DNA from: Portulaca oleracea
Taxonomy: Eukaryota > Streptophyta > Magnoliopsida > Caryophyllales > Portulacaceae
DNA: 64,000 nt
Assembly: GCA_029582165.1 (NCBI GenBank)
Contig: CM055868.1
Span: 11,452,001 to 11,516,000, forward strand
Reading direction: 5' to 3'
How positions within the stretch are numbered: the stretch's first letter is position 1; each line of letters starts with the position of its first letter. Under the pieces are notes generated by a model, which saw only the letters and a list, made by a program, of their open reading frames with translations, was not told the origin of the DNA and did no database searches. A program made the position numbers and the translations under genes. Below, in pieces: positions 1 through 64,000 of the stretch.

Positions 1-289
1 TTTTTTTATGTTTACTAAAAAAAAAATCATAATAAGTGTCCGGGATCTAACATAAATTATAAAAAATTCTTTTAGTAATTGTACTTCATAACCTTTATAA
101 GGGGAAACATGAAGAAAATAAGAAGCATCTTGAACTCTAGAAACCTCAAAGTGAAAATATGAAACTGGATTTGGTACCAAAAAAATACAATAGGTTGAAA
201 GTGGGGACCATTGTGCATGTACATTTCCAAAGTTACATTATTATTTGTCCAATTGCCTAAAGTAGGGATTATTAGAATCCAATTTTCCT
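1..289. mobile_element. MITE, right part only (same family as 57917-58445 and 58510-59047)
   Basis: The segment ends with 'gtagggattattagaatcc' followed by aattttcc, the same terminal inverted repeat (TIR) seen on two complete copies near 58 kb. It also shares their internal features: a string of A, 'ggtaccaa' and 'gtccaattg'. The left end lies outside the window. No coding capacity. Confidence 0.65.
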
Positions 290-546
290 TAAGAAAATGA
301 GAACTTGTACTTGGTTTGGTTTACCGGTTTTCAATTGTCTTTCGTTTACTCTTTATTTTAATTTATTTAATTACAATACCCTAGTAACCAGTAAAAGTCC
401 CATTGCAACTTGTTATTCTTCTTAGTGCGCCATTGCCACTCTCCTTTGGTTCTAGGGCTCAAAGCAACATCGCTCCATAAAATGTGTAAAAATTGTACAA
501 TTCAATTACTTTTTAAGTTACTTTCTCTCCTCTCTCTTCCTCCTTA

Positions 547-894
547 GAGCAAGTGCAATGGTGGAACTTTGTGCGTTGGAACATGTGTTGAGAGTTGAGT
601 TTTAGTGTAGCAAGGAACTAAATTTCAAGGAATGAGTCCCAGGAACTCTTTTGCATTCCAGGAATGCATGTGTTTATCTTTTATTTTTATATTTCAACTA
701 ATCATATTTTGACATGTGGTAGTAGTATGGTACGTTTTTTAAAAAAGAAATATTTTAAAGTGAAAAACTAGGAATGAGTTGCTATTGTTGTAGAATAAAT
801 GGAATGAAGTTCCAAAAAGTATGAATGATGGGTGATGTGGAAGGGGTGGACCCCCACTTACATTCGAATAGTTTGGATTGCTATTGTTTTGCTC
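547..894. mobile_element. Tourist/PIF-Harbinger-like MITE
   Basis: The element begins GAGCAAGTGCAATGG and ends with the inverted form ...GCTATTGTTTTGCTC. It is flanked on both sides by TTA (544-546 and 895-897), the target duplication typical of PIF/Harbinger elements. The TIR match beyond GAGCAA is imperfect, so the family call is tentative. Short ORFs inside it are not credible genes. Confidence 0.5.
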
Positions 895-1183
895 TTATGC
901 TATTGGGAACGTAAGTGTATAATTACTCTCACACCAAACATCTTCCTCGTTCCTTGCTCTATCGCTCGGTTTGCCAGATTTGTTCTTCCGGTTTGCAAAT
1001 GTTCATCGTTCTCGATTGCACGTGAACGCGGGTTGTTGACAACAATTGCCTTCCCGGTAACTATGGTCCCACATACATAGCCCTTTCTCATAAACTCTTC
1101 TCCCTAGAAAGTAGATGATTTTCTCCATTATAAGCTTAGAGAAACCATGCCTACTTAGTAAGAACCCAAAATTAAATACTTAC

Positions 1184-2160
1184 TTACATCAGAAGCATTG
1201 TACACATCCTTGAGGATGAGTGTCTTGCCAGATGTAAACTTAAGATCAACTTGGCCAACACCTTGAATTGGAACCGGAACATTGTTTCCCATGTAGCGAC
1301 TTTTGCCCTCTTCATCCGAGTTGAAACTTGGGAAGCAGTAATGGCTGTTTCGGACGTGCCTAGCGGCACTTGAACAAACCAGGCATAGCCATCAATGATC
1401 ATATTGACTTGATCTTTGATCATAGCAACAAACTCATCTTCTACTTTCTCCTTACCCTTCTCACGTAGGCCATGTTTCTTTTTCCAAACGTAACAATCTT
1501 GTTTGTTGTGAGTGGAAATTCAACACTTGCAACTTAAGGGTTTGTTTGCCTTCTTGCACTTGTTGTCGTCGTCATTCAACCTTTCCTTCTTTCCCTTCTG
1601 ACAATGGCTAGAACCGCCATCTTGTTCAACATGCACTTTAGAGGTACTAGAGAGATCATCTTGCAACCATACCTCTTCTTTTAGTCGAAGATGGTTAGCC
1701 AATTCCTCAATAGACATTTCCTCTTTATTATGCTTAAGGGTTGTATTAATGTCTTTCTAAGTGGGGTTTGTTTATCAACTATGGCAAAAACTACAGTAAA
1801 TTCATCCATGTGAAGATTATGTTGGTGATAGTTGCTTGAGATAGGTTGGATTTCATGTAACTAATCTAGAATTGGATGACCCTCTACCTTATGATAAATT
1901 GACTTACAAGGAAGTTCTTGCTAGAGGCGTCCCCTGACATATTCTTGTGTTGTAGAGATTCTCACAACTCCTTGACAGTCTTGATATTTTGGAAAATATC
2001 TTACAAGGGATACTAAAGGATATCATGGTGGGATTTGACATTGCTCGAGTTTGCGAAGATGGAGGATGATGATTTCGAACCCGGAAAATACCTTGAAACT
2101 CGATATGGACTTGGGGTAAAGGAAAATTTACCACCCAAGAACTGCAACCCACCAAGAATT
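1184..2160 (-). pseudogene. decayed Ty1/copia gag-protease fragment
   Basis: Read on the minus strand, this contains copia gag landmarks in pieces: a KTVKEL-like segment followed by DASSK (about 1990-1900), a damaged CCHC zinc knuckle ending HNKQDCYVW (about 1530-1480), and a protease-proximal block reading GKTLILKDVYNASD (about 1235-1185). The pieces are in different frames and carry stops (for example just after the CKC of the knuckle), so this is a dead copy. The reverse transcriptase (RT) and integrase regions expected further left are absent. It runs out of the LTR at about 2161-3149. Confidence 0.75.
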
Positions 2161-3149
2161 TGCTAAAGTCTAAGCCACCACAAATTCCATAAAGGGAAGA
2201 CTTGCAACACCACCATTAAGAAAATGGATTAAGTAAACAAGATTTGAGAGAGGGAGAAAGTCAAAGCTTTTCAATTTTCATTCATCAACATTCAATGCCC
2301 TTCTTCCTTCTAAATGCCATGTATTTATGGAGGCATTGAGGTGTAAGAAGGCTTAGTATGCACAATTACAAAATGGCCCAAAACATTACCAAAAACACCC
2401 TCAAAGTGGGGTTTTACATCAATGTGGGAGTGGGGGCTAACGGGGGAAACAACACAAGAAAATGAGGGAGAAAAAGGTTAGGTTGCTGCTAGCTGAAGTT
2501 GGCACGATCGTATGGAACGACACGACCATGCGCCAGCCTTCAGCGCCAGAAAATTACCCTTGCTGCTCGAAGACTGCACGATCGTGCGCTGGCTTCAGCA
2601 GTAGAATCTGCAAGAAAGGCCTTGATTGCACGATCGTGCAACGTGGATGGCACGATCTTGGGTGAGGGTACATGCTCTTTCCCTCAGGGTGCATGCTCAT
2701 GCAATCTGGGCGTGACCCTAATAGAGTGGGCATAGCCCTGACATGATCGTGCAACGCAAGGGCACGATCATGTGGCCTCTTCTAGCCTTCTTTTCTTCTT
2801 CAAACTCTATCCCGGCCAGACTCATGCCTCAAGTGATTGGCCACTATGCCCTTGGCGACGAAATAGATCCAAAGCACCTCCGGGTTGACCCGCTTTGGTG
2901 AGGAAATACCCAAAAGGAAGTCAAGTGTGACTTTGATTCCTTGTTTGTGCTAGTGCGATCCTAAGAGCCTTAAGAGGCTCGAGAATGGTCCCGTTGAGGA
3001 CCGTGGACCCTGCCTCTTGGTCCAGGATCCTCCTTGAAGTGCTTCTCGCACCCTTCTTGAATTCGGAAAGGCGAGTCGCTCTTCATTTGGATTTTGCGGG
3101 GCCCATCCCGGGATACTTTAAATACACCATGCCGTTGAGGATGCAACAA
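2161..3149 (-). repeat. LTR of the minus-strand copia family (copy 1)
   Basis: This stretch aligns by eye, in blocks, with 12100-13136. Shared blocks include the run beginning 'caacccac' with 'caacaccaccat', the palindromic 'acgatcgtg' zone, and a block with 'gaggac...ggtcc...gatcc.cctt'. Its left side joins the gag fragment, so it would be the 5' LTR of that minus-strand element. The exact ends are uncertain; the right limit is placed at 'gcaaca' near 3149. Confidence 0.55.
2500..2775. repeat. array of GCACGATCGTGC-type palindromes in the LTR
   Basis: Perfect palindromes are GCACGATCGTGC at 2576-2587 and TTGCACGATCGTGCAA at 2626-2641. ACATGATCGTGC (2741-2752) is the exact inverse of GCACGATCATGT (2762-2773). 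Decayed versions occur near 2502 and 2649. Confidence 0.8.
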
Positions 3150-5017
3150 CGTTAGACGTGGCCATTATTCTCGAATGCCTACCTCCTCCTTGTCTTCGTA
3201 ACGGTCTCATTCTTGGTCTCCTCAGGGAATGGTAAATTGAGCACGTACACAACCTTCAAGGTGGTGAGAATGAAGTGCATCTTCTTCTGGCTTTTGAAAA
3301 TTCATTCCATCAAACTTCTCCGACTTTGAAAGTTAGATTTCATATCTTTCAAGGAGGGCATTTCTTCTATATGAGCCTAAGATTGTTGAAAAATAAAGAA
3401 AATAGGATGAGAATTTTCTTAGATAACCAAGTGAGGCGAAGGCTTAGTACTAGGTTTATATATCTATTGTGTATAGCTGTTGGATAAAACACTTGTCTTA
3501 AAGGAACTTAAACAAACCCTCTAAATTTTAAGAAGTGTTGCAGACACAACCTAAGAGAATGTGTTTAAAGGTTGGAATGAATTGAATGAAATGAAGGCAA
3601 TGACATCCCCTGTTTGGATACTTATAGTGCAAGAAGAGGCACCTCTTGGATACGAATTGATAAGATTTAGACAACCCTTGGGGTGGATTAAGCCTTATCA
3701 TCTTTGATAATACATATTATGGGACATAATCATAATTGTCTAAGATTATATGACATGTAGAATGCTTGGAAAAGCCGATTAGGCCTTATAAAATATAGAA
3801 AATTGCACTGTTTGGCCTGACATGGGTTGTGTGACAGGCTGACACGACTCATATTGCCATTGACACATGTCATATCAGGCAACAATAGCCAGAATTATAT
3901 ATGTGAAGCCTGACATGGTCTGCGTTTATCAAAGCATGTTTTGTATCAGTCTAATTTCCCTTATATTGCTCTTGTGCCTAGTGTCATGGATCATGCCAAG
4001 CCTATCAAGGTCCGCTTTCCATTAACTGGGCCTTTTCGGGCTCTGGAAGTCGTGCTTTGATCTTCTGAGGTCTATATACACCATCTGAGGGCAACTTAGC
4101 TTAGGGACTAGAACTTCATGCCATTACAAACTTAGACTCATTATACACTTGAAATATACAAACAAAAGCAAGCGCAATGGGCCAGGGCACTAAGCTTGGG
4201 GTATGCTATTCCTCTAAATAGGCTAACAGTAATAGTCCTACTGGAAAAGAAAGAAAAGGTGGTGTCTAGTCCAAATGGGTTGAATCCAAGTGTCCAGCTT
4301 GGCCATTTCTTGCAAAAGAAAGAAAAGGTGGTGTTAGACTGTTACGTGTCTAAATGTTAATATCCACGCTGATACATTTTAGAATTAAAATGTCATGAAG
4401 CAACAAATTGTCTTGGTGTAATGATAAACCATTTTGTAATGGCTATAGAATCTTCAGCTTTCAAGCTTGAGTTGATTCAATGTTGTATTGATGGGTTGGT
4501 GGGAGAGAGTGTAACTGTGTAAGACTGAAAATGAGAGAAGCTAGGGTATGCAGTTTCCTCATATGAAAGAGGATGAGCATGAGCGTTGAACGTTGGGATA
4601 GTCTTTAGCTTAAACCTCATTGGTTTGAGAAGGGGGGAGGAGGGATGAAAAAGCTCATTAAGTAGTGCCATATTGCTTCTCTTCCATTTAGGTATGTCGT
4701 AGGTTTTCGACTTTAGCTGGTAGACACAACAATTCGCAGATGTGATCATAAGAGGATCTTTCCATTTCAATACCTCAAGATTGTTGAACCAAACATTTGT
4801 AATGGGACTTGCGTCTGAGATATAATCATGGATGATTGGCATTAAACATGATGACATAATATAGCTTCAGAGCGGAAACCTTGTATGTTTTAGTTTCTGC
4901 TATAATGGTTCAGTTAAAGTATGATAGGATCTTGCCTTTCGCTGGCATTTAGGCTTTATCATGATTGATAGAATGTGAAGTTTGAATATTCACTCTGGTT
5001 ACAACTTGTTCTGGCAG
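3150..5017. other. no recognisable gene; DNA upstream of the channel exons
   Basis: I see no exon matching the N-terminal cytosolic region or S1-S4 of a SKOR/GORK channel here. A short direct repeat 'aaagaaagaaaaggtggtgt' occurs near 4245 and 4313. The 126-codon minus-strand ORF at 4477-4857 has no recognisable domain and I do not call it a gene. The last part before 5018 reads as intron, ending in a 'ttctggcag' acceptor. Confidence 0.6.
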
Positions 5018-8000
5018 GCATCAGGTGACAAAGAAGCAGTCAGATATTTGTTATGGATAAGGTTGATTCGGGTACGCAAAGTTGAAAAATTTCTCCAGAG
5101 GATGGAGAAGGATATACGAATAAATTACCTATTCACCAGAATCATTAAACTTCTCACAGTTGAACTCTATTGTACACATACAGCAGCTTGTATCTTTTAT
5201 TATTTAGCCACTACAATTCCTAAGCCTGAAGAAGGTTATACATGGATTGGGAGTCTGAAACTGGGGGACTATAGCTATTCCCACTTCAGGGAGATTGATA
5301 TTTGGAAGAGGTATACAACATCTCTGTATTTTGCCATTGTCACCATGGCTACTGTAGGTGAGCCATTTCTCTACAATTTAAAGATTATATATTGACAACA
5401 TTGTTAACACAACTAGAACTTTCTTTTCCAGTGGTGTCCTTTTCAGGATCATTTTAGTTACTTATGATCTTGAACTGTCACATGCCTCCACCCAATTTTT
5501 AAATTTAAATCATGGTTTTCTACTGGGATGGCAAGAACTGTTTTCAAACTGTGTATCCTATGAATTTATATTTCTAATATATCCATGACACCATGCTTGT
5601 CCTGTAAAATTGGTTTTCACTCATTGACGTTGAGTTCTACACTAGTCTGTTTTTATGGCTTAGGTCTTTAATGTTTCAAACGACTTGAAGCAGTTAAATG
5701 TTGCACATTCCAACTGAGACTACTAGCTACGTTATCAACTGATCTTATTCAATAATTCATGGTTGCCATTACGGATGGTTATTGAATTCAAATGCTAATA
5801 CTTCTGTGATGTTTTATATTGTGCAGGTTATGGTGACATACATGCTGTCAATATGAGAGAAATGATATTCATAATGATCTACGTCTCTTTTGATATGGTT
5901 CTTGGTGCTTATCTGATTGGTAACATGACAGCAATGATAGTGAAAGGTTCAAAGACAGAACGTTTTAGGGATAAAATGGCAGAAGTAATGAAGTATATGA
6001 ACAGAAATAGACTTGACAGAGATCTTCGCAAGCAGATCAAAGGCCATTTACGTTTACAGTATGAAAGTAGCTACACTGAAGCTGTTGTTCTGCAGGATAT
6101 TCCAATCTCTCTACGTGCCAAGGTAAAAACATGAGTAACCTCCATTCATATGAAATACAAGTATGATTCTTTTTAATATGTTCTTTTAGACAAATACTCT
6201 GCGGGTGTTTCTTCATCCTTATCTTGACTGGGAATTTGTGTCCTTGGTAATAATTATAGTCGAAAATGAGATGTTGAGTAATTTATCGACCTTCATTTGA
6301 ATTATATTGCTAATAAGGCTAGTAGAGAGCCACTATCTAATAGCACTTGTGAATTTTGATTTATCGTCCTGCTTCAGTGCGAGTTTGCAACATCCATATG
6401 TATTATTCCTTGGTTGTAATGATGGTTTTGTTTGTCTCTCCTCTTCTGGTGCAGATTTCCCAATCCTTGTACCTCCCATATATAGAAACAATTCCTCTTT
6501 TCAATGGATGCTCTATAGAGTTCATCAACCAGATTGTAAGTACCTGAGTAAAAGATCAAAATTTTCACCAGTTCAGTTTTATTAGTTTGACGTAAGAGGC
6601 TATTGGCTAATTCCATGCTCATCTCTTCCTGAATGTCCATTATAGTATTTAATTTAATGTGAATCAAAGGTCGAATTCTAAACCATTGAAGAGTTAGGTT
6701 TTAATTTTCTTTCATGAAGCTCTCAGTATTTGTCAATGTTCTCTCTTCCATATGTAGTAGTGGGAATGATCTTATCAGTCTTCCATAATATGCATTCTAA
6801 AATTCTGTGGATGTTTGAAATGAATCTATTCAGAAATGCTTTTGACCTACACTCTTGATCTACAGGTGATCAGACTTCATGAAGAATTTTTTCTCCCTGG
6901 GGAAGTTATATTGGAACAGGGAAATGTTGTGGATCAAATATATTTTGTTTGCCATGGACAATTGGTATGCTCGCCTATACTATCATAATTGTTTGCTAAA
7001 TTTACTAACATGATGTATTATTGTCAAACATAAAGTTAATTCTATATAGGAACCCTACTTCCTGTCCTGCTTTCATTTTGGAATGGTAATCATATATGGT
7101 GTTTCGTTTTATTCTTATCTAGTTCCATATAGTTTTCAAGGATTTTTGGATCGTAATATATACCCATCTTTACTATTGGGATATTAATATACATGATCTT
7201 TATACCTAAGTGATTTAATGTACCTATCCTGACTTAAATGGTGGTGAACTGGTCGCACAAATGACTTAAGTGGGCTTGTATTCGTTCCTTATGGTCTCAG
7301 GAAGTTTCCTCCACCTGCCACATCAGCCTTGAGACCAGTTGACCATCACTTAAGTCATGGTAGGTATATTAAATCACTTAGGTATAAAGGTCATGAAATT
7401 AGTATCCAATGATAAATATGAATATATTACGATCCAACACCCCAAACTGTTTGTATATCACGATTCAAAAATCCATTTTCAACTGCGGCATTGTTGTAGG
7501 TGAAAAATACATGCCTTTTGAATGAGCCATAGCAGTGTTTGTTGAAAGATGGCATTTCAAGGTTTCAATGATATTGTTGAAGTAAATGTCCACTATTATT
7601 GCTACGCAGGAGGAGTTAGGCATAAATGAAGATGGGTCAGAAGAGATAGTGTCACTTGTTGAACCTAATAGCACTTTTGGGGAAATTTCAGTTCTTTGCA
7701 ACATTCCTCAGCCTTACACAGTTCGCGTGTCTCAATTGTGTCGGCTTTTGCGTATTGACAAGCAGTCAATGGCCAATATTCTTGAGATATACTTCTATGA
7801 TGGAAGAAAGATCTTTGAAAATCTTCTAGAGGTAGGTGGAATAAGAAAATCTTCACTCTAACTTGCATTCTTATTTTACCCAAGTAAGTATCAAGGGGTA
7901 CATTTGTAGCCATAACTTCCACAAGTCATAAGTTTAACCTTGATCTCTTTCATGGCAGGGAAAAGAATCAAAGTATAACTTGAAGCAAATTGAAAGTGAT

Positions 8001-10100
8001 ATTACATCTCATATTGCCAAGCATGAAGCAGAGCTTGCTCTTAAAGTAAATAGCGCCGCTTACTATGGTGATCTATATCAGCTAAAGAATCTAATAAGAG
8101 CTGGGGCTGATCCCAAGAAGACAGATTATGATGGACGGACCCCCCTGGTATGATATTTGATTGATGAAAATCTTAACTAATCTGTACGTTAATTACATAA
8201 TAGTCTGATCTCGATACTTCTTTTACTCACAGCATCTGGCTGCAGCTAGAGGACATGAACAAATTGTTCTTTTCCTTACTCGAGAAGGGGTGGACGTTAA
8301 TGTTTTAGGTTGGAGTTCTTATTCGACTGATTATGGATATTTTTCACTGTTTTTTTTTTCTTTTTTTCTTTCTAAACTTCGGAAACAGTGATAGCACCAT
8401 TGCCATGACAGATGATTTCGGGAACAGCCCCCTGTTGGAAGCCTTGAAAAATGGAAATGACAGGGTTGCTGAATTATTATATAGACAAGGAGCAATTGTG
8501 GATATCAAAGAAGCCGGTTCTTTCCTTTGTTCTACAGTTGCAAGAGGAGATGCAGAATTTGTCAAAAGAGTTGTAGCTAATGGTCTTGATCCAAACTCTA
8601 GAGACTATGACCACCGGACTCCACTTCATATTGCTGCTTCTCAGGGGTTATACATGATGGCAAAAGTGCTGATAGAGGCAGGAGCTGATGTGTTCTTGAA
8701 AGACAGGTAATATTTCTGAACCTCACATGCCCATTTGGAAAACATTTAGCCAACAAGATGAAATTCAGACCACTTTTTCATCCAGAGGAAAAATATTCCA
8801 ATATTTGTAGGATATCCATTCTTCTTCTTAGAGACATTTTAAGATCTGACAAGACACAGGCAGAAAATGATAATATTTCTTGCCAAATTTAAAGACATAA
8901 TCCATTGATTGGTCCTCTTGATTAATAGCTGACATATCACAGATGGGGTAACACACCACTGGATGAAGCCCGAACCTGTGGAAACAAGAATTTGATCAAA
9001 CTATTGGAAGAGGCAAGGTCTGCGCTATTGGCCCAATCTCCGGATCGTGCTGATGAGATGATAGGTAATCAGGTTCCCATTGTTTCAAAAGTATTTGTTT
9101 GCGTACCTCTATATTAACTTAGGATCGGGATAGCACCCTCACAAACAGTAATAAGAAAGAAAGAATTGGAAAAACTCGAGTTAATGTGGAAGAACTCAGA
9201 ATCAAGGGAAAAACCACGAGTGATGCACAAATACTCGAGGACCACAACTTTGTGTGATAACAAGCATTGTACTTGTGCTTTCTTGTGGATAAGTATCCTA
9301 GCCTTGCATTCCATAGATTATATGGGCAAGGTAGTAGCATGGTGGTGACATTTTTTACAATTTAATTGAGGGTAGTAACATTTTTGACTTTATGGGAAAA
9401 TTGAGTGGCAGTTTTGTCCAAATGTGTGTGACAAGTTTCAAGTTTTATGTGTAAACCTGCTATAGAAGGTAAAGTAGAATTTTTGACTTTTTCGGAAAGT
9501 TGAGTGGAATTTGTGACAGTTTTTAAAGATCAGTGACATTTTTTACTAAAATGAAAAATTGAGTGACATTTTTGTACAAATGCTCCGTAGTTGGATGAAG
9601 AAACTACTCCTGTTCTTTTATTAAACTTAGTCCATAAGTTCTTGAAAGTAGCAACGTAAAGAGAGGAACGCTTCCTGTATCAAATTTTAAATTACAGGAG
9701 ACATTTTACTATGTTAGTGTGTATAATCGAAATTCTTATTGGACCTTCAACCGTCAACTTACATTTTTAACTGGTATATGATTCTTGAGCACTTTATTTG
9801 CTAATATGCCACTCTATGCAATCTAATTCAAAGCCACATTTCACTATCGCAGATAAAAAGCATGCAAAAAAATGTACAGTATTTCCATTCCATCCATGGG
9901 GAGCCAAGGAGGAAAGAAGAGCAGGAATAGTGATATGGGTTCCACATACAGTTGATGACCTTATTAAGTTAGCAGCAGAACAACTCAAGATTTGTAATGC
10001 CTCTTGTATTTTATCAGAAGATGGAGGCATAATTCTTGATGTAGACATGATTGACTACAATCAGAAGTTGTATTTGATTAATGAAACCCAGCAGCAGTGA
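5018..10100 (+). CDS. SKOR: SKOR/GORK-like outward-rectifying Shaker K+ channel (5'-incomplete, ten exons)
   Basis: Encodes a plasma-membrane, voltage-gated K+ efflux channel; relatives load K+ into xylem (SKOR) or act in guard cells (GORK). Exons: 5018-5357, 5827-6122, 6455-6535, 6866-6964, 7610-7831, 7959-8147, 8233-8308, 8412-8706, 8943-9064 and 9853-10100. All introns are GT-AG. The exons total 1968 bases and stay in frame (655 residues plus TGA). In order the protein shows the end of S4 (YLLWIRL, basic residues), the S5 region with VELYCTHTAACIFYY, pore TMATVGYGDIHAVN (filter about residues 114-117), S6 ending LGAYLIGNMTA, a cyclic-nucleotide-binding domain (about 200-345), ankyrin repeats (about 365-545) and a C-terminal KHA domain (about 575-655). 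Related proteins have about 820-830 residues, so roughly 170-190 N-terminal residues, including S1-S3, are not in the window. No lesion is visible in the exons present. SKOR versus GORK cannot be settled by eye. Confidence 0.93.
7146..7437. mobile_element. MITE with ~90-bp inverted repeats inside a channel intron
   Basis: The left arm starts TTGGATCGTAATATAT and the right arm ends with its inverse, ATATATTACGATCCAA. The arms stay complementary through 'ctttatacctaagtgattt' and 'gacttaa'. It lies wholly within the 6965-7609 intron. No clear target duplication was found, so the superfamily is unassigned. Confidence 0.7.
9065..9852 (+). other. last intron of the channel gene with loose internal repeats
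   Basis: The intron separates the ankyrin and KHA exons. From about 9348 to 9580 a phrase of the type 'gtgacattttt...aaaattgagtggcattttgtccaaatg' recurs in degenerate form. No coding sequence is visible. The 60-80-codon ORFs here overlap intronic repeats. Confidence 0.6.
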
Positions 10101-10652
10101 TCCCACTGATGCCCACCTCTCTTGTTTTAGCCTTCTTACCCCATGTATGGTATGGTGGAAGGTGGTATTAGTGATCATCATCCATGTAAAAAAAATGTAC
10201 AAGTTTTATGTGTATAGTTGAGTTGCTTGCTTGTCAAAATCTGCGCTATTGCCTAGACTTTATGGGACGCAAGTCAGTGGCGGATCCAGACATTTATTTT
10301 AGGGGTGTCCAATATACTTGTTATTTCATAAGCGTTTTAAAAAAAATAAAAAAATAAAATTTAAATAAATAGTAATAAAAATAAATATTAAATGACATAT
10401 TCACTCACAAGTTTAACAAATTTCACATCATCATATAAATATGTCAACCAAATAAATTGAAATTTCACATTAATTAGATATTTATATTTTAAACTTACAC
10501 TGTTACCCAATTACCCAATTCATTGACTTATACTTACACTGTTACACTGTTACATTAATTAGATATTTATATTTTAAACTTATATTGTTACCCAATTACC
10601 CACCCAATTCATTGACTTATACTTTTTGTTTATAAAAAAAAATAATTTGGTA

Positions 10653-11084
10653 CTCCTACTCCGTGCCAATTAATTTGTCCAGTTTACTATTTCACGATCT
10701 TCGATGCAACACTTTGAACACTAATATTTCACATTTTATCTTAGTAAGACTAATAATATTGTATTCAGGTAAAAATAATTTTCATCACAATCTAATAGTG
10801 GTAGTCTTATATAATAACTCAACATATAATTTGATAAATTAGTGATCAAAATTTAAAAATCTTGACCTTATTAGTCAATTTGGACAAGTTTTTTTTTTGA
10901 TAAGTAGCGGCCAAGTGAGCCCTTTAATTAATCAACAAAACAAGTGCCAACGAGCACAAAAAGAGCCAAAGGCTCTGATGCCATCACAAGTACACAACAT
11001 ACAATGATAATATAATCCCTTACAAACAGAAAATAACAGCTCTTCTGTTGAGCGATTTGGACAAGTTATTTGGGACAAATGGAG
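10653..11084. mobile_element. Stowaway-like MITE nested in the hAT element
   Basis: It begins CTCCTACTCCGTGCCAATTA and ends with ...GACAAATGGAG, inverted-repeat ends of Stowaway character, flanked by TA. Its body is interrupted by a retroposon insertion at 10891-11054. Confidence 0.6.
10891..11054 (-). mobile_element. short LINE/SINE-type retroposon copy
   Basis: It is flanked by a perfect 13-bp duplication, ATTTGGACAAGTT (10878-10890 and 11055-11067). It starts on the plus strand with a T run followed by 'gataagtagcgg', which is a poly(A) tail on the minus strand. Only the 3' end of the parent element is present, with no ORF. Confidence 0.8.
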
Positions 11085-11279
11085 TATTATTTTAAGGTTT
11101 TTGGGTTGCCGCTCAATTGGACACCCATATTATATTTTTTGGGTTTTTTTTTACGGTGCCACTTGCCCCAATTAAGAAAATTTCTTCCGAATAATATAAG
11201 AGAATCACTTTTTTTTTTTTTGGTTAGGGATGTCCGTGGACACCCCTAAGCTACATACACATCCGCCCCTGACGCAAGT

Positions 11280-12090
11280 AGTGAAAAAGTGAAAACATGG
11301 ATGGGTGGCTAAATCCGCGCTTGCTTTGTTTTCAGAGCAAAAATATGAGGATGTCTACTCTAGGATCATGAGCCCGAGTTCATAGTGCGCTCTGGGGTGT
11401 GAACAACTTCTTTCCTCTTGTTTTTTTTTTTAAATTTCTTTCTAAAATAAATATTATGAAGCTTCTCCTTTAATTCAATATTCCAATATATCTTATGTTT
11501 GTTTGTTTGAGTTTTTAGTCCAATTCAATTATGCTTTTCATTTATTTATTTTTATTTTTAATTTTCTTTATAATTTTCATTATATTCTTTTTATTATTTT
11601 GTTATTTAATTTTTTTTTCTATACTTTTATTTACATTTTCAATAAAAATACTTAATGAGCATTATAGTGTAGATTTATGAGCATCCACACTACGAATTGT
11701 GAATATTGCATGGGATATGTTATGAGCATTGTAGTATTGATTTATGAGCATCCATGTTATAAATTATGCTCCCATTCATATACTAGTTTACGAGCATTAA
11801 TATATGGATTTACGAATATTGAAGTATATCTTTCTGAACATCCATATTAGAAATTATGAACATAGTTTATAATTTTTATGAGCCTTTTAGAATGGTTAAA
11901 TGATAAAAACAAGTTTTTAAAAACTAGAATAGAATGAAAAAATTAAGAAAATCGAAAATAAAAAAGTTGGGAATAAAAAATCTGAAAACATCTATTGGAT
12001 ACACCTGAGTATTATCTGCCCTCTACTAAATCCATTAGATTATAAAATAATTATTTACATAAATAAAAAAAGAAAAGTTAACACAAACCC
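11280..12090. other. AT-rich intergenic DNA with a degenerate tandem repeat
   Basis: Apart from the ~68-bp tandem repeat at 11657-11880, I see no gene, RNA or element ends. Sequence like the repeat ('cattgtagtatatatttatgaacattc') reappears at 13095-13121. The LTR at about 12100-13136 may therefore have inserted into the same repeat tract. Confidence 0.5.
11657..11880. repeat. three degenerate ~68-bp tandem units
   Basis: Units start at 11657, 11724 and 11792 (67 and 68 bp apart) with 'gagcatt', then 'atttatgagcatcc' or a close variant. The third unit is the most diverged. Confidence 0.7.
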
Positions 12091-12099
12091 TAGAACTTC

Positions 12100-13136
12100 A
12101 TACAACACAAAGGGATATGGTCTATATGGACTTGGGATAAAGGAGAATCCACCACCCAAGAGTAACAACCCACTAGAATTGATAAAGGAAATTCCACCAC
12201 AATGCTATAGAAGATTTGACTTGTAACACCACCATAACATCTATGGATAAAGTAAAACAAGATTTTGAGAGAGTAAGCTTTCAAGCTTTGAATTCGTCAT
12301 TTTTATTCAAGTCTAAATCTTCTTTGCAGACGAAGCTTTACATGTATCTATAGGGGAATGGGTACATTAGCAGAGGGAGGGCCAAAGGGGGGGGGGGGGG
12401 GGATTAAAAATAAATGGAAAACCTAAAAGAAGGGAGAAATGATGCAAAATGTGCAAAACGAAAACGACAAGATCGTGTCATGCCTCTACACAGGGGACAC
12501 AATCGTGTCATGATACTACACAATCGTGTCATTCATTATTCTTCCAAAGGTTAACTCGTCCGAGAGGGACACGAGCATGTTATCCAGTTACATGGTCGTA
12601 AACCCCTTCCTAGGAGGAAGGTCACGATCGTGTCACAAGACGAGACGATCGTGTTCTCAACCTTTCAAGTGGGCATGCTTTCTCCTTGAGGGACACAAAC
12701 ATGGGTCTGAATGACACGGTCTTGCTCCCTCTTTCGCTTGTAGAATCTTCCAACCCAACCCTTCCATGAAGTGAATGACAGTAATGCCCGGGTTGCCAAA
12801 TGGACCAAAACACCCTCAGGTTGATCCTCCTTTAATGAAAAGACCAAAATACCCTTGGTTGATTCTTCTTTCATTTAGTGCCCAAAATGAGAGTCAAACT
12901 TTATTCTACCTCGTTATTCATGTTATTCATCACGGAGCCCCTTAAAAGGTTGAACAAGGGTCCTGATGAGGACCCAAAGCTCTAACCAATGGTCCGAGAT
13001 CCACCTTAAAGTGAATTACACACCACATAATGACCAAATTGACCCTCCAAGGACCTCGATCCAGCTTGAAGTGGACTTGCATGGTTTATAAACATTGTAG
13101 TATATATTTATGAACATTCATCTAATAGTCTCAACA
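12100..13136 (-). repeat. LTR of the minus-strand copia family (copy 2), probably solo
   Basis: Homologous in blocks to 2161-3149. The minus-strand start is placed at TGTTGAGACTATTAG (about 13136). No gag or pol sequence is attached on either side. A perfect target duplication was not found, so the ends are approximate. It includes a run of 16 or so G near 12388. Confidence 0.5.
12440..12720. repeat. array of GACACGATCGTGTC-type palindromes in the LTR
   Basis: Variants around the core ACGATCGT or ACAATCGT recur at about 12470, 12499, 12522, 12613 and 12646, for example GTCACGATCGTGTCAC near 12611. The arms differ from copy 1 (GACAC instead of GGCAC), but the layout is the same. Confidence 0.7.
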
Positions 13137-13531
13137 AGCCCCCATTATGCTCCATCATCTTGATTACCCATTATCATAAATGGTCTCCATTATGTTTTTT
13201 TTCCACTATTTATCATTGTCCGCTATGTAGATATGTTCTATTATTGTTTTTTAAAAACTGTCCTTAATATACAAAATCTTGGCTCAAATCTTCTCCCAAA
13301 AAGGATTTGACTTTTCACTTCAAAGTGATTTGGTGATTATGTAGGTGCTTCCTCATTTGTTATACCAAATGACCGATTGATCTTGTTGGTCAACGAATTT
13401 AAGAATGAATTAATGTCGAACATTAATGTGCTTAGTGCAACTATGGAATATTGAGTTCTTTTTCAAAGCTATTATCAACATGTAGTAAAAAATATTGTTA
13501 TTTCTTCATTGCCTTGTAGATCAGTGTAATC
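13137..13531. other. no recognisable feature before the copia 5' LTR
   Basis: This is AT-rich sequence with no ORF, TIR or RNA gene that I can support. It forms the left flank of the nested stack. Confidence 0.5.
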
Positions 13532-14003
13532 TGTTGGATCATAATCCAACGATGAGCTTATATGTAAATGAATATACATCACACTAACTTTCATTGGTTA
13601 TACCTCGACTAAAAGTGATCCAATAAGCATATATATTGGGATTTAATGTATCAAGCAAGATGTGGACTCTAATGTATGGATACCAGTGACTTATTATTAT
13701 TCCATGACGGGCAGAGTAATAATGGGTCAAACCCTAAGGGCTTTACTATTATATATATGGTTATGGTCCCCAAGTTACACACACGATTATTTTCTCCTTG
13801 ATATCCCATCGTCAGAGAGAGAGAGTCTTCTCTGCAAGTTCTCTTCTAAGTGGGTGTTGATCTAAAAGACCTTACCACATCGATTGAGGAGGACCAATAA
13901 CTGCAATGAATTCAGGTATTATTATTTGTGTTTGTGTTCTATTTATTCGGCATATTGGATTCTAGGTTTATAGTGATTGTTATATTTATTATTAATCCCA
14001 ACA
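13532..14003 (+). repeat. copia 5' LTR
   Basis: It starts TGTTGGATCATAATCC and ends ...AATCCCAACA, immediately before a primer-binding site. Long blocks match the 3' LTR beginning at 54938, for example 'gatgagcttatatgtaaa' and 'gaggaccaataactgcaat'. Confidence 0.9.
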
Positions 14004-14005
14004 AG

Positions 14006-14017
14006 TGGTATTAGAGC
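14006..14017 (+). other. primer-binding site, initiator-Met tRNA type
   Basis: TGGTATTAGAGC lies two bases after the LTR. It differs by one base from TGGTATCAGAGC, the common plant site complementary to initiator methionine tRNA. Confidence 0.85.
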
Positions 14018-15753
14018 CGTCTCTATGTAGAATCTTTAGAATAATTGAGATTAATTTGGATATAATTATTTTTTCCCAATTTGTTTTTCGTTCTTCCGCT
14101 GCTGTCATAACTGTAGGCTTTAGGTTCAGTTCAATTCGATTTCTTTTGGAAAACTTTCTTTAGGGATTTTGTTCATCGTATCCTAAAGTATCTATTCGCA
14201 AAGTTAATTGAATTTTCATTGCATTTTTTTGGAGAAATTCACTAATTAGGGTTTCAGTTATTGTCGAATTACTTGGGTTCAATTGGCCATGTTTGGTTGT
14301 TTATTCTCCCAAACTGATTGAAGGCTTTTGATAGACTCATGATTTAGTGAATTTACATGATTTTTGCTGATTTTTATAGTGTGAATTCGTGTGACTTTCG
14401 AGCCTATTGGTTTTCAAGCACATAAACCCTAATTTTCGTCTATTGTGGTCAATTTGGGCTGTTTTCAGTCGTTTTGTTCCAAATTGATGTATGGGAGTTG
14501 TAAGAATCATGTTTTAATCATGTTTATATGTAATCAATTTAGCTATTCATTGATTAATTTCGAGATTGTATTATTTGGGCATGAGTCCTAATTTTTTCGG
14601 TTCTAATTATGCGAAATTGGGCTTTTTTCATTGGTTGTATGCTGAAATTAGGTTAGGACTTTTGATTCCCACATGGTTAATTATGTTTATGTGCCTTCAA
14701 TTCAGAGTTTCATGCTTAAATTTTTCTGGCATTCTTGAAGCACAATTTGGCGTTTTTTCGGGTTTAATTTGCTAATTGACAATTAATATGTGTTGATGGG
14801 GTTTTGGTGGTGCTGGGTTGAAACATCCGTGCCCTTTTGTATTTGGCCTATGTGTTCTGGGCCGTGAGGCTCCTTGATGTGAATAAATGGGCTGCTGCCC
14901 GTTAACTTTTCAAAAAAAAAAATGTGTTGATTATGCTAAATTGGTTTAGGGCTTTTGCTGTGTATATGTTGAATTATGTTTGTGCATAATTAATTGGAAT
15001 TTTTATGAACTTTTTCTACTTAGCAAAATTCAGGTTGAATTTTGTCATTCAGGCAGTTTAATTTTCAGCCTTAGACTCTTTAAGAAGAGATTTATGGTTG
15101 TTCATGAATATAAGGTTGCTTGATAAATTTTTCTTCATTTTTATGAAATTTATTTATCATAGTTGATTTTTTTTTAAATTTATCGTCCATGCTAATTGCT
15201 ATGTAATTTCGGTGGTTTTCACATTAAAGGTTGTGATACTAGGATACATAGCAACGTGACGATAATGCATGCGTTGTATGTTGTCAAATGCATAGTTTTT
15301 TTTGAATAATTTTAAGTTTGAATATTTACGAGGAATTAATTAAAACTACATATCACCTAAGTGACCTCTCTTATCAAAATTAATTTACTTTGAATATGAA
15401 AGGAGTGTTCATGCAAGACTATTAACGTTGTTTCGGCCCAAAAGAAGATCAATGTTGATATATTGGATGAATAATTATGGTTATAAACATGTGATAATTT
15501 TTGGTTTACGTGTGATTATTGAATCAACCCAAAGGAGGATTCATTATTCAACATGTTTTTTTAATAATCAGTGTTTGATGGCTACATCAAGATATCAATA
15601 AGAAGTTAATATTGTCATCCAAAGATGAAATATTAATGGAAACCTGATATTTTGGGATGGGATGCGACCCTATTTGAACTTACTGTTATTATCAAAATTA
15701 TGGTTTTGGGTAAGCATGTACTGAACTGTTTACTTGTTCTCTGATTCAGCTAC
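14018..15753 (+). other. copia leader region, non-coding
   Basis: This is T-rich sequence between the primer-binding site and the first gag codons, interrupted by the LINE copy at 14798-14921. No open reading frame of note. The 69-codon ORF at 14566-14775 has no recognisable content. Confidence 0.55.
14798..14921 (+). mobile_element. short LINE 3'-end insertion
   Basis: It ends in an A run, contains AATAAA at about 14883, and is flanked by the 10-bp duplication ATGTGTTGAT (14788-14797 and 14922-14931). It lies in the copia leader. Confidence 0.8.
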
Positions 15754-16725
15754 CTCTAATCTTGCGAACATCACCACCAACATTAACTCTATTCCTACGC
15801 TGAATGGTTCAAACTTCAAGTCATGGAAAGAAAATCTCTTGATTGTTCTCAGCGTCATGGATCTTGAGAACTGCAATACTTTATAACGTTCATTAAAGAC
15901 TGTAGTTTATATCCTTAAGAGAATCTTATTCATGAAAAATAATGATTAAAAGTGTTCAAGTCATTAAAGACTGCAGTTTATATCCAACAATACTTTATAA
16001 CGTTCATCGATGATTACTCTAGATATGGCTACATATATCTCATTCATGAAAAATCACAGTCTCAGGACGTGTTCAAAAACTGCAAGTTTGAAGTTGAAAA
16101 CCAACTTGCCAAAATGATTAAAAGTGTCAGATCTGACCGCGGAGGTGAATACTATGGTAGATATGACGGTTCAGGTGAACAATGTCCAGGACCTTTTGCA
16201 AAATTCCTAGAGTAGTGTGGTATCATCCCACAATACACCATGCCGGGTTCACCCACTATAAATGGTGTTGCTGAAAGGAAAAACATGACTCTTAAGGACA
16301 TGGGGAAGAGTATAATTAATCATTCTACCTTACCAGAGTCACTCTGGGGAGATGCACTAAAGACTGCAGTTTATATCCTTAAGAGAGTTCTAATAAAGGC
16401 AATTACTAAAACCCCTTATGAACTTTGGACTGGAAAGAAGCCAAGCCTTAACCATTTTCATGTTTGGGGTAGTCTAGCTGAGGCACGGCCTTATAGGCCA
16501 AATAAAAGGAAACTGGACTCAAGGACAGTTAGTTGTTATTTTGTTGACTATGTTGAAAGGTCTAGGGGGTTTAAGTTTTATGATCCAAAGGCTAAGTCCA
16601 TTTTTGAGACGATTAATGCTCAGTTCTTTGAGGATGTTGAGCTTGTGGGGGGAGATTCAATTAGGAATATTGTCTTTGAAGCAGAATGTGTTCATGTTCC
16701 TACAGGTGCCATTAGCATTTATTAG
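15754..16725 (+). pseudogene. copia gag start joined to integrase
   Basis: Gag N-terminal text (LNGSNFKSWKENLLIVLSVM at about 15806-15865) is followed by a patchwork junction (15874-16007) and then integrase. Integrase landmarks are TFIDDYSRYGYIYL, RSDRGGEY (catalytic D), [14 protein letters not shown] (catalytic E region) and the C-terminal [12 protein letters not shown] block. A TAG at about 16213 splits integrase, which resumes in frame. The rest of gag, protease and the integrase zinc region have been deleted. Confidence 0.85.
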
Positions 16726-16764
16726 AGTTTTATACCTGATCGATCTTCTAACACACCTCAAGAC

Positions 16765-16929
16765 CAAGGTTGTCAGAATCGGGATCCTAATTCGGATCCA
16801 TAAGGTAGTTAGTATTGAGATTAACCCACGTAGGATCGTGGATCGCAATGTGGATAGTAGAATCGCATCGACGATTTGGATCATAAAATCGTAGGATCAA
16901 AGATCATGATCGAAATTTTAATAACTATG
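16765..16929. mobile_element. 165-bp hAT-type MITE in copia pol
   Basis: A perfect 8-bp duplication CTCAAGAC flanks it (16757-16764 and 16930-16937). The ends are CAAGGTTGTCAGAATC and, inverted, CATAGTTATTAAAATT. Internal 'ggatc' motifs resemble those at the termini of 60635-61660, which appears to be a longer relative. Confidence 0.8.
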
Positions 16930-16937
16930 CTCAAGAC

Positions 16938-17162
16938 AATACTGAAGAGCCTCCTGCCCTTGAGGTTGTTCCCGAAGAACAAACTCTTACTCCTCAAGAA
17001 CCTATGCCATTAAGAAGATCCACTAGAGTGAGGAGAAGTGCATTGTCTGATGACTACATTGTATTTCTCCATAAACAGGAGGTGAACATTAGTTCAATGG
17101 AAATTCGAACCAATGAAAGTTCTTCTCAAAAGTGGATAGATTTCATGGACGACGAGATTAAG
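16938..17162 (+). pseudogene. copia pol fragment before the RT domain
   Basis: It reads PLRRSTRVRR and SSQKWIDFMDDEIK, the usual linker just upstream of copia RT. It is interrupted at 17162 by a solo LTR. The frame resumes at 18574 (TLMEEDDPANF...EEMRSIKD) and is interrupted again at 18680. Confidence 0.8.
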
Positions 17163-18568
17163 TGTTCGGTTGTAATTTTTGTGGTTTTATAAGTTTAGGT
17201 TGTCGGTCCACAGGGATGGGTGTGAGGCTTGATTAAGGATAATCGGTTTGTGTAAAGGGGTTTTTCTCAATGCGGAAAGCAATAAATTACGTAAATGAAG
17301 CAATAAACTAATCTAGACAAGATAATAAATAAGAAAGCAATTAAAAGCATGAAATCAAATAAAGCAATTAAAGCAAGGAATGGAAATCTATAATGAACAA
17401 TGAAATTAGAGACAAGAAATTATACCTTTGATGACTAATCTTCAATAAACCTTCAATCTACACTTGAATTTCCCCCGAACAAACAAGAAATTGTGGTTTG
17501 GATTACCAAGAATCCCCCAAATTCTCACTAGTAAGTAGAATTGGAGTTCCTTGACCCTCCTCCCCACTAAAAATGGAGTTGATTGTGGCTAACACTATAA
17601 AGCTTGGAAAACAAGTCAACAATGGAGATGAGAGAGAGAGAGAGAGGAAGAGAGAGAGAGAAAGCTTGTAAAACTTCAATGAGAATGCTTGAAAGAAGAG
17701 TTTAGTAACAATTGCAAGAAAACTTGAAGAAAGCTTGAAGAACAATGGAGAAAACTTGAAGAACAATTAAAGAAAGCAATTAAAGAAAGCAATTAAATCT
17801 AATCTACTCCTAAAACTACCTAGGCTAATTGATAATTTTAGATTAATACAAGTGGGTATTTATAGAAGAAGGAAAAATACAACCCAAAACCCTAAAGATA
17901 ATTCTCAGCACGCGCAGCAATTTCTCCGCAGACAGTGTGGCTCGGGCGAGCCACCCTTTGGCTCGGGCGAGCAAGCATTCTGGCTGGTGTTTTTGTTGCC
18001 CCAGAAGCCTTGCTCGGACGAGCAAGCAGATGGCTCGGGCGAGCAAGCGTTCTGGGCAGTTTTCCCTGCCGACTTCAAACGCGCATAACTTCTTCATCCG
18101 AACTCCGTTTTAGGCCCGTAAGATATCGATGGAAAGCTCTCGGTGTGTACTTTAAGCTCCCAAAATTTCAGAGCTATCGGAGTTGTAACAAAGGAGTTAT
18201 GACCCAAAGGGTGAAGGCACACGTATTTCAAACCTTTAAGTTTGTACCGTTCCCCTGTTTGCGCCAATCTTGATATGGAATTTCCGACTTCGGTTTCGCC
18301 TCGGCTCTCGGCTCGGGTTGACTTGGTTTGACTCAGATCTCGGCTCGGGTTGACTTGGTTTGACTCGAGTCTCGGCTCGGGTTGACTTGGTTTGACTCGG
18401 GAAATAGCTCGGGATTCCCTAAAAACCTTCAATTAAGCCCAAACTTCTTCTAACTCCTTATTTTCCTACAAAACACCAAATCATTATATCTAATATATAA
18501 ATAGGGGTTAAAACAAGCAAATATACCCTATAAAAGAGAAGAAATTCGGCTCGAAACGAGGCCGAACA
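17163..18568 (-). repeat. Athila-type solo LTR (minus), perfect TSD
   Basis: TGTTCGG...CCGAACA is flanked on both sides by TTAAG (17158-17162 and 18569-18573). The minus strand shares with the other Athila-type LTRs here a start of the type TGTTCGGyCTC...CGAGCCGAATT and an end ...CCGAACA. It holds four palindromes of the form GCTCG-GG/GA-CGAGC (17937-17954, 17961-17972, 18009-18026, 18033-18044). Two of them have 8-bp perfect arms. Confidence 0.9.
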
Positions 18569-19042
18569 TTAAGACATTGATGGAGGAAGATGACCCAGCC
18601 AACTTCCATCAGGGGTGGAAAGTGCAAATTCTCATAAATGATTGGAAGCCGTGAAAGAGGAAATGCGATCCATAAAGGATAGGGATGACAATGGGTAATA
18701 TCTGGACAGGGTCCACCTGGATCCATATCCTTACCCATATTTTGAACTAGACCCATATCCTTACCCATATCCTTTGGGTATTTTCTTGAAGGACCCATAT
18801 CTTTACCCATAATTTTGACTGGACCTATATCCTTTGTTATCGGTATTTAAATTAAACTTTTACCGCGTATTAATTAGCAAACCCGCAAATTTTTTGTTGA
18901 AAATCTACAAATGTCAACCTTACAATCTCAAAAATAATCCAAAGTAGCCATACAATCCCATTACAACAAAAGAAATACAAATTTATCGTACAAAAACAAA
19001 TAATAACTTAAGTGTTAACAAAAAGGGAATGTCTTTTTACTC

Positions 19043-19044
<2 letters not shown>

Positions 19045-19103
<59 letters not shown>
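19045..19103. repeat. (AT)n microsatellite
   Basis: An uninterrupted AT/TA run inside the DNA transposon body. Confidence 0.95.
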
Positions 19104-19105
<2 letters not shown>

Positions 19106-19142
19106 AACATAGCGGATCTGGGTCCTGTCCTTGGACCCACAT

Positions 19143-21928
19143 TGCTCGGTCTCAATTCGAGCCGAATTGATACCTTTAATAAAGAGCTTTTGCTTGTTTT
19201 AAGCCCCTATTATGAGTTAGTTATGATGATTTTGTTTTTTTGTAGGTTAATCACAGAATAGCGGAAAAAGGGAGCCAAAAAGCCCAAAAACTCAAGACCT
19301 AGAAGGTCACGAGCGCTACCATGGAGGGTAACATCCGTGACGAGGAAAACACCCCGGAAAAACAATTTTGGCCAAAAGGGGTCACAGGCATTACCTTTGA
19401 TGGTAGGACCCGTGACCAAAACCGAAGAATCCACAATTTTGTTCCGTCAAGGAGGTAGCACCCGCGACGCCGGGGGCGGGGGGGGGGGGGGGGGCGGTAA
19501 TGCCCGCTGCAAAATTGGAATGTGTGAATAATGAAGCGGCGACAAGACTTTAGGGTTTTAAGAATAAATTATTTTCTTTTCCTACTTTTTTCTTTACAAA
19601 TACCAATATACATTATACCTAGAGACAACACTTAGTTTTAGAGAATTAGTTTGGACTTAGTTTTTAGTTCTTTAGTTTTTTTCAATTCATCGATTTGTAA
19701 GTTACTCTTTTGAATTTTAATTCAAGTCAATCCAAGTTCATGTTCTTTCTCGCTTTTACTTTATGTCTCGCTACTTTCGATTTCCTTAGTGTTAGTTCCC
19801 ACAAATTCCACCTTTTTAGTGAAGAGGAGGATTAAGGTTCCTCGAATTCTCCCTTAAGGTGAGGATTTGAGCAGTCTTAGTAATCTAAATCACGTTTTCT
19901 TGTTTGTTCGGGAGAAGATTCATGGTTTAAGGGTCAAGAGTGAGAGTTGACACAAAATAAGCATCTTCCAGGTTAATGTTTTCATGCTAATTTCAGTAAT
20001 CGATTATGTTTTTCTCTTCATTGATATTACTTGCGTTCTTGATCATGAATTCCCTTTTCGTTCTAATTTCCAGTTTTTATTCAACTATGTTAAGTTTTAA
20101 TTCTCAATGTATGTTTTCTTTAGTAATTAGTGTTTTCAATTTATGCTTAGTTTAGATTTAACTATTTCAGTTATTTACTATTTTTTGTTATTGAAACCCT
20201 AACAAACCAATTTCCGTAACCTGACACAGTGTTTAGGCCCATTTTTAGGCCTAAATAACGCGTTTCGACTTGCTATTTTGGCTCAATTCTGAGTCTTTTC
20301 TATTGTTTTTACCCTCTTTTTAGTTCTTTTGTAAGTTTTTCGCATTTAAGGAGCAAAACAAGGCAAAGGAGCTATTTCGAGGCTTTTTAGGGGCATTTTG
20401 GTGAATTTCGAGTGATTCCCCGAACCTAGCCGAGCCGAGAACCGAAACTGAATCAACCCTGGAAGCTTTCCTCAAGTTTGAAGCAGGGTTGTAGCACCCG
20501 CTACAGCTTTTGTAGTGGGCGCCACAACCTGGAAGGAAAGGGAGGAAGGTCCGGCAGAAGGTTGTCGCACCTGCTACCATGGTGGTGACGACCGCGACAA
20601 CAACCAAGAGTTAGTCGCGCGCGCTAAATAGTTGGTTGCACCCGCGACGAATACCACGGAAGCTCCGGCAGCACAGCTTTGCGTCCGTGACAGGGGAGTT
20701 CGCACCCGCGACCTAGCGCACAAACAAAATCCCGTGGCTTGCTTCGCTGTCGCGGGCTCGCTACCAGGTCCGTCACGCCCGCGACGGTGCTTATCTGCGG
20801 AATATTATGGGACTTGAACGACAGTGTTTTAAGCAACTCCCTTGCTTTGTATGTATACCTTGGATGTCGATTTCATTTGAGGAGTTTTAGGCATGAGGAT
20901 CTAGCTCTAAGCTAGGTTTTACCTAGCTCTTAGGTTGTAATTAGGGGATAATAGTGAGTGATTGGTGAGATTTCCACTTAGATGGTTACTTTGATTTGGG
21001 TTTTGTATTGAAGATTGAAGTATTGTTGATTGAAGCTTCTCTTTTCTTGTTCATCCTTGTTCATTACTCCTTTGATAGGTGAATTCCTTCCTTAATCTCT
21101 TTTGTTATTACTTGCTACTTTAATTGCTTTCCTTTAATTGCTTCTTTGTTGCTTGGTTGTTCACTGTTGCCATTTCAATTGCTTTGATTAAGTTTTTGCT
21201 TACTTTATGCTAGAATCCATGTTTAGGGTTGGTTTTTTTGATGCTAGTTTAGTTGTTGTGATGAGTAGTGGTTAGAACCCTAATGGGTTAGGGGGTAATT
21301 AGAGGTGTGGATAGGAGATTAGGAATGGGTTAGCACTTTAGTGAGTAATTATGTGGGAGATCACTTTCCCACTCCAATCTTTCCTCCAAGTAGGATGTAT
21401 TCGGGTCTGAAAGATCTCGAATACATCCAACCTTGTCATGGAAGGTTGGAGTTGGGATGGTTAATGCTCGCCCATGACACTGGGAATGAGGTTAGCTAGG
21501 GAATTCTGTTTCACTAACCCTCCGGGTCCGTGGTGGACTTTGAGGTAGTGAATCCGGACTATCCTCGAAAGAGGAAGGTCGGTTGGTATTTTCTAACGAA
21601 ATTGCCACTTGATTTCCTCTCTTGTTGCTCTCTTATTGCAAAACCCATTTCCTTAATCTTGTTTGCATCCCGAAAAGCCTCCGAAGCCCATTTTCTCCCT
21701 TTGACCAAACCTTAGATTTTTTTTTTATATCTTCATGCTTGCTTAGATTAGATACCTCACCTCACCTTTTGTGACCTTAGCGATCTCGACCCGTTCTTGA
21801 CCAATACCTTTAGCCAAGGCCCCTTGCTCCTCGAGGAAGAACGACAAATCAATCGGGTCTAATGAACCACGTTACACACTCTATCCCTGAGAATATCCAA
21901 CTTAAAACCCAATTTCTGCCACCGAACA
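19143..21928 (+). repeat. 5' LTR of the Athila-like element (~2.8 kb)
   Basis: It runs from TGCTCGGTCTCAATTCGAG to ...CCACCGAACA directly before the PBS. The first ~1.1 kb matches 25316-26419 and 52086-53220. It contains inverted motifs such as GTAGCACCCGCTAC (20491-20504) and several GTCGC/GCGAC pairs to about 20790, plus a 16-18-base G run near 19480. A second G run lies just beyond the LTR, near 22065. Confidence 0.8.
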
Positions 21929-21929
21929 A

Positions 21930-21947
21930 TGGCGCCGTTGCCGGGGA
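21930..21947 (+). other. primer-binding site, Athila type (Asp tRNA)
   Basis: TGGCGCCGTTGCCGGGGA starts one base after the LTR end. It is the sequence typical of Athila-clade elements, complementary to aspartate tRNA. Confidence 0.9.
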
Positions 21948-22485
21948 TGGCGTTATTTGGTAGATTAGGTTATTAGTTTTGTAAATAGTTTATTGCTTTC
22001 GTAGTTGTAATTTAATTCCAAAAAAAAAACGTGAATGTAAAAATTTAAAAACAAAAAAAATGGTGGGGGGGGGGGGGGGGGTTTTATGGCTAGTTTCTTG
22101 TTTCCCCAATTTGAGCATGAAATCTTTTGAAGATATGGTATTTTATATTATAATCTGGATATTTTGGGTATTGTGAATGAGGGTGTAAACTATGAAACAC
22201 ATGATGTCTTAGAATATTATGGGTTTTCTAATTTAGGAGAGGATGATGCATGAGAATTTTTGAATGGTTATCTAAGGATACTTATGAATTTGAGCAACAA
22301 AATGCTCCCTTTGACCCGCATATTTCCAATTTTGCACTACCCTCCGAGACTTTAACTGAACAGTTATGTCAATATTTCCCGTATTTTAATGATCAATCTT
22401 GTGGTAGGGAATAATGGAAAACTCTTGTGATCCACCCCAATGTGATGTTGTTGAGTCTCGTCCTTTGTGCTAGCATTGTCAATCT

Positions 22486-23589
22486 ATGTGCCATGATTCT
22501 AACTCTTGTATTTGGGTTCCCATAAAAGCTAAAGTGGATGAAATGTGTGCGACAATGAATGAGTATGTGCATGAGTTTTTACATGAGTCTAACCCTAGGG
22601 TAGAAACTTCTTCTTCACAAGTGGTTGGTTCAATAGTTGAAGTAGAATATTCATCATCTTTGAGTCATGAAATGCATGATAATTCTCCTTTCTATGATTC
22701 TGATGAGGATGATGCCTACTATAATGGACCTCATTCTGCATGCATCGAACTTAGGAGACCCTTAGCTCTAGCTACTTCTAGAGAGTATGAGAAAAGTTAT
22801 GATGAGCAAAGTAATGATCTGACTGATTATGTTGTGCGTCGTGAATATATTGATTTATGTGAAGAGGAGGTTGAGTCCAATGAATGTCATGGTGCTTGTG
22901 GTACAACTAAACATGAACTTATTGAGAGTGAAATTGAATCCATTCTGATTGAATGTGCGCTTGATACTGAACTATTCACTTTCATTAAGGATCAATGTAT
23001 TCATGAGGCATTGGCTACCCCTTCCTACGAGTCCATTAAAAATAATATAAAATCTTATGATGATGAACTTGAGACTATGGGGCTTGATCCTAAGTGTCTG
23101 AAATTGGTTTGTGACAATGATATTTTTGATTGTGATATGCTTTATGAGTCGTTGTTTGCATCCAAGTCTTTGCATGAGAAGGTTAAGGAGTGTATTGTAT
23201 CGCCCCCTCCCGTTGATTTGCATACTCAATCTCCATTTACAAGTCAATTGGAGGGTACATTTGTCATGTCTCCTTCCCTTTTATTTCCTTCACATAAGCA
23301 TAAGACCATAGAGTCCCTAGGTGACCTAAGAGGGTATAATCCCCTCATTGACCCATATTGCATACACCTAGAGGACACGATGCCTAGGAAAGTTGTGTAC
23401 ATTCTTGCAATCCATTATTTCATTGAATTTTCTAAGGCTTTTGATAAACTGTTGAGAGCACTAACGTTTGCTGATGGAATTTTGAGATTGTGCTCTTACG
23501 TTCACCATTCTGAGATGCATTCGGGAGGGCTTGACTTTCTACTACGGGCGTTGAATGGTTCTGAGATGGTACCGAACATCTTGAGGTGA
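22486..23589 (+). CDS. unrecognised 367-codon ORF of the Athila-like element
   Basis: I do not recognise this protein. It is acidic, rich in Ser, Glu, Asp, Cys and His, with 'YDSDEDDAYYNG' near residue 70. It has an alternating acidic middle region and an ISLGDLRGYNPLIDPY-like stretch followed by a hydrophobic LAIHYFIEFSKAF segment near the C-terminus. There is no zinc knuckle, protease, RT or integrase motif. The same frame is open upstream from an ATG at 22414 but is cut by a TAG at 22471-22473, so the true start may be 22414 with a later nonsense change. Its position, after the PBS and leader, is that of gag. It could be a highly diverged gag or a captured sequence. Functionality is not established. 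Confidence 0.55.
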   Translation: MCHDSNSCIWVPIKAKVDEMCATMNEYVHEFLHESNPRVETSSSQVVGSIVEVEYSSSLSHEMHDNSPFYDSDEDDAYYNGPHSACIELRRPLALATSREYEKSYDEQSNDLTDYVVRREYIDLCEEEVESNECHGACGTTKHELIESEIESILIECALDTELFTFIKDQCIHEALATPSYESIKNNIKSYDDELETMGLDPKCLKLVCDNDIFDCDMLYESLFASKSLHEKVKECIVSPPPVDLHTQSPFTSQLEGTFVMSPSLLFPSHKHKTIESLGDLRGYNPLIDPYCIHLEDTMPRKVVYILAIHYFIEFSKAFDKLLRALTFADGILRLCSYVHHSEMHSGGLDFLLRALNGSEMVPNILR

Positions 23590-24338
23590 GATGGAGTGGC
23601 TGATGCTCCATGGGTTGTTCTTGTTATTCTAACCAAGAGTTCATAGTTTGGGTACACTCAGTACTCAACCAGGTAATATCGTTCCCTTCTTTTTATAATT
23701 TGGGTAGCAAGACTGTTTTCTTTGTTTTTTTTTTGTTTTTTTGTTTTCTTTCGGTCTGTTTCTTTTTCTTTTCTTTTGTGTGCTTGCTTACTTCTATTTT
23801 CAATGAGGACAATGTTAGCCTTTTTGTGTGGGAATGAGGGTGGCATGCATGCATGCATGCCGGCTTGTGTGTTTTTCTTCTCTTTTTGTGCCTTTTCTTT
23901 TTTGTGACCTTTAACTTCTTTTGTGAGGTCTCACTTTAGCTCCAATGAGGACATTAAGAGTTTTTGTGTGGGAGTGGGGTGGCACAAGTGCCTTACAACT
24001 TTAGGGAGAGAAACAACTTTTCAGTTACCATTGAAAGTAGGCAAAAAAAATTTTAAAATTTTTTCCAGCCAAAGGTAGTTTGTATGTATGGTTGTGCCAC
24101 TGATTGTTAGAATAATGTAATTGCTTAGTTAGGAATAGTTAGTGAATGCTTGATAGGCTTCAGGCTTGATTGCTGCTTTACCTAAACATAATAACCTCAC
24201 CTGTATTTGCAACCATGTGATCTCCTTAGAAATTCACTTCTAGGCTAGTTAATGCGATGGTCTTAGTTTGGGAGGGAAGTTTTGGCCTCTTACATATCCA
24301 TGCACTAATTAAGAAAAACTGGAAAAAAAAAATAGTAA
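23590..24338 (+). other. non-coding 3' internal region of the Athila-like element
   Basis: T-rich tracts and two phrases of the type 'caatgaggac...gtgtggga(a/g)t' (about 23802 and 23943) occur here, with a short (GCAT)n run at 23843-23860. I see no gene. Phrases with 'gtgtggg' after gag are common in such plant elements. Confidence 0.5.
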
Positions 24339-24642
24339 AAGCGAAAATGTTAGTACACCTACACAGGCTGGTATGAGTGATGCGACACTCGTACCCCTTA
24401 AGAACTTTGATGTGTATGGAGTAGCCTGTGTTGGGAGGGTACACCCCAATTATGGGCCATTTTATTCCTGAAAATACTAATGCAAAAACATTGAGAGAAA
24501 GAAAAACTGAAAATGTTGGTTCACCTACATAGATCGGTGTAAGTAGCGCGACATTCACACCCCTTAAGCACCTCGTATGTGTATGGAAAGGATCTATGTG
24601 GGCAGCTTTATTCCCGAAAATACTAACGCAAAAACATTGAGT
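24339..24642 (+). repeat. two tandem ~160-bp units with covarying hairpins
   Basis: Unit 1 (about 24343-24500) and unit 2 (about 24509-24642) share 'gaaaatgtt.g', 'ccccttaag', 'tatgtgtatgga', 'tttattcc.gaaaatacta' and 'aaaaacattgag'. In unit 1, ACACAGGCT (24361-24369) pairs perfectly with AGCCTGTGT (24423-24431). In unit 2, ACATAGATC (24527-24535) pairs perfectly with GATCTATGT (24591-24599). An inner stem follows directly in each: 24370-24379 with 24386-24395, and 24536-24545 with 24552-24561, closing 6-base loops ATGCGA and GCGCGA. The stem bases differ between units but pairing is kept. Confidence 0.8.
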
Positions 24643-24651
24643 AAACCCCTT

Positions 24652-24989
24652 TTAGAGCCGTTCAATTCTCGACAAAACCCAACACCAAAAAGAGTTGAAG
24701 GAAATAAATGTTGAACCTTTCTCTGTGTAACCTGCGGCCCTCACCAAGCGAAGGGAGACACAAAATAGAGAGAGGAACCATCTATAATTCACTAAGTAAT
24801 AAGCATGGGTATGTGATTGGATGATTCTAACCAACTGAACAATGACTTAAACAAAAACAAGCCGGAAACACTGCACTTGAGCACAAGGAACCCATCGAGC
24901 ATATGTATAATTGAAGTGAAAAATGTCAAGTATAGTGACAATCTTGCTAGTAGCCTTGAAAGTGCTAGTTAGCTGTTCTAAATTGAGTA
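24652..24989 (+). other. internal region of the Athila-like element, no feature
   Basis: This is sequence between the structured units and the duplicated 3' tail. I see no ORF or repeat of note. Confidence 0.5.
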
Positions 24990-26419
24990 AATGCGCTGTT
25001 TGAGTAGTTAGTTTCGCGAACGTGTGTGTAGACCTCCTTCTGTGCTAACCTTATCTCATTTTTGCCTCTTTATTTCACAATTTGTTTCTCCTCCTTTCTT
25101 TTCCTTTTTTTCCTTTCTCTTTGTTTTTGTGGGTATAGCTTCTATAAACTCTCACGAGACCTTCCTCGTCCACTTGGGCTGCCAAGGGATTTAAAGGGCT
25201 TGTTGCATACGCTAAATGCAATCGTGATTCCTACGAAAGTGAGTTAGGGTACTTTAGTTTTCTTTTTACTTTGTTTTAGTTTGCTCGGGGCGAGAAAACC
25301 CTTGTGTGGGACCGTTGTTCGGTCTCAATTCGAGTTGAATTGATAACTTTAACAAAGAGTTTTTGCTTGTTTTAAGCCCCTTATAATGTGTTAGTTATGA
25401 TGATTTTGTGTTTTTGTAGGTTAATCAAAGAATAGCAAAAAGAGGGAGCCAAAAGGTCTGAAAATCCAAGACCTAGAAGGTCACGGGCGCTACCATGGAG
25501 GGTAACACCCGTGATGAGGAAAACACCCTGGAAAAACAATTTTGGCCGAAAGGGGTTACAAACATTACCTTTGCTGGTAGCACCCATGACCAATGCAGCG
25601 TCAAGGGAGTCAACAATTGCCGAGAGAGGTCACGGTCGTTACCCATGAGGGTAGCTCCCGTGACCAAAACCGAAGACTCCATAATTTTGCTCCGTCAAGG
25701 AGGTAGCACTCGCGACGCCTGTGGGTAATGCCCGCGACGAAACTGGAATGCGTGAATAATGAAGCGGCGGCGGGACCTTTGGGTTTTAAGATTAAATTAT
25801 TTTCTTTTCCTAATTCTTTCTTTATAAATACCAATATACATTATACCTAGAGACAACACTTAGTTTTATAGAATTAGTTTAGACTTAGTTTTTAGTTCTT
25901 TAGTTTTCTTTCAATTAATCGATTTGTAAGTTACTCTTCTCAATTTTAATTCAAGTCAATCCAATTTCTTGTTCTTTCTCACTTTACTTTATGTCTCGCT
26001 ACTTTCGATTTCCTTAGTGTTAGTTCCCACAAATTCAACCTTTTTAGTGAAGAGGATGATTAATGTTCCTCGAATTCTCCCTTCAGGTGAGGATTCAAGC
26101 AGTCTTAGTAATCTGAATCACGTTTTTCTTGTTTGATCGGGAGACGATTCGTGGTTCAAGGGTCAAGAGTGAGAGTTGACATATAAGAACAAGCATATTC
26201 CAGGTTAATGTTTTCATGCTAATTTCAGTAATCGATTCAGTTTTTTAGTTTATTGATATTACTTGCGTTCTTGATCATGAATTCCCTTTTCATTCTAATT
26301 TCCAGTTTGTATTCAACTAGGTTAAGTTTTAATTCTCAATGTATGTTTTCTTTAGTAATTAGTGTTTTCAATTCATGCTTCGTTTAGATTTAACTATTTC
26401 AGTTATTTACTGCTTTTTG
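24990..26419 (+). repeat. tandem duplication of element tail plus LTR start, copy 1
   Basis: The unit runs from 'aatgcgctgtttgagtag' through the internal tail and LTR start (25316) to '...ttactgctttttga'. At 26420 the same unit begins again with 'aatgcgctgtttgagtag'. Copy 2 is 26420-26594 plus 51930-53220, split by the gypsy insertion. Confidence 0.85.
25316..26419 (+). repeat. truncated LTR copy of the Athila-like element
   Basis: It starts TGTTCGGTCTCAATTCGAG and matches the first ~1.1 kb of the 5' LTR. It includes the inverted pair GTCACGGGCGCTACC / GGTAACACCCGTGAC (about 25482-25516). Confidence 0.85.
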
Positions 26420-26594
26420 AATGCGCTGTTTGAGTAGTTAGTTTTGCGACCGTGTGTGTAGACTTCTTTTTCTGCTAACCTTATCTTATTTTTGCCTCTT
26501 TATTTCAAAATTTGTTTCTCCTTCTTTCTTTTCCTTTTTTTCCTTTCTCTTTGCTTTTGTGGGTATAACTTCTATAAACCCTCACGAGACCTTC

Positions 26595-27603
26595 TGGAGC
26601 ATTACCCATCGTGATGGGATGTTGGTTGCTTGAGTTTTTGATAGAAAATCAAAGAAGGGAGAACTTGAACACTATAGGGCTTGCATATGACCTTGGCAAG
26701 GAGAGTCCACAACCTATGCCTAACATTCCACCATGATTAAATAGGATCATACCACCTTTAATCACTAAAAAAATGACTTAAACACCACCAAAGATTGATT
26801 GGATAATGTAACAAGATTTTTGGGGAAGACGCTTGGAGAGCACTCTAGCATTTCACTCAAACTCAACCAAATCTGCCTAGAATAATAGCCAATAGAGTAT
26901 TTATACAAAATATCAAAAGCTCTAAGGCACAGTCATTTTGGTTACAAAATTCCGGTAGAGAAAATAAGTCGTCGCGGGCGCGACCAGGCAATGGCGCGAC
27001 AACACCAGTAACCGAGCAGCCGGGTGTCGCACGCGTCACAGGAGGCGTCGTGGACGCGAAGACACAGTGATGCAGCAGCTGGGTTCCGGACAGCGAGACT
27101 GTAGCGGGCGCCACGGTGATGTCGCGGACGCGACTGACCAGTCTTGAAGGGAGGCGCTGTCGGCGTTTCCCTGGCCCTTAACAATGTCTTCCATCGGCGA
27201 GACAACTCAACTCTCTGGAACGGATGCTGGAAATGGTTGACCACCTGTTGCCAGCGGTTAGCAGCGAAGCTCCAAAACTCACTCACATCCCAGAGCGTCG
27301 TGGGCGCTGCAGACGGGGTAGCGGGCGTGACAGAGCCTGTTCAGAACGTAGCGGACGCTACGACCGGTGTAGCGGGCGCTACAAACATGGGTCTGCACTT
27401 GTTTGGCTCCTACCTTGTACCTTATTGAACCGGAACAAAAACTCGAATCTCGATACCTCATAGTTCAACATCTCGGGATGGACCGATACGGTCCCGAGGT
27501 CTCATTGTACCTCAAGATTCACCGGGAATTGTACCTCATAGTCTTGAAGGCAGCTCGCTTGGCAAAAGTGACAAGGGACGAAAACGGAACCCGAGACTCT
27601 TCA
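26595..27603 (-). repeat. 3' LTR of the minus-strand gypsy element
   Basis: Matches 50819-51929 over its length, with small indels. It carries palindromes GTCGCGGGCGCGAC (26971-26984), GTCGCGGACGCGAC (27121-27134), GTAGCGGACGCTAC (27348-27361) and GTAGCGGGCGCTAC (27369-27382). Confidence 0.88.
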
Positions 27604-27707
27604 TCCTCGCCTTATTGAAAAGGATTTGCCCTCAAATCTACATCGGAATCGACGTCCTCAATGTGGGGTGAAAGAATGCCAATGTTGAACGTGGAGGAGA
27701 CCCCCAT
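27604..27707 (-). pseudogene. end of gypsy integrase region, cut off by the Tat insertion
   Basis: On the minus strand this reads GVSSTFNIG...LSPHIEDVDSDVDLRANPFQ in spirit, the usual C-terminal tail of such integrases. The segment before it is at 46152 onward. CCCAT (27703-27707) is the Tat target duplication. Confidence 0.75.
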
Positions 27708-27831
27708 TGTAGACACTGGGATTTGCACCAATATAATCCCGACTCATCAGAGCATTGAGGGCCGAATGCGTTTTTGGGCCAATATAGCAAGCAATACAAA
27801 AACAGAATAGGAGCGGCCCACTAGCTGAGAC

Positions 27832-28002
27832 AAAACCCGCACGGGTTTTAAACAGCAGAGACGGCCCATAACCAAGACCAGCCCAAGGCGCGCCCCGGTC
27901 CATGTTAGAAAACCCGCGCGGGTTTTCTTGTGCCTAAGCGCGTCGTTTTGCGTCCACGTCAGTGATCCGTGCCGATGGATTTGAAAACCCACGCGGGGTT
28001 TA
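27832..28002. repeat. palindrome cluster in U3 of the 5' LTR
   Basis: Copies are at 27832-27849 (GCAC centre), 27909-27926 (perfect AAAACCCGCGCGGGTTTT) and 27984-28002 (variant), with starts 77 and 75 bp apart. GGCCCA motifs lie between them. Confidence 0.95.
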
Positions 28003-28168
28003 TAATTGATGATCCGGCGCCAAAATTTGTTTTGATCATCAATCCCATGATATTAGCACCATGTGGGTTGACCCTCTTGACTTGATTATGTGATTTTCAT
28101 GGATTAGGGGGCATGATCATGGGGATGTGTCCCCCTCCATTTCCCTCCTAAACCTCACCTCCTCCACC

Positions 28169-28176
28169 TATAAATA
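28169..28176 (+). promoter_or_regulatory. TATA box of the Tat 5' LTR
   Basis: TATAAATA in a pyrimidine-rich context 'ccacctataaatacctctcc', followed by a long C/T/A-rich leader of the kind seen downstream of plant start sites. The 3' LTR has the same box at 44923-44930. Confidence 0.75.
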
Positions 28177-29026
28177 CCTCTCCATTCTTCCATTCATTTC
28201 ACCAACAACTCTAAAAAACCACCTCTATTATTCTCATTTCATCCATTATCACTCCCACCAACTATCATCATAATCCTACCTACACTCTCCTAAACTCTCT
28301 CTATTATCAAGCATTCTCATCAACTAACACCATTATTCTACCCTCATCTCATCAACAATCATCCCTTATTCTACCGAATTTCCATTACTCCCTTAAAATT
28401 CCCTCATCCATAATCACTCTCTAAACCTCTCCTAATCACTTTTGTCACATCCATATCATCACCCTAATACCATTTCCTAAACCACTTCTATCTTTCCATC
28501 AAAGTCCAAAGGCAAGGCAAAGTCAAGGATTTCAAACCGGCACATTCGGGCTCCTAAATCAAAAGAGGTTAGATTCATTGCTTTCTTATTGTCATTGTTT
28601 AAATCATGTAATTCGTACTTTAATTCCATTACTTGTGCATATTTTGTAAACTAAAAACCTCATTTTATATTGCATGATGATGAATATAATTTCGTGAAAT
28701 TAATTAAACTTCTCCCCGCTCTTTTTCATTTTAATGTCGATTTTAGTAGAGTCTGTTTTCTAACAGGCGAATTCGAAAGTTCTTATAATTCTCGAATTCG
28801 TAACCTTACACCCGAACTTAGAATCCGGTTTCGTAGACCGGAGTTATTTTTATTGTTTTTACGGTTTGTCGGTTTCCTAAAATCGGCTGGCGACTCTTAA
28901 TTCTTTTATAACCCGTTTAATTATTTTAAACATCCGAATTTACACCAAAATATTTAAAAATGGTTTAATATTTTCTACACACTTATCCAAGGTTAAAACC
29001 GAGAGAAAATGGGCAAGAAGTTGATA

Positions 29027-29122
29027 AAAACCCCCGCGGGTTTTATCAATTTTAACCTATCTTCTCTGGCCCACAAAAGCGCACGGTCCGGCCCATGGAG
29101 TATTACAACCCGCGTGGGTTTT
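29027..29122. repeat. palindrome pair in the downstream part of the 5' LTR
   Basis: 29027-29044 (centre CCGC) and 29105-29122 (one arm mutated to ACAACCC), 78 bp apart, with two GGCCCA motifs between them. Confidence 0.9.
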
Positions 29123-29396
29123 AATCCTCTATGGCGGCCCGTTTGCCTTCTGTTGGGCCTGGATCTGGTATTTGGGCCAATATTGAATTACTTTTAAAGT
29201 ATTTCGGTGTAATTTCGAATGTTTAAATAATAAAAACGGATTTATAAATAAATAAAGTTTCATCACCCCGAAAATGAATTTCATAAAGTAAAAATATCCT
29301 TATTTAAGGATTAAGCAACCTTAGTCGGCTCCCGATCACTTAAGTAGCGCATCCGAGAACAATTTCCCCGAACGGGAATTTTCAGGGTCCTACAGA

Positions 29397-29416
29397 TTGG
29401 CGACTCCACTGGGGAC
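29397..29416 (+). other. putative primer-binding site of the Tat element
   Basis: TTGGCGACTCCACTGGGGAC begins two bases after the LTR. It is the kind of sequence found at this place in many plant Tat-type elements. I do not assign the tRNA with certainty. Confidence 0.7.
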
Positions 29417-30689
29417 TTAAACTTAAAAAAGAGGGTAAGACTTGAAAAAATCGAATTAATTTGAAATTGTAAAAAGGAGAAGTTGATTATTTTCACGATT
29501 TTATAATTTTTTTAGGCATCCTTTGCATACCGGGCCACTAATCGCGTCTTTTGACACGTTAGCACAAAGGTGACGGTTAAGTAATACCTAGGTGATTCCC
29601 TCGAGAGCGGGTAGGCCACTACTTGTGTGATGCACTCTACATCGCCAAGCATTTGGTCTCTCCTCTCCCCACGTTACACTCCAAGGGCTTCCTTGAAGTT
29701 CTTTGAGCAATATCTCGCGCTCCTTACTTAACGGTATGGGGTACGGAGAAGAAGACGTGCGGTAGACCATGTAATCCAACCATAGAAAAATCCATGGACA
29801 CAGAACCTTGGTTTAGGATATCCCCTCATGTCGTATGCTATAAGCTATGTGCTACCCCTTCCCCTTTTGTTTTTCTTTCGTTTTAGAGTTGACTCTAGTT
29901 TAGAGGTTTTGTTCTAGTCCATATAAATTTCATTGGGTTGAGAAAATGATTATTCATTAATTAAAATAATTAACCTAAAAAGCATCATGGTTAGCCCAAG
30001 TGGAAGGGTCCATTTATGCTTGAAGGGTGATTATTTTAATTAATAAAAATTGACTCGCCTTTGATGATATTATATGGCCCTTTACAAAATTCTCCTAACG
30101 AAGGTCCCAAAATTAATTAAAAGTCCAACAAAGTTAATGGATACTATTTTAGATTGCATAATAGTCACTAGGCTTGAGTAAATTAATTCGTCGATTTAAT
30201 TAATAAATCCATCACATGTATGGCCGGCCCGTTGATAGGCCCAACCATATTGGATTCTTCAATTAAGCCCATGAATTAATTATAACTCGCTTATTGTTGT
30301 CTTTATTCAATCCTTTATAATATCCGTTTCCCTCGACTAAAAAAAAAAATTCAATAAAAAGAAAGAGAAAAGTTGGGTCGTCGGTTTTGTCAAGTATTAT
30401 TCTAGTCCACATAATAGTCATTATGGCTTGAGCTGTCTGAATTGTTAGGCCGAGTTACGGATTCTCCTTAAAACGGTCGGCCAGTAGATTAGGCCCATCC
30501 GAATTGAGAAACACTGACTTGAGCCTATCAATTTACGACCCGCTCGCTGTGTATGACTTTGTGCGGCCCTTTATAATGCTTCGTCCATAGGTCCATATAG
30601 AGTTAGGTCATGCACTCCCAAAAAGTGGGTGAGTCTCTTGTGTCAGCATAAATGTGTCGAGTTAGTAGGATCATATAGGTCTTTAGGGC
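29417..30689 (+). other. Tat leader, non-coding
   Basis: 1.3 kb between the PBS and gag. No credible ORF. A phrase 'agtc.acataatagtcactaggcttgag' recurs in varied form near 30150 and 30400, suggesting degenerate internal duplication. Confidence 0.6.
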
Positions 30690-31871
30690 ATGCATGCATC
30701 GGGTAGTATGTGTCAGAGTATGTCTTTGAGTGTTCTAACTTTGAATTTCCATGTAGGCATCATTGGTGATCGACTCCGAGCCCGCATTCGAGATCCACGA
30801 ACTGGTCGTTTGATCCCAAACCCGCATTACGATCCATCTGCAACTAGCGACAGCGCCATGCCCGGAGAGCAATTCGAAGAGATCCCGGTCCAAAGCGCCG
30901 AAGCCAACATCACGAAGCATTTGGACGAACTCTACACCAAGATGCAGGGTCTGGTCTTTGCTAATTCCCTGGAGCAGGAACAGAAGATGGGCAAAAGGCT
31001 AAATGAACAACAACAGGTGATGGATGGCATGCTGCAGGCCATCACTAAGATCAACACTAAGTTAGGGTTGAATGCTGAGGAGGATGGCGAGGAAATATAG
31101 GGATATGAATCTGAACCTGAAATCATCAAGGTATCCCCAAATTCTGGAGAAACAGGGATATCTAAGACTAAGGTTAATACACCTGAAGTGGAAAAACCTA
31201 CGAGGGACCCCGTTGTTAAGGCTCTCGAACAAAAGTTAGAAAACCTCACCAAGGCAATGAGCTCTGTGCCGGCTTTTGCTGACAAGTACTTAGAGGTTCC
31301 ATTGCCTGTTCAACCGACCTTGAAGGTAGCTGACAAGGTTGAAGTGCCAAATATTAGGTTCAAACCTTCTGAGAACCCTATTCATCATGTGGAGGAGCTC
31401 ATGAGGCTGGCACCTTTAAACCGAATTGATACTGACCTATACTCTACCGTCTTCCCATCTACCCTAGATGGAGAAGCAAAGGTATGGTATCATGCTCTGT
31501 TGCCCCAAGTCAAAGCCAATTGGACTGAATTGTTCAAGGCTTTCATCCACCACTATACACGCATCCAGAAGAAACAAGCTACAGTGGATGATCTAACCGC
31601 TATGAAGCAACGAGATGATGAGTCCTTTATGGATTACTTCGAGAGGTGGCACACAAAATTGTCCCACATCAACGAGGAAATTCCTCTCCGTCTGCAGTTA
31701 TCCACCTTCAAGCAAGGACTCAAGAGCAGCCTATCCAAACACTTAGGGTATCATGTCGTCAAAGACTTTGATTATCTGAAAGATATCTGTGTCCAAATAG
31801 AAGCCATGCAGAATGATAAGACAACTTCGCCTGGATGGAAAAGGGTCCAGCTCCAACAGGAGGGCTACTAG
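30690..31871 (+). pseudogene. Tat gag, N-terminal part, with an in-frame TAG
   Basis: Capsid-type gag text, including EVPNIRFKPSENPIHHVEEL, 'STLDGEAKVWYHAL' and 'MKQRDDESFMDYFERW', is typical of the plant retrotransposon gag domain. One frame runs through the region but is cut by a TAG at 31098-31100 that separates the N-terminal coiled-coil-like part from the capsid core. The frame is lost at 31813-31871, where the continuation shifts to the frame used by the zinc-knuckle and protease part. The first codon is uncertain; the open frame begins near 30690. Confidence 0.85.
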
Positions 31872-33873
31872 TGCGGCTAGCCACCCTCCTAAAATCATGG
31901 AGACTAACTCTATCCAGCGCAAAGGGCCTTATGTACCGAAATATGAGACTTATACGCCATTGGACGTTCCTTATTCTCAGGCTCTCGACCGTCTGGTTAA
32001 GAAAGGTATCCTAGTTTTGCCCTTACCAAAGGAAGAACCAGAAATCAAGGGCAGAAATTGGGATTCCAACCAATTTTGCCGCTATCACCGTTGTCGAGGT
32101 TATGACACCGAGAAATGTTGGACTTTAAGGAACAAGATAGAGGATATGATAAGGGCAGGGACGTTGCCAATGCCAAAAGCTGCCAAGAAACCAAACAATC
32201 AAAGTAATCCTATGCCAGAGCATGCAAATGCTATTTTATGTGGGGATTTCAGCTTCGACCCCTCTGCTTTGATTGTAGAAACCGGTCAACCTATCCCCGG
32301 AATAGTTGGGTTCCCCGAAGATCTACTCATTCATGGTATTTGGGACAACGACGAGGATGATGAGCACGAGCATTCCGAAACAGAATGGATGGAGAAAGAT
32401 GAGTCGGATGATGTAGCATTCCTTACTCGGTCTGGCCGTCACAACCATAACAGGAATACTACCATCCCATTAGCTGTTCCTAATCTTGCACCAACGAATG
32501 GCAGTGACAATCAGACCTCTCCTGAAGATCCTCTTCTTTCTCAACTCAAAAAGACTAGGGCTGAGGTTACCATATGGCAACTCATATTCACTTCACATGC
32601 CCATAGGCAGAAGATGTTGGATGCCCTTACAGCACTCACAGTATCACCTGCAACAACTCCTGAAACTATGGTTGCTCATGTGACTACCCCGCAAGAGATG
32701 ATCACTTTTGGGATTGAAGATCTACCTCAAGGAGGAGCGTCTCACAATATAGCCTTATATCTTACAGTACAATGCTCCAACAAAACTATCCCGCTGGTTT
32801 TGGTTGACAATGGGTCAGCTGTAAATGTGTGCCCTTGGAGGACGGCACAAAAGTTAGGAGTACAACAACAACACTTGGCTCAAAACGGTGTCCAACTAAG
32901 GGCATATGACAATTAGCCTCGGAAGTCTGTTGGATCTGTGGTGTTGCCTATTACTACTGGTAGTATCACTCGAAATGTGAAGTTTGTGGTGTTAGAGATT
33001 CCCGCCTCCTTTAATTTGCTACTAGGGAGGCCCTGGCTTCACGAGTGTAATGCTATAGCATCCACCTTACATCAGAAGGTGAAAATGTTGGTTCAAGGAC
33101 AAGTGATCACTATCTCCGGGGAATCCATCAATGCTGTTTTCACTCCTAAACAGTCAACACTCGAGGTGGAGCACAACTCAATGGACGAAGAACTCCACAA
33201 TTTTGAGCTCGTGGCAATGATGAGTAAGGATGAAGCACCCTTTGACTTCGATACCTACTCAAATCCCAAGGTACATGCTATGCTCAAGAAACAAGGACAT
33301 TTCCCGGGAATGCCGTTAGGAAAGAACCCGAAGGATAAAATCCCTCCTGTGTTCAAGACTTTTAAGCAGAAGGGCAGGTTCGGCTTAGGCTATAAGCCCA
33401 CTGAGAAAGAGGCTAGGTTCGCAAAAATGGATATTATTGAACAGAAAAGAATGGACAATCCTCCCACCTTGTTCTAAGTAAATCCCTATCCACTCTCTCT
33501 GAATGGACAATTTATCAAAGAAGGTGATGACTTCCCTTACTACGGGTTTCTTGAACCATTCTATCTCAAGAACAAAGGAGTTCAAGTTGCTGGACTGGAA
33601 GTCTTCAATGATTGCTCCATTAATATGGCTACTATCTTTATTCCCGCTCGGGACAAACAACCTCCATTAGAATGGACTCATCTTGCTGGAAGCAACATCT
33701 TTGGCATGCTGTTTGGACAAGAAGCCATCTCGGAGAAAGCCGAAGCTGATGCTGTTATTGCTGCGCTATCTAACCCAAGCTTTGATCCGAGTCTTATGAT
33801 TGCTGAAGACGGAGAGGTTAAGGCGGTCTCGTGGGTCGACGCTGTGGAGAATAATTTTGCTTTATCTGTATGA
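31872..33873 (+). pseudogene. Tat gag zinc knuckle and protease region with stops
   Basis: In a single frame continuing from the shift: a knuckle-like FCRYHRCRGYDTEKCW (about 32076-32123, with Y where a His is usual), an acidic linker, and an aspartic protease with LVDNGSAVNVCPW (about 32800-32840) and LLLGRPWLH (about 33015). The frame is broken by TAG at 32914-32916, TAA at 33475-33477 and TGA at 33871-33873. The text between the stops continues in the same frame, so these are point nonsense changes rather than gene ends. Confidence 0.85.
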
Positions 33874-33975
33874 GAGTCTGCTCTTAAGGACATAAAGTCA
33901 GGTTTTAGTGGTCTAGAGTCAAGTGAGTCTGGTCTTGAGTCTGCTGGTGATGTATTCCTTTCTGCATTCAATAAA

Positions 33976-36204
33976 ATGAACCTTTCTGCTTACTCTGATT
34001 CTTCTTTCCCCTCTTCCCTGAGCTGCTGCGCCAATAATAATCCGAAATTTAATGAACTCTTAAAAGAATTTTCTAATGAACATGAGCATAAGATGGCGGT
34101 GTTGGAAGACACCATCACCATAAATGTGGGCACAGAAGGACAACCTCGGGAATTGAAGTTAGGAAGCTCGCTCACGGTAGAAGAACGGGTGTCCTTTACA
34201 GAGCTTCTCAAGGAGTTTGTGGACGTATTTGCATGGTCGTATGAAGATATGCCTGGGATTGATAGGGAAATTGCGGAGCATACCATCCTTTTGCTTCCTG
34301 ACGCAAAGCCGGTTCGACAAAAGGCTAGAAGGATCAAACCTGAATGGGCTAAGAAGATTGAGGAAGAAGTGATCAAACAACTTAACGCTAAGTTCATCAA
34401 AGCAGTCCAATATCCCGAATGGATTGCTAACATTGTCCCAGTACCCAAGAAAGATGGGAAGGTGCGCATGTGTGTAGATTTTCGAGACCTTAACAAAGCT
34501 AGTACCAAGGATAGTTTCCTTTTACCTCACATCGATGTATTAGTGGATAACACTTGCGGACACGAGATACTATCCTTTATGGATGGATATGCGGGTTATA
34601 ACCAAATCAAAATGGCGGAAAAAGACATGGAGAAAACCTCATTCACTACGCCATGGGGAACGTACTGTTATGTGGTTATGCCTTTTGGTCTCAAAAATGC
34701 TGGAGCAACATACCAACGGACAGCCAACACCCTACTTCACAATATGATGCATGTAGAAGTAGAGGTTTATGTGGATGACATAATTGTGAAATCAAAAACA
34801 AGGGAAGGACACATTCCTAACCTTCGCAAGTTTTTCCTCCGACTTCGCAAATACAAGATGCGGCTTAATCCAGCAAAGTGCACCTTCGGTGTCACCTCTG
34901 GGAAGCTGCTAGGCTATGTGGTTAGCCAACGCGGCATTGAGGTTGACCCTTCGAAGATAAAGGCCATCCAAGAGTTGCAACCACCTAGAACAGAAAAGGG
35001 GATAAGGGGTTTCCTAGGGCGAGTCCAATACATCAGCAGGTTCATCTCGAAGCTCACCATGACTTGTGAACCTTTGTTCAAGAAACTCAAGAAGGGAAGC
35101 AAGGTAGAATGGGACGATCAATGTCAAGCGGCCTTCGACAAAATCAAGGAATATTTGCAACATCCTCCAGTCCTCATGCCACCAGTACCAGAAGAGCCTC
35201 TACTCCTTTACCTTACTGTAACTAGCTCTGCAATGGGGGCTATGTTAGCTCAGAAGGCCAAAGGTCAAGAGAGCGCCATCTACTACTTGAGCAAGAAATT
35301 CTTGGACTACGAAAGTCGATATGCAAACATAGAGAAAATGGCTCTTGCACTAGTATGGGCTACCAAGAAGCTAAGACATTACATGCTTTCACATACTGTA
35401 TATGTCATAGCTGAGAACAATCCTATCAAATTTATCATGGAACAGCCTACCATTAACAATCGCATTGCTCGATGGGTGGTCATGCTTTCGGAGTTCAACC
35501 TTCTGTACTCGCCTCAGAAATCCATCAAAGGACGGGTTGTTTCGGATTTCCTAGCCGCTTCTCCAACAAAGGAACCTCCAAGCACTCACTTGGAATTCCC
35601 GGATGAGGACGTATTTTTCACTGATGAAATCACATGGGAAATGTATTTCGACGGAGCTTCTAACCAAATAGGATGCGGAATAAGAGTACTGCTGATCTCT
35701 CCAGAAGGGGCACATGTCCTTGTGTCCGTGAAGTTGGACTTTGATGCTACAAACAATGCTGCAGAATATGAAGCATGTATCAGGGGTTTGCAAGCCGCCT
35801 TGGCCTTAGGCATACGCCATGTAAAGGTCTTTGCGGATTCCAACCTCATCATTAATCAGGCTAAAAACACATGGAAGGTCCGGAATGAATGTCTCATGGA
35901 ATATCAACGGAAGCTTTTGGGGCTTGCTGACCAATTTGAGAAAATCAGTTTCCAGTATCTCTCAAGGGATCACAACGAATTAGCTGACGCCTTAGCCAAG
36001 TTGTCTTCAATGATATCCATACCATCAGGTACGCTACAATTACCGGTAGTAGTGGAGCGACAGTCTGAACCGGCATATGTTTGCCACTTGGAAGCACGAG
36101 AGGAAGAAACTGAGGAATGGTTCCATGACATATACAATTTTCTTCGAAAGGAGAATATCCGGCTGAGTTGGATGTTTGAGGACAGCGAGCGGTCAGGTCT
36201 TTAG
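33976..36204 (+). pseudogene. Tat reverse transcriptase, RNase H and second RNase H
   Basis: This is the longest intact frame of the element (742 codons). RT shows VRMCVDFRDLNKAS, FMDGYAGYNQI, MPFGLKNAGATYQR and the catalytic VYVDDIIVKS (about 34768-34797). A first RNase H follows (SAMGAMLAQ...YYLSKKFLDYESRYANIEKMAL). A second, archaeal-type RNase H has YFDGASNQIGCGI, NNAAEYEACIRGL, VFADSNLIINQ and HNELADALAKL. The order RT-RH-aRH is the hallmark of the Tat lineage. The frame ends at TAG 36202-36204 because of a single-base frameshift close by: the expected text resumes in another frame about 10-15 bases earlier. Confidence 0.92.
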
Positions 36205-36263
36205 CAGCACAATACTGCTTAATCCAAGATCGACTCTACAAGAAGTCACCTACGGGTATTAAT

Positions 36264-37361
36264 TTGTTGTGCATTGATGCTAAGAGTGCCAAGGAAATCA
36301 TGACTACTGTACACGGAGGAGAATGCGGTCCCCACATGAATGGACGAATGTTAGCGAAGAAGATTCAGAGGGCTGGTTACTATTGGACCACTATGGAGGC
36401 AGATTGCTTAGAATTCGTTCGAAAATGCCACAAATGCCAAGAATATGCCAACCTACAGCATCAACCCCCGTCATACCTGACTACTTTGACATCTCCGTGG
36501 CCATTCTCGGTATGGGGTATTGACATCATTGACAAGATACACCCAACCGGAACAGGAGGACATGAGTACATATTGGTCGCCATCGACTACTTCACCAAGT
36601 GGGTGGAGGCGGCCTCTTTTGCCAAACTCACATCCAAACACGTGGCCAAATTCATTCTTCAAAACATTATATGTCGATACGGAGTGCCTCATGAGATCAT
36701 TAGTGACAACGGAAGCCACTTTCGGAAGGAGGTGGAAGCTTTGCTCGCCACTTACAAAATTCAGCATCATCGGTCTTCGCCATACCGGCCTCAAGCCAAT
36801 GAAGCTATGGAAGCGGCCAATAAGACGATATCAGGGATTATCAAGAAGATGGTTGTCACTTATAAGGATTGGCCAGACAAATTAGTAATTTCCCTATGGG
36901 GATACCGAACCTCTATACGAACCGCTACGGGGGCAACACCGTATTCCTTGGTATACGGGATGGAAGCAGTCCTACCAATTGAAGTAGCGATCCCTTCGTT
37001 ACGAATAGTGGCCGAGAGTCAGTTGCCAGAAGCAGTATGGGCTAGGGCAAGGTTCGAGGAGTTGATGTTGATGGACGAAAGGCGATTGAGAGCACTACAT
37101 AATGTGCAAGTATACCAAAATAGGATCATTCGAGCTTTTAATAAGAAGGTGAAAAGTCGTTCACTTCAAGCAGGTGATTTGGTGCTTAAGGAGATGAGGG
37201 CAGCTATACAGGATCCAAGGGGAAAATTTGCACCTAATTGGAAGGGTCCTTATATGATTAAGGATATTTTGCCAGGAGGGGCAGCTCGGCTCGCCACCAT
37301 GGATGGAGAAGATATAGTTAAGCCCACGAATTTGGATCAACTAAAGCGATATTACGCTTAA
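36264..37361 (+). pseudogene. Tat integrase
   Basis: 365 codons, open in the frame entered just after the shift near 36190. It shows the HHCC zinc region (H..GPHMNGRMLAKK...CHKCQEYA), the core domain with WGIDIID (first D), IISDNGSHF (second D) and ANEAMEAANKTI (Glu; usually NGQAEAAN, so the surrounding residues are altered), and a C-terminal domain with GDLVLKEMRA...GKFAPNWKGPYMI. It ends TAA at 37359-37361, just before a convergent pair of poly(A)-like signals. The integrase itself looks intact. It is listed as a pseudogene because the polyprotein reading is broken upstream. Confidence 0.9.
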
Positions 37362-37410
37362 TATCACCAAGCAACTGAAAAACTAAATTTTGGACACTTG
37401 GGATATATTT

Positions 37411-37485
37411 AATAAACGCTCATGTACTTAAGGAAAATAAAGTTTACAAGAACACAATCTTTGTGAACAATATTTCTCCTTTATT
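37411..37485. terminator. convergent poly(A)-like signals between gag-pol and antisense gene 1
   Basis: AATAAA at 37411-37416 and AATAAAG at about 37435 point in the sense direction. TTTATT at 37480-37485 is AATAAA for the antisense gene ending at 37596. The motif is short, so support is positional. Confidence 0.45.
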
Positions 37486-37595
37486 AATCGAAAAATGCAA
37501 ATACATTATTTGTAACATAAGAAAATTTAAAAGGCATAATTAAATAAAAGATTATTCTAACAAAGCAGTTTCAGTTCCTTCACTCCATTCATCTT

Positions 37596-39064
37596 CTAAT
37601 CTTGTTTCACCTTCTCTACTTCGCCAGTTGTCTCATGCCCGATCTCCATGTCTCTGGGTCCATTAATCGCTTTCTCTTTGTCCTTGGGCTTATAGGCCCG
37701 CCTGCCTGATTCCTGCATATTAATTCTCGGACCAAGTCTGTCCTTTATTGAGTCTCTCGCGCCAAGACGGTCTTTCACGGAGGTACGAGGACCTCATCTT
37801 TCCTTCACAGGTGCTTGTCTTCGTCTCGCCTCCCCAGCACGGCGAGATTCGATGGCAGCAATCAGCCATCCATGATAACTAGCATCGGCGATGTAAGACA
37901 CATGCATTTTTGGCGGAGATTTGAGAGTTGGTCTTCTTTCCCAATACTTAGGCCATGACTCGATCATCGATCTTCGAAGCATCAGTTGGTCAGGGGTTTC
38001 ACACAGAAGCTCAGTAATGTCCTGCTGGCGGCCCATTTGGCGCTTCACTCGCGCAGGAAAATAAAAGGTCATGTGCGTCAAGCCGCCGAGACACACAAAA
38101 GCATTACGGAAATCATGGGTTATATAATCAGAAATGTACCACCATTCGATCAACCATATGATCTCCCGAGGTTCCTTTAAGAACGCAATCCATTCTGCTA
38201 CAGAGCACAGATCGGTGTACTTTCTCTTTCTTTGACAATAGTTCGCCAACGCCGATGAATTTCGGGGTTCTTCAATAAGGCCTAAATGCTCCATTAACCA
38301 GATCTGTTCACAAATTAGCCAGGGTTAGAAATTGCACACCAATTCTCCCAAACTAAAAAAAAAAAAAAGACAGAAAACCTGCGCGGGTTTTGCAAACAGT
38401 AGGGGCAAAATAAAAAGAGCAAATCAAACAGTGGCAGACCGGATACCTGAAGTAGCAGCGGGCTCCCTCGAAAGTCATGTTCTAGATGTGGATCATCCAA
38501 GCCCATCATGGTTTCCGCTAACATTAGGGGCACGGGATTGTAGCCTCGAGACATGTCGTCAACGATTTGGATTAAATTCGCCAGTCCAGTTCTTTTACCG
38601 CCATGATAAAAACAAAACTCGCCAAGGAGACATAATACGAGCGCTCGCACTCGTATAACAGGACCAAATTCCAAAGTGTGAGGAGATTGAAAATATTCGA
38701 CTATAGTTTGGAAGTGTACCTTTTCGCCAAATATTGCTCTCCCGACGACCCGAGACGAAAGACACAAGAACTCCTTGTATTGCTTGGGAGTGTCCATTGG
38801 TATGGGAGGCGGCGTCGGGCGAGCAAAATGATTTGTCCCTAGAATCGAGGACCATTCCTCCGGGAGCGGACAGAGTTCCTTCCACGCAAAGCGAAAGACA
38901 TGCATTTTTGGATCCCAGAAAGTCTCCGCCGCGTGGAGAAAATCATGGTTGATCCTCACTTGGCGAAGACTCAATAAGCCCGTCAGCTTGTATCTTTCGA
39001 GCTCTTTCTTTTCTTCCTTGGAAAGGGTGCTCATCCAAGTTGCAAGTTTCTTCTCGAAAGCCAT
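37596..39064 (-). CDS. Tat antisense gene 1, DUF7745-like, two exons
   Basis: Two exons: 39064-38447 and 38303-37794, with a GT-AG intron of 143 bp (donor CAG|GTATCC, acceptor GAACAG|ATC). The joined frame is phase 0 and gives about 375 residues. Text such as LTGLLSLRQVRINHDFLHAA, FWDPKMHVFRFAWKELCPLP and, across the junction, LLLQ/IWLMEHLGL resembles plant DUF7745-type proteins known from extra ORFs of retroelements. I know of no established function. A TGA at 37794-37796 may be a nonsense change: the same frame stays open to 37596 with KDRLG-type repeats. A TATA box lies 90 bases upstream of the ATG, and two palindromes lie beyond it. One palindrome lies in the intron. Start chosen at the first ATG after the TATA box. 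Confidence 0.75.
38374..38391. repeat. palindrome inside the intron of antisense gene 1
   Basis: AAAACCTGCGCGGGTTTT, one mismatch from the consensus, inside the 38304-38446 intron. Confidence 0.9.
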
Positions 39065-39153
39065 GAGGAAAGGGGATATTCTTTGCGTTTTGGATATGTG
39101 AAGAAGACTTTGAAGTGATGAAGAGGATTGAGGACTACTTGCATAACATGGGG

Positions 39154-39161
39154 TATTTATA
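39154..39161 (-). promoter_or_regulatory. TATA box of antisense gene 1
   Basis: TATAAATA on the minus strand in the context 'gtgtataaatacccc', 90 bases before the ATG at 39064, with a C/T/A-rich leader between. Confidence 0.7.
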
Positions 39162-39283
39162 CACTTCCATTCAAGCTCAAAATGGAGAAATACAACCAGC
39201 AACGATCACATAGCCGTTGCTCTCCATATCCCATGATTTCAGCCCATCAAGCAACGACTAGTAAAAAAACGGGAAATAAAATC

Positions 39284-39379
39284 AAAACCCGCGCGGGTTT
39301 TAACGTGCATAGGACTGCATTCGCGCTCGCCCAAGCCCAAAGCCCAGGACCTGTTAAGGAGAAAACCCGCGCGGGCTTT
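39284..39379. repeat. palindrome pair upstream of antisense gene 1
   Basis: 39284-39301 (perfect) and 39362-39379 (one change), starts 78 bp apart, 120-220 bases upstream of the minus-strand TATA box. GCCCA motifs recur between them. Confidence 0.95.
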
Positions 39380-39787
39380 CAGGCGACATGGGCCGCCTTT
39401 CCGCAGCTCGGCCCACTCGCTTCTGATTGTAGTTGGGCTCTGGAATTAAATTGGCCCGTTCGTGTGTTTTAGTGTTTTGGATCTTGACCCGATGATGCTC
39501 GGTTCTGAAATTTTCGCTCGAGTTCACTCTGACACTTAAATTTTTGTTTTCTTTTATTTTCTTTTCTTTTTGGGGAAGCGGGATTAAATTGGGATTAATC
39601 CCGTCATGTAGAGAGTCGTTCAATGCATCAATAAAATAAAGCTGTATGTTCACCAAGTCTTGCATATAAAAATATAAAAAAGATGCATAAGAGTCTTGCA
39701 TTAAAAAAAAAGTAGTACAAATTAGCTTCGCAAAAAAAAAAATAATAAAAAAAAAGATGCATAAAGTCTTGCTTGTTTTGGTTTGAT

Positions 39788-42700
39788 CACCACAATGAAC
39801 CCGAATCGCCGCTATCCTCAATCAGATCGGCACCAGCATGAGAAGTCCCACTGTTAAAAGCACCAGCTGTACCAAAATAGGTGTCCCAGGAATAATAGTC
39901 GGAACCAGGTGTTGTCTGCGGTGGCCCAGACAAGGGAACTTCGGAAGGATGCACGCTCGACGGTGATGAAATGGAATGCTCCCGTGAACCAGCTAGCCAT
40001 GAATGGTCAGGAACACGCCACTCAACAGAAGGGGTAGGCCATACAGATCGGGCCAGAATCGGGCCAGCAACCAGAAGAAGTAGATCCTCCTAGCCAAGAG
40101 TGCTGGGGTACATACCACTCTTGCGTATCCACGGGCCATAAAGGACCATTCCAGGAGCCGGCACTGGCCATCCAGCAGAGTAAGAGCCAGAACCAAAGGA
40201 AGAGGCATCGTATGGTGCAGGACGTGAAGTAGCATCATCCGCTAGGGCCTGACCGCCAGGATACCCTACGGATGCACCTGAGTCATGGTCCCTCACCACA
40301 ATCTCGTCGCGGCGGCGACGAGCATCGAAGTTAGAGTGCGGCGGGAGTGAGGCGGTTGGTAGCACTCGATTACGAAGCATCCTCCACCCGATGGAGCGGT
40401 GAGTATCACCACCATACCCAACGCTGTGATGTGACCCCCTTTGCCAGAATGCTCTTCCAGGGATATCTGAGCCATGTCTTCGTTCACAGGTCGACGGCCC
40501 CTCCTACCAGAACCGCTACGATGTGAACCCATAGAATGATGACCTTCGGCCATGATGCCTTTACCACGACCCTCCGGCACAGCTGCTAGAGGAGGACGAG
40601 AAGACCCACCAACCTCCTCCCGTGATCGACCCCGGGAAGAATATTCCCCTGCCGAAGAGCGACGTGGGGGCTCGGTACGAGGAACTCCCACAGTAAAGCG
40701 TCGAGGTGGTTCCCGAGGAACAGACTCAGCATCAGCCTCCATATCAGCACGCCTGGCGGTGTTACCGCGGTATCTGCCTGAGCCCGTAAATGACCGGTTG
40801 ACGTATTTCAACATAGTGCTCCATTCTTTGGTCACTTGCCTGAAGACAGACCATCGTGGCTGAAAGGCAATAAAGACAAAGGTTACACATGCATAATTGG
40901 CACATGAGGTAAAGGGAAGCTACAAAAGATGAGGGATTACCGGCTTCTACTCAAACTCTTGGAGCGCGCGGGCACCGATCGCTAGTCTCAACCTCCAAGA
41001 AACCGCCAATCTTTCTTCCCGCCGGTTGGGCCTCCACCTCAGCAGCCATAGCATAGGGCCCCAACTACAAGACTCTATGGTTAGGAGTCGGTCAAAAGCA
41101 CAACATAAAGAAAAGCGAGAAATACCTATCACTCGGGGCGCTAAACGGCTCAAGTAGCGTTGGAATTCCTCGTTGAAATGCCCTTAAGGAACGTCATGCA
41201 CGAAGTTGTCAAAATCCCGACCTTGAATCCAGTCTCCTAAGACATCCAGATTGATGCGCCAAGGCTCGAACATGTGCTCTGGAGGATCCCGGGGTATAAG
41301 GCCAGGATATCCGCCCAAGATCTCCCTCGTAGCTCTTTCCCCCAGGTACCATATGAAGCCCGAGGGTCCCTCCATCAAGATGCGAAGGCGAGTATCGTGC
41401 TCCACTTGTTGCAAAGGGGTGGGCAACCCACATAAGTCAAACCCCGCCCATGGACGCCAGTTCACGTGGTCCTATGAAAGATAGAGGGTCATTTCAAGAA
41501 TAGAGGCAAAAATAAGATAAAGATGTCAGGCATAAAGAAATACCGGGGTAAGGTCATCCGATTGCACGCGAATATGATCAAGGCTGCCTGCTGGAATTTC
41601 TTCCTCGTATGCCCTCAATGATCCAGCGTTCAATGTTGGGACCGTCCTATTTCTCTTGGAGCGAATGCCCAAGGACAGGATATACTCATATGCCCATGAC
41701 TGCATGATTATAAAGTCAAAAGAAATAGCAAAAGAGCAACAAGGCTACAAAGAGAAGAGTCTCGGGTACGTACCTCGAGCACCTTCCACAAAGAAGGACC
41801 ATACTGAAAGCGGGTATGAGACTCGTGGAGGTAAACGGGGTCGTCATCCAGCGTCAGTCTGACACCGCGACAAAGCCAGAGGAGGAAATTTGCATACGCA
41901 GCCTTGCCCCAATTCAAGTTCTGAACCTCGTTCAAGTCCAGGAGATTCTGGAACCAGGGCAAAGTAATGTTATCTCCCCGATTGGCAAAAAGAGTAGTGG
42001 AAATAACATAAGCCAGGAAGATAAAGCGACGTTGATCTCCAGGCAAATTCTGAAAGTTGGCATCATAGATAGCTGCCTCGAAGTGCGCATAGGCAAGATT
42101 GGACAGACCCTGACCTGGGCCTAAACGCGCCGACACTAGACCCAGCAAGTCCAGAACCATCGGCGGGATCTCAGCCCTAAAGACTATGTGACGCCCACCC
42201 CAAGGAAGACCAGTGATCATAACAAAATCTGTGGGGGTAATTGTCATTTCCCCTACAGGTAGATGGAAGGAGTTGGTCGTGTCCCAAAACCTTTCCGCCA
42301 TAGCGCGACCTATCACGCGAAATGTACGGCCTTTCCAAGCCACCGGGCATTTCCAGAACAAGTCCTGCTGCACTAAGGGTATTGCTAACGAAATCCCCAG
42401 GAATCAAATCAGCTACCTTAAGGAGATCCTTTAGGACGCCGAGAGTTTTCAGATTGTCCTCCTAACGACAAAACAGTGCAAAATTAAAGTCGGGGGCTCA
42501 TACATAGTCTTTCGGGCCCTAGCTGGATCCAGCACCGACACTGGGTCTCACAGCCATGGCCCACAAGACAAAGCAACTGGGAAAAAAGAATCTACTGGCC
42601 CAAATAAGTCGGGCCAGCAGAATTAAAACCCGCACGGGTTTTGCTCATAAATGGGCGCCCATCGTGCTCGATTTCCTTTTGCTTTTGGGGTTTATGATCC

Positions 42701-43178
42701 AGAAAACCCGCACGGGTTTTAACTTCGCAAGTGGGCCCCCCATCTAGGCCCAGTTTCTATTCCCGGGATATGGTCCAGAAAACCCGCGCGGGTTTTCTCT
42801 GTTCAAATGTGCCGTGTGTTTTTATTCCTTTTGGGCCGAATATGCATACAACCTATTTCTTTTTTCTTTGGGTCGAGTGTGGTCCGTTTCTCAAAATGGG
42901 TTGCGAATAAATCATGAGGACATACAAGCATGTTGAAAACAATAAAAATCGACAAGGCATGGAAAATAAATTCGTGCTTGCTCATTTTTCATTATTAAAG
43001 CTAAGCATCAAAAGAGGAGTACCTTGCCATGAGAACGGTAGAACTAAGCATGCTTCCAAGACTGGATAGTGAGATCCGAAGGGTTGGCATTTGCACCCGG
43101 GATGAAATTGCGTCTCGAAGACATCTCATGAGGCCATGCCGCTGCATGAGGAAGAGGAGGATTTCTGCGACGATGCAT
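39788..43178 (-). pseudogene. Tat antisense gene 2, plant mobile domain protein, about six exons
   Basis: Minus-strand exons by splice sites: 43178-43023 (donor CAAG|GTACTC), 42461-41774, 41699-41544, 41471-41126, 41064-40941 and 40859 to about 39788. The core reads TTNSFHLPVGEMTITPTDFV, then ITGLPWGG, exon 3 SWAYEYILSLGIRS and exon 4 GFIWYLGERATREILGGYP, which match the plant mobile domain (PMD, MAIN-like) in order. The last exon is basic, Ser/Arg/Gly-rich and low complexity, ending GDSGSLW. Lesions: TAG in exon 1, a frameshift early in exon 2 (near 42375), TAA in exon 4 (about 41188) and a frameshift near 40400. PMD proteins occur in host genes and as extra ORFs of Tat elements. Host members affect silencing and genome stability. 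Exon 1 is the least certain. Confidence 0.72.
42625..42796. repeat. palindrome cluster in intron 1 of antisense gene 2
   Basis: 42625-42642 and 42703-42720 (both GCAC centres) and 42779-42796 (perfect), starts 78 and 76 bp apart, inside the proposed 43022-42462 intron. GGGCC/GGCCC motifs lie between copies. Confidence 0.93.
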
Positions 43179-43295
43179 TTTCTCAAGAGCTTGAATTATC
43201 TCCAAAAAGCAATTTTCTAGAGAGAGAAAAGAGGAGCTAGGGAGATGATGAGAAGAAGTTGAATGTGTGAATGAAAGAGTTGAATGAGGCTTGGC

Positions 43296-43302
43296 ATTTA
43301 TA
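43296..43302 (-). promoter_or_regulatory. TATA box of antisense gene 2
   Basis: TATAAAT on the minus strand in the context 'ttctataaatgcc', about 120 bases before the first ATG at 43178, followed by a C/T-rich leader. Confidence 0.65.
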
Positions 43303-43512
43303 GAAATGAAAAGTGAATGTGAACTGTTCGTTTTTAGGACCCGCCTCGAGATGCCAAATGCATTTCATTGGTCGAAAATCCAAAGGTCATCCATTTGCCA
43401 CCCAAAGAGGAGACCAAGCTGCGTGGCTATCCCTCGTCCACACGAGGCCTAGGCCCCACCATGATTCCCTTCACGAGGAGAAAAAGAAAAAAAAAAAAGA
43501 AAAATGAAAGCC

Positions 43513-43692
43513 AAAACCCGCGCGGGTTTTGGGTGAGCTATGGGCCGAGTTCTGGCGGCCCAACATTTTGTAGCAGCCCAATGAGGATAACAAAGCCCGC
43601 ACGGGTTTTCTACCAAGAAAAAAAAGAAAGTCAAATTCAAGCGGCCCATGCCGATGTGGCCCAGCAGGAGTCGTAAAACCCGCACGGGTTTT
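43513..43692. repeat. palindrome cluster upstream of antisense gene 2
   Basis: 43513-43530 (perfect), 43592-43609 (one arm change) and 43675-43692 (GCAC centre), starts 79 and 83 bp apart, about 210-390 bases upstream of the minus-strand TATA box. Confidence 0.95.
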
Positions 43693-43819
43693 CTGCCTAC
43701 AAAGAAATTTTTTGGAGCGGCCCAAGTTCAAATAGCCTAAAGAGTCTCCAATATTCAGGTAAAAGAATCTGAACCCATTTGTATGTTCGCGAAAACTAAC
43801 GTCTGTTTTTGCGATGATT

Positions 43820-44400
43820 TCCAGGTTGCCACATAAAGGAGCGCCATCATCTACTTGCCGCATAAAAGAGCACCACCATCCGGTCGCCACCAAAAGGGAT
43901 CATCCAGCAGGTTGCCGCATAAAAGAGCACCACCATCCAGTCGCCGCTAAACGGGACCATCCAGCGGGTTGTCGCATAAAAGAGAACCATCACCCGGTCG
44001 CCGCCAAAAAGGGACCATCTATCATCAGGTTGCCATACAAAAGAGCACCAACAGCGACAGTCGTCAAACGGTTGCCACCTAAAGGCCTCCATCGATGTCG
44101 TCAATGACAGTCATCCAACGGTTGCCACCTAAAGGCCACCCACGATGTCGTCAGCATCAGTCGTCCAATGGTTACCATCTAAAGGTTACCGATGACCTCT
44201 TCTTCAACAGCAGCAGTCGTCCAGACGGATTCCACCTAAAGGTCTCCAACGGCATCTACAGCAGCAGTCGTCTAGACGGATTCCACCTAAAGGTCTCCAA
44301 CGACGTCTACAGCAGTAGTCGTCCAAACGGTCGCCACTTAAAGGTTACCAACGACGTCATCAGCCGGTTGCCATATGAAAAGAGCACCGCCAGCATCGGG
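43820..44400 (+). repeat. tandem repeats in the Tat 3' untranslated region
   Basis: The first subarray has a 57-bp period ('gcataaaagag' at about 43860, 43917 and 43974). A second has about 51-56-bp units with 'cagtcgtc.a.acgg.t.ccacctaaaggt' (44100-44350). Tandem repeats just before the 3' LTR are known in Tat/Ogre elements and can seed satellites. Confidence 0.85.
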
Positions 44401-44446
44401 ACAGCCATCAAGTCTACTTTGACCTTCGTCCTATTCGGACTCGATC

Positions 44447-44457
44447 AAAGTGGGGGC
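44447..44457 (+). other. polypurine tract of the Tat element
   Basis: AAAGTGGGGGC four bases before the 3' LTR, the usual place for plus-strand priming. Confidence 0.8.
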
Positions 44458-44461
44458 TCTC

Positions 44462-46146
44462 TGTAGACACCGGGATTTGCACCAACATAATCCCGACTCC
44501 TCAGAGCATTGAGGGCCGAATGCGTTTTTGGGCCAATATAGCAAGCAATACAAAAACAGAACAGGAGCGGCCCACTAGCTGAGACAAAACCCGCACGGGT
44601 TTTAAACAGCAGAGACGGCCCAGAACCAAGACCAGCCCAAGGCGCGCCCCGGTCCATGTTAGAAAACCCGCGTGGGTTTTCTTGTGCCTAAGCGCGTCGT
44701 TTTACATCCACATCAGTGATCCGTGCCGATGGATTTGAAAACCCACGCGGGGTTTATAATTGATGATCCGGCGCCAAAATTTGTTTTGATCATCAATCCC
44801 ATGATATTAGCACCATGTGGGTTGACCCTCTTGACTTGATTATGTGATTTGCATGGATTAGGGGGCATGATCATGGGGATGTGTCCCCCTCCATTTCCCT
44901 CCTAAACCTCACCTCCTCCACCTATAAATACCTCTCCATTCTTCCATTCATTTCACCAACAACTCTCAAAAACCACCTCTATTATTCTCATTTCATCCAT
45001 TATCACTCCCACCAACTATCATCATAATCCTACCTACACTCTCCTAAACTCTCTCTATTATCAAGCATTCTCATCAACTAACACCATTATTCTACCCTCA
45101 TCTCATCAACAATCATCCCTTATTCTACCGAATTTCCATCACTCCCTTAAAATTCCCTCATCCATAATCACTCTCTAAACCTCTCCTAATCACTTTTGTC
45201 ACATCCATATCATCACCCTAATACCATTTCCTAAACCACTTCTATCTTTCCATCAAACTCCAAAGGCAAGGCAAAGTCAAGAATTTCAAACCGGCACATT
45301 CGGGCTCCTAAATCAAAAGAGGTTCGATTCATTGCTTTCTTATTGTCATTGTTTAAATCATGTAATTCGTACTTTAATTCCATTACTTGTGCATATTTTG
45401 TAAACTAAAAACCTCATTTTATATTGCATGATGATGAATATAATTTCGTGAAATTAATTAAACTTCTACCCGCTCTTTTTCATTTTAATGTCGATTTTAG
45501 TAGAGTCTGTTTTCTAACAGGCGAATTCGAGAGTTCTTATAATTCTCGAATTCGTAACCTTACCCCCAAACTTAGAATCGGGTTTCGTAGACCGGAGTTA
45601 TTTTATTGTTTTTACGGTTTGTCGGTTTCCTTAAATCGGCTGGCGACTCTTAATTCTTTTATAACCCGTTTAATTATTTTAAACATCCGAATTTACACCA
45701 AAATATTTAAAAATGGTTTAATATTTTTCACACACTTATCCAAGGTTAAAACCGAGAGAAAATGGGCAAGAAGTTGATAAAAACCCCCGCGGCTTTTATC
45801 AATTTTAACCCATCTTCTCTGGCCCACAAAAGCGCACGATCCGGCCCATGGAGTATTAAAACCCGCGCGGGTTTTAATTCTCTATGGCGGCCCGTTTGCC
45901 TTCTGTTGGGCCTGGATCTGGTATTTGGGCCAATATTGAATTATTTTTAAAGTATTTCGGTGTAATTTCGAATGGTTAAATAATAAAACGGATTTATAAA
46001 TAAATAAAGTTTCATCACCCCGAAAATGAATTTCATAAAGTAAAAATATCCTTATTTAAGGATTAAGCAACCTTAGTCGGCTCCCGATCACTTAAGTAGC
46101 GCATCCGAGAACAATTTCCCCGAACGAGAATTTTCCGGGTCCTACA
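44462..46146 (+). repeat. Tat 3' LTR
   Basis: TGTAGACACCGGG...GGGTCCTACA, followed by the CCCAT duplication. Palindromes are at 44586-44603, 44663-44680, 44738-44756, 45780-45797 and 45858-45875, matching the five of the 5' LTR. Several differences between the LTRs fall inside palindromes, mostly C/T or G/A at CpG. Confidence 0.95.
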
Positions 46147-46151
46147 CCCAT

Positions 46152-47172
46152 ATCTCCCGGAAGATCGAGCTTGTAAGCATTGTCATTGACCTTCTCCAAC
46201 ATTTTTAACGGTCCTTCACTCCTCGGAATGAGTTTGTTTTTTCTCCGCGAAGGAAACCATTTCTTCCTCAAATGGAGCCAAACTAAGTCCCCGGGTTTGA
46301 AAGTGATGCTTTAGCAATACTTGTTGACTCGGGACTTGTAGAACTCATTAGTCCTCTTGATCTTCTTCTGGATCTGTCGATGTAGCTTTTGAATCTCAGC
46401 GGCCTTCTCACTTGCCTAAAAACTCGCTCGTGCCTCCAAAGGAAGAGGAAGGAGATCTATGGGAGTGATAGGATTCACCCTGTAACAAGTATCGAAAGGC
46501 GAGCGTCCCGTGGCGAAAGAAGGGGCCTGATTGTAAGCGAACTCGGCATGACACAACTTGGCATCCCAATCCCGTAAACTTTTGCCTACAAGGCCCCGAA
46601 GCAAGGTAGTGAGGGTCTTGTTGGTCACCTCAGTTTGACCATCCGTTTGAGGTGATGCGACATGCTGAAAGGAGCTTCCTTCCAAGGAGCTTCCATAGCG
46701 ACCTCCCAAAATGACTCATGAACTTCGTATCACGATCCGAAACAATGGTCCTTGGAACACCGTGCAACCTCACTATCTCCCAGAAGAAGAGATTAGCGAT
46801 GTGGGTGGCGTCGTCGGTTTTCTCACAAGCGACGAAGTGTGCCATCTTGGAGAAATGGCCCACAACGACGAGGAATGAATCCTTCCCACACACGGTTTGG
46901 GGAAGAGCCACGATAAAGTCCATGCTCAAATCTTCCCACGGGCCATTTAGGACGGGGAGAGGAGTATAAAGCCCTTGGTGGAACTGGCTTTTGGCATGAT
47001 GGCACGTAATACACTTGGAGATCACATCGTGCACATCACCTCCCATCCTTGGCCAATAAAAATGATCCTTTAGCATGTCAAGGGTCTTGTTGATGCCGAA
47101 ATGGCCGGCAAGACCACCTCCGTGAACCTCTCGCACCAACAACTTCCTCAATGGACACTTGGGCACACACAA
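46152..47172 (-). pseudogene. minus-strand gypsy integrase
   Basis: Minus-strand text shows HFGINKTLDMLKDHFYWPRM with CITCHHAK (zinc region), MDFIVALPQ (first D), TIVSDRDTKFMSHFW-like (second D) and SPQTDGQTEVTNKTL (Glu). A frameshift near 46700 moves the reading from one frame to another. The last part (NDNAYKLDLPG at about 46190-46155) runs into the Tat insertion and continues at 27707. Confidence 0.85.
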
Positions 47173-49341
47173 CTTGTTCCCTTGAAAAGGAACCCATCTT
47201 GAAGTACGTAGAAACCATCACCATCGTCAAGATGAAGCTTGAAATCCTCATCCTCCTTGTACAATTCCCGCATGTGTTGAAACCTAAGACCCCGCGCTTC
47301 AACCGCCGATAGTAGAGCATACATCCGGGATAATGCATCGGCTACTATGTTGACGTTCCCCTTCTTGTGTTTAGCCCCAAACTTAAAGCTTTGAAGATAC
47401 TCCACCCACTTTGCGTGACGCTTGTTAAGCTTGTGTTGGCCGTTTAAATACTTGAGAGCCTCGTGGTCGGAATGAAGCACGAACTGGTTAGGCCTCAAGT
47501 AGTGGGACCAATGGTCAAGAGCACGAACAAGGGCATAGAACTCCTTGTCGTAGGTAGAGTAATTCTTCCTTAACCCACTGAGCTTCTCGCTAAAGTAAGC
47601 GATGGGGTGTTGATTTTGCATGAGGACGGCCCCAATGCCCAGTCCGCTAGCGTCGCAATCCACCTCGAAGACTTGTGAGAAGTCCGTGAGGGCAAGCACC
47701 AGAGCTTTACAAAGTCGAGCCTTAAGCTTCTGAAAGGCCCCTTGGGCCGCTCGGGTCCACTCACAGGTGCCCTTCTTCATACACTCGGTGATAGGGGCGG
47801 TGAGGGTGTTAAACCCTTTGATGAACCGGCGGTAGAACGAAGCAAGGTCGTGGAAGCTTCTCACCTCCGTGATACTAGAAAGAGAAGGCCAAGAGCGGAT
47901 GGCTTCCACTTTCGAGGGGTCCATGGAAATACCTCGGTCGGAAATGATGTACCCAAGAAATGTGACTTGGGGAGTGCAAAATTCGCACTTCTCAAGTTTT
48001 CCAAAGATCTTTTGTTGTCGTAGAACCCGGAAAACATATTACAAATGTGAAAGATGCTTCGCTTCACTCTTGGAATAAACAAGGATGTCATCAAAATAAA
48101 CCACTACGAATTTGCCGATGAACGACCTCAAAACTTTGTTCCTGAGTTGCCTGAACGTGCTAGGGGCATTTGAGAGCCTGAATGGCATGATAAGCCACTC
48201 GTACAACCCACCCTTAGTTTTTGAAAGTCGTCTTCGATTCATCTCCTTCCCTCATACGAATATGATGATATCCACTCCGAAGGACGATCTTTTAAATGAC
48301 GCACGCACCATGCAACTCGTCAAGCATATCGTCGAGCCTCGATATGGGGTACCGATACTTGATAGTGATGTTGTTGATAGTGCGACTGTCTACACACATC
48401 TGGTAGGTGCCATATTTCTCGGGAACCAGGTGGGTCGAGACGAAATAAGGGCTTATACTCTCCCGAATGAAGCCCCTAGAAACGAGTTCGTCCACTTGCC
48501 GTTGCAGCTTCTTGGTTTCCAACGGGTTGCTTCGGTAAGCCGCTTTGTTGGGGAGTGGTGCTCCTAACATAAGGTTGATCTGGTGCTCGATGCCTCGAAT
48601 AGGTGGAAAACCCGGTGGTAGGTCATTGGGAAAGACGTCTCCGAACTTGGCAATGAGAGTGGCGACAAGAGGGTGAAGGGGTTTCTCTACCTCACTTTTG
48701 TTTGCTTCTAAGAGGAGTAAGGCAAAAACGACCTTCCCCTTACGTAGAGCTCGCTCAACCCGTGTTTCGCTCATGTGTTTGGGCTCCTCACTTCCCACCC
48801 CGGGTTTTGGAGATATGATTTCATGTGGAGCTAACGGAAGTAGCTTAACCCTCTTGCCCCTATGGGTGAAAGTATAGGTGTTTTTCAACCCGTTGTGCAC
48901 AGTTTGCTTGTTGAATTGCCAAGGACGTCCCAACAATATATGGCAAGCACTCATAGGAACAACATCATAAACAATAGAATCATCATAGTTAGTATCAAAA
49001 GACAAATTGACTAGGACTTGTTTGGGTACCTTAATGCCATCTTGATCATTGAGCCACTTGAGAGAATAGGGTCGAGGATGCGATAATAATGGCATATTAA
49101 GCTTCTCGAACATATATATAGATGCGACATTGGTGCAGTTTCCTCCGTCAATGATAAGGTTGCAAACGTTGCCTCCTACGAAACACCGAGATTGAAAGAT
49201 CTTCTCTCGTTGGGCCTTGTCGAGACTCGAGAGGGTTTCATGAGTATGCAAAACCCGTCTCAAGACAAGAGCGTCACCATGCACATGTGGTGTGAGGGTG
49301 TTATCCTCATCATCACTCCCAATCTCTTCGATGACAACCAC
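47173..49341 (-). pseudogene. minus-strand gypsy protease, reverse transcriptase and RNase H
   Basis: In the minus direction: protease with NLIIDGGNCTNVAS (about 49165), an ILLGRPWQF block, the RT start (RGFIRESISPYF, QMCVDSRTINN), a break near 48290-48240, RT with [16 protein letters not shown] and catalytic [14 protein letters not shown] (about 48110-48070), a further break near 48000, then RNase H with [31 protein letters not shown] and [12 protein letters not shown] is normal for this lineage, not a mutation. At least two frame changes and several substitutions show decay. Confidence 0.87.
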
Positions 49342-49383
49342 TTCAGCCTCCTTCTATGCCATTTGAAGCTCATTGTTAATATC

Positions 49384-50473
49384 CTAGACCTCCTTGAGGA
49401 TCAAGGTCTGTCTGTTCGGGCAATCCACTTGATAGTAGCCATACCCGTGGCATTTAAAGCATTTCCTACCCTCCATCCGACGAGAAGGATCTATTGGAGA
49501 CTCCACAACAAGTCCCTTTCCTTTGTCAGTACGAGATGCCGAAGGGAACTTGGCTGTCTCACTAGATTTCAGTGTACCCGAATAAGACGGGGGTCGATTA
49601 GGCAGTGGGAAGTAGGCTCTTTGAGCCAGTTTGGAAGTAGCCTTTTCCTTCCTCCGTCGCTCAACCTGGAGAGCCAAACTGCACAAATAATCCAAGGAAT
49701 GATAGGGTTGTATCTCGAGCTTCTTGCCAATAGAGGAATCCAACCCGTTCAAGAATCGCATCATCGTTTGCTCCTCGGGTTCTTAAAGGTCGCTTTTGAT
49801 GAGGAGTTGCTCGAAATCCTAAATGTAGTCGCTCATAGACCGCTTGCCTAGGTGAGAGCATAGAGCTTCCTCAAGACATCCTGCTTGTATGTGTTGGGCA
49901 AGAAACGACGGTTGATCAATTGCTTGAGCCGTGTCCAAATAGTAATTCTCGTCTGACCTTCACGAGCCCTTTGCTCTTTCACATTCTCAAACCAAAGTGA
50001 GGCGACTTTGGTGAGTTTCAAGCTAGCGATCTTATACGCCTTCTCATTTTTGTATTCCTTGGTTTCAAAGATCCTATCCATCATTTGGATCCATTCAAGG
50101 TACTCGTCAGGATCATTGGAATCGTTGAACTCAGGGATGTCGATTTTTACATCTTTGAAGTCGTCACGAGGAGGCCTAACACATACCTCCCGACGAGAGC
50201 GGTGTCAAGGGGAGCCTCTATCATTGTCACTCGATTCAAAGGTAGGAGGATGACGGATAGGGCTTTGGGCGGGCCTCCGACATTCATTTCGAAGTTGACC
50301 TTGGAGGTTCAAGGCAATGTCGTTCACTTGAGCCGCTAGGCCTTGAAGAGTCTTCTAAATGGTGGAGAACCGATTGTCGAAGTAGGCGGTGAGTCTGTTC
50401 TCGATAGCTCAAATTTTAGGGCTACCCCAGTGGCTTGGTTCCCCTCGATCGGAGCTAACTTCTTTGTCCATAT
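49384..50473 (-). pseudogene. minus-strand gypsy gag
   Basis: Minus-strand gag text includes DRIFETKEYKNEKAYKIASL, LWFENVKEQRAREGQ and LKQLINRRFLP, then CFKCHGYGYYQVDCPN, a zinc knuckle with Tyr in place of the usual His (about 49460-49415). A likely start is the ATG near 50473. Stops and frame changes occur at about 50420, 50355, 50205 and 49850-49780. Confidence 0.8.
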
Positions 50474-50804
50474 CGAGAGAAGGGTAAGGGACAGTATGTG
50501 TTTGGGATATTTTGTGGAGTTTGGGGTTTTTCTTGTAGTTGGCTAGTGTTTGGTTAAGGGTTCTTTGTGTTTTTCTCACTTAAACATTTCATCGAACACC
50601 TTCTGTGCACTAATTTCCAACTTCTCCTCAAAGCTCCAAAATGCTCAAAATCACCAAGTACAATAGCAATAACAAATTTTCCAACACACTTTAATAGCAC
50701 AGGGGATGGGGAACACCAATAGTTGCATACAACTCACAAAACCCAACACTAGAAAACTATACAAGCAAGAACAATGAACAAAACTCAAGCTAAATGAAAC
50801 CAAA
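50474..50804 (-). other. gypsy leader region
   Basis: Non-coding sequence between gag and the PBS of the minus-strand element. Nothing else seen. Confidence 0.6.
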
Positions 50805-50816
50805 GCTCTGATACCA
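50805..50816 (-). other. primer-binding site of the minus-strand gypsy element
   Basis: On the minus strand, TGGTATCAGAGC lies two bases after the LTR. It is an exact match to the initiator-Met type site. Confidence 0.9.
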
Positions 50817-50818
50817 AA

Positions 50819-51929
50819 TGGAGCGTTACCGATCGTGATGGGATGTTGGTTGCTTGAGTTTTTGATAGAAAATCAAAGAAGGGAGAACTTGAACACCATA
50901 GGGCTTGCATATGACCTTGGCAAGGAGAGTCCACAACTCAGGCCTAACATTCCACCATGATTAAATAGGATAATACCACCTTTTTATCATTAAAGAAATA
51001 ACTTGAACACCATCAAAGATTATTGGATAAAGTAATAAGATTTTTGGGGACGAGGCTTGGAGAGCACTCTAGCATTTCACTCAAACTCAACCAAATCTTC
51101 CTAGAATAATAGCCAAAAGAGTATTTATACAAAATATCAAAAGCTCCAAAACACAGTCGTTTTGGTTACAAAATTCTGGTAGAAAAAATAAGCCTTCGCG
51201 GGCGCTACACCTAGGTCGCAGGCGCGGCCGGGCAGTGGCGCGACAGCAGCAGCTATCGAGCCGCCGGGTGTCGCGGGCGCCATAGGAGGCGTCGCGGGTG
51301 CGAAGACACAACGATACAGCTACTAGGTTCTAGACATCGAGACTGTAGCGGGCTACGGACCTACGGTGATGTCGCGGACGCGACTGATCAGTCTTGAAGA
51401 AGGGCGCTGTCGGCGTTTCCCTGGCCCTTAACAGTGTCTTCCATCGGCGAGAGAACTCAACTTTCTAGAACGGACGCAAGTAGTGGTTGACCAGACGCTG
51501 CCAGCAGTAACAGTGAAGCTCCAAAACTCACACCCATCCAGAGCGTCGTGGGCGCTACGGACGGGGTAGCGGGTGCGAGAGAGCCTGCCCAGAATGTAGC
51601 GGGCGCTACAACCGGTGTGGCGGGCGCTACAAACCTGGGTCTGCACTTGTTCTGCTCTTACCTTGTACCTTATTGAACAGGAACAAAAACCCGAACCCCG
51701 ATACCTCATTGTTCAACATCTCGGGATGGACCGGTACGGTCCTGAGGTCTCCGGGGTCGGTGGAACAAGTGAGCCTCCTTAGAAGGCCTCAGAGCCCATT
51801 CAATGGATGGCCGAGACTACCCTTGTCTTTTTGGATTTCACCGGGAATTGCACCTCAAGATTCACCGTGGTTGAGGCGGCTCGCTTAGCAAAAGTGACAA
51901 GGGACGAAAACGGAACCCGGGACTCTTCA
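50819..51929 (-). repeat. 5' LTR of the minus-strand gypsy element
   Basis: TGGAGCGTTACC...GGACTCTTCA. It has palindromes such as GTCGCGGACGCGAC (51371-51384) and GTAGCGGGCGCTAC (51596-51609) at the places equivalent to those in 26595-27603. It is about 100 bp longer than the other LTR, mainly from a block near 51740-51840. Confidence 0.88.
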
Positions 51930-53220
51930 CCGTCCTTGTCCACTTGGGCTGCCAAGGGGTTTAAAGGGCTTGTTGCATACGCTAATTGCAACCATGATTC
52001 CTACGAAAGTGAGTTAAGGTAGTTTAGTTTTCTTTTTACTTTGTTTTAGTTTGCTCGGGGAGAGCAAACCCTTGTGTGGGAGTATTGCTCGGTCTCAATT
52101 CGAGCCGTATTGATACCTTTAATAAAGAGTTTTTGCTTGTTTTAAGCCCCTGATTATGAGTTGGCTATGATGATTTTGTATTGTTGTAGGTTAATTAAAG
52201 AATAGCGGAAAAAGGGTGCTAAAAGGCCCAAAAACCCAAGACCCATAAGGTCACGGGCGCTACCATGGAGGGTAACACTCATGACGAGGAAAACACCCCG
52301 GAAAAACAATTTTGGCCGAAAGGGGTCACGACATTTCCTTTGATGGTAGCACTCGGGACCAATGTAGCGTCATTGGAGTCAAAAATTGCCAAGAGATGTC
52401 ACGATCGTTACCCCTGAGGGTAGCGCCTGTGACCAAAACCGAAGAATCCACAATTTTGTTTCGTGAAGGAGGTAGCGTCCGCGACACCTGAGAGTAATGC
52501 CCGCGACAAAACTGGAATGCTTGAATAATGAATTGGTGATAGGACTTTAGAGTTTTAAGATTAAATTATTTTCTTTTCCTAATTCTTTCTTTATAAATAC
52601 CAATATACATCATACCTAGAGACAACACTTAGTTTTAGAGAATTAGTTTAGACTTAGTTTTTAGTTCTTTAGTTTTCTTTCAATTCATCGATTTGTACGT
52701 TACTCTTCTTAGTTTTAATTCAAGTCAATCCAAGTTCTTGTTCTTTCTAGCTTTTACTTTATGTCTCGCTACTTTCGATTTCCTTAGTGTTAGTTCCAAC
52801 AAATTCAACCTTTTTAATGAAAAGGAGGATTAAGGTTCCTCAAATTCTCCCTTCGGGTGAGGATTCGAGCAATCTTAGTAATCTGAATCACTTTTTTCTT
52901 GTTTGCTCGGGACAAGATTAGTGGTTCAACGGTCAAGAGTGAGAGTTGACACAGACAAGCATCTTCCAGGTTAATGTTTTCATGCTAATTTCAGTAATCG
53001 ATTAAGTTTTTCTCTTTATCGATATTACTTGCGTTCTTGATCATGAATTCCCTTTTCGTTCTAATTTCTAGTTTTTATTCAACTAGGTTAGGTTTTAATT
53101 TTCAATGTGTGTTTTCTTTTGTAACTAGTGTTTTTAATTCATGCTTAGTTTAGACTTAAGTATTTCAGTTATTTACTGCTTTTTGTTATTGAAACCCTAC
53201 CAAACCAATTTCCTTAACCT
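51930..53220 (+). repeat. tandem duplication copy 2: element tail and truncated LTR
   Basis: 'ccttgtccacttgggctgcc' continues the tail interrupted at 26594. The LTR starts at 52086 (TGCTCGGTCTC) and breaks off at about 53220, where the DNA transposon terminus begins. Inverted motifs such as GTCACGGGCGCTACC occur at about 52250. Confidence 0.85.
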
Positions 53221-53278
53221 TAAAAATGGATATGGGTCAGCGGATCTGGGCAAGGTCCAAGACCCATTGCCATCCCTA

Positions 53279-54590
53279 GACAATGACGTATGAGATCTCG
53301 TCCCATTATCAGAGTGTGTGAAACCCATTGGTAATAAGAGGATATTTAAAACCAAAAGGGATTCAAATGGTAATGTGGAGAGATATAAGGCTCGTCTTGT
53401 TGTGCAAGGATTTACATAACAGGAAGACATCGATTAAAAGATACTTCCTCTTTGATTTCTTCGAAAGACTCTTTAAAGATTATAATGGCACTAGTCGCGC
53501 ATTTTGATCTTGAGCTACATCAGATGGATGTGAAAACAGCGTTTCTCAATGGCAACATTGATGAAACAATATACATGAAGCAACCCGAAAACTTTGTGGT
53601 TGGAGACCCAAAGAATATGGTTTACAAGCTTCAGAAATCCATCTATGGGCTTAAACAAGCGTCTCGCCAAAAGTTCTACCAACTGATTCTCTTGTTTGGT
53701 TTTGAGATGAATTTGCTTGATGAATGCATATACCATAGGTTTAGCGGGAGTCAGTATATTTTTCCGGTTTTATATGTTGATGACATATTGCTTGTCAGCA
53801 ATGATACATGCTTATAGCATGAAACCAAGATATTTCTATCAAAGAACTTTGAGATGAAAGATCTTGGGGACGCCTCTTTTGTATTAGGTGTCAAGGTACA
53901 TCGGGATCGCTTTCGAGGTATCTTTGGATTGTCACAAAAGAGCTATATTGAAAAGGTGCTTAAAAGATTTGGCATGCAAAATTGCAAATCGGGAGACAAC
54001 CCTGTGGCTAAGGGAGACAAATTTAGTCTCACACAGTGCCTTGGGAATGATTTTGAGAAAAGGGAAATGAAAAAAAGATTCCCTATGCATTAGCTATAGG
54101 AAGCCTAATGTATGCACAAGTCTGCACTCGTCCAGACATTCCATACATCACAAGAATGCTGGGGTGGTACTTAAGTAATCCAGGATTGGAACACTGGAAA
54201 GCAATCAAAAGGGTGTTGCGGTACCAACAGAGAATAAAGGAGTATATGCTAACATATCGGAGGTCAGATCAACTTAAGGTCATTGGGTATACTGACTTCG
54301 ACTTTGCTAGATGTAAGGATAGCATGAAGTCAACCTTCGGATACATTTATATGTTGGCTGGTGGAGTTGTCTCTTGGAAGAGTGCCAAACAATCCATTAC
54401 GACATCTTGCACTATGGCAGCAGAGTTTATCGCTTGCTATGAGACATCGAATCATGGGATATGGCTGCATAATTTTGTTATTGGACTAAATGTAGTGGAC
54501 ACTATTCAGAGACCACTTAAGAGTTTTTGTAATAATAAGTCTGCAGTCTTGTTTTCCAACAACAACAAGAGTTCGAGAATGTCAAAATAA
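53279..54590 (+). pseudogene. copia reverse transcriptase and RNase H
   Basis: Continues the copia polyprotein cut at 18679. Landmarks are KPIGNKRIFKTKRDSNGNVE, LHQMDVKTAFLNGNIDE, YKLQKSIYGLKQASR, VLYVDDILLVSND (catalytic YVDD at about 53777) and RNase H blocks VCTRPDIPYI, DFDFARCKDSMKSTFGYI, AAEFIACYETSNHGIWL. Lesions are TGA in place of Trp near 53292, TAG at 53815-53817 and an insertion in an A run near 54070 that shifts the frame. Confidence 0.9.
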
Positions 54591-54926
54591 AGTTATGTTG
54601 AAGTATCCTTTTACATTCTATTTTATTTTGGATACAGTATGATCTCAATAAAGTTTAAGGTGGACCAGTTGGAAATAGTCATGTTAAGATCACATTGTAT
54701 GATATTTCCATGCTGCACATCCGCATCCTGATGTCATTCCTTGGTATTAATGTATGTGATTATTGATGGATCGAATTACGGTAATTGTAATGAGGGCCTC
54801 TTTGATCCTATGTTGACATTATTGATGGACGGGATTGTTTAGATACATTGTGATGTTAACAGTAAAGTTGAGCTTAATAATTTTATTTACTATGTAAGTA
54901 TATTCATAAGGTTTCACATATAGCTC
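54591..54926 (+). other. copia 3' internal region, non-coding
   Basis: Sequence after the end of RNase H and before the polypurine tract. No feature seen. Confidence 0.6.
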
Positions 54927-54936
54927 AAGTGGGAGA
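54927..54936 (+). other. copia polypurine tract
   Basis: AAGTGGGAGA immediately before the 3' LTR, the typical copia plus-strand primer site. Confidence 0.85.
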
Positions 54937-54937
54937 T

Positions 54938-56556
54938 TGTTGGATCATAATCCGACGATGAGCTTATATGTAAACAAATATAAATCACAATAATTGTCAT
55001 TGTTTATAGCCCGACTAAAAGTGATCCAATAAGTATATATATTGGGCTTTAATGTATCAAACAAGATGTGGGCTCTAATGTGTTGATACCAGTGACTTAT
55101 TATTATTCCATAATGGGTGGAATAGTAATAGGTCAAACCTTAAGGGGTTTACTATTATATATATATGGTTATGGTCCCCAGGTCACACACACGGTTATTT
55201 TCTCCCAGATATCCCATCGTTAGTGAGAGAGAGTCTTCTCTACGAGTTCTCTTCTAAGTGGATGTTGATCGGGAAGTGTTCGGTTGTGGTAATTTGGGTT
55301 TTCAAGTAGGGGTTGTCGAATCCACAGGGATGGTGTGTTAGGTTTTCAGGAAAATAGTTTGGAAGGGTTTTCAATATGCAGAAAGCAGTAAATAATTAAA
55401 CTAAATTAATTGTGAATTGTAAACAAGAACAAGAAATCAAACTAGGACTAAAGAAACTAATCTAGAAAACAAGAAATTGAAAACAAACCCTAACTACTAG
55501 AACAAGAACAAGAAACTAAACAAGAAATCAAAAGCATAATCAAGAAAGCAATTAAAAACTATGAAAGTAAAAACTAAACTAATTACTGAAATTAAGGAAA
55601 AGAAATTATACCTAGAATGCATTGTACTAATCTTGAAATCTTGAATCTTGAATCATCAATCTTTCTCCCGAACAAACAAGAAAGGCGTGATTTGGATTAC
55701 TAAGACTGCTCGAATCCTCACCTGAAGGGAGAATTCGAGGAACCCTAATCCTCCTCTTCACTAAAAATTGGATTTTTGTGGAACTAATACTAATGAAATT
55801 GAAAGACAAGAACCGAAAGAAAACAAGAACTTTGAAGAAGAGAATTTCATTAATCTAGAAAAGTGCAATTACAATTGAGAACGAAAGAAAACTTAAGGAA
55901 ATTTATTCTAAACTAAGGACTAATGCTCTTGAAATAAAACTAGGTAAAAACTAGGATAAAAACCTAAGATACTCTCTAATGTCTTATGATATGGTTTATA
56001 TAGAGAAAGAAATAAGAAAGAAAATAATAAAAATCCCCCAAACCCTAATAACAATCGCCGCGCGAATTTCCGGAACACATCCGACCGTCGCGGGCGCGAC
56101 ATACAGGGTCGCGGGCGCGACCCTTTGCTGGGCTTCGTCCGTCGCTTTATTATTTCGGCAGTCGCGGGTGCGACGTTCAAGATCGCGGGCGCGACCAGTC
56201 ACCACGGTCCATGGGCTTCACCACGGGCTGACCGTGGTGAGCACTAGCTGGGCATTTCTCGGCTGTAACGGGCGCTACAACCGTTGTAGCGGGTGCTACG
56301 CCTGTTATGTTGGGCTATATTGGCTGTTTTGGCTCGGTTTTCCTTCTAACTTTCGATTTTCCTAGAAAAACACAAAATCATCCTAACTAATATATAATTA
56401 AGGAGCTAAAATAAGCAAAACACCTTATAAAATGATATTAATTCGGGTCGGAACGAGACCGAATAGGAAGATATAACCACACTGCTTGAGGAGGACCAAT
56501 AACTGCAATGGATTCAGGTATTCTTATTTGTGTTTGTGTTCTATTGATTCAACATA
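54938..56556 (+). repeat. copia 3' LTR, interrupted
   Basis: It matches the 5' LTR from TGTTGGATCATAATCC to 55276, and again from 56471 ('gaggaccaataactgcaat'). A solo LTR lies between. The last ~50 bases do not match the 5' LTR, so the right end is approximate. Confidence 0.85.
55277..56465 (-). repeat. Athila-type solo LTR (minus) in the copia 3' LTR
   Basis: TGTTCGG...CCGAATA is flanked by GGAAG (55272-55276 and 56466-56470). The last C of CCGAACA is changed to T. It carries palindromes GTCGCGGGCGCGAC (56087-56100), AGGGTCGCGGGCGCGACCCT (56105-56124, 9-bp arms) and GTCGCGGGTGCGAC (56161-56174), and further GTAGC/GCTAC pairs near 56290. Confidence 0.9.
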
Positions 56557-57775
56557 TTGGGTTCAGTTATTCTTAATTGTGTTTGTGTTCTATTGAATAC
56601 TCCGAATTAATGAAGAGTTTGAATCTGAATTGAAGTTGGAATTGGCGTTTGCAACATGCATAATACATAGAAAACATACTGTAATCGACAGATTACAGCT
56701 AGCTGGGACTGAACCGACCGGTTACGGTACCTGGCCAGGACAATTCAACTTAAAACAACTATATCTCCCTCGTTCGTCCTCCGATTATCGTGATTTAGGA
56801 GGCGCTGGAAAGCTTATGCAATGTACATTGAGCGTGTAAAAGGGTTGGTTCAAGGGAGATATGAGAAAAAATGGCATTCGAAAGGGTGAGTCTATGTATA
56901 TTTGAAGGGTGGAAAATGAAGGCTTTTGAAATGGAAGCGACTTTTGACTTTTGACCAATTTAGGAGGTAGGCAGACCAACGTAACTAAATTACTACGCAC
57001 GCAACTCAACTTTAAACGTCCATATCTCGATTGTTCGACCTCCAATATATTGAGGTCATTCAAGTCTCTTTAGAAAGCTTATACAGTGTGCTTCTAGCTC
57101 GCCATAATATTTAAGCAATAACGATCTGTGGAAAAGACGGTACTCGAAAGAGTGAAATTATGTATGTGGGAAAGGTGAAAATAGAGGCTTTTGAAGTGCT
57201 AATGATGAGAAATGATGTCTTTTTGTGAGAGGCCTAGAAATGGATGAGAGTTAGATATTTTTCGGAGATGGATAATGCGTGCTACATGCGCTGACCAAAT
57301 CAAATCTTTGTTTAAAAAAGAAAATAATGTTTACAAGTTAACTATAAAGCTTGAGACAAAATTCGATGTCTACAAAAGCACATCATGTTGCAAACGCCAA
57401 TCGGAAGACATAAAACCAAGTGATCCAAGGCTCTTGAGATAGCTCTTAGACGACTCAAACCTGTACAGACTAAGTTTGAAATGGTTTGATATGAATCCAA
57501 AGAGCCGATAGAGCCACCAGCTTGGGTAGCATTTAAAGACACCAAAAGAGATTGAGCCCCATCAATATGCTTAGCCTTAGGGATCCAAGTCGACTTCATA
57601 GAGTCTCTCCTATAAGGAAAGATCTATATTTCTTGCAAAATTTTGCTAATGCAATACTTACAATGGACCTATTGTACATCGAACCATTTATGGCTTATAT
57701 AGCATTGGAATCCGATTGTTTACTCTTGAAACGAACAAATCTCTATCCACAACCATTCCTCTCCAAATTGGCATA
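56557..57775. other. no clear gene; possible old LTR remnants
   Basis: Two diverged passages of the type 'tatatctc.. .gttcg.cctcc...gaaagctta' (about 56760 and 57010) look like an old internal duplication. No coding sequence that I can support. Confidence 0.45.
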
Positions 57776-57788
57776 TATAGATATATAT

Positions 57789-57851
<63 letters not shown>
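57776..57851. repeat. (AT)n microsatellite
   Basis: Long AT run with a few G interruptions at its start. The YIYIYI-type ORFs over it are artefacts. Confidence 0.95.
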
Positions 57852-57854
<3 letters not shown>

Positions 57855-57916
57855 GCAATACCCATGCCTTGAGGGCCTCGTCCACTTCCCCACTCGCGCA
57901 TATATATATATATATA

Positions 57917-58445
57917 GGATAATTGGATTCTAATAATCTCTACTTTCACCAATTGGACAATGGTGGACCGTACTTTGACTTTGTATTCTGGTGGTCCAAA
58001 AAAAAATAAAATTGGATTGTAGTGGGATATTGTCAAGGGAATCATAGATTTTGTGTTACATTTGATTCAAAACTTAGTATAACACTTTACAATGATTTTT
58101 AATGAATTTACAGCGTTTCTCCCAGATTGTTTTCATTTTTTACTATTTTTTACGATTTTTTCACTTTTATTATTTTTAAAAAATCATAATAATTATCCGG
58201 AGTCTCAAAAAAAATAATTTAAAAAATATTTTAGAAACTACAACTCATGAACTTTCTAGGGGCAGGAACGAAAAAAACAAAAACAATATAGTGTAGGAAT
58301 GAAAAAAATAAGAAGAATGTGGAGGTGAATTTGGTACCACTACAATCCAATTTTATTTATTTTTGGACCAGCAGAATACAAAGTGAAAGTACGGTCCACC
58401 ATTGTCCAATTGGTGAAAGTAGGGATTATTAGAATCCAATTATCC
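57917..58445. mobile_element. MITE in a (TA)n tract, copy A
   Basis: Inverted ends GGATAATTGGATTCTAATAA and its complement, with complementarity extending over about 90-100 bases (through 'gtccaattg' and 'cggtccacc'). It is flanked by TA on both sides, with AT repeats adjacent. No ORF. Confidence 0.85.
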
Positions 58446-58447
58446 TA

Positions 58448-58448
<1 letters not shown>

Positions 58449-58509
<61 letters not shown>
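58449..58509. repeat. (GT)n(AT)n microsatellite between two MITEs
   Basis: TG repeats pass into an AT run. It separates two related MITEs. Confidence 0.95.
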
Positions 58510-58512
<3 letters not shown>

Positions 58513-59047
58513 AAATTGGATTCTAATAATCCCTACTTTTGCAAATTGGATGGCAATAATCCCTACTTTCAATTTGTATTGTGGTGGTCCAAAAAAAAAA
58601 TAAAATTGTATTGTAGTGGTACCAAATCCATCACCACATTCTTTTTATTTTTTTCATGCCTACCCCATATTGTTTTTGTTTTTTTCGTTCCTGCCCCCAG
58701 ATAGGTAATGAAGTGTAGTTACTAAAACATTTTTAAAATTATTTTTTTGAGATTCCGAGCAATAATTATGATTTTTAAAATGAATAAAATTGAAAAAATC
58801 ATAAAAAAATAAAACAAAATTGAAAAAAATTGGGAGAAATGCTGTAAATTCATTAAAATTCGTGGTAAAGAGTGTTATACAAAGTTTTAAATCAAATGCA
58901 ACACAAAATCTATGATATTTAGGGTATACTCTCGATTATGTCCCACTACAATACAATTTTTTTTTTGGACCATCAGAATCCAAAATGATAGTAGGGATTA
59001 TTGCCATCCAATTTGTGATAGTAGGGATTATTAGAATCCAATATCCC
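58510..59047. mobile_element. MITE in a (TA)n tract, copy B
   Basis: Ends GGGAAATTGGATTCTAATAA and complement, with TA on both sides and AT repeats on both flanks. It has the same internal A/T-rich blocks as 57917-58445, in the opposite orientation. Confidence 0.85.
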
Positions 59048-59079
<32 letters not shown>

Positions 59080-59190
59080 ATATATATATATATATGTATA
59101 TACATACATATATATGTATATATATATGTATATGTATATACATATATATATAGATGTATATATATATGTATATATATATATATATATATC
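59048..59190. repeat. (AT)n microsatellite with G/C interruptions
   Basis: Mixed TATA/TGTA/CATA repeats directly after MITE copy B. Confidence 0.95.
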
Positions 59191-60634
59191 AACGACTTAT
59201 TCATGTCAGAACTACTTAGACCCTGAAGTAGTTCAATATCAGTTTCAACTTTACTTTTGAAGTTTGGAGCTAATCGGCAGATAAATTCAAACATGGGAAG
59301 AAAAATAAAAACGGTGCGCGAACCTTTTTTTCAACCTACAAACTTTAAGATCATTTTTTATTCAACTTATAAACTTTAGGGTCCCAAAAATAAATAACGA
59401 AAACTAAGGGTCCAGAAAATAAATATCAATATACATCGGGGTCCAAAATGTAAAAAAACCCTACAAACTACCTAGTCCATCCGTTTCATATTAATTTTCG
59501 TCTTTAAATATCGTGTAGTCAAATTTCAAAAATTTTGACCATAAATTTCTCAATATAGAATGAGTTGGTATATAAAATTCTCACCATTAGATTCGTAACG
59601 AAAAATATTATCACAAAAGTATAATATTGCAATTGTTAATAACATATTATGTAAGAAATTATCAGTCATAAAATAATATTAAAAAAATATGAAAATTAAA
59701 ATTATGACAATTAATATGGAACAGAGAAATTACATTTCAAGCACTAAAAATTGAGCATTTGCGCAAAAGGGTGGGCAAGGATCGATGTATGAAAATATAC
59801 GCTTTATTTTAATCTTTTCTATCAACATTTTTGAATGAAAAGATGGAGCACATTCCCAGCTCCCATATGGCTAGGTAAAAGATAAATTAAAGTAACTAGT
59901 GAAGGGGTAATTAAGTATGACATGAACCCAATAGCTAAATCTGTTTGATCATGTGAAGCCGTGAAGGTGACTCTAATTAATTATATAGAACTATATAGTT
60001 GTTTTATCAAACTGTTGATTGATTGCCTTTTTTTTTTTTAAAAAAAAAAAAGCAAGTACAAAGTAATAACAGGGTAACGACATCTTTTCACAAGATATCT
60101 GTTCGATCTATTCGTTTCAACAATATTCTGAAAATCTGGATTATTTAATAAAGTTTAGCTCCCTGCTGACCCAATTGAGTGACCTTGTTTATTGATTGCT
60201 TTAGCAGATGTTGGTTGATAAAGAAGAGCTTGAGTAATCTACCTAGCATTCAAAATTGCTAATTAAGCACAAAAAGGATATAAAGAGATGTAAAAGTAAT
60301 AGGAGACTAATTGCATGCTAAGCAACCCCACACCTATTAACTACAAGTGTTTGGTCTGCAGGTGTAGGGTGATTAGACAGTCACAAAACAAGAAAAAGAT
60401 GAGCTAAACCCTCATTTAGTTTTCACCTTACAGCTTAATCACCCTCCTTTACACATATTAGTCTTTCTCCAAATTTCTTAGAAGATGCTAAGAGACAGAC
60501 AGAAAGAAACTAGGACATGTTCTTTTCATTTGATCTTTAATCAACTTTTGGTTAAAACACTATTAAGAAGCTACCCACCATAACAACCAACATGATTTTA
60601 TTTGTGGGCCATATTTCCACTAATTAGTTATTAT
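59191..60634. other. intergenic DNA, no gene recognised
   Basis: Apart from the MITE at 59471-59730, I see no feature. Short ORFs lack recognisable content. Confidence 0.5.
59471..59730. mobile_element. Stowaway-like MITE
   Basis: Left 'catccgtttcatattaatt' and right 'aattaatatggaacagag' are inverted repeats in the style of the CTCCCTCCGT-type Stowaway ends, with TA near each end. The exact borders are uncertain. Confidence 0.6.
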
Positions 60635-61660
60635 CATGGTTGTTAGAGTTGCGATCCAGATCGTACGATCCAAAAGTGACCAAACAATACAACTCGTTCC
60701 TGGATCTCTACTTTGTTAGGATTGTACCAAGATCGGACCAGGATCGGTCAGGATCGATAGGATCGTATTAGAATTGTAAGTGTTGGGTTTATGGCTCAAA
60801 ATCAGTCTCTTGATCCCACAATTATTTGTTTCCTAATTGTATTAGGATATTATTTAGGTTTCCTTATTATGTTAGGTTTCCTAATTGTATTAGATTCTAA
60901 ATCTAATAGGAGTGGGAGTCAAGTTAGGTTTATAGGGAGTTTTTCCTATAAATAGAGAGTTTTATTCACCTATTCACTTATGGCAATGTAACACACACAT
61001 TGACAGCATTCTTCACCTCTACCCCATCCCTAGGTTGTGAGAGTCCTAGAGAGTAAGTTTGTCTTCAGTATATTCCCGTTGTGCTATTAACCCCTTGTGA
61101 TCTTGCCATCGATCCCCTTGCGTTATATAACATGTGCTATTAACCCCTTGTGATCTGGCCGTCGATCCCCTTGCGCTATATAGCCCCTTGGGATCTCTCT
61201 TGTAATCTCTCCCCTTATACTAGTGGATTATTGCTCCGTTGTCGTCCGTGGTTTTTTCCCGATTTGAGTTTCCACGTAAATCGTGTGTCTTTATACTCTC
61301 TATCTTTTAATTATTGATCTTGTTATATTTCTTCTCAATTTATACATCCTGATAATTATCTCTTCCGCTGCAAATACTAGGCTATATTTTACCTCGATCC
61401 TAACAGTTAGAATCGTTAGGATCGATTCGATCCTAACTATAGCCTATATTTGTTAGAATGGTTATAATCACACTAGAATCCGTGAAAATCATTGCTTTTG
61501 TGCAATTTTGGAAATACAATATTTTTTTTTGGGAAACTTCAAGTCACCTATAATAATTTTGTTTTATTTGTAGAATTTTACGATCCTCGGTCCGATTCTA
61601 CGGTCATGACTCTAAGAATCCCTATCGATCCTAGTTAGAATCCCGATCCTGACAACTTTG
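60635..61660. mobile_element. hAT-like non-autonomous element containing a solo LTR
   Basis: The ends are CATGGTTGTTAGAGTTGC and, inverted, CAAAGTTGTCAGGATCGG. The flanks GTTATTAT (60627-60634) and GTTATTAC (61661-61668) are an 8-bp duplication with one change. GGATC-rich sub-terminal sequence matches the 165-bp MITE at 16765. Confidence 0.75.
60781..61405 (+). repeat. copia-type solo LTR with TATA box
   Basis: TGTTGGGTTTATGGC...CGATCCTAACA is flanked by GTAAG and GTTAG (one mismatch). TATAAATA is at 60948-60955. A ~53-bp unit 'gtgctattaaccccttgtgatct...' is repeated at about 61081 and 61134. No internal sequence is attached. Confidence 0.75.
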
Positions 61661-61668
61661 GTTATTAC

Positions 61669-62828
61669 GTGTAAAACCATATATATTGTGAAAGTCTCAT
61701 GCATATACAATCTCTTGGTTGAGCTACTTTTGAATCGGGAATACCAACCTATCCAATTGACGCTTCGTGCAATTCTTGAGTTGATTCTTAATGCATTCTA
61801 TTAGACCTCTATATTTGGACATGCAGGTTATAATACGGGTAAAAGTAATTGGGTTAGCTTAAATATAACTTGGATGTATTTTGGGTTAGAGTAAATATGT
61901 ATGGCGTATTTTGATTTCGAATCAACCTAGCTGGTTAACCACAACTCTTTCTGTTATTTCTTCATGACAATTGTCTCTAAATGCTCTACTTTATTCAACA
62001 TTATACAAAAAAATACAAATATCTTCTTGAACCGGTATATTATTATTAACGTGTCTACTTAAACTAGAGAAATAATATATTATGATTGAATTGCACTTCT
62101 AATTTAATACTACCTTGGTCTCGTATTAAGTGTAAAAAAAATACCTTTAGAAATCCAATGTACCAAGGAAATCGGGGAAAAAGTTGTACTTAGAATTAAA
62201 AGGTAAAATACATCACATTCATTAATTAAGTGGAACATGAATATCTTAATTATTGAAATTATATATTTAATAAATAAAAAGGCACAAGATAATTAAGAAA
62301 TTTGACACTTATTTAACGATAGAGGTAGTAGCTATCGATCCTAACAAAAAGTCACATCTTCAAACAAAATTTAACTTTAAAAAAAATTTCGAGTAAAGCA
62401 AGTAGATCAAATTTGACCTGTTAATTTGTGAATTTTCTAACTTTATTTTGCATTTTAGGTCTAAGAAAATCATGTTAAAAACCAAAAACTTTCTTATAGT
62501 CCCGAATCAATCGACCAGATCAGGTCAAAAATCGAACAATCCGTACTGTCCTTGAGTGATTGAAAAGAAAATATGGGAGGATGATATACCGTGTATCCTA
62601 AATCCTAATCATCACCGTTGTTGGAGCTGCATGCTTTATCGGCGGCTACATTTGAATAATATTGCATTTGTGGGGAAGTTCCATATTTATCTAATCTAAA
62701 TTGTGCCGTGTTTATTTTATGCTACATGCATTTAAAATCTTATGTTTACCTACTTCATTATTTATGTGAATATATATATATATATATGTGTGTGTGTGCG
62801 TGAGAAAATTTTGCATGTACATTCATTT
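61669..62828. other. intergenic DNA with one MITE
   Basis: No gene recognised. A Stowaway-like element sits at 62110-62328, and an AT/GT microsatellite near 62767-62803. Confidence 0.5.
62110..62328. mobile_element. Stowaway-like MITE
   Basis: Ends CTACCTTGGTCTCGTATTAA and, inverted, CTACCTCTATCGTTAAATAA, flanked by TA on each side. 219 bp, no ORF. Confidence 0.8.
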
Positions 62829-63147
62829 AGGTCTATCACGTTTATAAATTTAATTTTGATGTTTTTGAGTTTATATTTACCCACTCTAAATTTTTAAACA
62901 AATTTCATTTAACTACTTATCCGTTAAATTTCGCAACCTTTTTGGTGAATATGTGATATGTGATGAAACTTGTTTGCTAAAGTTGTCGTCATTTCAACAA
63001 ACAAATTGCATCACAAATCACATATTCACTAGAAAAATTGTTAAACTTACCGGAAAAGTTCATAAATGAAATTGGTTCAAAAGTTTAGGGTGAGCAAAAC
63101 ATTAAATTACATATGTCTGGGTTGAATTTATAAATGTCATAAGTCTA
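62829..63147. mobile_element. fold-back MITE, nearly all inverted repeat
   Basis: The left arm (about 62829-62989) and right arm (about 62995-63147) are complementary along almost their whole length. Matching landmarks are GTGAATATGTGAT / ATCACATATTCAC, 'aatttcattta' and 'tttataaat'. Similar (TA)n(TG)n tracts lie on both flanks. Confidence 0.8.
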
Positions 63148-64000
63148 AGTATATATATATATGTGTGTGTGTGTGTGTGAAATTAAATATTTATAGGGTT
63201 GGATATGAAATTTGATCCAAAATCTAAAGTGCTTGGTGAAAGGTAGGATTAAATCATTTTTACAATAATAATAATTGTTATAATAATAATAATAATAATA
63301 ATAATATCTTCTCACCCCAAAAGTTACACCTCTCATTACTATCTCCATCTTCACACCACCCCCATTGACTCACATCACCACCATATGATCCGGAAGAGAG
63401 TGAGAAAGATCGAACGAAAATATACTGTAACAAAGACAATTTTCCATTCTTCTCATTGATTGAACACATCCCTAATCCTGTCCCACCACCATAGATTTAC
63501 ATAAACACAATTTTCCATTCTTCCCACCCAAATTCCACCGGCATATACATGTACTGATGGAAAGCAGAAAATAGATCGATTGACAACGTCTGTTGGTTTT
63601 TGGGCATATCAAAATTGAAAGGAAACATACAAGCTGATTGTGGATTTCCATATCGAAAAGATGGAGATTTTTTCTTCAGACATGAGAAATTAATTCAAGG
63701 TCTACTTGATTTCTGGGCATGGTTTTCGAGTTCAATTAGCAACGTTTTGTTAGTGTTGGCCAGAAAATTACGACAAGTGGAAGTGTTGGCCGGAAAATAC
63801 GTTGACATAAAGTGGAGGTTGTGCTAGAGTGCCCTGTGGTTCCCTGAAGGGTGCGAGATGCAAAAATACAATTTTTTTTTCTCTCAAAAACATATTACCT
63901 AGGGATAGATTTCATTCTCGTTCAATTTGGTAGGTTTCTAATACCTGTTGTAGATGCTAAACTAACTCAACATCAATATATATAAATTTATTGTAATTAT
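63148..64000. other. no gene recognised; (ATA)n repeat
   Basis: A trinucleotide ATA/ATT run is at about 63264-63306. The 75-codon ORF at 63600-63827 shows no domain, and I cannot support it as a gene, though a first exon of a gene running out of the window is possible. Confidence 0.4.

Follow-up and report, generated by a model that had tools for sequence, protein, structure and literature searches.

A short palindromic tag recurs in the non-coding DNA of a long terminal repeat (LTR) retrotransposon of Portulaca oleracea, where it flanks all three promoters (LTR, antisense gene 1 and antisense gene 2), and its sites change together: sister subfamilies carry other centres between the same arms, and more distant families carry a different motif. 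To judge from sequence comparison, dispersed sites that shift together point to a trans-acting factor which may be private to each family.

The element and its antisense genes

The window (the whole 64 kb stretch of DNA that was analysed) contains the following features.

27708..29394, forward strand: 5' LTR, TG...CA ends, defined by blastn to the 3' LTR
27832, 27909 and 27984 (27832..28001): three palindromic tags, 168-337 bp upstream of the LTR TATA box
28169..28174, forward strand: LTR TATA box
29027 and 29105 (29027..29122): two palindromic tags, close to the LTR 3' end
30690..37361, forward strand: gag-pol span with gag, RT, two RNase H domains and integrase (Pfam); tag-free
37794..39064, reverse strand: antisense gene 1, 375-amino-acid DUF7745/PMD-like protein
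39064-38447 (exon 1), 38446-38304 (intron, GT-AG) and 38303-37797 plus stop (exon 2), reverse strand: parts of gene 1
38374..38391: palindromic tag, inside the gene-1 intron
39156..39161, reverse strand: gene-1 TATA box
39284 and 39362 (39284..39379): two palindromic tags, 123-218 bp upstream of the gene-1 TATA box
40293..43178, reverse strand: antisense gene 2 (PMD gene), ATG at 43178, PMD exon ORF 42403-41711
42625, 42703 and 42779 (42625..42796): three palindromic tags, between gene-2 exon 1 and the PMD exon
43297..43302, reverse strand: gene-2 TATA box
43513, 43592 and 43675 (43513..43692): three palindromic tags, 211-390 bp upstream of the gene-2 TATA box
44462..46146, forward strand: 3' LTR, with tags at 44586, 44663, 44738, 45780 and 45858

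By its sequence the element is a Tat-type Ty3/Gypsy LTR retrotransposon. Pfam domains follow the Gypsy order (Gag, RT, RNase H, integrase), and RT_RNaseH and RVT_3 lie within a single ORF, giving the dual RNase H that passages of PMC9289625 name as a Tat feature. The two LTRs (27708-29394 and 44462-46146; blastn) are 97.9% identical, and comparison of the flanks revealed CCCAT at both, a 5-bp target-site duplication. Arrays of other repeats adjoin the 3' LTR.

The gene-1 product matches DUF7745 at 25.2 bits (cut-off 26 bits), while its relative P0003 scores 26.6; a protein search with gene 1 gave a single match. Structure prediction for gene-1 exon 1 from 15 sequences reached a mean pLDDT of 41, too low to assign a DNA-binding fold. 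The exon model of gene 2 is incomplete, with a stop in the first-exon frame ahead of the candidate splice donor, and ORF 40919-40293 is its likely C-terminal part. The match of the gene-2 PMD exon to DUF1985 is weak (E = 0.024; 15 bits against a Pfam cut-off of 35.1). The Pfam scan listed no match to DUF287, and TRP28 (PF04195) was absent from the six antisense ORFs scanned, in which only DUF7745, PMD and sub-threshold DUF1985 were found. In PDB sequence searches, neither the gene-1 exon nor the PMD exon nor the 15-row alignment had any match at E ≤ 1.

Distribution of the tag in the window and in family 1

A scan allowing up to three mismatches found exactly 19 palindromes in the window, at the very positions of the preliminary description, and none in 100 dinucleotide shuffles of the window; the sites are real. 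Ten of them sit in the two LTRs and thus the 19 represent 14 distinct places. Their reported location in the LTRs, upstream of both antisense TATA boxes and in the introns of both antisense genes was confirmed, the gene-2 ones lying between its first exon and the PMD exon. So was their absence from the coding parts examined: 0 of 19 fall in the gag-pol span plus gene-1 exons (7797 bp), and the PMD exon (41711-42403) likewise has 0 of 19. Cluster neighbours are 75-83 bp apart, a regularity previously overlooked (the spacing table counts L032, which lies inside L006, twice). Similarity between the spacers is almost nil, only 6 of 56 pairwise comparisons having p < 0.05 where 2.8 are expected, so the family-1 clusters have no clear common unit; a tandem-repeat origin for them was rejected. 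The hexamers GGCCCA/TGGGCC, which we take to be the plant site II motif, crowd the same inter-tag spacers.

The exact palindrome occurs 2544 times in the genome and its reversed control not at all. All 20 exact sites sampled (hand-picked from 34 of 50 listed places, all on contig C1) belong to the window's family, with 16 in LTRs, two in gene-1 promoters, one in a gene-2 intron and one in a gene-2 promoter, and every one has a partner 76-81 bp off, with differing spacers. All three gene-1 sites are kept at ≤ 4 mismatches in 27 of 29 diverged copies and, in a second set, in 17 of 20 loci (18 of 20 at ≤ 5). Of 10 diverged copies, all 10 have one or more of the gene-2 intron sites (≤ 3 mismatches). 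Conservation of tag columns is 0.94-0.96, compared with 0.86-0.92 in adjoining non-coding DNA; for non-CpG tag columns the values are 0.92 and 0.859. In old copies, with the CpG centre counted, tag identity (0.872) is hardly above that of the flank (0.850). A variant altered in both arms, AAAGCCCGCGCGGGCTTT, makes up 22 of 199 sites and is found chiefly at the distal gene-1 promoter site.

Concerted change of the centre in sister subfamilies

Subfamilies 1B and 1C retain the arms AAAACC/GGTTTT around a centre different from that of the window's subfamily, 1A. The centre CGCCT[A/G] is found in 7 of 7 sites of a copy from one sister subfamily, and a centre ending in GG in 9 of 9 sites of a copy from the other, against 0 of 19 for either in the window. 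A second copy of each repeats its subfamily's centre (6 of 6 and 5 of 6 sites); one site, in L133, reads AAGCAT, unlike the rest of its subfamily. These copies were assembled from locus pairs (L130/L127, L131/L128, L132/L118 and L133/L122) taken as single copies from the distance between them, which blastn to the gene-2 region backed for L130 and L131 only. Centres at different places within a copy lie at a distance of 1.32, compared with 2.44 when one place is compared across subfamilies (label permutation, p = 0.0002; three copies, 31 sites, with centres extracted automatically and including sites L006:6116 and L008:8566 and two chance-like matches, one at 43792 in the window and one in L008). 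Neither the 1B nor the 1C centre is self-complementary, and a fully palindromic tag is confined to 1A; the fairly constant part of the family-1 site is mostly AAAACCCGC.

A one-directional motif in distant Tat families

In families 2 and 3, whose gene-1 exon is 46-48% identical, the palindrome is absent. Its place is taken by AAATCCGCG, found in 19 of 20 gene-1 promoters. All 105 copies in these promoters are forward and none is reverse. The base following AAATCCGCG is C in one group and T or A in another. None of the 14 motif copies in L081 or the 28 in L082 lies in the listed coding parts of these loci (2124 bp and 633 bp, respectively). The motif is not an inverted repeat. A core, AAA-N-CCGC, is common to all families. 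Neither family 2 nor family 3 keeps the 77-78 bp spacing seen in family 1, and in a family-2 stretch the tags form a dense run with irregular spacing. The constant part has the orientation of gag-pol in 1B and 1C and that of gene 1 in families 2 and 3. A 17-base family-3 word occurs at 15 places per strand, and at none in the reversed control of the pattern search. Integrase comparison was also used in relating Tat families that differ in tag; families 2 and 3 were themselves sorted by tag, identity to P0003 separating them uncleanly.

Neither tag was found in one of the 20 family 2/3 promoters (L075), or in two of 15 further DUF7745 copies (L115 and L124, which are old and 53-55% identical). 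When the promoters of L115 and L124 were searched blind for recurring words, two-copy words were all that emerged. Relatives of L115 occupy 12 places, L115 among them.

The earlier argument from the palindrome to a homodimeric protein suits only the window's subfamily, given the centres of 1B and 1C and the 105 to 0 orientation in families 2 and 3.

Proposed mechanism and alternative explanations

Non-coding sites at three promoters, a tag that differs between families and concerted change within a copy are together what would be expected from a family-specific trans-acting factor. On these grounds the earlier idea of a VANC-like factor is partly supported, though not its homodimer argument. 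By analogy, it is somewhat probable that the tags are putative binding sites of an antisense-encoded protein of the same element, acting as VANC does. The DUF7745/PMD-superfamily protein of gene 1 is the likeliest binder, ahead of the PMD protein of gene 2. Whereas the placement of the sites, their excess over chance, their concerted change and the family-specific tags are observed, the existence of a binding protein, its encoding by the element, its identity and an activating or anti-silencing effect are inferred. The candidate site would combine a fairly constant part (mostly AAAACCCGC in family 1 and, for families 2 and 3, AAATCCGCG) with a family-variable part. With two or three sites per promoter and more downstream, the protein could gather over the LTR promoter and the two antisense promoters and hold them open, for autoregulation, to oppose silencing as VANC does for VANDAL, or both. 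Because a family's sites change together, each family is proposed to act mainly on its own copies. A fuller version, a Tat self-recognition code in which an antisense DUF7745/PMD protein reads a constant plus family-specific site at its own family's promoters and the two co-diverge, has a little under an even chance of being right.

Several observations sit awkwardly with this mechanism. The opposite orientations in 1B/1C and families 2/3 are hard to reconcile with one constant half-site; a lone host factor could equally read AAA-N-CCGC; in old copies the tag with its CpG centre barely exceeds the flank in identity; and the family-1 spacing is not retained in families 2 and 3, with L115, L124 and L075 tag-less. 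If it is true, LTR retrotransposons possess a VANC-like anti-silencing or activation system, the DUF7745/PMD fold is a DNA reader of changeable specificity, sequence-specific counter-silencing reaches beyond Mu-like DNA transposons and natural protein/tag pairs in one genome would reveal specificity shifts.

The element might instead keep the tags to drive its promoters through a host transcription factor with a preference for CCGCG-like cores; possible candidates include CAMTA-type CGCG boxes and E2F-like sites. The presence of sites 123-390 bp ahead of each promoter's TATA box, the shared AAA-N-CCGC and the crowding of the spacers by the presumed site II motif all favour such a factor. However, it gives no cause for the concerted change of centres within a copy, nor for a base after AAATCCGCG that differs between groups sharing one nucleus, and sites also occur in introns and by the LTR 3' end; we regard it as unlikely. 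Functionless spread, in which for instance tandem duplication, patchy conversion or a template switch in reverse transcription copied the tags and the spacers then diverged, is less likely again. It would suit the dense irregular run in family 2, the repeat arrays adjoining the 3' LTR and the spread of VANC targets through tandem repeat formation (passages of PMC5735166). Yet the spacers are unrelated while the tag spacing is held at 75-83 bp, the coding parts examined are tag-free, the tag is conserved above the spacers and 105 of 105 copies in family 2/3 promoters share one orientation.

The tags could also serve as silencing targets, recognised by a host repressor or small-RNA pathway that tracks each family. 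In VANDAL21 the non-coding regions targeted by RNA-directed DNA methylation (RdDM) are those targeted by VANC (passages of PMC10398659), and MAIN and MAIL1, PMD proteins of the host, silence transposons (passages of PMC7156037). Loss of the tag would then benefit the element, yet tags persist in number and change together, making this improbable. A structural role, as a DNA cruciform or RNA hairpin, is more improbable still: the perfect 18-bp palindrome of 1A and the both-arm variant accord with it, but the upstream sites precede the TATA boxes and the centres of 1B and 1C cannot pair with themselves. As the family 2/3 motif is no inverted repeat, hairpin or cruciform formation is disfavoured as a general explanation. 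The element-encoded, family-specific protein remains our preferred reading.

Comparison with known systems

Our literature search found no report of this palindromic tag in the titles and passages covered; among the papers searched, none turned up for DUF7745. The host PMD proteins MAIN and MAIL1 resemble the present candidates in being PMD proteins tied to a promoter motif (DOWN) and to transposon control, and passages of PMC7156037 and PMC9899485 state that it is unknown whether their complex contacts chromatin. They differ in belonging to the host rather than to an element, and the DOWN motif for MORC1 (CATGCAGTTT) is unlike the window's tag.

Retand, in passages of PMC11963269, is likewise a Ty3/Gypsy element in which pol and the 3' LTR are separated by a long region that holds antisense genes and, often, tandem arrays. 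There an antisense TRP28 (PF04195) ORF is present in all but two clusters, and the function of its protein is called unknown, with a regulatory DNA-binding role suggested; in the window, by contrast, the antisense ORFs gave matches to DUF7745 and PMD and none to TRP28. In that source 'palindrom' was found in a cited title only.

The VANC/VANDAL system belongs to Arabidopsis Mu-like DNA transposons, with the motifs YAGTATTAY for VANC21 and AGTTGTCC/AC for VANC6 (passages of PMC5735166 and PMC10398659). In contrast, the window's element is an LTR retrotransposon with candidate genes antisense to gag-pol and a putative role, and the family-1 tag is an inverted repeat spaced at 77-78 bp. VANC proteins carry DUF1985 and their targets evolve together with them (passages of PMC5735166); here the candidate proteins match PMD/DUF7745, with weak DUF1985 in the gene-2 exon. 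As far as those passages describe it, the two systems share a short motif present in many copies in the element's own non-coding DNA, and in both, related families of one genome differ in motifs that evolve together.

Palindromes within the element

The palindrome (arms AAAACC/GGTTTT) lies within a Tat retrotransposon. Features of the window are as follows:

27708-46146, Tat-type Ty3/Gypsy element (from LTRs and domain order)
39064, antisense, ATG of gene 1 (two exons, GT-AG intron, 375-residue protein)
32938-33474, weak G-patch match just ahead of the RT ORF (E=0.0056, below cut-off)
43855-44358, tandem arrays of 57-bp and 51-bp units, between gene-2 promoter and 3' LTR
46630-47924, minus strand, RNase H and integrase pieces of another Gypsy-like element, adjoining the 3' LTR
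4982-5392, fragment with an ion channel domain match

The LTRs (1687 and 1685 bp) are 97.9% identical to each other, the element's termini are TG...CA, and the same five bases, CCCAT, stand on both flanks. Gag, RT, two RNase H domains and integrase are encoded in sense orientation. Two further genes, each with its own TATA box, lie antisense in the stretch from pol to the 3' LTR. Gene-1 exon 1 scored 25.2 bits against DUF7745 (cut-off 26), and exon 2 gave a weak match to the end of PMD. A PMD exon is clear in gene 2 (E=8.7e-15), whose exon model is incomplete, as the first-exon frame hits a stop ahead of the candidate donor. The tandem arrays, which differ in copy number at a related locus (L006), resemble those reported from Retand elements.

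All 19 sites reported in the preliminary description (27832-45875) were found where it placed them, with no others in the window and none in 100 shuffles. Its claim that coding sequence is avoided was also borne out in the coding parts examined: no site falls in the gag-pol span and gene-1 exons (7797 bp together) or in the PMD exon. Palindromes stand 123-390 bp upstream of all three TATA boxes (LTR, gene 1 and gene 2). Farther downstream, sites occur again in the intron of gene 1, in the stretch from gene-2 exon 1 to the PMD exon, and in the LTR close to its 3' end. GGCCCA and TGGGCC, too, are dense in the non-coding DNA of the element: with both LTRs it has 20 and 12, the rest of the window 7 and 7.

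Sites within a cluster are 75-83 bp apart in the window. At 54 further loci (one counted twice), 68 spacings fell below 150 bp, and 44 of them were 77 or 78 bp. The spacers have no visible kinship (6 of 56 pairwise comparisons < 0.05, 2.8 expected), so the clusters are not a plain tandem repeat. About 80 bp makes one turn of DNA round the nucleosome, and one might guess that the 77-78 bp spacing relates to this.

Distribution and conservation in one genome

The window's own genome (1.13 Gb) contains 2544 exact copies of the palindrome and none of a reversed control. Twenty exact sites were sampled from 34 previously unexamined places, among 50 listed, all on one contig. Every one belonged to the window's element family (69-97% identity) and had a partner palindrome 76-81 bp away; 16 were in LTRs, two in gene-1 promoters, one in a gene-2 intron and one in a gene-2 promoter.

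Within this single genome, all three gene-1 sites were kept (≤ 4 mismatches) in 27 of 29 gene-1 relatives. Among more diverged relatives the figure was 17 of 20, or 18 of 20 at ≤ 5 mismatches; L046 and L058 each retain one gene-1 site. At least one site (≤ 3 mismatches) persists in all ten gene-2 introns whose PMD copies are 80-84% identical. When the window was aligned with 49 relatives, the majority-base share was 0.94-0.96 at the palindromes, against 0.86-0.92 elsewhere in non-coding DNA; exon 1 had 0.943. At non-CpG columns, partner sites in the sampled loci were 0.92 identical to the window versus 0.859 for flanks, and higher in 18 of 20 loci. The CpG centre decays as other CpGs do (0.776 versus 0.779), and all palindrome columns together barely exceed the flank (0.872 versus 0.850); this identity comparison is a weak test because old copies decay freely once inserted. 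A variant with both arms altered, AAAGCCCGCGCGGGCTTT, is common at the distal gene-1 promoter site (22 of 199 sites, L012-L060).

A different tag in families 2 and 3

The sole protein match to gene 1, P0003 (44% identity across 54% of gene 1), is encoded in the same genome (100% match). Through it a second group of such genes came to light, and 20 of their promoters were examined among 150 scored places. None contained the palindrome (best matches 3-7 mismatches). Instead, AAATCCGCG occurred in 19, at 3 to 8 copies each, L075 having none; all 105 copies run along gene 1 and none opposite. In nine promoters (L065-L071, L076, L077; 'family 3') C follows 46 of 47 copies, and in nine others (L061-L064, L072-L074, L079, L080; 'family 2') T or A follows 52 of 55. 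Both families are defined by the tag itself and not by a tree. L078 is mixed. Identity to P0003 separates the kinds imperfectly. The four nearest promoters (96-100%) all have T/A and L065-L068 (80-82%) all have C, yet L079 (80%) is T/A, and the five at 87-88% include both kinds.

Two 8-kb stretches carry 14 copies of AAATCCGCG, all forward (L081), and 26 forward plus 2 reverse (L082); shuffled sequence gives about 0.06. The copies lie on the gene-1 promoter and intron side, in L081 also on the PMD-gene side, with 0 of 14 and 0 of 28 in the listed coding parts. AAATCCGCG was not found in the window's element. Adjacent integrases are 65% (L103, beside L081) and 73% (L104, beside L082) identical to the window's, and gene-1 exons of this group 46-48%. 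Families 2 and 3 show nothing like the 77-78 bp spacing of family 1. GGCCCA/TGGGCC sometimes touch the tag here (GGCCCAAATCCGCG; L081, L082), and the TATA box merges with a tag copy in 17 of 20 promoters (CTATAAAATC; L061-L080, near position 560).

Joint change of sites within family 1

A DUF7745 profile search yielded 15 further gene-1 promoters, 13 of which bear one or two family-1-type sites. The other two are old copies (L115 and L124; 53 and 55% identity across some 80 residues) with neither tag, which may have lost their tags or carry different ones; the 12 places listed as matching L115 include L115 itself.

Subfamilies 1A (the window copy), 1B and 1C share arms and differ in their centres. 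The gene-2 side was added for two copies. In the 1B copy (L130 with L127) the centre is CGCCTA or CGCCTG at 7/7 sites; in the 1C copy (L131 with L128) it ends in GG at 9/9, three of them in the LTR. None of the window's 19 sites has a 1B-type or 1C-type centre. In a second 1B copy (L132 with L118) all six centres end in T[A/G], and in a second 1C copy (L133 with L122) five of six end in GG, the sixth, AAGCAT, looking like a chance match.

If sites evolved independently, centres should differ more between places within a copy than at the same place across subfamilies. The opposite was observed: across five copies (window, L006, L008, one 1B and one 1C), mean centre distance was 1.32 between different places of one copy (296 comparisons) and 2.44 at the same place across subfamilies (149 comparisons). 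When subfamily labels were permuted within place (31 sites; window, 1B and 1C copies), the observed value was reached in none of 5000 trials (P = 0.0002).

A possible lineage-private factor and the VANC comparison

As judged from sequence, the site is a nearly constant part (mostly AAAACCCGC in 1A, 1B and 1C; AAATCCGCG in families 2 and 3) joined to a family-private part. The constant part points along gag-pol in 1B and 1C but along gene 1 in families 2 and 3. Because sites in unrelated surroundings change jointly within a lineage, the simplest cause would be a lineage-private factor acting in trans. The element has two candidate genes for such a factor, and the promoters of both bear sites. 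We infer binding of the tags, the protein that may carry it out and a possible effect on silencing.

The preliminary description had drawn an analogy with VANC. As described in two papers (PMC5735166, PMC10398659), VANC proteins bind short non-coding motifs within their own VANDAL family and remove silent marks, evolve together with these motifs, and contain DUF1985. The window's PMD exon matches DUF1985 weakly, below threshold. The analogy stood for anatomy (tags in the element's own non-coding DNA) and for evolution (joint change and family-specific tags), as a likeness rather than an established membership; in both respects the element's tag system appears to work like VANC/VANDAL.
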